A stretch of DNA of 64,000 nucleotides from Liquidambar formosana (Eukaryota; Streptophyta; Magnoliopsida; Saxifragales; Altingiaceae), in NCBI GenBank assembly GCA_039720395.1, contig JBBPBK010000105.1, positions 62,001-126,000 on the forward strand. The letters are read 5' to 3'. The notes below the pieces were generated by a model. It was not told where the DNA came from and searched no databases. It saw nothing but the letters and a program-made list of their open reading frames with translations. Numbering within the stretch: position 1 is the first letter of the stretch; the number at the start of each line of letters is the position of its first letter. The position numbers and the translations under genes are program-made. Of this stretch, positions 1 through 64,000 are shown piece by piece.

Positions 1-166
1 AAAGCTCTTATTATCCCTCAAGATCAACTCCAATTTGAACCAAAATTCATATCCATTGTCCTTGTGACTCTAGAAAACTAATGCAAGTGACTAGACTCAA
101 AAACCAAACAAAAACATGCATGAAATGATGAGCCTTAGTAAGGTGGTGCAAAAATGGGGTGTGACA
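1..166 (-). repeat. Element A 3' LTR, start only
   Basis: These bases match 13595-13760, the start of A's 5' LTR, with only scattered changes. The LTR terminus (TGTCACACCCC on the minus strand) is at 166. The rest of the LTR lies left of the window. Confidence 0.9.
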
Positions 167-199
167 GAAGCCCCTCATTGGCGAACAAGTTACACTTGT
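167..199 (-). promoter_or_regulatory. Polypurine tract and adjoining hairpin of element A
   Basis: On the sense (minus) strand CAATGAGGGGCTTC abuts the LTR terminus and is the likely PPT (167-180), though it is only partly purine. Beside it lies a hairpin with arms ACAAGT (185-190) and ACTTGT (194-199). Element D has the same layout with arms GCAAGT and ACTTGC, so the outer pair changed together. Confidence 0.65.
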
Positions 200-269
200 G
201 AACCAATGATAAAGAACAACCCATTTTTGGCCAAAAAGCCCGGAGAAATCACACACTGATACCAACAAT

Positions 270-1790
270 GATGGGAGGTTGAAAACCTGAGACTGAAATA
301 AGGAAGTGTACTCAAGTCATGAGTATACTTAAACCACTGAGGGTTGAGAATTGATAAGAGAAGCATATTCAAGCCACTACGAATGAACATACTTTTGAAA
401 TGGAAAGATATATTCTAGTCACGAATATATTTAACCAAGTGATGAGAATGAAATCTGAGAAGCACATTCAAGTGATGAACATACCTTTGAAATGGAGAAA
501 TATATCCAAGCGATGGATATACTTAACCAAGTAAGTGACAAAATATCTGAGAAGTATACTCAAGTGATGAGAATGAAATTTGAGAAGCACATTCAAGTGA
601 TGAACATACATTTGAAATGGAGAAATATATCCAAGCGATGGATATACTTAACCAAGTAAGTGACAAAATATCTGAGAAGTATACTCAAGTGATGAGTATA
701 CCACTGAAATGGAGAAATATATTCAGGTCACGAATATATTTAACCAAGTAATCTGAGAATGAAATCTGAGAAGTATACTCACGTGGTGAGCATACCATTG
801 AAATGGAGAAATATATCCAAGCGATGGATATATTTTACCAAGTAATCTGAGAATGAAATCTGAGAAGTATACTCAAGTGGTGAGCATACCATTGAAATGG
901 AGAAATATATCCAAGCGATGGATATATTTAACCAAGTAATCTGAGAATGAAATCTGAGAAGTATACTCAAGTGGTGAGCATACCATTGAAATGGAGAAAT
1001 ATATCCAAACGACGGATATATTTAACCAAGTAAGATAAGAATAATCTGAGAAGTGTACTCAAGTGATGAGTACACCATTGAAATGGAGAAATATATATTG
1101 TAGTCACGAATATACTTAACCAAGTAAGTGACAAGTATGTTTAAGTGATAAACATACCATTGAAATAGAGAAATATATCCAAGTGATGGATATACTTAAC
1201 CAAGTAAGTGACAAGTATGTTAAAGTGATAAACATACCATTGAAATAGAGAAATATATCCAAGCGATGGATGTACTTAAGCAAGTAAGATAGAGAATAAT
1301 CTGAGAAGTATACTCAAGTGATGAGTATACCATTGAAATGGAGAAATATATTCAAGTGATGAATATATTTAACCAAGTAAGTGACAAATAATCTGAGAAG
1401 TATGTTCAAGTGATGAACATACCATTGAAATGGAGAAATATACCCAATCGATGGATATACTTAACCAAGTAAGTGACCAAATATCTGAGAAGTATACTCA
1501 AGTGATGAGTATACCATTGAAATGGAGAAATATACCCAAGCGATGGATATACTTAACCAAGTAAGTGATAATGAGGATCTGAAACTAGGAAGCATATTCA
1601 ATGGGCGAACATGCTTTTGAAATGGAAGAATATATTCAAGTGATGAATATATTCAACCAAGTATGATAGAAAATGAGAATTTGAAACTGAGAAGCATATT
1701 CAAAGGGTGAATACACTTTTGAAATGGAAGAACACATTCAAGCGATGAATATATTCAACCAAGTAGGATGAAAAATCAAGATTTGAAATG
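270..1790. repeat. Tandem array of covarying stem-loops (element A)
   Basis: A repeat of roughly 90-100 bp carries two hairpins per unit, joined by near-constant linkers (TTGAAATGGAGAAA and TTAACCAAGTAAGTGA). The loop is nearly always AGTGA or AGCGA, but the arms vary and still pair: GTATACTCA/TGAGTATAC (679-701), ATATATCCA/TGGATATAT (811-833), GTGTACTCA/TGAGTACAC (1053-1075), GTATGTTTA/TAAACATAC (1135-1157), GTATGTTCA/TGAACATAC (1400-1422), AAATATATTC/GAATATATTT (715-741). It lies between the PPT and the antisense ORF. Short ORFs across it are repeat artefacts. Tandem repeats in this 3' region are known from Ogre-type elements; the covarying arms are my observation. Confidence 0.9.
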
Positions 1791-2046
1791 AGGATATATG
1801 ATCAATTTATCAAGATTGAACAGGCATGGTGCAAGAGGAAAGTGACTTAACACATTGTCACTTGAGTTGGCATGACACAGGGGAAATATATTCAACCCTT
1901 TTGAACATAAAATCAATTCAAGGAATTGATTTCAAGATGGAATTTGATTGATTTTAAGCTCAAAAAGTGTTGAATATCTCATTTGGAAGGAGGTTTGATC
2001 ACGCGTCAAGGCGAGACAAAGCGAGAAGCAAAACCAAAACAAAGTG

Positions 2047-2110
2047 GCTTGGGTGACCACCAGGCCTCGGGAGGCTAGCCGCCCAGGCCTGGGTGGTTAC
2101 CCGAGCCCGA
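2047..2110. promoter_or_regulatory. GC-rich palindromic module upstream of the antisense ORF (A)
   Basis: A GC-rich imperfect palindrome with outer arms GGGTGACCACC and GGTGGTTACCC and inner blocks AGGCTAGCC and GCCCAGGCCTGGG. It stands out against AT-rich surroundings, about 80 bp upstream of a TATA box. Related modules occur at 21939-22002, 28172-28256, 37543-37624, 40060-40139, 43347-43434 and 55603-55684. Confidence 0.75.
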
Positions 2111-2190
2111 AGCGGAAATCCCACTTTGAATAGGAAACTTCCTATTCTGATGGGTTTTTTCCTATTTGAACTTGGATTTGTGACCTTTTT

Positions 2191-2200
2191 CCTATAAAAA
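2191..2200 (+). promoter_or_regulatory. TATA box of the antisense DUF7745-like gene (A)
   Basis: CCTATAAAAA lies about 50 bp upstream of the ATG at 2249. It is followed by ACACATCCAAGAGGTTCC, which is also present in the B and C copies and partly in D. Position and conservation support a core promoter. Confidence 0.7.
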
Positions 2201-2248
2201 CACATCCAAGAGGTTCCTAAACCTACTTGTATTCATTCATTAGAAATT

Positions 2249-3535
2249 ATGGAGGCTCTAGACAAATTTTTAGGAGGGTTTTTGAGAGTTATGAGTGCTG
2301 AAGCAAAATCTGAGTTCAAATGCTTTGGCTTGGATCCATTGCTTTCCTTGAGGCATGTGAGGCTTGAAACGAACCTCTTGACTGTTGCTACATATTTTTG
2401 GGATCCTCAAGTTCATGTGTTCCGCTTCAACTATGAAGAACTGTGCCCAACCATGGAGGAATTCTGTGCATTGTATGGAGTTTCAACGGTAGGTCCTTTC
2501 ATTCTCCCTACTCCTCGCCCAAGCTTTCCTACTTCTTTCTCCAATCTACTTGGGATTCACTCACAATATGCCTCTACGTTTGTAAAGGACCATATGGTAG
2601 ACTTGATGAAATTGGCAACCTCTTTTTTAGCTTGTGATAGTAAAGGTATTCTGAATTTTACCTTTCCTATTAAGCATGCTCTTGCCTTTTGCCTCATTGG
2701 TCGTTTTCTTATTTCCACTGGTACTCCACATGTTCCCATTCAAATCTGTGACTTGATTCCTCTCCTTGCCAAGGGCCATAACTTGATTCCCATGGTGCTA
2801 GCTGAAACCCTGAATGGTTTGGATAAAACTCATGAGGACCCAAAGGTTCCTTTAGGAGGTAGCCCCATTCTACTGCAGATGTGGTTGCTTGAAAGACTGA
2901 ATTTCTTATCGCCTATTGCCATTACATCATACAAGCCCCAGAATTACTGCCTTCGCCGCATTGAACTGCCTGGAGAGTTTTCATTTAGGGATTGGCTAGG
3001 TTACTTCCAAACCCTTTCATGGAGGAATATCAAGTGGTTCGTCTTCATATGGGGCTGCAATGAACGAGTGCTTCTGCGAACTTCTGGATGTGCCATGGTG
3101 AGACTCATAGGACTGAGGTCTACTTCTTTTTATTGGCCTTCAAGGGTTCTGCGTCAGATGGGCGCCATGCAAACCATACCCACTTCCTTGAAAGGTGACT
3201 ATCCTGTGGTGCCCGCGGGTCTTTCTGTAGTGACTTGGGCGAAGGACCGATGGCCTAGCAAGTTGATACTAACCCAAGTTACGAATACTGATGGTCCGTA
3301 TATGATGAGCTCAGAGTATAAGGAATGGTTGAAAAGTAATTTGGGTGAGAGAGAGACTACTCGAAGAGAAAGGATTTTTGGACTTATCAAGAACAATGAA
3401 CTTGGACCTTGCAGAGAAGATATTATGGAAGCAGTAACAACAGCTTATGAACATGACTTGAGGAAGAAAAGAAGACATGAAAGAGAGAAGAAGAAAGCTG
3501 AAGAGCGAGCTGCAAAGAAGCCCAAGAAAAACTGA
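2249..3535 (+). CDS. Antisense accessory ORF, DUF7745-like protein (A)
   Basis: A 428-residue single-exon ORF on the strand opposite to gag-pol. Residues about 50-80 hold the pattern YFWDPQ...FRFNYEELCPTMEEFCALYG, which I associate from memory with the plant DUF7745 family; no search was run. The pattern resembles the core of plant mobile domain proteins (FSFGEMTMTPKDF in the PMD gene at 40433-43098), so it may be a diverged PMD relative. The last 30 or so residues are very basic (LRKKRRHEREKKK, AAKKPKKN), suggesting a nuclear location. The copy has no stop although gag-pol in the same element has four. The start is the first ATG after the TATA box and is shared by all four copies. The molecular function is unknown. 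Confidence 0.85.
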   Translation: MEALDKFLGGFLRVMSAEAKSEFKCFGLDPLLSLRHVRLETNLLTVATYFWDPQVHVFRFNYEELCPTMEEFCALYGVSTVGPFILPTPRPSFPTSFSNLLGIHSQYASTFVKDHMVDLMKLATSFLACDSKGILNFTFPIKHALAFCLIGRFLISTGTPHVPIQICDLIPLLAKGHNLIPMVLAETLNGLDKTHEDPKVPLGGSPILLQMWLLERLNFLSPIAITSYKPQNYCLRRIELPGEFSFRDWLGYFQTLSWRNIKWFVFIWGCNERVLLRTSGCAMVRLIGLRSTSFYWPSRVLRQMGAMQTIPTSLKGDYPVVPAGLSVVTWAKDRWPSKLILTQVTNTDGPYMMSSEYKEWLKSNLGERETTRRERIFGLIKNNELGPCREDIMEAVTTAYEHDLRKKRRHEREKKKAEERAAKKPKKN

Positions 3536-3854
3536 AGACTCAATAGAATAGGATATTTATGGCATATTTATAGTTCTTTTACTTAATACCAATGAATTGC
3601 TATGTCAATCAATTTTAGTTTTGAATAAATTGCCAATAATAAATCAAATTTGGGATTTTCTTGTTTGATTTAGACCGCACCCAAGGTAACTTTATGGGTT
3701 GCCTACGTATCTCCATGGTTTTTTTTTCTTCTTTTTTTTTTTTTTGTTTTTGTTTTTGTTTTTTTTGTTTTTGAATGGAGAATCAGGTCTTACGTAGTTC
3801 TTATGCCTTAACTTTTGCCTAGGCCGCCCTTACGGGTTTTCAACCTAGCAGGCT
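3536..3854. other. Convergent intergenic zone with hairpin around a T-rich tract (A)
   Basis: The 3' ends of the antisense ORF and of pol face each other here. At 3701-3800, CCTACGTATCTCCAT is followed by a roughly 65 bp T-rich tract and then ATGGAGAATC and TACGTAGTTC. The CTACGTA/TACGTAG and CTCCAT/ATGGAG pairs can form a stem around the tract. The same plan occurs in B, C and D. It may be a transcript-end structure for both directions; that is inference. Confidence 0.65.
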
Positions 3855-4565
3855 TCAAACATGATATTTCTTTAATTGATCCAAATTAGTTGGACGAGCG
3901 AACTCAATTCCATCTAAATCCATGAGGCGAACAGCCCCTGCTGGCAATATTTCTTTGATAATGTATGGCCCACCCCAACTTGGCTTGAATTTTCCCCGCG
4001 GATCGAACACTGGAGCTCTGATTTCTTTCAGCACTACATCCCCTTTCTTTAGACCTCGATCTTTGACATGCTTGTTGAATGCTCTGGCAACTCTCCGTTG
4101 ATACCCCTGAACATGATACAGCGCCCTTAAACGCCTTTCATCTAGCAAAGCTAACTCATCATAGCGGCTCTTAACCTTATCCACTTCTGTTATCTGGCTC
4201 TCCACGGCAACTCTTAGTGAAGGAACTTCCAATTCAACTGGCAACACGGCCTCCATTCCATAAACTAGAGAATAAGGGGTAGCCCCTGTTGATGACCTTA
4301 TTGATGTTCTGTAACCCCATAGAGCCAATGGCAACTTCTCATGCCAGTCTGTGTGTGAGTTCGCAGTCTTCTGTAGTATCTTCTTGATGTTCTTGTTAGC
4401 TGCTTCCACCGCTCCATTAGTCTGAGGACGGTATGGTGACGACAGATGGTGGGCTATGCCATACTTTTGCAAGAGCTCATGGGTTTCTTTCCGAAAGTGC
4501 TGGCCATTGTCTGAGATAACTTCATGCGGTACCCCATATCGATAGATGATGCTGTGCTGTATGAA
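3855..4565 (-). pseudogene. Integrase C-terminal part (A), downstream of an in-frame stop
   Basis: Continues the pol frame after the TAG at 4566-4568. It includes the second catalytic aspartate (SDNGQHF), the RPQTNGAVEAANKN segment with the catalytic glutamate, and the C-terminal region (RKGKFKPSWGGPYIIK-like). It ends at TTKYHV-type residues (LDQLKKYHV) and a stop shared with the other elements. It would be made only by readthrough. Confidence 0.88.
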
Positions 4566-5711
4566 CTATGCTACCTTCTTGGAATTCAAGGTCTTGAAGG
4601 ACGCTGCTTCCACCCACTTAGTGAAGTAGTCGATGGCGACCAGGATGTATTCATGCCCATTTGATGCCTTTGGCTTGATCTGTCCGATGATATCTATCCT
4701 CCATACTGCGAATGGCCAAGGTGATGACATACTCGTTAAAGGCATAGAAGGCAAATGTTGTCCACTGGCGAACAGTTGGCATTTGTGGCACTTCTTGACA
4801 TGTGCGTGGCAGTCTCTTTCCATGGTGGACCAATAATAGCCTAACCTCATGATTTTCTTAGCTAACATATAGCCATTCATATGCGGAGCCCCTGTCCCTT
4901 CATGGATTTCTTTAATCAGATGCTCAGCTTCCTCCTCGGTGACACACAGCAGGTGGATCCCGTCGTATGATCTCCGATATAGCTTTCCTCCACAAAGTAC
5001 ATAGCGACTCGCCAACCGCCTTAGGGTTTTTCTATCGATACGAGATGCTCCTTCTGGGTATTCCCTTTCTTCAATGAACTTCTTTATGTCATGGAACCAC
5101 GGACGGCCATCATTTACCTCTCCTCCTCGGATTGCACAACAGTACACAGGCTTGTCTCGGCATTCTATCACCAACGGCTTCACATTTCCCTCTTTAGGTA
5201 TCTCCACCATGGAGGCTAGGGTCGCCAAGGCATCGGCGAACTGGTTCTTGTTTCTTGAAAGGTAGTTGAACTCTATCTCTGAGAACTCCTTGGTTAGAGC
5301 TTCCAGATAGGCATGGTAAGGCAACAATTTCTCATCTCGAGTTTTCCATTCCCCTTTTATCTGGCAAATGATTAGTGCTGAGTCCCCGAACACTTCCAAT
5401 TCTTTGATCCTCAATTCAAGTGCCGCTTCCAGTGCTAGGATACAGGCCTCATACTCAGCAATGTTGTTGGTAGCTTCGAACCCCAACTTGACCGCTAACG
5501 GTGTAAATGCCTCTTCGGGTGAGACCAGCAGGACTCCTATCCCATAACCTTTCTTATTGGCTGCCCCATCGAAGTATACTCTCCAAGTTTTTCTACCAAT
5601 CTCTAGCACGTCCTCATCTGGGAATTGATCATTGAACGGAGCGGATGATGACACCGGACAGCTGGCTAGGTAGTCTGCGATGACGCTTCCCTTGATAGAC
5701 TTCTGACTCAC
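4566..5711 (-). pseudogene. Archaeal-type RNase H and integrase N-terminal part (A)
   Basis: Lies between two in-frame stops (TAA at 5712-5714 and TAG at 4566-4568). It begins with the tail of the connection region, then an extra RNase H with YFDGAANKKG, AEYEACILALEAAL, GDSALI and NQFADALATLASM, holding all four acidic residues. This second RNase H is the hallmark of Tat-lineage gypsy elements. The integrase zinc-binding segment (HMNGYMLAKK to CHKCQ) and the first catalytic Asp (RIDIIGQ; WGIDIIGQ in relatives) follow. Confidence 0.9.
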
Positions 5712-8700
5712 TTACTTGATGTCGAATTCATTGAGGAGAATTGACCATCGAGCAGTTCTGAATGACAATATTAGCCTTTCTACCAGGTACTTCAACGGGT
5801 CCATGCGACTTATCAAGAACACTTCGAAGGACATCATGTAGTGTCGGAGTTTCTGCGTCGCCCATACTAGTGCCACACAAGCTTTTTCAATCGCATTGTA
5901 CTTCACTTCATAGTCTGTCATTTTCTTGCTTAAGTAATAGATGGCATTCTCCTTTGTAGACCCTTCGAGATATTGAGCTAACATAGCCCCCGTCGCGGTT
6001 TCGGTGACCGTTAAGTATAACAAAAGTGGCGCACCTTGCCGTGGGGGAACTAAGATTGGAGGATTGCTCAAGTATCTCTTAATGGTCTCAAAAGCCTCTT
6101 GGCATTCTTCGTTCCATACTTTTGTCACACCTTTCTTAAGCAATTTGAAGATTGGTTCGCAAACCATGGTTAAGTTGGCAATGAATCGGCTTATGTATTG
6201 AACTCTTCCCAGAAAACCCTGGATCTGCTTCTCAGTGCTAGGCGGCTCCATCTCCACAATAGCTTTTATCTTCCCTGGGTCCACTTTGATACCTCTCTGA
6301 GTGATCATAAACCCCAATAACTTGCCTGCAGTGACACCAAAAGCGCACTTCTGTGGGTTGAGACGGCGATTGTACTTTTTTGCTCGCTCTAGGAATTTCT
6401 CTAGTGCCTTGAAATGCCCTTCTCTATCCACGGACTTTACGATCATATCATCGACATAAACCTCGACTTCTTTATGGATCATATCATGCAATAGGGTCGT
6501 AGCTGCTCTTTGGTAAGTAGCCTCAGCGTTTCTTAAGCCAAAAGGCATTACCTTGTAACAGTACGTTCCCCATTGCGTGATAAAGGCTGTTTTCTCCATG
6601 TCTTGAGGCGCCATCTTTATCTGGTTATACCCGGAGAATCCGTCCATGAAGGAGAGGAGTGCATGTCCCACCGTGCTATCTACCAACACGTCGATATGGG
6701 GTAAAGGAAAGTCATCCTTAGGGCTCGCGGCATTGAGATCTCGGAAGTCGACACACATCCTCACTTTCCCATCTTTTTTAGGCACAGGCACTATATTCGA
6801 CAACCACTCGGGGTACTCCACAACTTGGAGGAAACCCGCGTCTAGTTGTTTAGTTACCTCTTCTTTTACTTTTAGAGCCCATTCTGGTTTTAATCTTCTG
6901 AGTTTCTGCTTTACCGGCTTCTTTAGGGAATTAGTGGGGATATAGTGTTGCACAATATCGGGGTCGATGCCAGGCATGTCTTCATAAGACCATGCAAAAG
7001 CCATAATGTTGGCTTTCAAGAGGGAGATCATCTTTTCTTTTTCAACGGGGGAGAGGGTTTTCCCAATTTTAATTATTCTTGGCAATTCATTCGTCCCTAA
7101 GTTGATTGATTCCAATTCATCCATATTAGGTTCGGTGACGCCCCTTTTCCTTTGCTCAACGAGCTCCGGGGGGACATCGTTCCTAGGATCTATATCCATG
7201 CCATAAATATCCATAGAGGAGAGAAAAGAGACAAAGCTGCTATCAGGTAGGCCAAGGTCTTCTTCTTCATGGATCTCCGCAATGACACCACATTCAAGGT
7301 ACCAATTCAGGAATGGCACGGTAGCATGGCTAATGGATGAACCCTGGAGTTCTTCAATGGTCGAGTCTTCCACGGTGAGGATTATGTCTTGGAACATTTC
7401 AGTCATAGCCCCCGCATCAAGGTTCTCTGCCCAGTCTTCCTCTTTCAAGCTTCCATATAGATCTTGGATAGAGTGGTACCAACTTGTCAAACTTTGAGGA
7501 TTCGGCCCTTCTGTGAAGTATCTATCACCAAAACTTTTATCTGCCACGGCTGGGTCGGAACTTGGATAAAAAGTATATGGGATGTACTGCTTTATAGAAG
7601 AGTAATGGCGTGATGATTCATTCAGCTCTTTCTCAATGCATTGGACATAATCAAACCCAGATAGCGGTATCGTTGCTGATTCAGGTTGTATCTCACATAT
7701 AAGCACACCTGCGAGTTTCAATTCATAGTCCCCTTGAAGTGTTACTATGGCTCCTTCATAAGGAAACTTCACCTTTTGATGGAGTGAAGATGGCACAGCC
7801 CCAGCAGGATGGATCCAAGGTCGGCCCAACATCAAGTTGAAACATGACGGCACATCCAACACTTGGAATTCCACCCTAAATTCAGTGGGTCCCATGATAA
7901 GAGGCAAAGTAACTACCCCTATTACTTCTCGGCGGGTGTTGTCATAAGCTCTTACGGTCTGCCCAGATGGCGTGAAATCAGTGGGTCCCAAACCCAAAAC
8001 AGTGGCAGTTCGGAGAGGACATACATTCAGTGCGGACCCATTGTCGATAAGAACGGTGGGAACCCTCTTCCCCATAGTGTCAACGGTCACATAGAGAGCT
8101 TGAGAATGGCTCGACCCGCTTTTAGGTAGGTCTACATCGGTGAACACGATGGTTGAGTTCTTGGGAGTTGGATTCACCAAATGTACCAATCCCTCGGGGG
8201 ATGTGTCAACAGGCACTTGTATCTGATTCAACAGTTTCAACACGGTCTGTCTGTGCTTATGCGAGGCCATGAGCAAGCCCCAAATAGTAATGTTGGCATT
8301 GGTCTTCTTCAGCTGCCTAAGCACTTCATCCTCTTCTTCTTGCAAGTTAGGACGCCTCTGCCCTTCCAAATCTTCCAACGGATTTTCAGATTCTAGGTGG
8401 GGAGGCTTGAAATGGCGACCCCCTCTGGTTATATGGTCCAACTCATCATCGCTAGCCCATATGTCATGGACTTCCTCGGAGTCATTCATTAAGTCATCCC
8501 ATTCTATCATGTCAATGCTCTCCATCTCTGTCGGCAAGTCATCCCAACCTGAAGGGACTATCGGCTCATCTGATATCGGACTTGGGCTTGAGTACAGCAC
8601 ATAGTAATCATATTTCCCCGACGCTTCACCTAATAGGCCAACTTGAGGATCCCCTGCTTCATATCTTTCTTTCAGCTCTTGTTGGATAGATTTCTTTGGC

Positions 8701-9203
8701 AACAACAAAACCTTTTGGTTAATGAGGTCTTGGATGATCTTCTTTAGTATAGAACAAGCCTCGGTGTCATGGCCGGGTGCACGATGGTATTGGCAATATT
8801 GGTGAGGGATTGATGGTCTTGGCTTTGGTGGAAGTGGCATGATAAGGCTGTTATTGCGGCAAATGGTGAAGAGACGGGTTAAGGTCATGGGGAGCGGAGT
8901 GTATTGTCTTATGGGATGGCGAGGGTGAGAGGATTCAACCCCAATGGCATTTATGGTGTTAGGTGGGGGTGTGTTGTTGTGTGATGGGAGAGGATTACGG
9001 GTGACATTCGGACGGGTTGGTGGTGAAATGACTTGCTTGTCAATGAGGTCTTGGACTTGGTGGCGAAGGCGAATACAGCGATTGGTGGCATGGCCTTTGG
9101 ATTGGTGGTAATTGCAGTACTCATTCTCATTGTAGCTCTTGGGTAAGGGATTTGGTGGAGGTCTTGGGTCGAGTGGCTTCAATAGGTCACGACTTATGAG
9201 CTT
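5712..9203 (-). pseudogene. Nucleocapsid knuckles, protease, RT and degenerate gypsy RNase H (A)
   Basis: Begins after the TAA at 9204-9206. In order: two C-x2-H-x4-H-x4-C knuckles (YCNYHQSKGHATNRC, YCQYHRAPGHDTEAC), an aspartic protease with LIDNGSALNV, a short linker, RT with YVDDMIVKS, and a first RNase H in which the usual DAS motif reads LTVTETATG, so it lacks its first catalytic Asp. The linker has no G-patch segment, unlike B, C and D. The protease-RT joint (LPDSSFVSFLSSMDIYG) is exactly what splicing would produce from the other copies. RT has NAEATYQ where others have NAGATYQ. Confidence 0.92.
7233..7234 (-). other. Precise intron-loss junction (A)
   Basis: On the minus strand AGCTT joins TGTCTCTTTTCTC directly. 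In B, C and D the same two ends are separated by 170-178 bp beginning GTAGGT and ending GCAG. The loss is exact to the base, as expected if A's parent RNA was spliced before reverse transcription. Confidence 0.9.
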
Positions 9204-10283
9204 TTAAAGGACTCTTTCGAGTGGCATGAATAGGTCAGTGAATTGGCGAGGTGGGTTGACATCATTGAGAGAAAAGGGTTGGATTGGTTGAGTTATGGTG
9301 TTGACCTCGGCATTGTTCTTCCCAGTAAAGTTTGTCTTGCGACTCCTCACTTCCTCAGTCTTGATTGTCCCATCATTGATAGCATCTTCAATCTGCATGC
9401 CAGCCCCAATGAGAGCTTTGAAATTTGGGAAATAGTGGGCAAATAGGTGCTTGTGATACATGGGCAGCAGGTTCTTAACCACTAACTGAATTTGGTCCTC
9501 CTCATTCGGCCTATCCGTCATTCTCGACGCCTTTTGTCTCCACCTTGTAATGTAAGCGGAGAAAGTTTCATAAGCCCCTTGCTTGGTAGTTTCTAGGTCC
9601 CTTCGAGTAACGTCCACCTCTGTGTTATACTTGTAGTGCTCTGAAAACTCATTGCATATGTCTTCCCAAGTCCGGGTTCTATTCTCATCCAAGGATAAAA
9701 ACCATTTCAAAGCAGAAGTGGCCAAGGTTTCATAGAACATTTGAGCTAAAAGCTCGTCAGTAGCCCCTCGAGGGTGCATAGCTCGCACGTACATCTTCAA
9801 ATGAGTCTTAGGGCAACCCATCCCATCGAACTTTTCTAACTCCGGCATCTTGAATTGTAGTGGAATACGAGCTGTTGGAAACAGGGATAGAGTCCGCACA
9901 TCGACCATGTCATCAGCCCTGCGAATCCCTTTTATGGTTCTCTCCAAAGCTTCTACCTTGCTAGCTAACACGGAATCACTGCTAGTACCTTTCCCCTTGG
10001 CTTCCCCTTCTAGGTTGGTGACCTCAGGTTTCGAGCTACTTTCCCCCCTTGTCTTGGTGTTCTCATTGGATTGAGGTCCCTCTTCGGTGCCAGCCCCATG
10101 AGGTATACCCGAGGAATGGGCCTTAGAGCCATTTTGTTCAAGATCCGCCATCTTCTGTTAGTTCTCTTGAGCCATTTTCAATGCGGTATCGGATGTCTCG
10201 GCGGTATGGTCAAGTTTGGCCATGATGGCTTTCAGGCAAGCCTCAAGGTCAAAGTGCCCCTCACTAGTTCTTTCGTCGGCCAT
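9204..10283 (-). pseudogene. Gag, capsid region (A), with two in-frame stops
   Basis: The likely start is ATG 10283 (MADERTSEG), aligned with MADEATSEG in D. A TAA at 10158-10160 and another at 9204-9206 interrupt the frame. The body has the retrotransposon gag core (LKMYVRAMHPRGATDELLAQ, ALKWFLSLDENRTRTWEDIC, DVTRRDLETTKQGAYETFSAY). The second stop is also present at the matching place in B (14377-14379), so it predates the split of the two copies or was transmitted by a defective lineage. Confidence 0.88.
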
Positions 10284-11138
10284 GTCTGTCTGATGGGTAG
10301 ACTCAACACTCACTAGACGCCCTTGTGGATTGCGGATCCAAGCCAGCACGTCTATGGATAGAAAAGTTTTAACCTTTAGCCTAAAGACTTGTCCTAAACC
10401 TCCATATTTTCCTTGATGAACTCGGTCTCTACACCATGTTCAATTAATTCATTCCTTTTATCCAATTACCTTTACAGGGGTCATGGATTAAGGGTATGTT
10501 TTAAAGAATAGGGCATAGAGTCCTTCAATTAGGTTTAATTAATCCCCTAGGACTAGCACATCACAAACATAACTTTACATCCTATTTCCTTAATTTATTC
10601 CTCCTAACCCATGGCCTTAACGAAGGCTAGGGTTTAAAGGTCTATATTAAGGGCATAAGATATAAAGCCTCACACCACAAACACAGCATAGCATCATTAC
10701 AAACAATTGTGGGTGCATAAAGGTGAGACCGTAGTGTCCTACAAGTCTGTCTATATGGACTAATGATAAGGGTAGGCTAGGGTCCTTCACTTGCTTGAGC
10801 AATTCTTATACCTAACCACATGTGGCATCAGGAACGCCGCGTGGGTCCAGCAGTACGTGATTAACTCATTTAATATACCCAAGGGCAAGCCCAAGGGTAC
10901 TAGGCAAGAGAGGTTGATAGCTTTCGCCCCAACACATGGAATTAGGAAAACCAAGGTTGAGACTAGGCCGATCGTTGGCAAAGATACATCGAGGGACATC
11001 GATCCTAACATGCAAGAGTTTGCGCACACAATGCAATAAATGAAAGCACACAATCAAGCGGATGCAATGTGATTGATTTTAATTAAACATAAGAAATTAA
11101 CCTAGCCCATTTAAACTTTATAGAGTCTAGCCCACAAA
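10284..11138 (-). other. 5' leader between PBS and gag (A)
   Basis: No gene here. The 300-400 nt next to the PBS (about 10736-11138) match element D's leader (52676-53076) much more closely than the coding regions match. A sequence kept this well next to the PBS is a candidate packaging or dimerisation signal, by analogy with retroviruses; that is inference. Confidence 0.6.
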
Positions 11139-11156
11139 TCCCCAGCGGAGTCGCCA
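11139..11156 (-). promoter_or_regulatory. Primer binding site (A)
   Basis: On the minus strand TGGCGACTCCGCTGGGGA starts three bases after the LTR end. It begins TGG as expected for a tRNA CCA end. From memory, Ogre-type elements use tRNA-Arg with a very similar site; the tRNA identity was not checked. Confidence 0.75.
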
Positions 11157-11225
11157 AACTGTGGACCCCGGAAATTGGGCCCACAAGGGATTGAAAGAAA
11201 ATGGGTTTGAAAAAGAAAAAGGAAA

Positions 11226-11235
11226 GGAGTCGCCA
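11226..11235 (-). other. PBS-like echo inside the LTR (A)
   Basis: TGGCGACTCC, the first ten bases of the true PBS, occurs inside the LTR about 70 bp before its end. The same echo is in B (26799-26808) and D (35139-35148, 53199-53208). Confidence 0.6.
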
Positions 11236-11637
11236 CCATATTTTTTAAAGGAAACAAGGAAAACCCTAAAAATAGTTTGTTTTAGGAAAACAATTTGAAT
11301 GACTCCATAAAAAAGGAAAGGCAAAAACCAATCTTTTGAAAACCAAAGAAATCGGGGATTCGGAGGCTAAGTTATGACATGGGAAGGTTCTAGGCAAAGC
11401 CTATAGGCACCCATGTCACCCTTTCGGTCTCTCAGTTCATTTGGGCTAAATCAAGGTCTTTCCATACAAAAATCAGCAAGTATATCATCACAAGAATTGC
11501 ATGCATATCATATATTTCATTCATCCATCCATGCATAATAAGCACATAAAAACAGAAAAAGAAAAAGAAGAAAACAAAACAAAAATAAACCTAGGATGCT
11601 TGGATCCTAGAACGGACTTGAGCCTCACGAAGAGCGC

Positions 11638-11684
11638 CTACGTACCATGCAACGAAATACATGGATCAAAGTCCACGTAGTTCG
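11638..11684. other. CTACGTA-type hairpin in the LTR (A)
   Basis: CCTACGTACCATG and CATGGATCAAAG...ACGTAG can pair on each side of a short AC-rich loop. The same frame (CCTACGTA ... ACGTAGTTC) occurs at the convergent gene ends of every gypsy element here. It may mark a transcript end or other RNA structure. Confidence 0.55.
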
Positions 11685-13135
11685 ATTAGAACTAAGGTTA
11701 AATCCTAATACAAACCTATGGTAAAAACCCTAGGTTTCCTTATTTGATCAAAAGAGAATTGATAGAAAGTTTGATTTTAGGAAAGAAATCCACAAAATGG
11801 AAACCTTAATAAAAACCAGAATTTTGTTTATGAAGGAAACCTCTAATTAAACCATAGGATCATATTAAAAATTAACCCTAAAGAGGGAGAAGAGGAAGGA
11901 TAAGGAAGAGAGGTGAATTGGGGCACCTTCACACCCACTTACCTGAGCGCAATTACTCCAAACATTAGCTATTTCAGACATAAGCAGCCCTATTTGCCAT
12001 AGGACAAATACCACACCTATTTGTACCCTTACAAGTGCTCAAAACCATGCAAAAACACTAACATGCAAATCTGGACAGAATAGTATTATCACCTAAAATC
12101 ATCCACTAAGCATGCCAATAGCAAAAACAGCGAACAATAATAAGTCCTAACATATTCCTAGAACCATATCATGCATAAAAACCCTAGAACATACTAATAT
12201 GCATGCAAAACTATCATGTTTACTCTATATGCAAGACCTATACAGCAAACACGAAGAAAAACCAAATAAAAAAGTCTACTTTATCATGCTATATGAAAAC
12301 AAGTACAAAACAATGACTCTAAAACCCTAAACTCACAAATATGCTTAAAAACATACAAAACATACTTTAATCATGCTAAAACCAAACTAAACAGAAATTA
12401 AATCATGCATATTAACTAACTAAAGCAATATAACATGATGAAAATCCTAACTCTAACATGCAATGACACTAATCCTAGCACAAGGACAAACAGGAGCACA
12501 AGAATCATAACTATGCATTAAAAACCTAAAGGACAGCCCTAAAGCATGCTAAACAGTAGATAAAAAATAGATATTCCATGTATATTAACTAGCTAGAGTG
12601 TTAATACATGATAAAAAAGTTACCTTTAACATGCAATAAGCCTAACCCATATGAAAACCTAGTTTAAGCTTGAATAGAGAAGGAGAATAGCTTAGGAAGG
12701 GCCTTCCTTTGTGTTTGTAATTGTTCGTGGCTCCTCAGGTCTTTAGAGTGAATCAAACCAACACGAATCCTCCTCTTTGTCAAAGTAGTATCACAGCAAA
12801 GAGATCAAAACTCACTCAACTTTGAAAAGAAATAGAAAACAAAAAGAGAACAAGAGAAAAGAAAAGTGATTTTCGTCACTTTGCAGCAGCAGCAACTTCA
12901 ATCGCATTTTTGGGTATGAAAACGTTGGATTTGGACAAAGCTTGTGAAATAGAAAGTTGTAGAGAATTGAATTATCTTTCTAACAAGACCAATTTCATCA
13001 AATTCTGACTTCGGATGAAAAAGTTATGATTAAAATACGACTGCTGGTTTTCAGAAAATCTGCTGCTGAATTATGACGAATTTCACTCCCTCCAGACCCT
13101 CTTCTCCTCTCTCTTGTTTAAAGACATTAAGAGAG

Positions 13136-13346
13136 TATTTATAGCTGAAATCTGGAGTTTCCCTTTCCTTCCTGGACTAGGTTTCCTTGGAGAATAATCA
13201 AAAGGTATTTTATAATGATAAAAGACTTCTAATCTGAATAGGAAAAGGAAATTGTCTTTTATAAAAATTGGGAGACTGACCGCTAACACGCATGCACATG
13301 TATCGTATGTGCGTACACACACTCATCACATACGTACACGTGTTAG
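13136..13346 (-). promoter_or_regulatory. LTR promoter with AC/GT-rich palindrome (A)
   Basis: TATAAATA (13136-13143, minus strand) is preceded upstream by an imperfect palindrome with arms CTAACACG (13283-13290) and CGTGTTAG (13339-13346) and inner arms around CACATACGTAC. It takes the place that the GC-rich palindrome has in D's LTR. Confidence 0.65.
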
Positions 13347-13760
13347 TGTCATGATAAAAATGGCTAATTTAATAAAATAATTTTCTTTTCATTTTAACCA
13401 AAAATCTCATGCTGTGATTCGCACTAATTCTTCAAGGATAATCCGTAAATAACCACACTAAACTCATCATCAGGGCCACGGGACTTAAGTACCTCATATG
13501 CATCCATATGAACTCCAATTGACAATTTGGAGATCATTCCAAGGTCAAATGAAAAGTTTGGGACTTAAAAGACGATTATGCCCCTCAAGTCACAAAAGCT
13601 CTTATTATCCCTCAAGATCAACTCCAATTTGAACCAAAATTCATATCCATTGTCCTTGTGACTCTAGAAAACTAATGCAAGTGACTAGACTCAAAAACCA
13701 AACAAAAAAATGCATGAAATGATGAGCCCTAGTAAGGTGGTGCAAAAATGGGGTGTGACA

Positions 13761-14379
13761 GACGGGTTGCCCTAAGACTCATTTGAAGATGTACGTGCGA
13801 GCTATGCACCCTTGAGGGGCTACTGACGAGCTTTTAGCTCAAATGTTCCATGAAACCTTGGCCACTTCTGCTTTGAAATGGTTCTTATCCTTGGATGAGA
13901 ATAGAACCCGGACTTGGGAAGACATATGCAATGAGTTTTCAGAGCACTACAAGTATAACACAGAGGTGGACGTTACTCGAAGGGACCTAGAAACTACCAA
14001 GCAAGGGGCTTATGAAACTTTCTCCGCTTACATTACAAGGTGGAGACAAAAGGCGTCGAGAATGACGGATAGGCCGAATGAGGAGGACCAAATTCAGTTA
14101 GTGGTTAAGAACCTGCTGCCCGTGTATCACAAGCACCTATTTGCCCACTATTTCCCAAATTTCAAAGCTCTCATTGGGGCTGGCACGCAGGTTGAAGATG
14201 CTATCAATGATGGGACAATCAAGACTGAGGAAGTGAGGAGTCGCAAGACAAACTTTACTGGGAAGAACAATGCCGAGGTCAACACCATAACTCAACCAAT
14301 CCAACCCTTTTCTCTCAATGATGTCAACCCACCTCGCCAATTCACTGATCTATTCATGCCACTCGAAAGAGTCCTTTAA
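13761..14379 (+). pseudogene. Gag, partial (B)
   Basis: Starts mid-gene at TGCPKTHLKMYVRAM, with everything upstream displaced by A. A TGA at 13813-13815 replaces the CGA (Arg) of D, a CpG-type change. The rest of the gag core is open to the TAA at 14377-14379, which A shares. Confidence 0.9.
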
Positions 14380-16437
14380 AAGCTCATAAGTCGTGACCTA
14401 TTGAAGCCACTCGACCCAAGACCTCCACCAAATCCCTTACCCAAGAGCTATAATGAGAATGAGTACTGCAAGTACCACCAATCCAAAGGCCATGCCACCA
14501 ATCGCTGTATTCGCCTTCGCCACCAAGTCCAAGACCTCATTGACAAGCAAGTCATTTCACCACCAACCCATCCGAATGTCACCCGTAATCCTCTCCCATC
14601 ACACAACAACACACCCCCACCTAACACCATAAATGCCATTGGGGTTGAATCCTCTCGCCCTCGCCATCCCATAAGACAATACACTCCGCTCCCCATGACC
14701 TTAACCCGTCTCTTCACCATTTGCCGCAATAACAGCCTTATCATGCCACTTCCACCAAAGCCAAGACCATCAACCCCTCACCAATATTGCCAATACCATC
14801 GTGCACCCGGCCATGACACCGAGGCTTGTTCTATACTAAAGAAGATCATCCAAGACCTCATTGACCAAAAGGTTTTGTTGTTGCCAAAGAAATCTATCCA
14901 ACAAGAGCTGAAAGAAAGATATGAAGCAGGGGATCCTCAGGTTAGCCTATTAGGTGAAGCGTCGGGGAAATATGATTACTATGTGCTGTACTCAAGCCCA
15001 AGTCCGATATCAGATGAGCCGATAGTCCCTTCAGGTTGGGATGACTTGCCGAAAGAAATGGAGAGCATTGACATGATAGAATGGGATGACTTAATGAATG
15101 ACTCCGAGGAAGTCCATGACATATGGGCTAGCGATGATGAGTTGGACCATATAACCAGAGGGGGTCGTCATTTCAAGCCTCCCCACCTAGAATCTGAAAA
15201 TCCGTTGGAACATTTGGAAGGGCAGAGGCGTCCTAGCTTGCAAGAAGAAGAGGATGAAGTGCTTAGGCAGCTGAAGAAGACCAATGCCAACATTACTATT
15301 TGGGGCTTGCTCATGGCCTCGCATAAGCACAGACAGACCGTATTGAAACTGTTGAATCAGATACAAGTGCCTGTTGACACATCCCCCGAGGGATTGGTAC
15401 ATTTGGTGAATCCAACTCCCAAGAACTCAACCATCGTATTCACCGATGTAGACCTACCTAAAAGTGGGCCGAGCCATTCTCAAGCTCTCTATGTGACCGT
15501 TGACACTATGGGGAAGAGGGTTCCCACCGTTCTTATCGACAATGGGTCCGCACTGAATGTATGTCCTCTCCGAACTGCCACTGTTTTGGGTTTGGGACCC
15601 ACTGATTTCACGCCATCTGGGCAGACCGTAAGAGCTTATGACAACACCCGCCGAGAAGTAATAGGGGTAGTTACTTTGCCTCTTATCATGGGACCCACTG
15701 AATTTAGGGTAGAATTCCAAGTGTTGGATGTGCCGTCATGTTTCAACTTGTTGTTGGGCCGACCTTGGATCCATCCTGCTGGGGCTGTGCCATCTTCACT
15801 CCATCAAAAGGTGAAGTTTCCTTATGAAGGAGCCATAGTAACACTTCAAGGGGACTATGAATTGAAACTCGCGGGTGTGCCTATATGTGAGATACAACCT
15901 GAATCAGCAGCGATACCGCTATCTGGGTTTGACTATGTCCAATGCATTGAAAAAGAGCTCGAAAAGGGTGAATTAATACCCTTGGACTTTTGCCCCCATG
16001 GCAACTTGCACGTCGGTGAAATAATGAGAAAGATGAGTTTCTTTCCAGGCATGGGGCTAGGGCGTCGCCAACAAGGGATCCCTACGTCTATTCAAAGCCG
16101 TGTCACCTCATACACTTTTGGGCTAGGATATGAGCCCTCCAGAAATGATCATGCAGAAATGCTAAAGAGGAACAAGGAGAAAGTAAGAGCCAAAGCCGAG
16201 GGAAGGGTGCCAGACCTGAGAATCTCGCCATACCGACCTACTTTGAATGGTTACTTCGTCAAAGAAGGGGATGATTTTCTATATTGCGGGTTTCCAGAGC
16301 CCACCTTTGACCAAGCTACCAAGATCCGAGTTCCGGGTTTTGAAATCTTCTTCACCGAATGGTATCCAATCACAGCTGAAATGGTGGATGATGATGCCAT
16401 CAATGATGAGTTCTGGGAAAAGAAAGAGGAGGACTGA
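14380..16437 (+). pseudogene. Nucleocapsid knuckles, protease and G-patch-like segment (B)
   Basis: In frame with gag after the shared TAA. It contains two CHHC knuckles, protease LIDNGSALNV, and then a segment with MRKMSFFPGMGLGRRQQGIP (about 16027-16086) that fits the glycine pattern of G-patch domains, which also follow the protease in some retroviruses. It ends at TGA 16435-16437, where relatives have TGG. Compared with D, the YPSSDPA module and one copy of the EDW..MD module are missing. Confidence 0.9.
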
Positions 16438-16634
16438 GCAGAAAACCTTGATGCAGGGGCTATGACTGAAATGTTCCAAGACATGATCCTCATCATGGAA
16501 GACTCGACCATTGAAGAACTCCAGGGTTCGTCCATTAGCCATGCTACCTTGCCACTCCTGAATTGGTACCTTGAATGTGGTGTCGTTGCGGAGATCCATG
16601 AAGAAGAAGACCTTGGCCTACCTGATAGCAGCTT
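16438..16634 (+). pseudogene. Acidic linker exon end before the intron (B)
   Basis: Continues the frame after the TGA (AENLDAGAMTEMFQDMILI...EEEDLGLPDSS). The 5' splice site GTAGGT follows at 16635. Confidence 0.8.
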
Positions 16635-16805
16635 GTAGGTGTCTTAGTTTAGTAATATTTCCCTAATTCAATAAGATGTATCTACTTTACTCACTTTGTG
16701 GAGTCATAGAATTGATACAGATTTGTTTGTTTTCCTTCTTTCTTTTGTGTGTCATTCCCATTATTCCTAGTCAATAAAGTGTGCTTTCTTTCTCTATATA
16801 TGCAG
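16635..16805 (+). other. Spliceosomal intron between protease and RT (B)
   Basis: 171 bp, starting GTAGGT and ending TATATGCAG after a T-rich stretch. Joining the flanks restores the pol frame (SS-F-VSFLSSMDIYG type joint) and gives the arrangement already fixed in A. An intron at this place is known in Ogre elements. Confidence 0.88.
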
Positions 16806-18640
16806 TGTCTCTTTTCTCTCCTCTATGGATATTTATGGCATGGATATAGATCCTAAGAATGATGTCCCCCCGGAGCTCGTTGAGCAAAGGAAAAGGGGCG
16901 TCACCGAACCTAATATGGATGAATTGGAATCAATCAACTTAGGGACGAATGAATTGCCAAGAATAGTTAAAATTGGGAAAACCCTCTCCCCCGTTGAAAA
17001 AGAAAAGATGATCTCCCTCTTGAAAGCCAACATTATGGCTTTTGCATGGTCTTATGAAGACATGCCTGGCATCGACCCCGATATTGTGCAACACTATATC
17101 CCCACTAATTCCCTAAAGAAGCCGGTAAAGCAGAAACTCAGAAGATTAAAACCAGAATGGGCTTTAAAAGTAAAAGAAGAGGTAACTAAACAACTAGACG
17201 CGGGTTTCCTCCAAGTTGTGGAGTACCCCGAGTGGTTGTCGAATATAGTGCCTGTGCCTAAAAAAGATGGGAAAGTGAGGATGTGTGTCGACTTCCGAGA
17301 TCTCAACGCCGCGAGCCCTAAGGATGACTTTCCTTTACCCCATATCGACGTGTTGGTAGATAGCACGGTGGGACATGCACTCCTCTCCTTCATGGACGAA
17401 TTCTCCGGGTATAACCAGATAAAGATGGCGCCTCAAGACATGGAGAAAACAGCCTTTATCACGCAATGGGGAACGTACTGTTACAAGGTAATGCCTTTTG
17501 GCTTAAGAAACGCTGGGGCTACTTACCAAAGAGCAGCTACGACCTTATTGCATGATATGATCCATAAAGAAGTCGAGGTTTATGTCGATGATATGATCGT
17601 AAAGTCCGTGGATAGAGAAGGGCATTTCAAGGCACTAGAGAAATTCCTAGAGCGAGCAAAAAAGTACAATCTCCGTCTCAACCCACAGAAGTGCGCTTTT
17701 GGTGTCACTGCAGGCAAGTTATTGGGGTTTATGATCACTCAGAGAGGTATCGAAGTGGACCCAGGGAAGATAAAAGCTATTGTGGAGATGGAGCCGCCTA
17801 GCACTGAGAAGCAGATCCGGGGTTTTCTGGGAAGAGTTCAATACATAAGCCGATTCATTGCCAACTTGACCATGGTTTGCGAACCAATCTTCAAATTGCT
17901 TAAGAAAGGTGTGCCAAAAGTATGGAACGAAGAATGCCAAGAGGCCTTTGAGACCATTAAGAGATACTTGAGCAATCCTCCAATCTTAGTTCCCCCACGG
18001 CAAGGTGCGCCACTTTTGTTATACTTAACGGTCACCGAAACCGCGACGGGAGCTTTGTTAGCTCAATATCTCGAAGGATCTACAAAGGAGAATGCCATTT
18101 ATTACTTAAGCAAGAAAATGACAGACTATGAAGTGAAGTACAATGCAATTGAAAAGGCTTGTGTGGCACTAGTATGGGCGACGCAGAAACTCCGGCACTA
18201 CATGATGTCCTTCGAAGTGTTCTTGATAAGTCGCATGGACCCGTTGAAGTACCTGGTAGAAAGGCCAGTATTGTCATTCAGAACTGCTCGATGGTCAATT
18301 CTCCTCAATGAATTCGACATCAAGTACGTGAATCAGAAGTCTATCAAGAGAAGCGTCATCGCAGACTACCTAGCCAGCTGTCCGGTGTCATCATCCGCTC
18401 CGTTCAACGATCAATTCCCAGATGAGGACATGCTAGAGATTGGTAGAAAAACTTGGAGAGTATACTTCGATGGGGCAGCCAATAAGAAAGGTTATGGGAT
18501 AGGAGTCCTACTGGTCTCACCCGAAGAGGCATTTACACCGTTGGCGGTCAAGTTGGGGTTCGAAGCTACCAACAACATTGCTGAGTATGAGGCCTGTATC
18601 CTAGCACTGGAAGCGGCACTTGAATTGGGGGATCAAAGAA
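16806..18640 (+). pseudogene. RT, degenerate gypsy RNase H and start of archaeal-type RNase H (B)
   Basis: RT with YVDDMIVKS and a gypsy RNase H lacking its first Asp, then YFDGAANKKG and AEYEACILALEAAL. A run of five G (18627-18631), four in A and C, shifts the frame inside the second RNase H. RT has FMDEFSGYNQ where relatives have FMDGFSGYNQ. Confidence 0.9.
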
Positions 18641-19501
18641 TTAGAAGTGTTCGGGGACTCGGCGCTAATCATCTATCAGATAAAAGGGGAATGGAAAACT
18701 CGAGATGAGAAGCTGCTACCCTACCATGCCTACCTGGAAGCTCTAACCAAGGAGTTCTCAGAGATAGAATTTAACTACCTTTCAAGGAACAAGAACCAGT
18801 TCGCCGATGCCTTGGCGACCCTAGCATCCATGGTGGAGATACCTGAAGGGGGAAATGTGAAGCCGTTGGTGATAGAATGCCGAGACAAGCCTGTGTACTG
18901 TTGTGCAATCCGAGGAGGAGAGGTAAATGATGGCCGTCCGTGGTTCCATGACATAAAGAAGTTCATTGAAGAAAGGGAATACCCAGAAGGAGCATCTCGT
19001 ATCGATAGAAAAACCCTAAGGCGGTTGGCGAGTCACTATGTACTTTGTGGAGGAAAGCTATATCGGAGATCATACGACGGGATCCACCTGCTGTGTGTCA
19101 CCGAGGAGGAAGCCGAGCATCTGATTAAAGAAATCCATGAAGGGACAGGGGCTCCGCATATGAATGGCTATATGTTAGCTAAGAAAATCATGAGGTTAGG
19201 CTATTATTGGTCCACCATGGAAAGAAACTGCCACGCATATGTCAAGAAGTGCCACAAATGCCAACTGTTTGCCAGTGGACAACATTTGCCTTCTATGCCT
19301 TTAACGAGTATGTCATCACCTTGGCTATTCGCGGTATGGGGGATAGATATCATCGGACAGATCAAGCCAAAGGCATCAAATGGGCACGAATACATCCTGG
19401 TCGCCATCGACTACTTCACTAAGTGGGTGGAAGCAGCGTCCTTCAAGACCTTGAATTCCAAGAAGGTAGCACAGTTCATACAGCACAGCATCATCTATTG
19501 A
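18641..19501 (+). pseudogene. Archaeal-type RNase H end and integrase N-terminal part (B)
   Basis: Restored frame after the insertion. It holds GDSALI, NQFADALATLASM, the integrase zinc-binding segment (CHKCQ) and WGIDIIGQ. It ends at TGA 19499-19501, where C has CGA in YRYGVP; again a CpG-type change. Confidence 0.88.
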
Positions 19502-20185
19502 TATGGGGTACCGCATGAAGTTATCTCAGACAATGGCCAGCACTTTCGGAAAGAAACCCATGAGCTCTTGCAAAAGTATGGCATAGCCCACCATCTGTCG
19601 TCACCATACCGTCCTCAGACTAGTAAAGCGGTGGAAGCAGCTAACAAGAACATCAAGAAGATACTACAGAAGACTGCGAACTCACACACAGACTGGCATG
19701 AGAAGTTGCCATTGGCTCTATGGGGTTACAGAACATCAATAAGGTCATCAACAGGGGCTACCCCTTATTCTCTAGTTTATGGAATGGAGGCCGTGTTGCC
19801 AGTTGAATTGGAAGTTCCTTCACTAAGAGTTGCCGTGGAGAGCCAGATAACAGAAGTGGACTGGGTTAAGAACCGCTATGATGAGTTAGCTTTGCTGGAT
19901 GAAAGGCGTTTAAGGGCGCTGTATCATGTTCAGGGGTATCAACGGAGAGTTGCCAGAGCATTCAACAAGCATGTCAAAGATCGAGGTCTAAAGAAAGGGG
20001 ATGTAGTGCTGAAAGAAATCAGAGCTCCAGTGTTCGATCCGCGGGGAAAATTCAAGCCAAGTTGGGGTGGGCCATACATTATCAAAGAAATATTGCCAGC
20101 AGGGGCTGTTCGCCTCATGGATTTAGATGGAATTGAGTTCGCTCGTCCAACTAATTTGGATCAATTAAAGAAATATCATGTTTGA
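19502..20185 (+). pseudogene. Integrase C-terminal part (B)
   Basis: Same frame, after the TGA. It has SDNGQHF, a PQTSKAVEAANKN segment (relatives PQTNGAVEAANKN) and the C-terminal GKFKPSWGGPYIIK, and ends LDQLKKYHV. Confidence 0.88.
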
Positions 20186-20272
20186 AGCCTGCTAGGTTGA
20201 AAACCCGTAAGGGCGGCCTAAGTAAAAGTTAAGGCATAAGAACTACGTAAGACCTGATTCTCCATTCAAAAA

Positions 20273-20326
<54 letters not shown>

Positions 20327-20512
20327 AAACCATGGAGATACGTAGGCAACCCATAAAGTTACCTTGGGTGTAGTCTAAATCAAACAAGAAAATCCCAAAT
20401 TTGATTTATTATTGGCAATTTATTCAAAACTAAAATTGATTGACATAGCAATTCATTGGTATTAAGTAAAAAAACTATAAATATGCCATAAATATCCTAT
20501 TCTATTGAGTCT
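20186..20512. other. Convergent zone with hairpin around a 43-A run (B)
   Basis: GAACTACGTAAG...TCTCCAT, an uninterrupted run of 43 A (20274-20316) with a further A-rich tail, then ATGGAGATACGTAGGC (20240-20346 overall). It is the inverse-oriented counterpart of 3701-3800. Confidence 0.65.
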
Positions 20513-21799
20513 TCAGTTTTTCTTGGGCTTCTTTGCAGCTCGCTCTTCAGCTTTCTTCTCCTCTCTTGCATGTCTTCTTTTCTTCCTCAAGTTGTGTTCA
20601 TAAGCTGCTGTCACTGCTTCCATAATATCTTCTCTGCAAGGTCTAAGTTCATTGTTCTTGATAAGTCCAAAAATCCTTTCTCTTCGAGTAGTCTCTCTCT
20701 CACCTAAATTGCTTTTCAACCATTCCTTATACTCGGGGCTCATCATATACGGACCATCAGTATTCGTAACTTGGGTTAGTGTTAGCTTTCTAGGCCATCG
20801 GTCCTTCGCCCAAGTCACTACAGAAAGACCCGCAGGCACCACAGGATAGTCACCTTTCAAGGAAGTAGGTATGGTTTGCATGGCACCCATCTGACGAAGA
20901 ACCCTTAAAGGCCAATAAAAAGAAGTAGACCTCAGTCCTATGAGTCTCACCATGGCGCATCCAGAAGTCCGCAGAAGCACCTGGTCACTGCAGCCCCATA
21001 TGAAGACAAACCACTTGATATTCCTCCATGAAAGGGTTTGGAAGTAACCTAGCCAATCCCTAAATGAAAACTCTCCAGGCAGTTCAATGCGGCGAAGGCA
21101 GTAATGCTGGGGCTTGTATGATGTAATGGCAATAGGCGATAAGAAATTCAGTCTTTCAAGCAACCACATCTGTAGTAGAATGGGGCTACCTCCTAAAGGA
21201 ACCTTTGGGTCCTCATGAGTTTTATCCAAACCATTCAGGGTTTCAGCTAGCACCATGGGAATCAAGTTATGGCCCTTGGCAAGGAGAGGAATCAAGTCAC
21301 AGATTTGAATGGGAACATGTGGAGTACCAGTGGAAATAAGAAAACGACCAATGAGGCAAAAGGCAAGAGCATGCTTAATAGGAAAGGTAAAATTCAGAAT
21401 ACCTTTACTATCACAAGCTAAAAAAGAGGTTGCCAATTTCATCAAGTCTACCATATGGTCCTTTACAAACGTAGAGGCATATTGTGAGTGAATCCCAAGT
21501 AGATTGGAGAAAGAAGTAAGAAAGCTTGGGCGAGGAGTAGGGAGAATGAAAGGACCTACCGTTGAAACTCCATACAATGCACAGAATTCCTCCATGGTTG
21601 GGCACAGTTCTTCATAGTTGAAGCGGAACACATGAACTTGAGGATCCCAAAAATATGTAGCAGCAGTCAAGAGGTTCGTTTCAAGCCTCACATGCCTCAA
21701 GGAAAGCAATGGATCCAAGCCAAAGCACTTGAACTCAGATTTTGCTTCAGCACTCATAACTCTCAAAAACCCTCCTAAAAATTTGTCTAGAGCCTCCAT
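20513..21799 (-). CDS. Antisense accessory ORF, DUF7745-like protein (B)
   Basis: Intact 428-codon ORF opposite to B's gag-pol, almost identical to the A copy (same length, same start and same basic tail ending AAKKPKKN). It stays open although B's gag-pol has several breaks. Replacements relative to A are scattered single residues. Function unknown, probably nuclear. Confidence 0.85.
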   Translation of the reverse strand: MEALDKFLGGFLRVMSAEAKSEFKCFGLDPLLSLRHVRLETNLLTAATYFWDPQVHVFRFNYEELCPTMEEFCALYGVSTVGPFILPTPRPSFLTSFSNLLGIHSQYASTFVKDHMVDLMKLATSFLACDSKGILNFTFPIKHALAFCLIGRFLISTGTPHVPIQICDLIPLLAKGHNLIPMVLAETLNGLDKTHEDPKVPLGGSPILLQMWLLERLNFLSPIAITSYKPQHYCLRRIELPGEFSFRDWLGYFQTLSWRNIKWFVFIWGCSDQVLLRTSGCAMVRLIGLRSTSFYWPLRVLRQMGAMQTIPTSLKGDYPVVPAGLSVVTWAKDRWPRKLTLTQVTNTDGPYMMSPEYKEWLKSNLGERETTRRERIFGLIKNNELRPCREDIMEAVTAAYEHNLRKKRRHAREEKKAEERAAKKPKKN

Positions 21800-21846
21800 A
21801 ATTTCTAATGAATGAATACAAGTAGGTTTAGGAACCTCTTGGATGT

Positions 21847-22002
21847 GTTTTTATAGGGAAAAGGTCACAAATCCAAGTTCAAATAGGAAAAAACCCATCA
21901 GAATAGGAAGTTTCCTATTCAAAGTGGGATTTCCGCTTCGGGCTCGGGTAACCACCCAGGCCTGGGCGGCTAGCCTCCCGAGGCCTGGTGGTCACCCAAG
22001 CC
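21847..22002 (-). promoter_or_regulatory. TATA box and GC-rich palindrome of the antisense gene (B)
   Basis: On the minus strand the palindrome (21939-22002; arms GGGTGACCACC and GGTGGTTACCC) precedes CTATAAAAAC (21847-21856), which precedes the ATG at 21799. The layout is the same as in A. Confidence 0.72.
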
Positions 22003-22269
22003 ACTTTGTTTTGGTTTTGCTTCTCGCTTTGTCTCGCCTTGACGCGTGATCAAACCTCCTTCCAAATGAGATATTCAACACTTTTTGAGCTTAAAATCAA
22101 TCAAATTCCATCTTGAAATCAATTCCTTGAATTGATTTTATGTTCAAAAGGGTTGAATATATTTCCCCTGTGTCATGCCAACTCAAGTGACAATGTGTTA
22201 AGTCACTTTCCTCTTGCACCATGCCTATTCAATCTTGATAAATTGATCATATATCCTCATTTCAAATCT

Positions 22270-24170
22270 TGATTTTTCATCCTACTTGGTTGAATATTTT
22301 CATCACTTGAATGTGTTCTTCCATTTCAAAAGTGCATTCACCCTTTGAATATGCTTCTCAGTTTCAAATTCTCATTTTCTATCATACTTGGTTGAATATA
22401 TTCATCACTTGAATATATTCTTCCATTTCAAAAGCATGTTCACCCATTGAATATGCTTCCTAGTTTCAGATCCTCATTATCACTTACTTGGTTAAATATA
22501 TTCATCACTTGAATATATTTCTCCATTTCAATGGTATACTCATCACTCGAGTATACTTCTCAGATATTTCGTCACTTACTTGGTTAAGTATATCCATCGC
22601 TTGGGTATATTTCTCCATTTCAATGGTATGTTCATCACTTGAACATACTTCTCAGATCATTTGTCACTTACTTGGTTAAGTATATCCACCACTTGGGTAT
22701 ATTTTTTCCATTTCAATGGTATGTTCATCACTTGAACATACTTCTCAGATCATTTGTCACTTACTTGGTTAAGTATATCCACCACTTGGGTATATTTTTT
22801 CCATTTCAATGGTATACTCATCACTTGAGTATACTTCTCAGATATTTTGCCACTTACTTGGTTAAGTATATCCATCGCTTGGGTATATTTCTCCATTTCA
22901 ATGGTATGTTCATCACTTGAACATACTTCTCAGATTATTTGTCACTTACTTGGTTAAATATATTCATCACTTGAATATATTTCTCCATTTCAATGGTATA
23001 CTCATCACTTGAGTATACTTCTCAGATTATTCTCTATCTTACTTGCTTAAGTACATCCATCGCTTGGATATATTTCTCTATTTCAATGGTATGTTTATCA
23101 CTTAAACATACTTGTCACTTACTTGGTTAAGTATATCCATCACTTGGATATATTTCTCTATTTCAATGGTATGTTTATCACTTAAACATACTTGTCACTT
23201 ACTTGGTTAAGTATATTCGTGACTAGAATATATTTCTCCATTTCAATGGTGTACTCATCACTTGAGTACACTTCTCAGATTATTCTTATCTTACTTGGTT
23301 AAATATATCCGTCGTTTGGATATATTTCTCCATTTCAATGGTATGCTCACCACTTGAGTATACTTCTCAGATTTCATTCTCAGATTACTTGGTTAAATAT
23401 ATCCATCGCTTGGATATATTTCTCCATTTCAATGGTATGCTCACCACTTGAGTATACTTCTCAGATTTCATTCTCAGATTACTTGGTAAAATATATCCAT
23501 CGCTTGGATATATTTCTCTATTTCAATGGTATGTTTATCACTTAAACATACTTGTCACTTACTTGGTTAAGTATATCAATCACTTGGATATATTTCTCTA
23601 TTTCAATGGTATGTTTATCACTTAAACATACTTGTCACTTACTTGGTTAAGTATATTCGTGACTAGAATATATTTCTCCATTTCAATGGTGTACTCATCA
23701 CTTGAGTACACTTCTCAGATTATTCTTATCTTACTTGGTTAAATATATCCGTCGTTTGGATATATTTCTCCATTTCAATGGTATGCTCACCACTTGAGTA
23801 TACTTCTCAGATTTCATTCTCAGATTACTTGGTTAAATATATCCATCGCTTGGATATATTTCTCCATTTCAATGGTATGCTCATCACTTGAGTATACTTC
23901 TCAGATATTTTGTCACTCACTTGGTTAAATATATTCGTGACCTGAATATACTTCTCAATTTCCAAGGTACGTTCATCACTTGAACGTACTTTTCAGATCT
24001 CATTCTCATCACTTGGTTAAATATATTCGTGACTAGAATATATTTCTCCGTTTCAAAAGTATGTTCATTCGTAGTGGCTTGAATATGCTTCTCTTATCAA
24101 TTCTTAACCCCCAGTGGTTTAAGTATACCCATGACTTGAGTACACTTCCTTATTTCAGTCTCAGGTTTTC
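22270..24170. repeat. Tandem array of covarying stem-loops (B)
   Basis: The same repeat family as 270-1790 in inverse orientation, with more units. Arms change pairwise around TCACT or TCGCT loops: GTATGTTTA/TAAACATAC, GTACTCA/TGAGTAC, ATATTCG/GAATAT. Unit-length blocks are also duplicated (the stretch near 23160-23290 recurs near 23580-23710), so the array grows by unequal exchange or copy-choice. The short ORFs here (YIHHLGIFFPFQW and similar) are repeat artefacts. Confidence 0.88.
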
Positions 24171-24270
24171 AACCTCCCGTCATTGTTGGTATCAGTGTGT
24201 GATTTCTCCGGGCTTTTTGGCCAAAAATGGGTTGTTCTTTATCATTGGTTCACAACTGTAACTTGTTCGC

Positions 24271-24284
24271 CAATGAGGGGCTTC
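24271..24284 (+). promoter_or_regulatory. Polypurine tract (B)
   Basis: CAATGAGGGGCTTC directly before the 3' LTR start TGTCACACC, identical to A's PPT. Confidence 0.6.
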
Positions 24285-26874
24285 TGTCACACCCCATTTT
24301 TGCACCACCTTACTAGGGCTCATCATTCCATGCATGTTTTTGTTTTGTTTTTGAGTCTAGTCACTTGCATTAGTTTTCTAGAGTCACAAGGACAATGGAT
24401 ATGAATTTTGGTTCAAATTGGAGTTGATCTTGAGGGATAATAAGAGCTTTTGTGACTTGAGGGGCATAATCGTCTTTTAAGTCCCAAACTTTTCATTTGA
24501 CCTTGGAATGATCTCCAAATTGTCAATTGGAGTTCATATGGATGCATATGAGGTACTTAAGTCCCGTGGCCCTGATGATGAGTTTAGTGTGGTTATTTAC
24601 GGATTATCCTTGAAGAATTAGTGCGAATCACAGCATGAGATTTTTGGTTAAAATGAAAAGAAAATTATTTTATTAAATTAGCCATTTTTATCATGACACT
24701 AACACGTGTACGTATGTGATGAGTGTGTGTACGCACATACAATACATGTGCATGCGTGTTAGCGGTCAGTCTCCCAATTTTTATAAAAGACAATTTCCTT
24801 TTCCTATTCAGATTAGAAGTCTTTTATCATTATAAAATACCTTTTGATTATTCTCCAAGGAAACCTAGTCCAGGAAGGAAAGGGAAACTCCAGATTTCAG
24901 CTATAAATGTCTTTAAACAGGGGAGAGGAGAAGAGGGTTTGGAGGGAGTGAAATTCGTCATAATTCAGCAGCAGATTTTCTGAAAACCAGCAGTCGTATT
25001 TTAATCATAACTTTTTCATCCGAAGTCAGAATTTGATGAAATTGGTCTTGTTAGAAAGATAATTCAATTCTCTACAACTTTGTATTTCACAAGCTTTGTC
25101 CAAATCCAACGTTTTCATACCCAAAAACGCGATTGAAGTTGCTGCTGCTGCAAAGTGACGAAAATCACTTTTCTTTTCTCTTGTTCTCTTTTTGTTTTCT
25201 ATTTCTTTTCAAAGTTGAGTGAGTTTTGATCTCTTTGCTGTGATACCACTTTGACAAAGAGGAGGATTCGTGTTGGTTTGATTCACTCTAAAGACCTGAG
25301 GAGCCATGAACAATTACAAACACAAAGGAAGGCCCTTCCTAAGGTATTCTCTTTCTCTATTCAAGCTTAAACTAGGTTTTCATATGGGTTAGGCTTATTG
25401 CATGTTAAAGGTAACTTTTTTATCATGTATTAACACTCTAGCTAGTTAATATACATGGAATATCTATTTTTTATCTACTGTTTAGCATGCTTTAGGGCTG
25501 TCCTTTAGGTTTTTAATGCATAATTATGATTCTTGTGCTCCTGTTTGTCCTTGTGCTAGGATTAGTGTCATTGCATGTTAGAGTTAGGATTTTCATCATG
25601 TTATATTGCTTTAGTTAGTTAATATGCATGATTTAATTTCTGTTTAGTTTGGTTTTAGCATGATTAAAGTATGTTTTGTATGTTTTTAAGCATATTTGTG
25701 AGTTTAGGGTTTTAGAGTCATTGTTTCGTGTTTGTTTTCATATAGCATGATAAAGTAGACTTTTTTATTTGGTTTTTCTTCGTGTTTGCTGTATATGTTT
25801 TTCATATGGAGTAAACATGATAGTTTTGCATGCATATTAGTATGTTCTAGGGTTTTTATGCATGATATGGTTCTAGGAATATGTTAGGACTTATTATTGT
25901 TCGCTGTTTTTGCTATTGGCATGCTTAGTGGATGATTTTAGGTCATAATACTATTCTGTCCAGATTTGCATGTTAGTGTTTTTGCATGGTTTTGAGCACT
26001 TGTAAGGGTGCAAATAGGTGTGGTATTTGTCCTATGGCAAATAGGGCTGCTTATGTCTGAAATAGCTAATGTTTGGAGTAATTGCGCTCAGGTAAGTGGG
26101 TGTGAAGGTGCCCCAATTCACCTTTCTTCCTTATCCCTTCTCTTCTCCCTATCTAGGGTTAATTTTTAATATGATCCTATGGTTTAATTAGAGGTTTCCT
26201 TAACCAACAAAATTCTGGTTTTTATTAAGGTTTCCATTTTGTAGATTTCTTTCCTAAAATCAAACTTTCTATCAATTCTCTTTTGATCAAATAAGGAAAC
26301 CTAGGGTTTTTACCATAGGTTTGTATTAGGATTTAACCTTAGTTCTAATCGAACTACGTGGACTTTGATCCATGTATTTCGTTGCATGGTACGTAGGCGC
26401 TCTTCGTGAGGCTCAAGTCCGTTCTAGGATCCAAGCATCCTAGGTTTATTTTTGTTTTGTTTTCTTCTTTTTCTTTTTCTGTTTTTATGTGCTTATTATG
26501 CATGGATGGATGAATGAAATATATGATATGCATGCAATTCTTGTGATGATATACTTGCTGATTTTTGTATGGAAAGATCTTGATTTAGCCCAAATGAACT
26601 GAGAGACCGAAAGGGTGACATGGGTGCCTATAGGCTTTGCCTAGAACCTTGCCATGTCATAACTTAGCCTCCGAATCCCCGATTTCTTTGGTTTTCAAAA
26701 GATTGGTTTTTGCCTTTCCTTTTTTATGGAGTCATTCAAATTGTTTTCCTAAAACAAACTATTTTTAGGGTTTTCCTAATTTCCTTTAAAAAATAAGGTG
26801 GCGACTCCTTTCCTTTTTCTTTTTCAAACCCATTTTCTTTCAATCCCTTGTGGGCCCAATTTCCGGGGTTCACA
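24285..26874 (+). repeat. Element B 3' LTR
   Basis: 2590 bp, TGTCACACC... to ...GGGGTTCACA. It carries the AC/GT-rich palindrome (arms CTAACACG 24699-24706 and CGTGTTAG 24755-24762), a TATA-like CTATAAATG (24901-24909) that lost about 9 bp relative to A, the CTACGTG/ACGTAG hairpin (26351-26398) and the PBS echo (26799-26808). Confidence 0.92.
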
Positions 26875-26944
26875 CTTCCTCATTCTTTTCTTTCATTCAT
26901 TTTTTTATTATATATCTTGCTCATCATTTTCTCAAATTCAACAG

Positions 26945-27938
26945 GTGGAGTGGAGCCCATGGGGACTGTGGGAAGGGAGGCTGCCTAGGAGGTGTGTGTC
27001 CTGTTTGGAGTTGACTGGGAAGAGGGTACTCTTTGAGGGTCCTTCAGGGCGATACTGGTATTTGGGGGAGCGCGTCCTTAGGCAGGTGAAAGGACGAGTG
27101 GATGCCGCTCTTACCCCTGTCTTGCCTCCCATAAACATGAGGCACACTGACTCTCTGGATGGGGATGAGCTGATGGAAGCTCTGATTGGATGGGATGCTG
27201 AGGAGTTCACCTCGCCCAATACCGACTACATGACTTTCTGCAACCAATTCCTGATGCGCCCTAGAGTCATTGGCTTCCCACCTCAAGGGGTGAGTTTCTA
27301 TCCCATTTTTTCAATTATTGATTTATACAAGCACTCCTCTTAAATTATCTATTGCAGGGGCGGCAAGCTCGTGGACATAGTTCCACAATAGCGTCCTCCA
27401 CAGGCATGACTCATGGGGATGAGGATTATGAGATGGGGGGAATGGTACAGCCACCTCTCCCAGTACTCGACTGGCAAGTGAACCTATGTAATGGGTTAGA
27501 GTTCATGAAGACTAATATTACTCACCCTGCTTTTGACGAAGTCCCCAGGATTGACCCGAGCTATGAACATGTAAGCTCTAAGCCTTTTGCTTTCCTGAAA
27601 ACCTCTTTCATCATTTATTAACCATGTTCATCTTTTAGGTTCCCCGAGGGTACACACAGGAGTGCCTTGAACTCAGCGAGGGATTAAGGCGGGACCTTAT
27701 TAGGATGAGTTTGGCGAACTCTGTGCTAGAGGGGCGACTAAATCCCACTGTAAGACATTCCCTTTTGTTCATTCCAATCCTAGGAGTTAAAGGCATAACC
27801 CTTCTTTATTAATTGATTTCTTCGTAACAGGTCTCCACACTGCGTCCACCACAACCAATGCCACCCCAAAGGAATCCTCATACTGGTTGTTGTAGAGGCG
27901 AGTCAAGTAGAAAGAGAAGAACCACGGGAGATCATTAG
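26945..27938 (+). pseudogene. Plant mobile domain (PMD) gene, last four exons (C)
   Basis: Exons by splice sites and by matching D: 26945-27289, 27358-27570, 27639-27749, 27831-27938. All introns are GT...AG, 68-81 bp, phase 0. The pieces encode the PMD C-terminal part (VEWSPWGLWEGRLPRRC, RYWYLGERVLRQV, IGWDAEEFTSP) and a proline-rich tail ending SRKRRTTGDH. The open frame and splice sites are intact, but B's insertion at 26874 in the preceding intron separates it from its N-terminal exons and promoter. PMD proteins such as MAIN and MAIL1 act in the plant nucleus; the role of this element-borne one is unknown. Confidence 0.8.
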
Positions 27939-28395
27939 ATTAGCTTAACCTCTTGCTTTGTAACCGAATGAAACATCTTTCTTTATGCTTTGTAATCTCT
28001 CTCTGAACATTTGCTTTGGTACTTTGTATGAGACTTTTGGAATTCCATGGTGGTGATTTACTCATGTTTTTGTGCAAAAACAAGCTCAAAATAAGCTTCC
28101 CAAGGTCACATAACCATATAGGGGTCAAATTAGGTCAAAAATAGGCAAAACTGGGCAAAATAGGAAAACGGCCTCGGGTGACCACCCAGGGCTAGGCGGC
28201 TAGCCGCCCAAACCCAGGTGGCTAGCCGCCCAGGCCTGGGTGGTCACCCGAGCCCGAAGCGGAAATCCCACTTTGAATAGGAAACTTCCTATTTTGACGG
28301 GTTTTTTCCTATTTGAACTTGGATTTGTGACCTTTTCCCTATAAAAACACATCCAAGAGGTTCCTAAACCTACTTGTATTCATTCATTAGAAATT
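27939..28395. promoter_or_regulatory. Intergenic promoter region with GC-rich palindrome (C)
   Basis: Between the PMD gene and the DUF7745-like gene. The palindrome at 28172-28256 has outer arms CTCGGGTGACCACC and GGTGGTCACCCGAG (perfect, 14 bp) and several GGCGGCTAGCCGCC-type blocks inside. TATAAAAA is at 28340-28347, about 50 bp before the ATG at 28396. Confidence 0.75.
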
Positions 28396-29682
28396 ATGGA
28401 GGCTCTAGACAAATTTTTAGGAGGGTTTTTGAGAGTTATGAGTGCTGAAGCAAAATCTGAGTTCAAGTGCTTTGGCTTGGATCCATTGCTTTCCTTGAGG
28501 CATGTGAGGCTTGAAACGAACCTCTTGACTGCTGCTATATATTTTTGGGATCCCCAAATTCATGTGTTCCGCTTCAACTATGAAGAACTGTGCCCAACCA
28601 TGGAGGAATTCTGCGCGTTGTATGGAGTTTCACCGGTAGGTCCTTTCATTCTCCCTACTCCTCGCCCAAGCTTCCTTACTTCTTTTTCCAACCTCCTTGG
28701 GATTCACCCACAATATGCCTCTACGTTTGTAAAGGACCATATGGTTGACTTGATGACATTGGCAACCTCCTTTTTGGCCTACGATAGCAAAGGTATTCTG
28801 AAATTTACCTTTCCTATTAAGCATGCACTTGCCTTTTGCCTTATTGGTCGTTTCCTTATTTCAACTGGTACTCCACATGTTCCCATACAAATTTGTGAGT
28901 TGATTCCTCTCCTTGCCAAGGGCCATAACCTAATTCCCATGGTGCTAGCTGAAACCCTGAATGGCTTGGATGAAGTCCATAAGGACCCAAAGGTTCCTTT
29001 AGGAGGTAGCCCCATTTTGCTGCAAATGTGGTTGCTTGAAAGGCTGAATTTCTTATCACCCACTGTCATTACACCATACAAGCCCCAGCATTACTGCCTT
29101 CGCTGCATTGAGTTGCCTGGAAAGTTCTCATTAAGGGATTGGCTAGGTTACTTCCAAACCCTTTCATGGAGGAATATAAAGTGGTTCGTCTTCATATGGG
29201 GCTGCAGTGAATAGGTGCTTCTACGAACTTCTGGATGCACAATGGTGAGACTCATAGGACTGAGGTCTACTTCTTTTTATTGGCCTTCAAGGGTTCTTCG
29301 TCAGATGGGTGCCATGCAAACCATACCCACTTCCTTGAAAGGTGACTATCCTGTGGTGCCTGCGGGTCTTTCTGTAGTGACTTGGGCGAAGGATCGATGG
29401 CCTAGAAAGCTGACACTGACTCAAGTTACGAATACTGATGGTCCATATATGATGAGCCTCGAGTACAAGGAATGGTTGAAAAGCAATTTGGGTGAGCGAG
29501 AGACTGCTCGAAGAGAAAGGATTTTTGGACTTATCAAGAATAACGAACTTGGACCTTGCAGAGAAGATATTATGAAAGCAGTGATAGCAGCTTATGAACA
29601 CGACTTGAGGAAGAAAAGAAGACACGAAAGAGAGAAGAAGAAAGCTGAAAAGCGAGCTGCAAAGAAGCCCAAGAGGAATTGA
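28396..29682 (+). pseudogene. Antisense DUF7745-like gene with one stop (C)
   Basis: 428-codon frame as in A, B and D, interrupted by TAG at 29212-29214, where B has CAG (Gln). The basic tail is kept (EREKKKAEKRAAKKPKRN). A single stop with no frameshift suggests recent loss. Confidence 0.85.
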
Positions 29683-29999
29683 AGACTCAATAAAATAGGA
29701 TATTTATGGCACTTTTATAGTTCTTTTACTTAATACCAATGAATTGCTATGTCAATTAATTTTAGTTTTGAATAAATTGCCAATAATAAATCAAGTTTGG
29801 GATTTTGTTGTTTGATTTAGACCGCACCCAAGGTAACTTTATGAGTTGCCTACGTATCTCCATGATTTTTCTTTTCTCTTTTTTTGTTTTTTTGTTTTTT
29901 TGTTTTTTTGTTTTTTTGAATGGAGAATCAGGTCTTACGTAGTTCTCATGCCTTATTTTTTGCCTAGGCCGCCCTCACGGGTTTTCAGCCTAGCAGGCC
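29683..29999. other. Convergent zone with hairpin and T-rich tract (C)
   Basis: GCCTACGTATCTCCAT, a T/G tract with TTTTTTTG repeats, then AATGGAGAATC and TACGTAGTTC (29848-29945). It is the counterpart of 3701-3800. Confidence 0.62.
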
Positions 30000-30464
30000 T
30001 CAAACATGATATTTCTTTAATTGATCCAAATTAGTTGGACGAGCGAACTCAATTCCATCTAAATCCATGAGGCGAACAGCCCCTGCTGGCAATATTTCTT
30101 TGATAATGTATGGTCCACCCCAACTTGGCTTGAATTTCCCTCGCGGATCGAACACCAGAGCTCTGATTTCTTTTAGCACTACATCCCCTTTCTTTAGACC
30201 TCGATCTTTGACATGCTTGTTGAATGCTCTGGCAACTCTCCGTTGATACCCCTGAACATGATACAGCGCCCTTAAACGCCTTTCATCGAGTAAAGCTAAC
30301 TCATCATAGCGACTCTTAACCCAGTCCACTTCTGTTATTTGGCTCTCTACGGCAACCCTTAATGAAGGAACATCCAATTCAACTGGCAAGACAGCCTCCA
30401 TTCCATAAATTAGAGAGTAAGGGGTAGCCCCTGTTGACGACCTTATTGATGTTCTGTAACCCAT
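30000..30464 (-). pseudogene. Integrase C-terminal part after a frameshift (C)
   Basis: The run CCC at 30460-30462 is CCCC in A and B, so one base is lost in the integrase and the C-terminal 150 or so residues fall into another frame. The end LDQLKKYHV is intact. Confidence 0.87.
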
Positions 30465-33377
30465 AGAGCTAACGGTAACTTCTCATGCCAGTTTGTGTGT
30501 GAGTCCGCAGTCTTCTGCAATATCTTCTTGATGTTCTTGTTAGCCGCTTCCACTGCTCCATTAGTCTGAGGACGGTATGGTGACGACAGATGGTGAACTA
30601 TGCCATACTTTTGCAAGAGCTCATGGGTTTCTTTCTGAAAGTGCTGGCCATTGTCTGAGATAACTTCATGCGGTACCCCATATCGATAGATGATGCTGTG
30701 CTGTATGAACTGTGCTACCTTCTTGGAATTCAAGGTCTTGAAGGACGCTGCTTCCACCCACTTAGTGAAATAATCGATGGCAACCAGGATGTATTCATGC
30801 CCATTTGACGCCTTTAGCTTGATTTGTCCGATGATATCTATCCCCCATACTGCGAATGGCCATGGTGATGACATACTTGTTAAAGGCATAGAAGGCAAAT
30901 GTTGTCCACTAGTGAACAGTTGGCATTTGTGGCACTTCTTGACATGTGCGTGGCAATCTCTTTCCATGGTAGACCAATAATAGCCTAGCCTCATGATTTT
31001 CTTAGCCAACATATAGCCATTCATATGCGGAGCCCCTGTCCCTTCACGGATTTCTTTAATCAGATGCTCGACTTCTTCCTCGGTAACACACAGCAGGTGG
31101 ATCCCGTCGTATGATCTCCGATATAGCTTTCCTCCACAAAGTACATAGTGACTCGCCAACCGCCTCAGGGTTTTTCTGTCGATACGAGATGCTCCTTCTG
31201 GGTACTCCCTTTCTTCAATGAACTTCTTTATGTCATGGAACCACGGATGGCCATCATTCACTTCTCCTCCTCGGATTGCACAACAGTACACAGGCTTGTC
31301 TTGACATTCTATCACCAACGGCTTCACATTTCCCCCTTCAGGTATCTCCACCATGGATGCTAGGGTTGCCAAGGCATCGGGGAACTGGTTCTTGTTTGTT
31401 GAAAGGTAGTTGAACTCTATTTCTGAGAACTCCTTGGTTAGAGCTTCCAGGTAGGCATGGTAGGGCAGCAACTTCTCATCTCGAGTTTTCCATTCCCCTT
31501 TTATCTGACAAATAATTAGCGCTGAGTCCCTGAACACTTCCAATTCTTTGATCCCCAATTCAAGTGTGGCTTCTAATGCTAGGATACAGGCCTCATATTC
31601 AGCAATGTTGTTGGTAGTTTCAAACCCCAACTTGACTGCCAACGGTGTAAATGCCTCTTCAGGTGAGACCAGCAGGACTCCTATCCCATAACCTTTCTTA
31701 TTGGCTGCCCCATCGAAGTATACTCTCCATGTTTTTCTACCAATCTCTAGCACGTCCTCATCTGGGAATTGATCGTTAAACGGAGCGGATGATGACACAG
31801 GACAACTAGCTAGGTAGTCTGCAATGACACTTCCCTTGATAGACTTCTGATTCACGTACTTGATGTCGAATTCATTGAGGAGAATTGACCATCGAGCAGT
31901 TCTGAATGACAATACCGGTATTTCTACCAGGTACTTCAATGGGTCCATGCGACTTATCAAGAACACTTCGAAGGACATCATGTAGTGTCGGAACTTTTGT
32001 GTTGCCCATACTAGTACCACACAAGCCTTTTCAATGGCATTGTACTTCACTTCATAGTCTGTCATTTTCTTGCTTAGGTAGTAGATGGCATTCTCCTTTA
32101 TAGACCCTTCGAGATATTGAGCTAACATAGCTCCCGTCGCGGTTTCGGTGACCGTTAAGTATAACAAAAGCAGTGCACCTTGCCATGGGGGAACTAAGAT
32201 TGGAGGATTGCTTAGGTATCTCTTAATGGTCTCAAAGGCCTCTTGGCATTCTTCGTTCCATACTTTTGGCACACCTTTCTTAAGCAATTTGAAGATTGGT
32301 TCGCAAACCATGGTCAAGTTGGCGATGAATCGGCTTATGTACTGAACCCTTCCCAGAAAACCCCAGATCTGCTTCTCAGTGCTAGGCGGCTCCATCTCCA
32401 CAATAGCTTTTATCTTCCCTGGGTCCACTTCTATGCCCCTCTGAGTGATCATGAATCCCAATAGCTTGCCTGCAGTGACACCAAAAGCGCACTTCTGCGG
32501 GTTTAATCGGAGATTGTACTTCTTTGCTCGCTCTAGGAACTTCTCTAGCGCCTTGAAATGCCCTTCCCTATCCACGGACTTCACGATCATATCATCGACA
32601 TAAACCTCGACTTCCTTATGGATCATATCATGCAATAAGGTCATAGCTGCTCTTTGGTAAGTAGCCCCAGCGTTTCTTAAGCCAAAAGGCATTACCTTGT
32701 AACAGTACGTTCCCCATTGCGTGATAAAGGCTGTTTTCTCCATGTCTTGAGGCGCCATCTTTATTTGGTTATACCCAGAGAATCCGTCCATGAAGGAGAG
32801 GAGAGCATGTCCCACGGTGCTGTCTACCAACACATCGATATGGGGTAAAGGAAAGTCATCCTTGGGGCTCGCGGCGTTGAGATCTCGGAAATCGACACAC
32901 ATCCTCACTTTCCCATCTTTTTTAGGCACAGGCACTATATTCGATAGCCACTCGGGGTACTCCACAACTTGGAGGAAACCTGCGTCTAGTTGTTTAGTTA
33001 CCTCTTCTTTTACTTTTAGAGCCCATTCTGGTTTTAATCTTCTGAGTTTCTGCTTTACCGGCTTCTTTAGGGAATTAGTGGGGATATAATGTTGCACAAT
33101 ATCGGGGTCAATGCCAGGCATGTCTTCATAAGACCATGCAAAAGCCATAATGTTGGCTTTCAAGAGAGAGATTATCTTTTCTTTTTCAACGGGGGAGAGG
33201 GTTTTCCCAATTTTAACTATTCTTGGCAATTCATTCGTCCCTAAGTTGATTGATTCCAATTCATCCATATTAGGTTCGGTGACGCCCCTTTTCCTTTGTT
33301 CAACGAGCTCCGGGGGGACATCGTTCCTAGGATCTATATCCATGCCATAAATATCCATAGAGGAGAGAAAAGAGATA
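30460..33377 (-). pseudogene. RT, dual RNase H and integrase (C)
   Basis: Open from the intron 3' splice site through MDIYGMDIDPRN, RT YVDDMIVKS, the degenerate gypsy RNase H, YFDGAANKKG and NQFPDALATL (Asp kept, Ala to Pro beside it), the integrase CHKCQ segment, WGIDIIGQ, SDNGQHF and NGAVEAANKN, up to the one-base deletion at 30460-30462. Confidence 0.9.
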
Positions 33378-33547
33378 CTGCATATATAGAGAAAGAAAGC
33401 ACACTTTACTGACTAGGAATAATAGGAATGACACACAAAAGAAGAAAGAAAACAAACAAATCTGTATCAATACCATGACTCCACAAAGAGAGTTGAGTAG
33501 ATACATCTTATTGAATTAGGGAAATATTACTAAACTAAGACACCTAC
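33378..33547 (-). other. Spliceosomal intron between protease and RT (C)
   Basis: 170 bp, GTAGGT to ATATGCAG on the minus strand, aligned with the B and D introns. Splicing restores one frame across protease and RT. Confidence 0.87.
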
Positions 33548-35038
33548 AAGCTGCTATCAGGTAGGCCAAGGTCTTCTTCTTCATGGAGCTCCGCAATAAC
33601 ACCACATTCAAGGTACCAATTCAGGAGTGGCACGGTAGCATGGCTAATGGACGAACCCTGGAATTCTTTAATGGTCGAGTCCTCCACGGCGAGGATCATG
33701 TCTTGGAACATTTCAGTCATAGCCCCTGCATCAAGGTTCTCTGCCCAGTCTTCTTCTTTCTTTTCCCAGAACTCATTATTGATGGCTTCATCATCCACCC
33801 TTTCAGCTGTGATTGGATACCATTCGGTGAAGAAAATTTCAAAACCCGGAACTCGGATCTTGGTAGCTTGGTCAAAGGTGGGTTCTGGAAACCCACAATA
33901 TAGAAAATCATCCCCCTCTTTGACGAAGTAACCATTCAAAGTAGGTCGGTATGGCGAGATCCTCAAGTCTGGCACCCTTCCCTCGGCTTTGGCTCTTACC
34001 TTCTCTTTATTCCTCTTTAATATTTCTGCATGATCATTTCTGGAGGGCTCATATCCTAGCCCGAAGGTGTATGAGGTCATACGGCTTTGAATAGACGTAG
34101 GGATCCCTTGTTGGCGACGCCCTAGCCCCATGCCTGGAAAGAAACTCATTCTTCTCATGATCTCACCAACGTGCAAGTTGCCATGTGGGCAAAAGTCCAA
34201 AGGTATTAATTCACCCTTCTCGAGCTCTTTCTCAATGCATTGGACATAGTCAAACCCAGATAATGGTACTGCTACTGATTCAGGTTGTATCTCACATATA
34301 GGCACGCCTGCGAGTTTCAATTCATAGTCCCCTTGAAGCGTTACTATGGTTCCTTCATAAGGAAACTTCACCTTTTGATGGAGTGAAGATGGCACAGCCC
34401 CAGCAGGATGGATCCAAGGTCGGCCCAACAGCAAGTTGAAACATGACGGCACATCCAACACTTGGAATTCCACCCTAAATTCAGTGGGTCCCATGATAAG
34501 AGGCAAAGTAACTACCCCTATTACTTCTTGGCGGGTGTTGTCATAGGCTCTTATGGTCTGCCCAGATGGCGTGAAATCGGTGGGTCCCAAACCCAAGACA
34601 GTAGCAGTTCGGAGAGGACATACATTCAGTGCAAACCCATTGTCGATAAGGATGGTAGGGACCCTCTTCCCCATGGTGTCAACGGTCACATAGAGAGCTT
34701 GAGAATGGCTTGGCCCGCTTTTGGGTAGGTCCACATTGGTGAACACGATGGTTGAGTTCTTGGGAGTTGGATTCACCAAGTGTACCAATCCCTCGGGGGA
34801 TGTGTCAACAGGCACTTGTATCTGATTCAGCAGTTTCAACACGGTCTGTCTGTGCTTGTGCGAGGCCATGAGCAAGCCCCAAATAGTGATGTTGGCATTG
34901 GTCTTCTTCAGCTGCCTCAGCGCCTCATCCTCTTCTTCTTGTAAGCTAGGACGCCTCTGCCCTTCCAAATCTTCCAATGGATTCTCAGATTCTAGGTGGG
35001 GAGGCTTGAAATGACGACCCCCTCTGGTTATATGATCC
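33548..35038 (-). pseudogene. Protease and G-patch-like segment (C), truncated by D
   Basis: Begins at D's LTR, at the point matching DHITRGGRHFKPP of the relatives. The protease active site reads LIDNGFALNV (Phe codon at 34633-34635) instead of DNGSA, so it is probably inactive. The G-patch-like FFPGMGLGRRQQGIP and the acidic linker follow, and the frame is open to the intron. Confidence 0.88.
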
Positions 35039-36370
35039 TGTGGACCCCAGAAATGGTTAAGGCCCACAGGAGGGTTTAAACGTCGCCAATCTGTGGACCC
35101 AGGAAAAGAGGGCCCACGAATGGGTTTGGAAAAAGAAAGGAGTCGCCACCTTATTTTTTAAAGGAAACAAGGAAAACCCTAAAAACAGTTTTGTTTTAGG
35201 AAAACAAAAGATTGACTCCATATTTAAAAATGGAAAGGCAAATGATCTTTTGGAAACCAGAGAATTCGGGGATTCGGAGGCTAAGTTACGATATGGGAAG
35301 GTTCTAGGCAAAGCCTATAGGCACCCATATCGCCCTAAACGGTCTCTTAATTTAATTGGGCTAAATCAAAGTCTTAATCACACATAAATCAACAGTTATC
35401 ATCACAAGACAGCATGCATATCATTCATTCATTCATCCATATAATCATGTAAATCAAAGAAAAAAACAGAAAAAAGAAGGAGGGGGAGAAAACCTAGGAT
35501 ACTTAGTATCCTAGGGCGGACTTGAACATCACGAAGAGCGCCTACGTACCATGTATGGAAATACATGGATCAAAGTCCACGTAGTTCGAAAGGGAATAGG
35601 GTTATAACCTAATCAAGGCCTATGGTAAACCCTAAATTTCCTTTCATATGAAATATGGTAAGTTTCCAAAAAACAAATGATTCTTCAAAAGATTTTTGGT
35701 AAATATGGGATTTGATAAAGATGGAAACTTTGATTTAAAAGGCAATTTTTACGAAAGGAAACTATAGGAATCTACCATACCCCTCTATTAGGAAACAACC
35801 CTAGGGGGGAGAAAGGGAAAGTTTCAAGGAAAAGGAAAGAAGGGTGAATTGGGGCACCCTCACACCCTACTTACCTTAAGCGAAAGCAACCTGTCAAAGT
35901 AACCACCCTATTGCATAGGGTAATTACCTTATTTGTAAGATTTCATCTCACAATAGCCAAAATAACCACCCCACATTGGTGGGGTAGTTGCACCTGTTGT
36001 ACCTGTCAAAGCACCTGCAATTTCCATGCAAACATACCAAAAATGCCAACCAAACAAGCTAGATTCCAAATCAAGCCATTATCATGCCCAAACATGGGCT
36101 AACACATGCTCAAAATATCATATCAAGGACAAATAACAGATCTGGACAGAATTGAAATAAGGCTTAAAATCAACCACAAGTCATGCAACAACATGAATCA
36201 TAAGCTAACTAAAACCCTAATTCAACCCTACATGCAATGACATGCAAAAAACCCTAAAATCAACTAGAAATATCATAGTTATCAAATATGCAGCACATAT
36301 ATATCAACCATGAAGAAAACACAAAGAAAAACCCTAAGCTATCATGCTATATGCTACTTTCCTAATACAA

Positions 36371-37100
36371 GGATGAATGAAACCCTAGAATCACAATTGT
36401 GCTAAAAAACACATAGAATAACTCTAAATCATGCAAAGCCCATCATAGACACCATGCTAATCATGCATATTAATCAATAGAAGCATCCACACATGAGAGA
36501 AATACAAGCTTGCACATGAAATATAGCTATTCTAAGCATAAACTCAATTTCAGCACTAAGGAAACCCTAGAATCCCAAACATGCAGTAAATCACAGGGAA
36601 CATCATCCTAGCATATTAAACAGCCCATAAATATTATCCTAATCATGCATACATTCCAATGGAAGCAACAAAACACAATAAAAACATAAGCTCTAATATG
36701 CCAAAGAGTTATTTCATGCAGAAAACCGTTTTAAGCACCTAAGAAACCCTAAAGTCCCAAACATGCAGTAAATCACATGGAATAACATCCTAGCATACTA
36801 AACAGCCCACAAATATGATCCTAAACATGCATACTAACTAATAGAAATAGCAAAACACAACAAAAACACAAACTTTAATATGCAAAAGAGTTATTTCATG
36901 CAGAAAACCGTTTTAAGCACCTAAGAAACCCTAAAGTCCCAAACATGCAGTAAATCACATGGAATAACATCCTAGCATACTAAACAGCCCACAAATATGA
37001 TCCTAAACATGCATGGAAGCAACAAGACATGATAAAAACACAAGCTCTAATATGCAATCATCCTATTCTATGCAAAAACCCTAACTTTAAAAGAGAGAAG
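36371..37100. repeat. About 181-bp tandem repeat inside D's LTR
   Basis: Four successive units, recognisable by AAACCCTA-GA-TCCCAAACATGCAGTAAATCAC-type segments at about 36380, 36561, 36742 and 36923. The last two are nearly identical and the first is strongly diverged. The same array is in the other LTR (54431-55160). Confidence 0.75.
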
Positions 37101-37348
37101 AGGAGGAAGGGGGGAATACCTATGGTGAAGTATCCTTTTGCTGCTGTAGGGTGTCCTCCTTCTCTTGTGAACTGCTGGGAGTTCCTTCCTTCAAGCCTTC
37201 AAGCAATGCTCCAGCCCCCCTCCAAGCTTACTCTCACACTCTCTCACTCAAAGTATAGGTTAAACTACCCTAAGGATGGCTGCCATAGCCTCCAAGTCTC
37301 ACACAAAGTGCCTCCCAAGTGTCCCCCTATTGCTGAAGTATAAGGGGG

Positions 37349-37624
37349 TATTTATAGGGATTGAGGGAAAACCCTCAATGGTTGGGATTAAAACCCTAGG
37401 GATTGATCCAAGGGCTCTTAGAGGTTACCTTGGGGCTCAAGTAGGTCAAATAAGGCTGAAATTAGGGTTAAATGGCGGCCAAAGGCGAGCAAATCCGAGA
37501 AAATAGGGTGGGAGCCGCGTCAAGGCTCAAAAAAGGAAAGTGGCTCGGGTGACCACCTGGGGCTGGGCGGCTAGCAGCCTGGGCCCAGGCGGCTAGCCGC
37601 CCAGGCCTGGGTGGTCACCCGAGG
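37349..37624 (-). promoter_or_regulatory. LTR promoter with GC-rich palindrome (D, 3' LTR copy)
   Basis: On the sense strand the palindrome (37624-37543; outer arms CTCGGGTGACCACC and GGTGGTCACCCGAG) precedes TATAAATA (37356-37349) by about 190 bp. The other LTR has the same at 55603-55684 and 55409-55416. Confidence 0.7.
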
Positions 37625-38330
37625 CTCTGTCAGCATATGCCCATTTTTGACCCCTTTGACTTCTAAATGTGTTTTAGGGTTCAAATTAACTCCGATTTTG
37701 ACGAAACGAAAGCCAAAACGACTGTGTTTCGAAGGGGAATGTAATTTGAGTCACTTGAAGGCAAGAAACCCTAGCCATGGCTGCATGGTTGGGTCCTACA
37801 AAGGTGGTTAACCGCTATGCCTCACCATCGCTTAGCTTAGGTATGCACATAGGGTTGCACCGAATGCTTTCCAATTCGAAATTCAACCTCCCTAAACACA
37901 TTTGGGGATGAAATTAAGACCAATCAAGGTCAAATGAGTAGTCATAGAGTGAAAATCATGAACCAATTCGAGCTAACCCGAAATAGGTCTCTTAGCCAAC
38001 CTGAGCCTTATTGAGCCATTCTAATCCCGAACCTTCAATTCATCGAATTGAACCCACAAATACCTCAAATACAACCATATGAACTCCAATTGGCAACTTG
38101 GGGATCATTTCAAGGTCAAATGGAAAGTTTGTGATCAAAAAGACGATTATGCCCCTCAAGTCACAAAAGTTCTTATTAACCCTCAAGATCAACTCCAAAT
38201 CGAACCAAAATTCATACACACCATCCTTAGGACCCTAGAAACTCAATGCAAAAGACTAGACTCAAAAAGGAAACAAAAAGACACATGCAATGACAAACCC
38301 TAGCTAAGGTGGCAAAAATGGGGTGTGACA

Positions 38331-38363
38331 GAAGCCCCTCATTGGCGAGCAAGTTTCACTTGC
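38331..38363 (-). promoter_or_regulatory. Polypurine tract and adjoining hairpin (D)
   Basis: CAATGAGGGGCTTC beside the LTR, as in A, and a hairpin with arms GCAAGT (38349-38354) and ACTTGC (38358-38363). In A the arms are ACAAGT and ACTTGT. The next 30 or so bases (AACAACCCATTTTTG) are also shared. Confidence 0.62.
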
Positions 38364-39990
38364 GAACCAATGACCAAAAGAACAACCCATTTTTGCCCGG
38401 GGAATTGATTTCATCAAGACCCACTGGGGAAAAGAGGGTGATCACATCATTGAATTCTTCGAATTCATCATACACAAGCACAAAGGTACTCTTCATAAGT
38501 TCTACAGAACTCCTCTCATACTGTATACCAGTTTCACTGGGGAACAAGATGAGGTATCCACAGGTTACATCGAACTTCGTTCGATGAAAGGTCTTCCAAT
38601 TCTATGCCAGTGACAACTGGCGAATGGTACGAGGTAACATTATGCCATCAAGGCCATCCCAAAATATGAGAAAGATACATCCTTCTCACATTCAAACCGT
38701 CAAGGTTATTACTCAATTATCAAGGTAATCACATCCCATACTGCACCAGTGACAACTGGTGAATAATACGAGGTATCCATAGCTTACATCGAACTTCGTT
38801 CGATGAAAGGTCTTCCCATACTATGCCAGTGACAACTGGCGAATAGTACGAGGTATCCATAACTTACATCGAACTTCGTTCGATGAAAGGTCTTCCCATA
38901 CTGTACCAGTGGCAACTGGTGAATAGTACAAGGTATCCATAGCTTACATCGAACTTCGTTCGATGAAAGGTCTTCCCATACTGTACCAGTGACAACTGGT
39001 GAATAGTACAAGGTATCCATAGCTTACACCGAACTTCGTTCGATGAAAGGTCTTCCCATACTTTGCCAGTGACAACTGGCGAATAGTACGAGGTAACACC
39101 ATGCCATCAAGGCTATCTCAAAATATGAGAAAGATACATCTTCTTATATTCAAACCATCAAGGTTATCATTGAAATATCAAAGTAAATCACATAACACGA
39201 GAAAGATCACGTCCTTCTCTTGCTCAAATCAATCAAGGTAAACACATACCACAGGAAGCCATCAAGGCTATCTCAAAACATGAGAAAGATACATCCTTCT
39301 CATATTCAAACCATCAAGGTTATCATTCAATTGTTAAGGTAGTCACATAGTACGAGGAAGGTCACAACCTTCAATCAGGGTAAACACATACCATTGGGAA
39401 AGATCGCATCTTTCAAGTTATCAAGGTAAACATGTGACATGAGAAAGATTGCATCCTTCTCATATCAAACTCTCAAGGTGAACACATAGCATGAGAAAGA
39501 TCGCGTCCTTCTCATAATCAAACCATCAAGGTCAACATAAATCATGGGAAAGATTGCATCTTTCAAGTCATCAAGGTAAGCATGTAATCATGAGAAAGAT
39601 TTCATCTTTCTCTCACTAAGTCATCAAGACAAAGGTAAGCTTTTACTTACCAACACACAACAAGTTCACCAAGTCATCTCACAGGGAGGCTATTCACGCC
39701 TCAACTCAAACACCAACTCATATAGGAGACACAGTTATCTCATGAAAGCAATCATTCACATGCATATAGGGAAGGTATCTTTATCCCAAAAGACAACGAA
39801 TCATAGTGACATAGGAGGGAATTCATCCCTAATGATAAAAAATCATATGCATAGAGAGGGTTGTTCAACCCTACTAGCATGCCATGCCCACACAAAGGCT
39901 ACCAATGCAATCTATTTCAAAACCATTTCAAGTCAAACAATATCAAGATATTCACTCATTTTTCAACTCAAAACATGCTTGAGATTTCAT
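38364..39990. repeat. Array of covarying stem-loops (D)
   Basis: Same position as in A and B but unrelated sequence. An 80 bp period (38787, 38867, 38947, 39027) carries CATCGAAC/GTTCGATG around TTC and GCCAGT/ACTGGC (38825-38840), which becomes ACCAGT/ACTGGT (38905-38920). Further on, hairpins change every 40-60 bp: GAAGGT/ACCTTC (39357-39372), GAGAAAGAT/ATCTTTCTC (39592-39612), AGGGTT/AACCCT (39857-39872). Linkers such as CATCAAGGTAA repeat between them. No credible ORF. Confidence 0.87.
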
Positions 39991-40059
39991 CTCAAAGAGG
40001 GTTCAAAAGCGCGAATAGGCGAGCAAAGGCCAAACGAGCGCAACGGAGCGAGCAAGGGA

Positions 40060-40139
40060 GGCTGACCACCTGGCTGCTGGTGGCTTGCCGCCCAAGCCCA
40101 GGCGGCTTGCCGCCCCATGCTGGGCGGTTACCCGAGGCT
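40060..40139. promoter_or_regulatory. GC-rich palindromic module upstream of the PMD gene (D)
   Basis: Outer arms TGACCACC and GGGCGGTTA, inner GGCTTGCCGCC blocks; a diverged member of the module family. It lies about 300 bp upstream of the PMD start codon. The best TATA candidate is TTTTTAAACC near 40160, which is weak. Confidence 0.6.
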
Positions 40140-40432
40140 AGGGTCCTCCAAAATCTGGGTTTTTAAACCCTTGACCCCCATTTGATGCACACACACACCC
40201 AATTTGAAAATAGAGAGTTTCTCTCTCTAGAAACTCATTCCATCTTCTCCAAACACCCACAAACACATTCTCAATCAAAGTTTCACTTGCAATTCAAGTT
40301 GTGTGCATGAAATAGCATCAAGAACAAGTCATTCAACAACAAAAACCAGCATCAATCATCAAGTTGCAAGATCAAATTCATCATCTTTCTTATCAAACCC
40401 ATTTTTCTCACATACAAGCTCAACCACCAACA

Positions 40433-43098
40433 ATGGCTTCTAGCAATGATTCCAACATCAAGTATCCATATTATGTGATCAAGAATACATACAAGGCACC
40501 AATCTATGATGCATCCCAAGACAAGGTGTTGCTTGAACCTAAGAAGCATCTCTCCTACCTCCATTCCCAACATGAGGTTAGTTCTTCCCAACTTAACATG
40601 TTTATCATGAAATTTTGATTTCTATTGGATAAAATGCATTCCCATGATCTTCTTTTGATTGTTTCTATCATTGTTAAGCCAAGTTCATTGATTTGGCAAG
40701 GATTGAATGTGCAAAAAGCTTGTTTCCCAATGCTTGAGAAAAGATGCCCACCAAGTGTTTGATAAAATGCCAAAGAGACAAAACATGTTCAATTCTTGAA
40801 AAATCAATTGGTTTGCATTGTAGAACCAAGTCATATGGTCTTGGCAAGGAGTTGATATACAAAAATCTTTCATTTCAATGCTTGAAAACAAGTTACACAC
40901 CAAGTGTTCGATAAAATGCCCGAAAGGCAAAAACATGTTCAATCCTTACAAAATCAATGAATTTGAATACACAAAGTCATGGGCATTCATTTCTAATTCA
41001 TTTCATGAATCAAAACCCATATTTTAAAACTTTTGGAAAACCATTTGAAATCAATTACCAATGTATGCCCAATATCTCTATGTTTTCAATGCTAACTCAA
41101 TACACAATCTTTTGACATAGCCCGACTTCCAAGGTCTCCGTACAAGGACATCAATAAAGGGGCTCATCTCATGGTGGAGATATATGGAACATGCCCAACC
41201 ACGTGCTCGCAAGATAGTAAAGAAGGCGGGTTTTGAGCCCTTCCTAGATGCTCTATGGAACGAGCAATGGGATAGGCAAGCATTATTTGCCTTGACAGAG
41301 CTATGGTGGGACACCACCAACACTTTCCATTTTAGCTTCGGGGAGATGACCATGACTCCTAAGGATTTTACCATGATAACTGGGTTGAGCTTGAAAGGCA
41401 AGCGCTTGGAATACTATGAACATGCCAACATGGACCAGAACTACATAGTAGCTCTACTCGGGGTTGAAGCGGAACTAAGCCCAAAAGGTGTGCGCCGTAC
41501 TTGGCTCTACAACACCTTTGCCACTGAAGAAGAGAGTGAGGGGACGGATCCCAAATACATTGTGAGAGCTTTCTTGCTCTACATGATTTCATGCACCTTC
41601 TTTGCGGGTACCAATGACATGGCTCGACTAGAGTTGCTAGCTAGTATGGAAGATGTGAACAAAATTGGGAGATACAATTGGGGTGGAGCTGCTTTCGCAA
41701 ACATGTATCGCTCCATGACTGACATGTCCCGAGGAGTTGCAAAGAACTTTGGGGGACTTCCTTTCGTTTGGGAGGTAACAAAGAACATTCAATTCTCTAT
41801 TATTTCCCGAAACTTAACACACACATGATTTCATCTATATATATTTTTTTGGTTTTCCCCAGATATGGTACTACGAGTACCTGAACATGTGTCGCCCAAC
41901 TCTTGCTAGTGATGCCATGTCATGGCCCATCCTTCAGAATTATGCTCCATCTTGCTTGGCTACAAGAGCCTCTAATCGACACGATTATGCCCATGCAAGG
42001 GCATATCTTGCCAGCTTGACTGTTGATATGGTAAAATCTTTCTTTCTCTTTATCTTTTTTATCTTTCTTTTTTCATTTCTCATTTCAAACTCGACAGGTG
42101 GAATGGGATCCATGGAGGCTGTGGGAGCATAGGCTTCCCGAGAAGTACTCCTCTTGTTTGGAGTTGACAAGCAAAAGGGTCCTCTTTGAAGGCCCCACAG
42201 GTAGATGCTGGTATCTTGGGGAACGAGTCTTGAGACAAGTCCATGGAAATATGAATGCAGCTGTGACACCTTCCATGCCACCAGAGAACATGAGGCATAC
42301 TAGCCACCTAGTGGGGGATGAACTAGAAGAAGCTCTGAGGGGTTGGGATGCTGAGGGATTCACCTCCCCTCGCATAGAATACACTGCCTTCTGTCGACAA
42401 TATCTGATGAATCCTAGGGTCACTGGTCTCCCACCTCAAAGGGAGAGCTCCCCACACTCTTAAACTCTTTTTTAAGATTATAAGAAAGACTCCATTTGAC
42501 AAGCATTTGAATTTCAGGGCCGACGGGCAAGGGGACACAGCTCCACAGTTGGATCTGCCACTGGGATGACTTACAATGACGAGGATGAGGACCTTGAAGG
42601 AAATCAACCTCCACCCCTCCCACAACTAAATTGGTATGTGAACTTGTGCAGTGGGACAAAATTTGTGAAGACTGACATTACCCATCCACCATTCGATGAA
42701 TATCCCAAGATCGATCCATATTATGAGAATGTGAGTTCTAAACTCTTACCTTCTTGAAATTGGATTCTTTCATTATTGTTAACCATGTTTATACTCTCCT
42801 AGGTTCCACGGGAGTATGCCTAGGAATGCATTGAACTTAATGAAGGATTGAGGAGGGATCTTGTGCGAATGAGTTTAGAGAACTCAGTTCTAGAAGCGCG
42901 CCTGAATCCCCAAGTAAGTGATCATCTTATTAGCCTTCAACTAGGATTGGCACCATTACCCTCCTAACTCATTATCTTTGTTTGCAACAGGCATCATCGT
43001 CTAATCCACCACAGGATATGCCCTCTTCTAGAGCACCTCGTTCAGGGCATGATGGAGCTGGGCCAAGTCGAAAGAGAAGGCCCACGGGAAATCATTGA
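40433..43098 (+). pseudogene. Antisense plant mobile domain (PMD) gene, seven exons (D)
   Basis: Exons 40433-40576, 41121-41774, 41863-42030, 42098-42442, 42518-42730, 42803-42913, 42991-43098. All are joined in phase 0, with GT...AG introns except one. Start is MASSNDSNIKYPYYVIK. The PMD core is in exon 2 (WWDTTNTFHFSFGEMTMTPK, MITGLSLKGKRL, RAFLLYMISC, WGGAAFANMYRSM) and continues in exons 3-4. The tail ends SRKRRPTGNH, a likely nuclear signal. Two defects: the exon 4 donor reads GAGAGC where C has GTGAGT (42443), and exon 6 has TAG where C has CAG (42821-42823). Without splicing at exon 4 translation stops at 42463, leaving about 443 residues with the core intact. The family is tied to transposable elements and to host MAIN/MAIL1; the role here is unknown. 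Confidence 0.82.
40680..40975. repeat. 148-bp tandem duplication in PMD intron 1 (D)
   Basis: ACCAAGTGTTTGATAAAATG at about 40751 recurs as ACCAAGTGTTCGATAAAATG at about 40899, and flanking sequence matches over most of the unit. The intron spans 40577-41120; the other introns are 67-88 bp. Confidence 0.7.
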
Positions 43099-43572
43099 GT
43101 TTCACTCACCTCTTGTTAGGAATGTTTGGAACTTACTATCTTCTTGTCATGTACTAATTAGGAATTTCGATTCCCAACCTTGAACCTTTATTATGGATAC
43201 TTGATGAATCTATGTTGAACTTTATTGCAATGATATGATCTTGTATTGTGTGAAAAATGGGCTTAAATCAAGCATAAATGAGTCAAAACATCACGAAAGG
43301 GCCAAACAAAGGCATAACAAGGCAAAAATGGGCGAAAGAAGACGGCGGCCTCGGGTGACCACCTGGGGCTGGGCGGCTAGCCGCGTGGGCCCAGGCGGCT
43401 AGCCGCCCAGGCCTGGGTGGTCACCCGAGCCCGAAGCGGTGTTTCGCCTGATTTTAGGAAACTTTCTATTTTGACGGGATTCCACCTTCCAAAACACGGA
43501 TTTCCGAATTTTTTCCTATAAAAGCACATCCAAGGGGTCTCAAACCCTACTAACATTCATTGGGAGCAAGTT
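43099..43572. promoter_or_regulatory. Intergenic promoter region with GC-rich palindrome (D)
   Basis: Palindrome 43347-43434 with outer arms CTCGGGTGACCACC and GGTGGTCACCCGAG and inner GGCGGCTAGCCGC blocks around GTGGGCCCA. TATAAAAG is at 43517-43524, about 50 bp before the ATG. It is the largest and most symmetric copy of the module. Confidence 0.75.
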
Positions 43573-44859
43573 ATGGAAGCCCTAGACAAACTCTTGAGTG
43601 ATTTTCTGAAGGTTATGAGTGCGGAGGCAAGGAAGGAGTTCAAGCGCTACTGCCTGGATCCGTTGTTTTCTTTGATGCATGTGAAGCTTGAAACCACTCT
43701 TCTCACTGCTGCTACATACTTTTGGGATCCCCAACTTCATGTATTCCGCTTCAACTATGAAGAACTATGCCCAACAATGGAAGAGTTCTGCGCTTTGTAT
43801 GGAGTTTCACCTGTAGGACCTTTCATCCTCCCTACTCCACGCTCAAGTTACTTGATTTCCTTCTCCAACTTCCTTGGGATTTCTCAACAAGAGGCCTCCA
43901 TATTTGTGAAGGATCATAAGGCGAATCTCATGGAAATAGCAACTTCCTTCTTGGCTCATGACAGCAAAGGTACCTTGAATTTCAACCTTCCCACTCAACA
44001 TGCTCTTGCTTTCTGCTTGATTGGTCGCTTCCTTATCTCCACGGGGACTCTCTATGTCCCTATTCAAATATGCGAACTGATCCCTTTTCTTCTTGAACAC
44101 AACAACCTGATTCCCATAGTGCTAGCTGAAACTCTCAACAGTTTAGACAAAGTTCATGATAACCCACAAGCCCCATTAGGAGGGAGCCCCGTTCTACTGC
44201 AGATGTGGCTTCTTGAAAGGCTTAATTTCTTATCTCTTACCACCATCAATCCATACAAACCTCAACATTACTGCTGCCGTCGAGTTGAACTCCCTGGTCA
44301 ATTTTCTTTGAGGGAATGGTTAGGCTACTTCCAAACTCTCTCATGGCGAAACATCAGGTGGTTTGTCTCCACATGGGGATGCAAGGAACAAATTCTTCTT
44401 CGAACTTCTGGGTGTGCTATGGTCAAGCTCGTAGGGTTGAGGTCAACTTCATTCTATTGGACTTCAAGAATCCTTCGTCAAATGGGTGCCATGCAAACCA
44501 TACCTACTTCTGTGGTATTTGATCATTCTGTCGAACCTGTGGGCCCCACAATGGTTAAGTGGGCCAAGACTAGATGGACTGACCAACTGAAACTGACTCG
44601 AGTTGAAAACACTGATGGGCCTTATGTCATGAGCCCTGAATACAAGACATGGTTGAAGACTAGCTTGGGTGAAAGAGAAACCATTCGCAGGAAAAGGATT
44701 TATGACCTTATCAAGGACACAGGACTTGGATTTTGCAGGGAAGACATTCTGGAAGCAGTGGAAGCAGCACATGCTCATGACTTGCGAAAGAAGCGAAGAC
44801 TTGAAAGAAAAGAGAAAAAAGCAAACCAAGAAATTCTGAAGAAAATCAAAAGGACTTGA
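43573..44859 (+). CDS. Antisense accessory ORF, DUF7745-like protein (D)
   Basis: Intact, 428 codons, exactly the length of the A, B and C copies despite many substitutions. It keeps YFWDPQLHVFRFNYEELCPT, EEFCALYGVSPVGPFILPTPR and LLQMWLLERLNFLS. The tail is basic (LRKKRRLERKEKKANQEILKK). Constant length with conserved core blocks across diverged elements suggests purifying selection. Single exon, convergent with pol. Function unknown; probably a nuclear protein acting with or instead of the PMD protein. Confidence 0.86.
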   Translation: MEALDKLLSDFLKVMSAEARKEFKRYCLDPLFSLMHVKLETTLLTAATYFWDPQLHVFRFNYEELCPTMEEFCALYGVSPVGPFILPTPRSSYLISFSNFLGISQQEASIFVKDHKANLMEIATSFLAHDSKGTLNFNLPTQHALAFCLIGRFLISTGTLYVPIQICELIPFLLEHNNLIPIVLAETLNSLDKVHDNPQAPLGGSPVLLQMWLLERLNFLSLTTINPYKPQHYCCRRVELPGQFSLREWLGYFQTLSWRNIRWFVSTWGCKEQILLRTSGCAMVKLVGLRSTSFYWTSRILRQMGAMQTIPTSVVFDHSVEPVGPTMVKWAKTRWTDQLKLTRVENTDGPYVMSPEYKTWLKTSLGERETIRRKRIYDLIKDTGLGFCREDILEAVEAAHAHDLRKKRRLERKEKKANQEILKKIKRT

Positions 44860-45221
44860 AGACTTTAGAAATAGGATATCTATGGCATGTCAATAGTTCT
44901 TTATCTAACACCAATAAATTGCTACGTCAATCAATTAGTTCTAAATGAATTGCCAATAATAATTTAATTTTGAGATTTGTTGTTGTGGTGTTGTTTGGAC
45001 CGCACCCAAAGTAACTTTATGGGCTGCCTACGTATCCCCATCCTTTTTTCAATTTTTTTCATTTTTTCTTTTCTTTTTCTTCTCTTTTTTCTTCTTTTTT
45101 TTTTCTTTTCTCTTTTTTCTCTTTTTTCATTTTTTTTTAGGAATGGGGAATCAGGCCCTCGTAGTTCAAATGCCTTAACTTTTGCCTAGGCCGCCCTTAT
45201 GGGTTTTCAACCTAGCAGGCC
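44860..45221. other. Convergent zone with hairpin around a pyrimidine tract (D)
   Basis: GCCTACGTATCCCCAT, about 100 bp of almost pure T/C, then AATGGGGAATC and CTCGTAGTTC (45025-45175). The inner arms CCCCAT/ATGGGG replace CTCCAT/ATGGAG of A-C, a compensatory change. The outer TACGTAG arm is partly lost. Confidence 0.65.
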
Positions 45222-48200
45222 TTACACATAATACTTCTTCAATTGATCCAAATTGGTAGGACGAGCGAACTCAATTCCATCTAAATCCATGAGGCGAACA
45301 GCTCCTGCTGGCAATATCTCCTTGATAACATACGGGCCACCCCAACTTGGCTTGAACTTCCCTCGTGGATCAAAAATTGGAGCTTTGATTTCTTTCAACA
45401 CCAAATCCCCTGTCTTCAAACCTCGGTCTTTGACATGCTTGTTAAATGCTCTTGCAACCCTTCGCTGATATCCTTGCACATGATACAAGGCCCTCAATCG
45501 CCTTTCATCGAGCAATGCCAGCTCATCATAACGGTTCTTAACCCAATCTGCTTCTGCTATCTGACTCTCCATAGCAACCCGTAATGACGGTACCTCCAAC
45601 TCAATAGGCAAAACAGCCTCCATCCCATACACCAAGGAATAAGGGGTAGCCCCTGTTGATGATCTCACAGATGTTCTATAGCCCCACAAGGCTAATGGCA
45701 ACTTCTCATGCCAATCAGTGTAGGTGTCAGCTGTTTTCTGTAATATCTTCTTAACATTCTTGTTGGCGGCCTCCACTGCTCCATTAGTCTGCGGGCGATA
45801 AGGGGAGGAGAGATGGTGCACTATATTGTATTTCTGCAAAAGCTCCTTGGTTTCTTTCTGAAAGTGTTGACCATTGTCTGAAATAATCTCATGGGGTACC
45901 CCATACCTGTAGATGATATTGAGCTGTATGAACTGTGCTACCTTCTTGGCATTCAGGGTCTTGAAAGATGCTGCCTCTACCCACTTAGTGAAGTAATCGA
46001 TAGCTACCAAGATGTATTCATGCCCATTGGAGGCTTTCGGCTTAATCTGCCCAATTATATCTATTCCCCACACTGCAAACGGCCAAGGCGACGACATGCT
46101 TGTCAAAGGCATGGAAGGCAAGTGTTGTCCATTAGCAAAGACTTGACATTTGTGACACTTCTTAACATGTGCATGGCAATCTCTCTCCATTGTAAACCAA
46201 TAGTAACCCAACCTCATGATCTTCTTAGCTAGCATATAACCATTCATGTGCGGTGCTCCAACTCCTTCATGGATTTCACTAACAAGACGCTCGGCTTCTT
46301 CCTCGGTGACACACAACAGATGGACCCCGTCGTATGACCTCCGGTATAGCTTTCCTCCACACAAAACATAGTGACTTGCTAGTCTCCTCAGTGTTCTCCT
46401 ATCAACGCGGGTTGCTCCTTCAGGATACTCCCTTTCCTCAATGAATTTCATGATGTCATAGTACCAAGGATGGCCATCTTTCAACTCTCCTTCTCGAATA
46501 GAACAGCAATACACAGGTTTTTCTCTACATTCTATCACCAACGGTTTTACATTCCCACCATCCGGGATTTCCACCATGGAAGCTAGAGTTGCCAAAGCAT
46601 TGGCGAACTGATTCTTATTTCTTGACAAATAATTGAACTCTATTTCCACAAATTCTTTAGTCAAGGCTTCTAAGTATGCATGATATGGCAGCAGCTTCTC
46701 ATCACGAGTCTTCCACTCTCCCTTTATCTGGCAGATAATCAGTGCTGAATCTCCGAAAACCTCTAACTCTTTGATCCCCAATTCTAGTGCAGCTTCCAAC
46801 GCAAGGATGCAGGCTTCATACTCAGCAATGTTGTTGGTTGCTTCAAACCCTAACTTAACCGCCAAGGGTGTGAATGCTTCTTCAGGTGAAACCAGTAGGA
46901 CTCCTATCCCATACCCTCTCTTATTTGCAGCTCCGTCAAAGTATACCTTCCAAATCTTCTTTCCAATCTCCAGGACATCCTCATCGGGGAATTGATCATT
47001 GAATTGTTCTGATGACGCCACAGGGCAGCTAGCCAAGTAATCTGCAATGACACTTCCTTTCACTGACTTCTGTGTTACATACTTTATGTCGAATTTATTG
47101 AGGAGAATCGACCAACGAGCAGTTCTGTAGGATAAAACCGGCCTTTCTATCAAGTACTTCAGTGGATCCATACGGCTTATCAAGAAAACCTCATACGACA
47201 TCATGTAGTGACGTAGTTTCTGAGTTGCCCATACCAAAGCCACACAAGCCTTCTCTATGGCGTTGTACCTTACCTCATAATCTGTCATCTTCTTGCTTAG
47301 ATAGTAAATGGCATTCTCCTTTTTTGACCCCTCAAGGTACTGAGCTAGCATAGCTCCCGTCGCGGTTTCCGTGACCGACAAGTATAACAATAACGGCTCA
47401 CCTTGTCGCGGAGGAACTAGAATTGGTGGATTACTCAAATACCTTTTGATAGTCTCAAAGGCTCCTTGACATTCTTCATTCCATACCTTCGGCACACCCT
47501 TCTTAAGTAACTTGAAAATCGGCTCGCATACCATAGTCAAATTAGCAATGAACCTGCTTATGTACTGAATTCTCCCCAAGAACCCTCGAATCTGCTTTTC
47601 TGTGCTAGGCGGCTCCATCTCCACAATGGCCTTGATTTTTCCCGGATCGACCTCGATTCCCCTCTGAGTAATCATAAATCCCAATAACTTGCCCGCAGTG
47701 ACACCAAAGGCGCATTTCTGTGGATTCAACCGCAAGTTGTACTTCTTTGCTCGCTCCAGGAACCTTTCTAGTGCCCTGAAGTGTCCTTCTCGATCCACGG
47801 ACTTCACGATCATGTCGTCCACATATACTTCCACCTCCTTATGGATCATGTCGTGCAGCAATGTTGTAGCAGCTCTCTGATAGGTAGCCCCGGCATTTCT
47901 CAAACCGAACGGCATCACTTTGTAGCAATATGTTCCCCACTGTGTAATAAAGGCCGTTTTCTCCATATCTTGCGGCGCCATCTTTATCTGATTGTATCCG
48001 GAAAACCCATCCATGAAAGAGAGGAGCGCATGTCCTACAGTACTATCTACCAATACATCAATGTGAGGCAAAGGAAAATCATCCTTAGGGCTTGCTGCAT
48101 TAAGATCTCGAAAATCCACACACATCCTCACTTTTCCATCCTTTTTAGGCACGGGAACTATATTAGATAACCATTTGGGATACTCCACAACCTGTAGGAA

Positions 48201-48600
48201 CCCCGCATCGAGTTGCTTGGTTACTTCCTCCTTTACTTTCAATGCCCACTCGGGTTTCAATCTTCTCAATTTTTGCTTTACCGGCTTTTTAAGGGGATCG
48301 GTGGGGATGAAGTGCTGCACAATGTCTGGATCTATGCCGGGCATATCTTCATAAGACCATGCAAAGGCCGTTATGTTGGCCTTTAAGAGGGCTATCAGCT
48401 TTTCTTTTTCAAGTGGTGAAAGGGTTATCCCAATTTTAATTATCTTTGGCAATTCATTTGTCCCTAAATTGATTGATTCCAATTCATCCATGTTAGGTTC
48501 GGTGACACCCCTTTTCCTTCGCTCGACGAGCTCCGGGGGGACGTCATTCCTAGGATCTATATCCATGCCATAAATATCCATAGAAGAGAGAAAGGAAACA
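45222..48600 (-). CDS. gag-pol: Pol exon 2: RT, gypsy RNase H, archaeal-type RNase H, integrase (D)
   Basis: Open from the intron 3' splice site to the stop at 45222. RT has LPHIDVLVDSTVGHALLSF and YVDDMIVKS (about residue 260 of this exon). The gypsy RNase H reads LSVTETATG where DAS is expected. The archaeal-type RNase H has YFDGAANKRG (about 555), AEYEACILAL and GDSALI, but its last motif is NQFANALATL, with Asn (codon 46599-46601) for the Asp of A-C. Integrase follows: zinc-binding CHKCQ, then WGIDIIGQ, SDNGQHF and NGAVEAANKN giving D, D and E. It makes viral cDNA and inserts it into the nuclear genome. Confidence 0.93.
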
Positions 48601-48778
48601 CTGCAAGCAAAATATATAAAAGAAACACACTTCATTAAAGGAACAAACAAAAAGACACAAACTTGAAAAGGAAACAAAACTTGGTGCCACAACTATGAAA
48701 CGACTCCTAACTCCACAAAGTGGGATAGGCGGACACACTTTATTGAAAGCAGGAAAGACTTCTAACTAAGGAACCTAC
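48601..48778 (-). other. Spliceosomal intron between protease and RT (D)
   Basis: 178 bp, donor GTAGGT (from 48778), acceptor TTGCTTGCAG (to 48601), with a TAG directly at the donor that stops the unspliced frame after LPDSSL. Joined exons give 6951 nt, divisible by three. Unspliced RNA yields gag-protease only and spliced RNA the full polyprotein, so splicing may set the gag to pol ratio. Confidence 0.88.
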
Positions 48779-51700
48779 AAGCTACTATCAGGCAAGTCAT
48801 GATCTTCCTCTTCAAGGATCTCTGCAATGGCTCCATCTTCTAGGTACCAATTGTGAAGTGGCATGGTTGCATGGTGAATTGACGAATCTTGGAAATCTTC
48901 TGTTGCTGACTCCCCCAAAGTAAGAACCATATCTTGGAACATGGTGACCATGGTTTCAGAATCCATGTGCTCCACCCAATCTTCTTTCTTCTTTCCCATA
49001 GAATTGTACCAACTTGTCAAGCTCTGAGGATTCAGCCCCTCTGTAAAGTACTTGTCACAAGAATCTCTATCTGCCAATGCTGGATCAGAACTTGGGTAAA
49101 AAGTGCAATAGTGTGGTGGCTCTTCCTTTCCGAACTCTTGCTCGCCTTCGAACTCCATAGTAAGGACCATGTCTTGAAACAAAGTGACCATGGTGTCAGA
49201 ATCCATGTGCTCCACCCAATCTTCTTCTTTCCTCTCCCAATAACTGTCATTGATGGCTTCATCATCCACCATTTCAGCGGTGATTGGATACCACTCGGTG
49301 AAGAAAATCTCAAACCCCGGGATTCTGATCTTGGTTGTTGGATTGAACATAGGCTCTGGGAACCCACAGTACAGGAAGTCATCCCCTTCCTTGATGAAAC
49401 AGCCATTCAGAGTCGGCCTGTACGGTGAAATCTTAAAGTCTGGCACCCTTCCTTCTGCTCTAGCTTTTCCCTTCTCCTTATTCCTCCTTGTCATTTCTGC
49501 ATAGTCATTCTTAGTGGGCTCATATCCTAACCCAAAAGTGTAGGAAACAACCCGACTTTGAACAGAATGGGGAATTCCTTGTTGGCGACGCCCTAGGCCC
49601 ATACCCGGGAAGAAATTCATTTTCCGCATTATCTCACCAACATGTAAATTACCATGGGGACAATAGTCAAGGGGGATCAGTTCTTCCTTTTCCAACTCCT
49701 TTTCAATGCATTGCACATACTCAAACCCAGACAAGGGTATCTCAATTGATTCCCGTTTTATTTCACATATAGGTATACCCGCCATTTTCAAATCATAGTC
49801 CCCTTGAAGTGTAACAATGGCTCCCTCATGTGGGAACTTTACCTTTTGATGCAATGATGATGGTACAGCCCCAGCGGGATGAATCCAAGGCCTTCCCAAT
49901 AACAGATTGAAACATGACGGCACATCCAAGACTTGAAACTCCACTCTGAACTCCGTGGGTCCCATGATTAAAGGTAGAGTGACCATCCCAATTACTTCTC
50001 TACGGGTATTATCATACGCCCTTACTGTCTGCCCTGATGGAGTGAAATCAGTGGGCCCCAAGCCCAAAACAGTTGCAGTTCTCAAGGGACACACATTCAG
50101 TGCAGAACCATTATCAATTAAGACCGTGGGAACCCTCTTTCCCATGGTGTCAACAGTTATGTGCAAAGCTTGGGAGTGGCTTGGCCCACTCTTAGGTAAG
50201 TCAGCTTCTGTGAACACTATAGTGGAATTCTTCGGAGTAGGGTTTACTAGATTCACCAATCCCTCAGGAGACAAATCAACCGGAACCTGTATCTGGTTTA
50301 ACAACTTCAGCACTGTCTGTCTGTGTTTGTAAGAGGCCATAAGCAAGCCCCAGATGGTGATATTGGCATTGGTCTTCTTCAATTGTCGGAGTATTTCATC
50401 CTCTTCTTCTTGCACATCAAGGCGCTTATCTAACTCACCCAGTGGATTATCAGATTCCAAGTGCGGAGGTTTGAAATGACGGCCCCCTCTTGTCATGTGG
50501 TCTACTTCTTCATCACTAGCCCATATGTCATCAATTTCATTTGTGTCACCCATCAGGTCATCCCATTCAATCATGTCAATGTCCTCCATCTGCACCTCTT
50601 CGGGTATATCATCCCAGCCCGTAGGAATTATGGGCTCACTTGGCAATGGATCAGGATAAAGCACATAGTAATCAAACCTCCCCGAAGGTTCTCCCAATAA
50701 CCCCACTTGAGGGTCTCCTGCTTCGTACCTTTCTTTCAGCTGCTGTTGGATGGACTTCTTTGGCAATTGCAGGGTCTTTTGATCAATGAGGTCTTGAACG
50801 ACCTTTCTCAACATAGCGCAGTCCTCAGTGTCATGGCCGGGTATACCATGGTATTGGCAATACTGATGGGGTGTTTGGGGTCTTGGCTTTGGAGGGTGAG
50901 GTATGATAAGGCCTTGGTTGCAGCATTGGTGAAAGGCTTGGGCCAAGGACATGGGTAATGGAGTGTATTGTCTTATGGGTAGGCAAGGTCGAGATGGGTC
51001 GGCTTCAATGGCATTTATGGAGTTGGATGAATTATGAGAGGGAAGTGGATTTTGAGTGACATTTGGGCGATTTGGTGGAGTTGGTGGTGAGATGATTTGC
51101 TTGTCAAGTAAGTCTTGGATCTCATGCCTAAGGCGATAGCAACGGTTGGTTGAGTGGCCTTTGGCTTGGTGGAATTTGCAGTATTCATTCTCATCGTAGC
51201 TCTTGGGCAATGGGTTTGGTGGTGGTCTTGGGTCGAGAGGTTTCAACAGGCCTCGGCTTTTTAGCTTTTCAAGTACTTTCTCAAGTGGCATATGCAGCTC
51301 GGTGAATTGGCGAGGTGGGTTGGTGTCATTTAGGGAGATGGGTTGAATGGGTTGGGCTATGGCATTGACCTCGGCATTGTTTTTCCCAGCAAAGTTCGGC
51401 CTGCGGCTCTTTTGGACTTCTTCTGTCTTGATTGACCCATCGGCAATGGCATCCTCAACTTGTGTACCTGCTCCTATAAGAGCCTTGAAATTAGGGAAGT
51501 AGTGAGCAAAGAGGTGCTTGTGATACACCGGCAATAGGTTCTTAACCACCAACTGAATCTGATCTTCCTCATTCGGTCTATCTGCCATTCTCGAGGCCTT
51601 TTGCCTCCACCTTGTAATGAAAGCGGAAAAGGTCTCATTAGCCCCTTGTTTTGTGGTCTCTAGGTCCCTTCTTGTGACATCCACCTCAGTGTTGTACTTG

Positions 51701-52350
51701 TAGTGCTCTGAAAACTCATTACATATGTCTTCCCAAGTTCGGGTTCTATTCTCATCTAAGGCTAGGAACCATTTTAAAGCAGAAGTGGCTAGGGTTTCAT
51801 GGAACATTTGGGCCAAGAGTTCATCTGTCGCTCCTCGAGGGTGCATAGCTCGTACATACATCTTCAAATGGGTCTTAGGGCAACCCGTTCCATCGAACTT
51901 TTCTAATTCAGGCATCTTGAATTGTAGTGGAATACGAGCTTGAGGAAACAAAGATAGGGTACGTACATCCACCATGTCATCTGTCCTACGGATTCCCTTT
52001 ATAGTTCTCTCTAAGGCTTCTACCTTACTAGCCAACACAGAGTCTGTATCAGAGGTCTTCCCCTTACTTCCCCCTTCCAGGTTAAAAACTTCAGGTGATT
52101 CATTCCCTTTGGGCTGAGTACTTCCCCCATCATTGGTCTTAGTGCCTTCTCCAGACTGGGTCCCATTTTCAGTGTTATCCCCCGGGGTACGACCATTATT
52201 CTGTTCGGGTTCGGACATCTTATGTTGGATATCTTGGGCCATTTTCAATGCTCTCTCGGATACATCAGTGGTGTAATCAAGTTTGGTCATGATAGCCTTC
52301 AAACAAGTCTCAACATCAAAACCCCCTTCACTAGTTGCTTCGTCGGCCAT
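48779..52350 (-). CDS. gag-pol: Gag-protease, exon 1 of the polyprotein (D)
   Basis: Start ATG 52350 (MADEATSEGG), matching A; an in-frame TGA lies shortly upstream of it. Gag core about residues 140-300 (LKMYVRAMHPRGATDELLAQ, ALKWFLALDENRTRTWED). CHHC knuckles are near 395 (YCKFHQAKGHSTNRC) and 502 (YCQYHGIPGHDTEDC). Aspartic protease LIDNGSALNV is near 745. G-patch-like FFPGMGLGRRQQGIP is near 913. The acidic linker holds two copies of EDWVEHMDS.TMVT.FQDMVLT with a YPSSDPA module between. No stop or frameshift; unspliced translation ends at 48775. Confidence 0.93.
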
Positions 52351-53076
52351 ATCTGACTGGTTGGTAGAATCAATCTTCACTAAGCGCCCTTGCTGGTCGC
52401 GGATCCAAGCCAGTACGTCCTCTCACTCCTCTACGAAAGGGAACAATCAGTCTCTCATCCTAAGGGTATGTCCTAGGCTTCCATATTTGTCTCAATGACT
52501 TCACGCCATATATACTCAATTAGTCCCTTTTAATCCAATCACCTTTGCAAGGGTCATGGGCGAAAGGTACGTATTAAGGATATAGGGTGCAAAGGTCCTC
52601 TATTAATTTTTCCGTTAAGCACATCACAAACACGGTCATGATATCATTACAAACAATGTGGGTGCATAAGGGTGAAACCATAGTGTCCTACAAGTCTGTC
52701 TATATGGACTAATGATAAGGGTAGGCTGGGGTCCTTCACTTGCTTGAGCAATCTTTATACCTAACCACATGTGGCATCAGGAACGCCGCGTGGGTCCAGC
52801 AGTACGTGATTAACTCATTTAATATACCCAAGGGCAAGCCCAAGGGTACTTGGCAAGAGAGGTTGAGAGCTTTCGCCCCAACTCATGGAATCAGGAAAAC
52901 CAAGGTTGAGGCTAGGCCCGTCAGTGGCAAGGGACATCGATCCTAACATGCAAGAGTTTGCGCACACAATGCAATAAATGAAAGCACACAATCAAGCGAA
53001 TGCAATGTGATTGATTTTAATTAAACAAAAGAAATTAACTTAGCCCAATCAAATTGTATAGAGTCTAGCCCACAAG
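52351..53076 (-). other. 5' leader between PBS and gag (D)
   Basis: About 730 nt without a supported gene. The PBS-proximal part is about 94% like A's leader by eye, including TCTGTCTATATGGACTAATG and GAACGCCGCGTGGGTCCAGC, while the pol genes of A and D differ far more. Confidence 0.6.
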
Positions 53077-53094
53077 TCCCCAGCAGAGTCGCCA
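53077..53094 (-). promoter_or_regulatory. Primer binding site (D)
   Basis: TGGCGACTCTGCTGGGGA on the minus strand, four bases after the LTR end. It differs by one base from A's site. Confidence 0.75.
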
Positions 53095-53098
53095 ATTC

Positions 53099-56014
53099 TG
53101 TGGACCCCAGAAATGGTTAAGGCCCACAGGAGGGTTTAAACGTCGCCAATCTGTGGACCCAGGAAAAGAGGGCCCACGAATGGGTTTGGAAAAAGAAAGG
53201 AGTCGCCACCTTATTTTTTAAAGGAAACAAGGAAAACCCTAAAAACAGTTTTGTTTTAGGAAAACAAAAGATTGACTCCATATTTAAAAATGGAAAGGCA
53301 AATGATCTTTTGGAAACCAGAGAATTCGGGGATTCGGAGGCTAAGTTATGATATGGGAAGGTTCTAGGCAAAGCCTATAGGCACCCATATCGCCCTAAAC
53401 GGTCTCTTAATTTAATTGGGCTAAATCAAAGTCTTAATCACACATAAATCAACAGTTATCATCACAAGACAGCATGCATATCATTCATTCATTCATCCAT
53501 ATAATCATGTAAATCAAAGAAAAAAACAGAAAAAAGAAGGAGGGGGAGAAAACCTAGGATACTTAGTATCCTAGGGCGGACTTGAACATCACGAAGAGCG
53601 CCTACGTACCATGTATGGAAATACATGGATCAAAGTCCACGTAGTTCGAAAGGGAATAGGGTTATAACCTAATCAAGGCCTATGGTAAACCCTAAATTTC
53701 CTTTCATATGAAATATGGTAAGTTTCCAAAAAACAAATGATTCTTCAAAAGATTTTTGGTAAATATGGGATTTGATAAAGATGGAAACTTTGATTTAAAA
53801 GGCAATTTTTACGAAAGGAAACTATAGGAATCTACCATACCCCTCTATTAGGAAACAACCCTAGGGGGGAGAAAGGGAAAGTTTCAAGGAAAAGGAAAGA
53901 AGGGTGAATTGGGGCACCCTCACACCCTACTTACCTTAAGCGAAAGCAACCTGTCAAAGTAACCACCCTATTGCATAGGGTAATTACCTTATTTGTAAGA
54001 TTTCATCTCACAATAGCCAAAATAACCACCCCACATTGGTGGGGTAGTTGCACCTGTTGTACCTGTCAAAGCACCTGCAATTTCCATGCAAACATACCAA
54101 AAATGCCAACCAAACAAGCTAGATTCCAAATCAAGCCATTATCATGCCCAAACATGGGCTAACACATGCTCAAAATATCATATCAAGGACAAATAACAGA
54201 TCTGGACAGAATTGAAATAAGGCTTAAAATCAACCACAAGTCATGCAACAACATGAATCATAAGCTAACTAAAACCCTAATTCAACCCTACATGCAATGA
54301 CATGCAAAAAACCCTAAAATCAACTAGAAATATCATAGTTATCAAATATGCAGCACATATATATCAACCATGAAGAAAACACAAAGAAAAACCCTAAGCT
54401 ATCATGCTATATGCTACTTTCCTAATACAAGGATGAATGAAACCCTAGAATCACAATTGTGCTAAAAAACACATAGAATAACTCTAAATCATGCAAAGCC
54501 CATCATAGACACCATGCTAATCATGCATATTAATCAATAGAAGCATCCACACATGAGAGAAATACAAGCTTGCACATGAAATATAGCTATTCTAAGCATA
54601 AACTCAATTTCAGCACTAAGGAAACCCTAGAATCCCAAACATGCAGTAAATCACAGGGAACATCATCCTAGCATATTAAACAGCCCATAAATATTATCCT
54701 AATCATGCATACATTCCAATGGAAGCAACAAAACACAATAAAAACATAAGCTCTAATATGCCAAAGAGTTATTTCATGCAGAAAACCTTTTTAAGCACCT
54801 AAGAAACCCTAAAGTCCCAAACATGCAGTAAATCACATGGAATAACATCCTAGCATACTAAACAGCCCACAAATATGATCCTAAACATGCATACTAACTA
54901 ATAGAAATAGCAAAACACAACAAAAACACAAACTTTAATATGCAAAAGAGTTATTTCATGCAGAAAACCGTTTTAAGCACCTAAGAAACCCTAAAGTCCC
55001 AAACATGCAGTAAATCACATGGAATAACATCCTAGCATACTAAACAGCCCACAAATATGATCCTAAACATGCATGGAAGCAACAAGACATGATAAAAACA
55101 CAAGCTCTAATATGCAATCATCCTATTCTATGCAAAAACCCTAACTTTAAAAGAGAGAAGAGGAGGAAGGGGGGAATACCTATGGTGAAGTATCCTTTTG
55201 CTGCTGTAGGGTGTCCTCCTTCTCTTGTGTACTGCTGGGAGTTCCTTCCTTCAAGCCTTCAAGCAATGCTCCAGCCCCCCTCCAAGCTTACTCTCACACT
55301 CTCTCACTCAAAGTATAGGTTAAACTACCCTAAGGATGGCTGCCATAGCCTCCAAGTCTCACACAAAGTGCCTCCCAAGTGTCCCCCTATTGCTGAAGTA
55401 TAAGGGGGTATTTATAGGGATTGAGGGAAAACCCTCAATGGTTGGGATTAAAACCCTAGGGATTGATCCAAGGGCTCTTAGAGGTTACCTTGGGGCTCAA
55501 GTAGGTCAAATAAGGCTGAAATTAGGGTTAAATGGCGGCCAAAGGCGAGCAAATCCGAGAAAATAGGGTGGGAGCCGCGTCAAGGCTCAAAAAAGGAAAG
55601 TGGCTCGGGTGACCACCTGGGGCTGGGCGGCTAGCAGCCTGGGCCCAGGCGGCTAGCCGCCCAGGCCTGGGTGGTCACCCGAGGCTCTGTCAGCATATGC
55701 CCATTTTTGACCCCTTTGACTTCTAAATGTGTTTTAGGGTTCAAATTAACTCCGATTTTGACGAAACGAAAGCCAAAACGACCGTGTTTCGAAGGGGAAT
55801 GTAATTTGAGTCACTTGAAGGCAAGAAACCCTAGCCATGGCTGCATGGTTGGGTCCTACAAAGGTGGTTAACCGCTATGCCTCACCATCGCTTAGCTTAG
55901 GTATGCACATAGGGTTGCACCGAATGCTTTCCAATTCGAAATTCAACCTCCCTAAACACATTTGGGGATGAAATTAAGACCAATCAAGGTCAAATGAGTA
56001 GTCATAGAGTGAAA
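53099..56014 (-). repeat. Element D 5' LTR, interrupted by E
   Basis: Matches 35039-37954 with about four differences by eye, then stops at GTGAAA, where the copia LTR begins. The missing 376 or so bases should follow E's other end. TGAAA (56010-56014) is the expected target duplication of E. Confidence 0.93.
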
Positions 56015-57670
56015 TGTTGGGAATCGAACAAGAGGGAAAAATACAAAGGCGGAATATAAAAATTTTCCTACGATTCCCAATCCCATGAATCTAACTATGC
56101 ATAACACAAAATCAAACCCTAACTACAAAGAGGGTTAGAACACTTACAGAATTTTTGTCTTCTCCTTTTCGCTCCAAGCTTTGATTCCGGACAGCGATGA
56201 ATGAGCAGCCCAAGTGTGCTGCCTCCAACGGTATCCACACCTAGCTAGAGCTTCAAGTCCTTTCTTTCTTCTTCCTTGTTGTTGCTAGAGGTGGAGAAGA
56301 GAGAGAGAGAGAAGAGAGCCTCCAAGGGGCTGGACGGTTAGGGTTTATTGTGCAAGCCTATTATGCCATGTCACACATAAGTGTGACTTATATAGGCAGC
56401 CCACTAAAGGGGGCTGGCCATGGGGAAGAAACCCTAATAGGGTTATGTGTAATTACTCTTAATTGCACATTAACCCCTATTATTTGTATCAAATACAAAT
56501 AGGCCTATAAAGAACTATTCTTTATTCACTAAAACCCTTTCTCTCATAAACTTTAAAGCCCTTCTTGCATGATCAGTGTGTGACCCATTGGGTTCACATC
56601 ATTAAGTAGTAGGAATAGCACGAGGTGTGCACAATGGAACTCTTTCCATTTAGGGTCTAACTGGAACTCCTTCCAATTCCCTAATTGATTATAACTCACT
56701 TATATCAATTAGGGCTTCTACTAACCATGAGTAACACCTAGCATATGGCTCATGGTGTGGTCCTTAATGAGGTGAATAGTCATTTACAAAGAACCCTTCT
56801 GTTATAGTTTATAGGTTACAATTGCATCCTTCCTTCAACACAATGTCTCCAATTAAACTAATAGGACATGGAAGTCTGTCAAGTCCCTAGTTTAATTACT
56901 TTATACTCAATCATGAATATCAACTCATTGATGAACTCATGAAACTCTTTTCATATTCATCCTACCATGGCCATGGATTTAATGAGTTATATTATGAATG
57001 CTATATGAGACATTCTCTCTCTTTTTCCTGAGAGTGATGGATCCCTTGTTGATCACTCACATGCCTTCATATACATAGCAGTAGGGCCAATGAACACCTT
57101 TGTAGACCCCTGAATAGGATCTGCACTTAGTGTTATCAAACTTCTAAAGCTACATGCATAAGACAACTATGGTGTCTCAGGTCTAAGGATTACTTGTACC
57201 ACTATAACAATGAGAAACTGATTGACAGGCAGGAAAAACTCCATTCAGTTTATCTCATATCTTTGGTCACATTCAGTGTACCTATTCTCGTAATAGGCAC
57301 CCACTTGTTGGTTGTAGTGTCTCCACACAAATAGCTTGAGACTAGCTATCCTCCTATAGAGTCAACCTAACAAGTGCTAGTCCTATGGTTCATTATTGTC
57401 CATCATAGTGAACCTTCAACTAGGAATGCTTTAGGAGTTTAGTACAGAGATATATCTACAGTCTCAAAATTACAACTCTTTGTAATTCCATATTCTCAAC
57501 TCTAACTCCATGGACATATTATGTAAATATAAATGATGCATATAAACATAATAGAATAAGCCCTTTTATTAAATCAATAATAAATGTGACATACATAAAT
57601 GAAATCAAATGATTGTTCCTAATCCCTAAACAATCATCTCTATGATTGGCTCTAGGGCATAATCCTAACA
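56015..57670 (-). repeat. Element E 3' LTR, 1656 bp
   Basis: On the minus strand TGTTAGGATTATGCCCTAGA at 57670 to CGATTCCCAACA at 56015, TG...CA ended. A TATATAAG-type box lies near 56388. It interrupts D's 5' LTR. Confidence 0.88.
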
Positions 57671-57690
57671 ATCTCCCACTTGCACTAAAG
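57671..57690 (-). promoter_or_regulatory. Polypurine tract (E)
   Basis: CTTTAGTGCAAGTGGGAGAT on the minus strand, directly before the LTR start; typical of copia elements. Confidence 0.8.
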
Positions 57691-59600
57691 CCAATCGACC
57701 ATGTATCGCATACCTATCTTCTCAAGATGTTGGTCTTAGACATAACCAATTATGTTTTAAAGCTTTAGTCAGTAGGTCTACAAAAAAACTTATGTAGATA
57801 ATATCTTCTGTAATGTATCTATTACCTCTTCCAATGATTCCTCTAATCACTTGGAATTGTCGCTCTATGTGTTTGGACTTTTGATGAGACCGTGATTCCT
57901 ATACTTGAGATATAGACCCATTGTTGTCACAAAACAAGTTATGGGCAACTCAATGGAAGGAACAACTCTAAGTTCTAAATGAACTTATAGATCCAAACAG
58001 TCTCCTAGACAATGCGACAATTAATTCACCCTTAATAATGGAATCCACTGTATCTTTCATACAGTTCTTCCATTAAGTATTTCACCAACTAAAGTGAATA
58101 TAAAATATACCCCATATGGATTATATCCAAATCCATATACCCATCTACTATGAGTTTACAATTTCCATATACAATCCAATATTCCAAATTTGAATTGATT
58201 GATAACTATTTGTAACAATTACAACATAATAGATATCAGGTTCAATACATAGTGTAAAATAAGGCTTCTTAACACTTTAAGAATCTTACTTGTGTTATCC
58301 TAGGGCACATGCCCTTGAATAATGAATTCTTATCTGAAGTAAATCAGACCTCCCTTAGAATTCTCCATGTTGAACTCCTTCAACATTTCAACTATGTTTG
58401 ATGATTTGGAGATACTTGGCAATCTATATGATCTATCTCTATAGATCTTGTTGGATGCTTCTGCCAAATCTTTCATGAATTAGTTTTTCTCCAAAAACCA
58501 AAACGATTAGGATGTCATTCATATATCATTCATAATGATTAGGATGTCATCTATACTTAGGATAAAGAAAAACGATCGCACTCCCACTAACCTTTTATAC
58601 ACTCATGGTCCATCTATACAATGAGAGAAATCAAACAATTTGATTACTTCAACTTTATAGATGTTCTAATTATGAGAACCTTGTAGTCTATTAATAGACT
58701 TCTATAACTTACACACTTTTATGGTTTTTCACCATTTGATATAACATCTTTATATCCTTTTTGACATATCTCATATTCAAAATGTGTGTTTATAGATAAC
58801 AAGATCCAAATGGATTTCAGCATAACTATTATCAAACAAGTTTCTTTATAGACAACTTTTTGCCTATGTTGAAAATATTCTTAAATAGCCAAGCCTTTTA
58901 GGTCTCTACCTGTCCATATTGGATTTAATGACTCTTAGTCATTTCTCAAGTTGATATGAAACATCGTCTAGTCATAATCAATAGGATTATCTTGGTGATC
59001 TTTATCACCAAAGAACAATTCTTTCACATTCTAATAGAGATACAATATCTCTCTTATGTTAAGAAATATCCAATTTGATCTATGAAAAGATTGTAGTGTA
59101 GTTAAGGGTTTTGTCTTAACAGAGACAAGGGTTGGATCTTTGTTCGTTTGTGGCTTTACAGACAATTCTATAAATTCTATCTACTTTTGCATCTTTCTTG
59201 AATGAACTCTTTCTCAAGAAAATCCAGCAAACATCCTAATGGACAACTTTTGTTCATTAGGGTAATAGAAATACTATCCCAACCACTTTTGGGATATACC
59301 ACAATTCAACACTTACTTGACCGTATTTCCAGATTGTCTACATTATGTTTCCAGACATACGTAGCACAAGCCCAAGCCTTAACTTCTTTAAGTTGGGTTT
59401 CTTCCCATATCATATCTGATATAATTGGGACAAAACTGGAGTGAACCCTAAATTATCAATATGTAGCAATTTTAAGGTATATCCTAGATGGATACATTAG
59501 TAAAACTCATCATGGATCAAACCATATCTTAATAGGGTTCAATTCGTTCTCTTAGATTCACCATTGAGCTATGGTATTCTAAGATGAGTCTACTGTAATT
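57691..59600 (-). pseudogene. Copia pol remnant: integrase end, RT, RNase H (E)
   Basis: Translated fragments on the minus strand, in several frames. RNase H end: KSKHIERQFQVIRGIIGRG followed by LLTKALKHN (57720-57880). RT: a VDMLKEFNMENSKGG-like piece (VEMLKEFNMENSKGG, near 58370) and FILSIDDILI, a decayed YVDDIL box (near 58550). Integrase to RT linker: LGLCYVCLET and YFYYPNEQKLS (59150-59400). Stops are frequent, so it is a fossil. Confidence 0.75.
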
Positions 59601-60640
59601 GAATGCATGCTCTACATGACTATATACATCACAATGTATTAGTCAAATTATAAATGTAACTCTTTCACTTCACCAAGTAAAAGATGGGTTTGGTCATCTC
59701 ATAACCAAGTCATAATCGTTACATTTAAATGAGAATCTCTACATCTCTTGTATTCTCGGAATACGTTGCATTCGCTCTAATTAGTCATTTAAATTCAGAA
59801 ATCAAATTTCTAGAATGTCTTAAATGACCTAGTTAAGAAATAAGTTCCCAAAATTAATCCAGCAACTCTTGCTCTATTAAAATTTTTAAAGGTAACTTAT
59901 TATCTACTTAACTTTCTGCTTCGATTTAGATTACACTAGAATCCAAAAACTAAGAAGCAGAACTAACCAACAATTTAGTTTAGAGCATGAACCAAAACTT
60001 CAAAAGTTTGGTTCTTCTAGGAAGACTGATACTTTATCAATTTCCCTTTACAATACCTTATGTTTACTACAAAATAATTATATTTCTTTGTCTTTGACTT
60101 TTCAAGACTTGCTTTCCTTATGCTTCCATTTTAAATCACATCTAGCTTCTCAAGCTATTCTATGTGATTAATCATTTTTCAAAAGAATGATTATTAATAA
60201 ACAACTTTTATTACATCCTAGTCCAGAAGAAGTCCTTTATAAGTACTATACTTTATAGTATTATTTTACTCACTATACAACCTTTGTATGTGATGTAGGA
60301 CATCAAAGGCACTTGCATTGACTAATTTTGCTTCTGAAGCTCATTAGTCATAAATACTATCATATAGTATGGCAACAAGATGCCAATTGCACATAGTGTC
60401 TTTTTCTTCTTAGGATGTTTTATGGAGGGCCTTTAATAAAAGGCCTAATAGCATATAAACAATCTTTTGGAATTGAGAACAATTCTCAATTTCCTAAGTC
60501 AATCAAAGAAATCGGGTTTAGTCAAACTATCAATATCCTATATTAGGAAATAGGGGTTTTGAGGTGAGTAATTAGGTAATCTACATAAACAGAGAATTAG
60601 ATTTCATTTTTATCCATAATGATTGGGTCTTTAATCATAT
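59601..60640 (-). pseudogene. Probable integrase and gag remnant (E), unresolved
   Basis: By position this should hold the first half of copia pol and gag. I see lysine-rich fragments (KASLEKSKTKK near 60100) but no motif I would defend. The distance from leader to PPT is about 3.3 kb, short for a copia gag-pol, so deletions are likely. Confidence 0.4.
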
Positions 60641-61140
60641 GGTACCTCCCACTATTTTATCAAATTCCATACACCCTCTAATGGAATTCGGGAATCTCAT
60701 TCCTAATGGGGATTGGGGTCCCACTGTGACCTAGAAGCCTCACATGTTAGTTTCTTGACTTCTAACCCACAATAAGAAGACAACTCTTTGTCTATTGCTT
60801 CATAAGCAAGTTCCAATCATTTTGCCTCTAGGGAACATACACCTCACATGTTAGTTTCTTGGAATACTTCCCTAGTTAAGTTAAACCCATCATTCACACA
60901 GGTATGTTTCGCCAAATATATACCTCACATGTTAGTTTCTTGGTATATACCAGTTTAGGCACCCCATGATATCTCATATGTGATAGTTTCAAGTAATGTC
61001 TTTAACATGGGTAGCTCCTACATGTCTGCAGCCAGGTACCCACATTAAGGGACGTTAGATGATCCTATAATGATGGAAGGCAATGAAGAATTCATTCCCT
61101 AATGACTTCTCCATTTTCAACTTAATATTAAATAAGAGGG
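60641..61140 (-). repeat. Copia leader with a thrice-repeated 20-nt core and variable flanking arms (E)
   Basis: CCTCACATGTTAGTTTCTTG occurs at 60738-60757, 60842-60861 and 60923-60942. Each copy is bracketed by a different inverted repeat: TAGAAG/CTTCTA, TAGGGAA/TTCCCTA and TATATAC/GTATATA. No coding potential. Confidence 0.7.
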
Positions 61141-64000
61141 GTTTTAAGGGGTCTCATCAAATTAACATGCATCCTATGTATCAAAATTTAAATATATAAA
61201 TTATGCTATTTATAATCGTACATCTCATGCTATTATAAATCATACATTGCATGCTATTATATATCAACATATATAAAGTACCATATTTTGATATTAGTCC
61301 CTAAGTGAATAGGTAACATATACCAAACTATAGTATTGGAGCTAATACAATTATCTCATAAATTAAAGCTCCCACTATGATGATTATGGACTTTGAGAGG
61401 ATTCAATCCAAGCCAATAGATTGAATCCAAGGTCTAAGGTGGGTGTAGGTGATCGTAAAATAAACCATTCGTAACATGCATGCTTTCTTGAAAACCTTCT
61501 CTAAGCTTTCAAGTCCTTCAATCTGCTCCCTTGGCTTGATGGTCTCCACCATTGGCTTGTTGGGCTCTATCATGCTCCTTTGGGTCCACCATGCTCCTTA
61601 GTGCGCTCTCGATTACATAACATTTACATAATTTAAAGAAAGGGATACATAAGGGGAATGTGGGGTACATAAGAGAATGATAGAGAGAGGAGGAGAGGGA
61701 AGGTGGCATGCAAGCCCCAAATAAATTACATCACCTTAATAAAATTACAACTCTTGTAAATAATAACATCCCATTCATAAGACGGCCAATCACAATTGGT
61801 TTAAAGGGTATAGTCCATAATCATCATCCAAGCACATACATACAATCTCATTGCATAATGTAAAGAAAAACTGTAAGCATTAAAACATATGGGCATTATG
61901 GTAATTCTCTTGAATGATTTACATTAATCTCATTAATGCATCCTAATCTTATTAGGTTTTAACAAAAATATCCAGAATTAAATAAAGTCTTAACATTTAA
62001 GACATTACAGTTTCAATTAATCAAATTAATTTAAAACATGTAAAGTTTCCTAAAATAACTCTAATATCCAATATTAGGGTTTCCTTAATTAAACAAAACA
62101 ATTTCATTTAATTAAGAATTTCCATATTTTAATTTAATCCCTAATTGTGTTTTAAACCATTTAAAACATTATAAAATTAATCAATATTAATTAAATAATT
62201 AATATAGGAATTAAATAAAATCATTAAAATGATGAATTAGTGTATTAGGGTTTCCTAAAACCCTAAACCCTAAATGCATAACCCTAAACCCTAAATGCAA
62301 GCCCTAATCATTAAATGCCTTATGATTGGTCATTTAATGTCCAATCATTAAAACCCTAGGTTCATATGGTATTTAATAAAAGGGATTAGGGTTTAATTAA
62401 TGCCAAATAGGGTATTAATTACCCTTAATTAATTACACTAATTAGGGTTTCCAAAACCCTAACCCTAGACATCATTAATGGTATTAATTATGCCCTAACA
62501 ATCAATAACCATGATTGGTCATTTAATGACCAATCATTAACTCTTAATTAAGGTAATTAATATTCCAATTAGGGTTTTAATTAATGCCATAATGAAATTA
62601 GGGTTTCATCATTAACTCAAAATTAGGGTTTCAGCCTTAACTCTATGCAGCCGTCACTACGAGGGAGCTGCCTGAGCTTGGCTAGGCTGCCATGGCCACC
62701 AACGACTGTGGGAGGCCATGGCCAGTCATGGGAGAACATCCTAGGGGTGTGGGACAAGCCTCTGGACACGTGAGAAGTGGTGGAAGTGGCTGCCATCATC
62801 AAGAACAATCAGGGTTTCCAAAACCCATTGCTGGAGCCATTGTTGCAGACCTTGAAGGTCACAATAGCTTCTAAAACCTTATCAATTCGACTCCTCCATT
62901 GAAACCAGCTTTTGTATCATGTCCCTACATGAAATACTAAGCTAATAGAAGAGGTTTGGATGATCAAATCATCACCAATTGTTCTAAACAATTAAAACAA
63001 CAGTAGGCTGCCCAGAATTTGACAGCACACTGTCCATGATCAGAAATTGATTTAAAACCCAGCAAGATGAATGAATTAGGCTACCAAACGAATTTTCCCA
63101 GTATCCTACATGTCTTAGGAAACTAATGCAATTGGTTTCATGCAATTTGGAGTTCCCTAACTCAAGTTCTAATCAAAACTCCATTGATGACTTTTCTGCA
63201 GAAAAATTCTGCTATGCTGTTCATGAAAAATTTTCAAACTTTTTGAATCTTTTTCCATCAAAACCTTTTTGAAACTTAAATAAAATCATATACACATGAT
63301 ATATAATGATCCTACAATGATCTTCCATCATAAATACAGCAGCTTTAATTAGAATTAATTGCAAGAACCTTTGGGTTCTAAAACCCAGATTCAGCCTCCA
63401 TGGTGTTCTTCTCCTTCTTCCTTCTGTTCTAGCATCTTAATCCAATTATGATGCATCTAAATGCTTGGGAACCTTTCCCTACCATGTCTAGAACATAACC
63501 CAAGTGGTGGCAACCATTGCCATGCCTTTGATCTCCATCAATAACTCAAAGTTGTGGTTATTGCATCATTCCCGAGCAAAACTGTCTTTCCAGACAGCCT
63601 GTAGTAAAAAATTCATAACTTTCACTACAGAACTCGGATTGACGCACCGTTTGTTGGGTTGGAAAGCTTATTCAAAGACCTTTCTAACCATATATGGCTC
63701 GAAAATTTTGGAGAAGAACTCTAAATTCGGCATGCAAAACAAGATGACGGTTTTTCATGGCAACCATGAAAACTGTTCATAACAGTTTTATAAAACCCTA
63801 GTTTCCTTATTCTTCTTCTCCAAACTCAAACCCTATGCAACCTATTGCATCCATGGCTACACTTAACCATCAATTAGAAGAGGAGTAGAAGAGAATTGAC
63901 CTAGGGTTCCAAACCCTAGGTTCAGCCATGGAGGAAAACCAATTATGCAGAAAAATTTTCCAGATTTTTGAATCATTCAACTATACCATAATTACCAGCC
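61141..64000. other. AT-rich non-coding sequence, origin unclear
   Basis: No gene recognised. It has poly-T/A stretches, many AAACCCTA motifs (for example CCCTAAACCCTAAATGC near 62265 and 62285) and repeated ATTAATTA and CATTTAATG motifs. Around 63600, CATAACTTTCACTACAGAACTC resembles CATAACTTTTTCATCCGAAGTC in B's LTR (25007), a type often seen in plant LTRs. It may be E's 5' region or another decayed element. Confidence 0.4.

What the first reader, a model, noticed from the sequence alone, without database searches (positions are those of the whole stretch)
270..1790. Hairpin array with covarying arms in element A
Each unit has hairpins whose loop and linkers are nearly constant while the arms differ between units and remain complementary, often with two-base compensated changes (TACTCA/TGAGTA, TGTTCA/TGAACA, TGTTTA/TAAACA, TATCCA/TGGATA). 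Neutral tandem repeats should lose pairing as they diverge. Either structure is selected (genomic RNA, siRNA source, protein binding) or a mechanism such as template switching within a hairpin copies one arm onto the other.
Basis: seen in the sequence. Interest (0 to 1): 0.9.

Follow-up and report, generated by a model that had tools for sequence, protein, structure and literature searches.

The report
Covarying RNA hairpins in plant retrotransposon
The end of a common plant jumping gene carries a row of about thirty small hairpins whose two sides have changed together, which suggests that long-unexplained repeats in such elements are kept as RNA structure.

Summary
Window 270-1790 is a tandem array (main unit 92-94 bp) of alternating 9-11-bp hairpins in the 3' untranslated region of a minus-strand Ogre-type Ty3/gypsy LTR retrotransposon, between an antisense plant-mobile-domain ORF and the polypurine tract. 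Arms covary: 7 of 18 pair columns have two Watson-Crick states, and pooled tree-based nulls are not reached (0/400; 0/5000). Single pairs are weak: one of 3,916 column pairs has E<=0.05 (a stem pair). In gag-pol-sense RNA, G.U exceeds A.C among shared hairpins (36:10) but not among new single-locus mutations (20:22; p=0.004, types not independent). Composition-corrected folding favours the sense strand in A and B (22 of 22 overlapping windows) but not in related element D (2 of 7). So selection on sense RNA is the best reading, ahead of arm copying, DNA palindromes or siRNA. All 20 sampled junctions carry the array. D has different tandem hairpins, also covarying, at the same place. Tandem repeats there are known in Tat/Ogre elements, function unknown; covarying structure in them was not seen in my paper searches. 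Function is inferred: a cis-acting RNA element for export, protection or packaging. Correction: hairpin-2 loops vary more than its arms.

The parts
270..1790 (-). Hairpin array of element A, in the 3' untranslated region of the gag-pol-sense RNA (minus strand); two alternating kinds of hairpin (H1, H2) per ~92-bp unit
158..208 (-). Start of 3' LTR (TGTCACACC), polypurine tract and a conserved hairpin directly 5' of it; the inner stem has an A-U/G-C compensated difference between elements A and D
2249..3535 (+). Antisense ORF with plant mobile domain (PF10536, E 6.4e-16)
2193..2200 (+). TATA-like box upstream of the antisense ORF; the array lies upstream of it on that strand
   Evidence: sequence; promoter function inferred
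3855..9203 (-). Protease/RT/RNase H/integrase coding region of element A (three open stretches of one frame separated by stops)
   Evidence: domains by similarity to element D
9204..10157 (-). gag of element A
   Evidence: by similarity to element D gag
11160..13762 (-). 5' LTR of element A (98.1% identical to the LTR of element B; ends may be a few bases off)
22256..24068 (+). Same array in element B (opposite orientation)
24243..24293 (+). Polypurine tract, adjacent hairpin and 3' LTR start of element B
38734..39095 (-). Tandem hairpin array of different sequence (80-bp unit, two hairpins) at the same place in element D
39420..39612 (-). Second hairpin array (about 53-bp unit) of element D, again of different sequence
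38322..38372 (-). Polypurine tract, adjacent hairpin and 3' LTR start of element D
43567..44859 (+). Antisense plant-mobile-domain ORF of element D

Best explanation
The array is a run of about 30 RNA stem-loops in the last two kilobases of the genomic/gag-pol RNA of an Ogre-type LTR retrotransposon. SHOWN: location, hairpin array, pooled covariation of arms, G.U in excess of A.C in the gag-pol-sense strand of shared hairpins, presence in all 20 sampled copies, and hairpin arrays of different sequence at the same place in a related family. INFERRED: the pairing is kept by selection on the sense RNA while the element multiplies; single changes that leave G.U are tolerated and often completed later, those that leave A.C are mostly lost. 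Tandem duplication and loss of units change the hairpin number (arrays cut at 1.1 to 2.2 kb), so the number is not critical. INFERRED, less sure: it serves as a cis-acting RNA element near the 3' end that lets the long, partly intron-retaining genomic RNA be exported, protected from decay and/or packaged, as transport elements and direct repeats of simple retroviruses do.
For: Covariation: tree-based count of 10 double Watson-Crick to Watson-Crick changes on single branches (null mean 2.4, largest 8 in 5,000; partner columns co-change 0.50 per possible change against 0.095 for 381 non-partner column pairs). Pooled covariation 191 against 48 (0/400) and standard pairs 95.9% against 85.1% (0/400) on 46 units shared by >=2 of 60 loci; the same test on 41 hairpin types gives 122 against 31 (0/400). 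Strand: G.U:A.C is 36:10 in 41 hairpin types shared by >=3 loci against 20:22 in single-locus one-step mutants, Fisher p 0.004; G.U share 0.74 against null 0.53, reached by 7 of 1,000. Outside the arms, G.U-type and A.C-type substitutions are about equal, 24 against 27, so mutation bias does not explain it. On the tree G.U goes on to Watson-Crick 6 times, A.C once. Composition-corrected z is stronger on the sense strand in 10 of 10 overlapping windows of array A and 12 of 12 of array B, and in 19 of 23 3' regions. Presence: 20 of 20 sampled junctions carry the array, the last linker 249-251 nt before the end of the junction motif in 19. Independent case: element D has hairpins of different sequence (best match to the A/B arrays E 0.76) with their own compensated differences (GCCAGU..ACUGGC/ACCAGU..ACUGGU; AACC..GGUU/AGCC..GGCU). 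Negative control: a 182-bp tandem repeat in D's LTR has z +0.6.
Against: Few independent events: 7 of 18 pair columns have two Watson-Crick states; one of 3,916 column pairs is significant by itself; the count of such columns does not exceed the unit null (40/400; 9/400 for hairpin types). A minimum spanning network of common types has 13 G.U and 11 A.C single steps, and G.U and A.C occur in 13 and 8 of 18 columns. The Fisher p was 0.04 with an earlier set (types in >=4 loci, a misaligned type included); I then used >=3 loci and dropped that type, after seeing the first result. The raw energy advantage of the sense strand (40 of 40 copies; 22 of 23) is not specific: it holds in 11 of 13 regions, controls included. 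Composition-corrected, element D leans to the antisense strand: 5 of 7 windows, -7.3 against -5.3 for its 80-bp array (its 53-bp array goes the other way, -1.8 against -4.2), -9.2 against -4.4 for its 3' region. Locus L062 has only three linkers and leans to the antisense strand, as do L052 (slightly) and L061 (8 shuffles each). No RNA data; function is by analogy.
Confidence: 0.62

Rival explanations
1. Arm copying: template switching or snap-back synthesis within a hairpin, during reverse transcription or DNA replication, copies one arm onto the other, so palindromes perfect themselves without any function.
For: Explains complementary changes at neighbouring pairs at once (H1 pairs 5-6; types listed); many stems are perfect; [quoted passage not shown] element D shows no consistent sense-strand preference after composition correction.
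Against: DNA copying does not distinguish G.U from A.C, yet shared types show 36:10 and the tree null is reached by 7 of 1,000. On the tree, G.U goes to Watson-Crick 6 times, A.C once.
Confidence: 0.17
2. DNA-level function: palindromic protein sites or cruciforms upstream of the antisense gene, which has a TATA-like box about 50 bp before its start codon.
For: The array lies directly upstream of the antisense ORF; a TATA-like box is present in A and D.
Against: Different arms coexist within one array, so a sequence-specific reader of the arms is unlikely, and H2 loops vary; a DNA structure would be blind to G.U against A.C.
Confidence: 0.09
3. No selection: a few ancestral palindromes were shuffled and spread by unit duplication and block exchange; the counted compensations are inherited copies of very few events.
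For: Array length differs between copies; per-pair significance is low; single-locus mutants break pairs freely (20 G.U, 22 A.C, 13 other from Watson-Crick).
Against: Seven of 18 pair columns have complementary states; whole-structure nulls on a tree fail to reach the observed pairing (0/400); arrays of different sequence in element D do the same.
Confidence: 0.1
4. Source of small RNAs: hairpins processed by Dicer-like enzymes.
For: Hairpin-rich, repetitive element.
Against: Stems of 9-14 bp are far shorter than known Dicer substrates (recalled); unlimited pairing span lowers the energy only from -400 to -444 kcal/mol in A, so no long duplex; no Rfam family matches the window. No small-RNA data were at hand.
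Confidence: 0.02

Closest known systems
Hypervariable tandem-repeat 3' untranslated regions of Tat/Ogre/Retand LTR retrotransposons (Macas 2009 as cited in PMC7004042; PMC11963269)
   Same: Same position (pol to 3' LTR), tandem units of tens to hundreds of bp, family-specific sequence, variable length, antisense ORF beside it
   Different: The words hairpin, stem-loop and secondary structure do not occur in PMC11963269, nor hairpin or palindrom in PMC7004042; origin and function are called unknown (PMC11963269 Discussion). Here the repeats are hairpin units with compensated arms.
Constitutive transport element of Mason-Pfizer monkey virus and direct repeats of Rous sarcoma virus (PMC3856414, passages)
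   Same: Cis-acting structured or repeated RNA used by the unspliced genomic RNA of simple retroelements; the 3' location is recalled, not in the passages seen
   Different: One or two elements, not an array of about 30; binding to TAP/NXF1 or any export protein untested here; no sequence relation claimed
Arrays of identical hairpins used as multivalent protein-binding tags (MS2 type; recalled)
   Same: Many similar stem-loops in a 3' untranslated region
   Different: Here H2 loops vary more than H2 arms, so a single loop-reading protein is less likely

Membership tests
Ogre clade of Ty3/gypsy (Tat lineage) | Additional RNase H (aRH) between RNase H and integrase (shared with Retand) | tested here: met
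   Element D pol: RT_RNaseH 432-534, RVT_3 585-703, integrase H2C2 796-851, rve 871-967; criterion from PMC6317226 passages
Ogre clade of Ty3/gypsy (Tat lineage) | Extra ORF with plant mobile domain (57% of Ogre elements in PMC6317226) | tested here: met
   PF10536 in the antisense ORFs of A and D
Ogre clade of Ty3/gypsy (Tat lineage) | gag-protease and RT-RH-INT in two ORFs separated by an intron-like stretch | tested here: inconclusive
   Element D has two ORFs (48775-52422 and 45222-48692); splicing not tested
Ogre clade of Ty3/gypsy (Tat lineage) | RT-RH-INT phylogeny | not tested
   No reference set used
Hypervariable tandem-repeat 3' UTR of Tat elements | Tandem repeats between pol and 3' LTR, family-specific | tested here: met
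   D differs from A in unit
Retroviral constitutive transport element | Recruits a cellular export factor and rescues unspliced RNA | not testable with these tools
   Needs an export assay
Small-RNA (siRNA/miRNA) hairpin precursor | Stem of roughly 20 bp or more (recalled) | tested here: not met
   Stems 9-11 bp, up to 14 with the interrupted outer helix; little gain from long-range pairing
Any described RNA family | Rfam covariance model match at gathering score | tested here: not met
   0 matches to 4227 families over the window

The most novel reading that the evidence does not exclude
The tandem arrays of Tat/Ogre elements are in general a class of retroelement RNA element: rapidly re-invented chains of stem-loops, selected for structure and not sequence, read by the element's own antisense-coded plant-mobile-domain protein or Gag in a Rev/RRE-like manner; satellite DNAs derived from these arrays would inherit the hairpins.
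Probability: 0.08. Interest if true: 0.9.

Novelty: new variant of a known kind. Interest (0 to 1): 0.6.

Why it matters
Tandem repeats between pol and the 3' LTR are common in Tat-lineage elements, seed satellite DNAs (PMC7004042, passages) and have no known origin or function (PMC11963269). If they are kept as RNA structure, the question becomes directly testable by probing and by comparing arrays across species, and the hypervariability of these regions reads as free sequence change under a structural constraint.

Tried and rejected
Per-pair covariation with a tree-based null: one significant pair of 3,916, so the claim rests on pooled tests. Raw strand energies were first taken as strong evidence for the sense strand; on recount they favour it in 11 of 13 regions, controls included, so only composition-corrected values and G.U/A.C counts are used, and confidence was lowered from 0.66 to 0.62. 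In one search A.C starting states were lumped with other mismatches; one search recounted them (A.C to Watson-Crick once). A loop-reading protein as the main explanation was dropped because H2 loops vary more than H2 arms. Dicer substrate rejected. A plant-mobile-domain family search of the genome, meant to bring in more element families, did not complete, nor was an antisense-ORF protein search (not repeated) or the count of polypurine-tract hairpin variants; a third family was not tested.

Rows dropped: one search kept 1,152 of 1,263 hairpin positions; one search kept 1,728 of 2,488 (760 dropped), by loop likeness only, never by arm pairing. One search used 39 of 194 distinct units; (diversity) used 46 of 304 (those in two or more loci). 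One search used the 41 of 173 hairpin types found in three or more loci, after leaving out one misaligned type. Alignment A1 used 30 of 31 window units (the 125-bp unit left out).

Paper searches bearing on structure or hairpins in such repeats: (listings, most of them capped: titles, abstract starts); searches were for export elements and Ogre introns. Word searches within papers. None showed covariation or RNA structure in these arrays; only open-licence papers are held. PMC11963269: first part of the text, Discussion and passages; PMC7004042, PMC6317226, PMC3856414 and PMC10309623: passages only; other papers: listings only.

Full report
What is there. Coordinates 1-13762 hold an LTR retrotransposon on the minus strand (element A): 5' LTR about 13762-11160, gag 10157-9204, protease to integrase 9203-3855 in three open stretches, an antisense ORF with a plant mobile domain at 2249-3535, the hairpin array at 1790-270, a hairpin and polypurine tract next to the LTR start at 208-158, and the 3' LTR running off the window. 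A second copy, element B, lies inverted from 13762 (its gag cut off there) to 26874 and carries the same array at 22256-24068. A relative, element D (LTR copies 99.8% identical), lies at about 35035-56014. The order RT, RNase H, second RNase H, integrase and the plant mobile domain point to the Ogre clade (criteria from PMC6317226 passages). RT phylogeny was not done.

The array. Each unit of about 92 bp has two hairpins, called H1 and H2 here. In the gag-pol-sense strand H1 is nine pairs around a five-base loop, such as GTATACTCA-TCACT-TGAGTATAC; H2 is such as ATATATCCA-TCGCT-TGGATATAT. H2 extends by an interrupted outer helix (TGG..CCA) in the consensus fold. At positions set by linkers and loop likeness, 26 of 29 in A and 35 of 38 in B keep at least 8 of 9 standard pairs.

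Chance. Folding with a span of 60 gives, for 700-1300, z -15.8 on the sense and -10.6 on the antisense strand; of 13 regions tested only the arrays and the stretch between array and antisense ORF fall below -3 on either strand, and a 182-bp tandem repeat in D's LTR gives +0.6. A scan of 425 windows has median z near 0 and 52 windows at -4 or lower; the 20 at about -7 or lower lie in the arrays of A (9), B (10) or D (1).

Covariation. RNAalifold on 30 window units finds 24 pairs, 7 with both sides changed. Counted for that structure on 22 distinct rows, 97.3% of cells pair; sliding the partners by one to three columns gives 32-55% and one pair with both sides changed instead of seven; 500 column shuffles never reach four of five measures and reach the fifth, the number of further pair types, in 499. 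With 39 units shared by at least two of 40 loci, a tree and parsimony give 10 double Watson-Crick to Watson-Crick changes against a null mean of 2.4 and a largest of 8 in 5,000. With 46 units from 60 loci the pooled covariation is 191 against 48 and standard pairing 95.9% against 85.1%, none of 400 simulations reaching either; the number of columns with two Watson-Crick states (8) is reached by 40 of 400. Pair by pair, one of 3,916 column pairs is significant (E 0.017) and it is H2 pair 7. The pooled case is therefore strong and the single-pair case weak, as expected with few substitutions per column.

Strand. In the sense RNA a G.U pair is allowed and A.C is not; on the other strand they trade places. 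Hairpin types found in at least three loci have 36 G.U and 10 A.C cells. Types found in one locus and one step from a common type, which should be mostly mutations after insertion, have 20 and 22 (Fisher p 0.004, and 0.04 with an earlier set of types in at least four loci that still held a misaligned type). Under a tree null the G.U share is 0.53 and the observed 0.74 is reached by 7 of 1,000. Substitutions outside the arms show no such bias (24 G.U-type, 27 A.C-type). On the tree G.U goes on to Watson-Crick 6 times and A.C once. After composition correction the sense strand folds better in 10 of 10 overlapping windows of array A and 12 of 12 of array B.

Against this: a spanning network of common types has 13 G.U and 11 A.C single steps; the types are not independent; raw energies favour the sense strand in 40 of 40 copies and 22 of 23 but also in 11 of 13 regions, controls included, so they count for little; and element D after correction leans to the antisense strand (5 of 7 windows), as do loci L052, L061 and L062. 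The sense-RNA reading is thus better supported for the A-type array than for D.

Spread. A 25-base motif over the polypurine tract and LTR start occurs 3,431 times at up to three mismatches (control 0); a linker motif occurs 11,580 times exactly (control 0). The first 20 listed exact junctions, all on contig C1, were fetched: 20 of 20 carry at least three linkers (19 carry 12 to 20, L062 three), the last one starting 249-251 nt before the end of the motif in 19 of 20. Element D has at the same place an 80-bp unit and a 53-bp unit (156-bp in two relatives) of different sequence (best match to the A/B arrays E 0.76), each made of hairpins, with compensated differences such as GCCAGU..ACUGGC and ACCAGU..ACUGGU, and AACC..GGUU and AGCC..GGCU. 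The hairpin just before the polypurine tract differs between A and D by a compensated pair.

Reading. Different arms within one element speak against a protein that reads arm sequence. Stems are too short for Dicer (recalled), and long-range pairing adds about 11% to the energy. Arm copying in reverse transcription would explain complementarity but not the G.U excess. Selection on the sense RNA is the simplest account. Why the element needs it is inferred: retroelements must export and protect unspliced genomic RNA (PMC10309623, passages), simple retroviruses use cis-acting RNA structures and direct repeats for this (PMC3856414, passages), and Ogre elements splice an intron from only part of their transcripts (PMC6317226, passage). 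That different hairpins stand at the same place in element D suggests that structure, not sequence, is what counts.

Known or new. Tandem repeats in this place are a known and common feature; [quoted passage not shown] My searches (listings; word searches) showed no report of covarying structure in them. I file it as a new variant of a known kind.

Noticed in passing
158-208, 24243-24293, 38322-38372: A conserved hairpin sits directly 5' of the polypurine tract in all three elements, with an A-U/G-C compensated pair between families A and D.
   Followed up: partly
2193-2200 (and upstream of 43567): TATA-like box just upstream of the antisense plant-mobile-domain ORFs in A and D: the antisense gene may have its own promoter, with the array upstream of it.
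   Followed up: no
L062, 1767-1641 nt upstream of the end of the polypurine-tract junction motif: A different short tandem array (31 bp, containing TTTCAGCCGTCTGAAA) that is itself hairpin-forming; this copy keeps only three linkers of the main array.
   Followed up: partly
36548-37014 and 54608-55074: 182-bp tandem repeat inside the LTRs of element D; the first copy was folded and has no fold signal.
   Followed up: partly
41121-41828: Additional plant-mobile-domain ORF in the 3' region of element D (PF10536, E 1.1e-24), a second one besides 43567-44859.
   Followed up: no
2040-2100, 28185-28243, 37566-37607, 43372-43413, 55626-55667: GC-rich repeat of about 22 bp with a palindromic core (GGCGGCTAGCCGCC-like) near the antisense ORFs and in LTRs.
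   Followed up: no
56251-56700: Stretch outside the elements' 3' regions with strong local folding on the plus strand (z -6.2), several hairpins.
   Followed up: no
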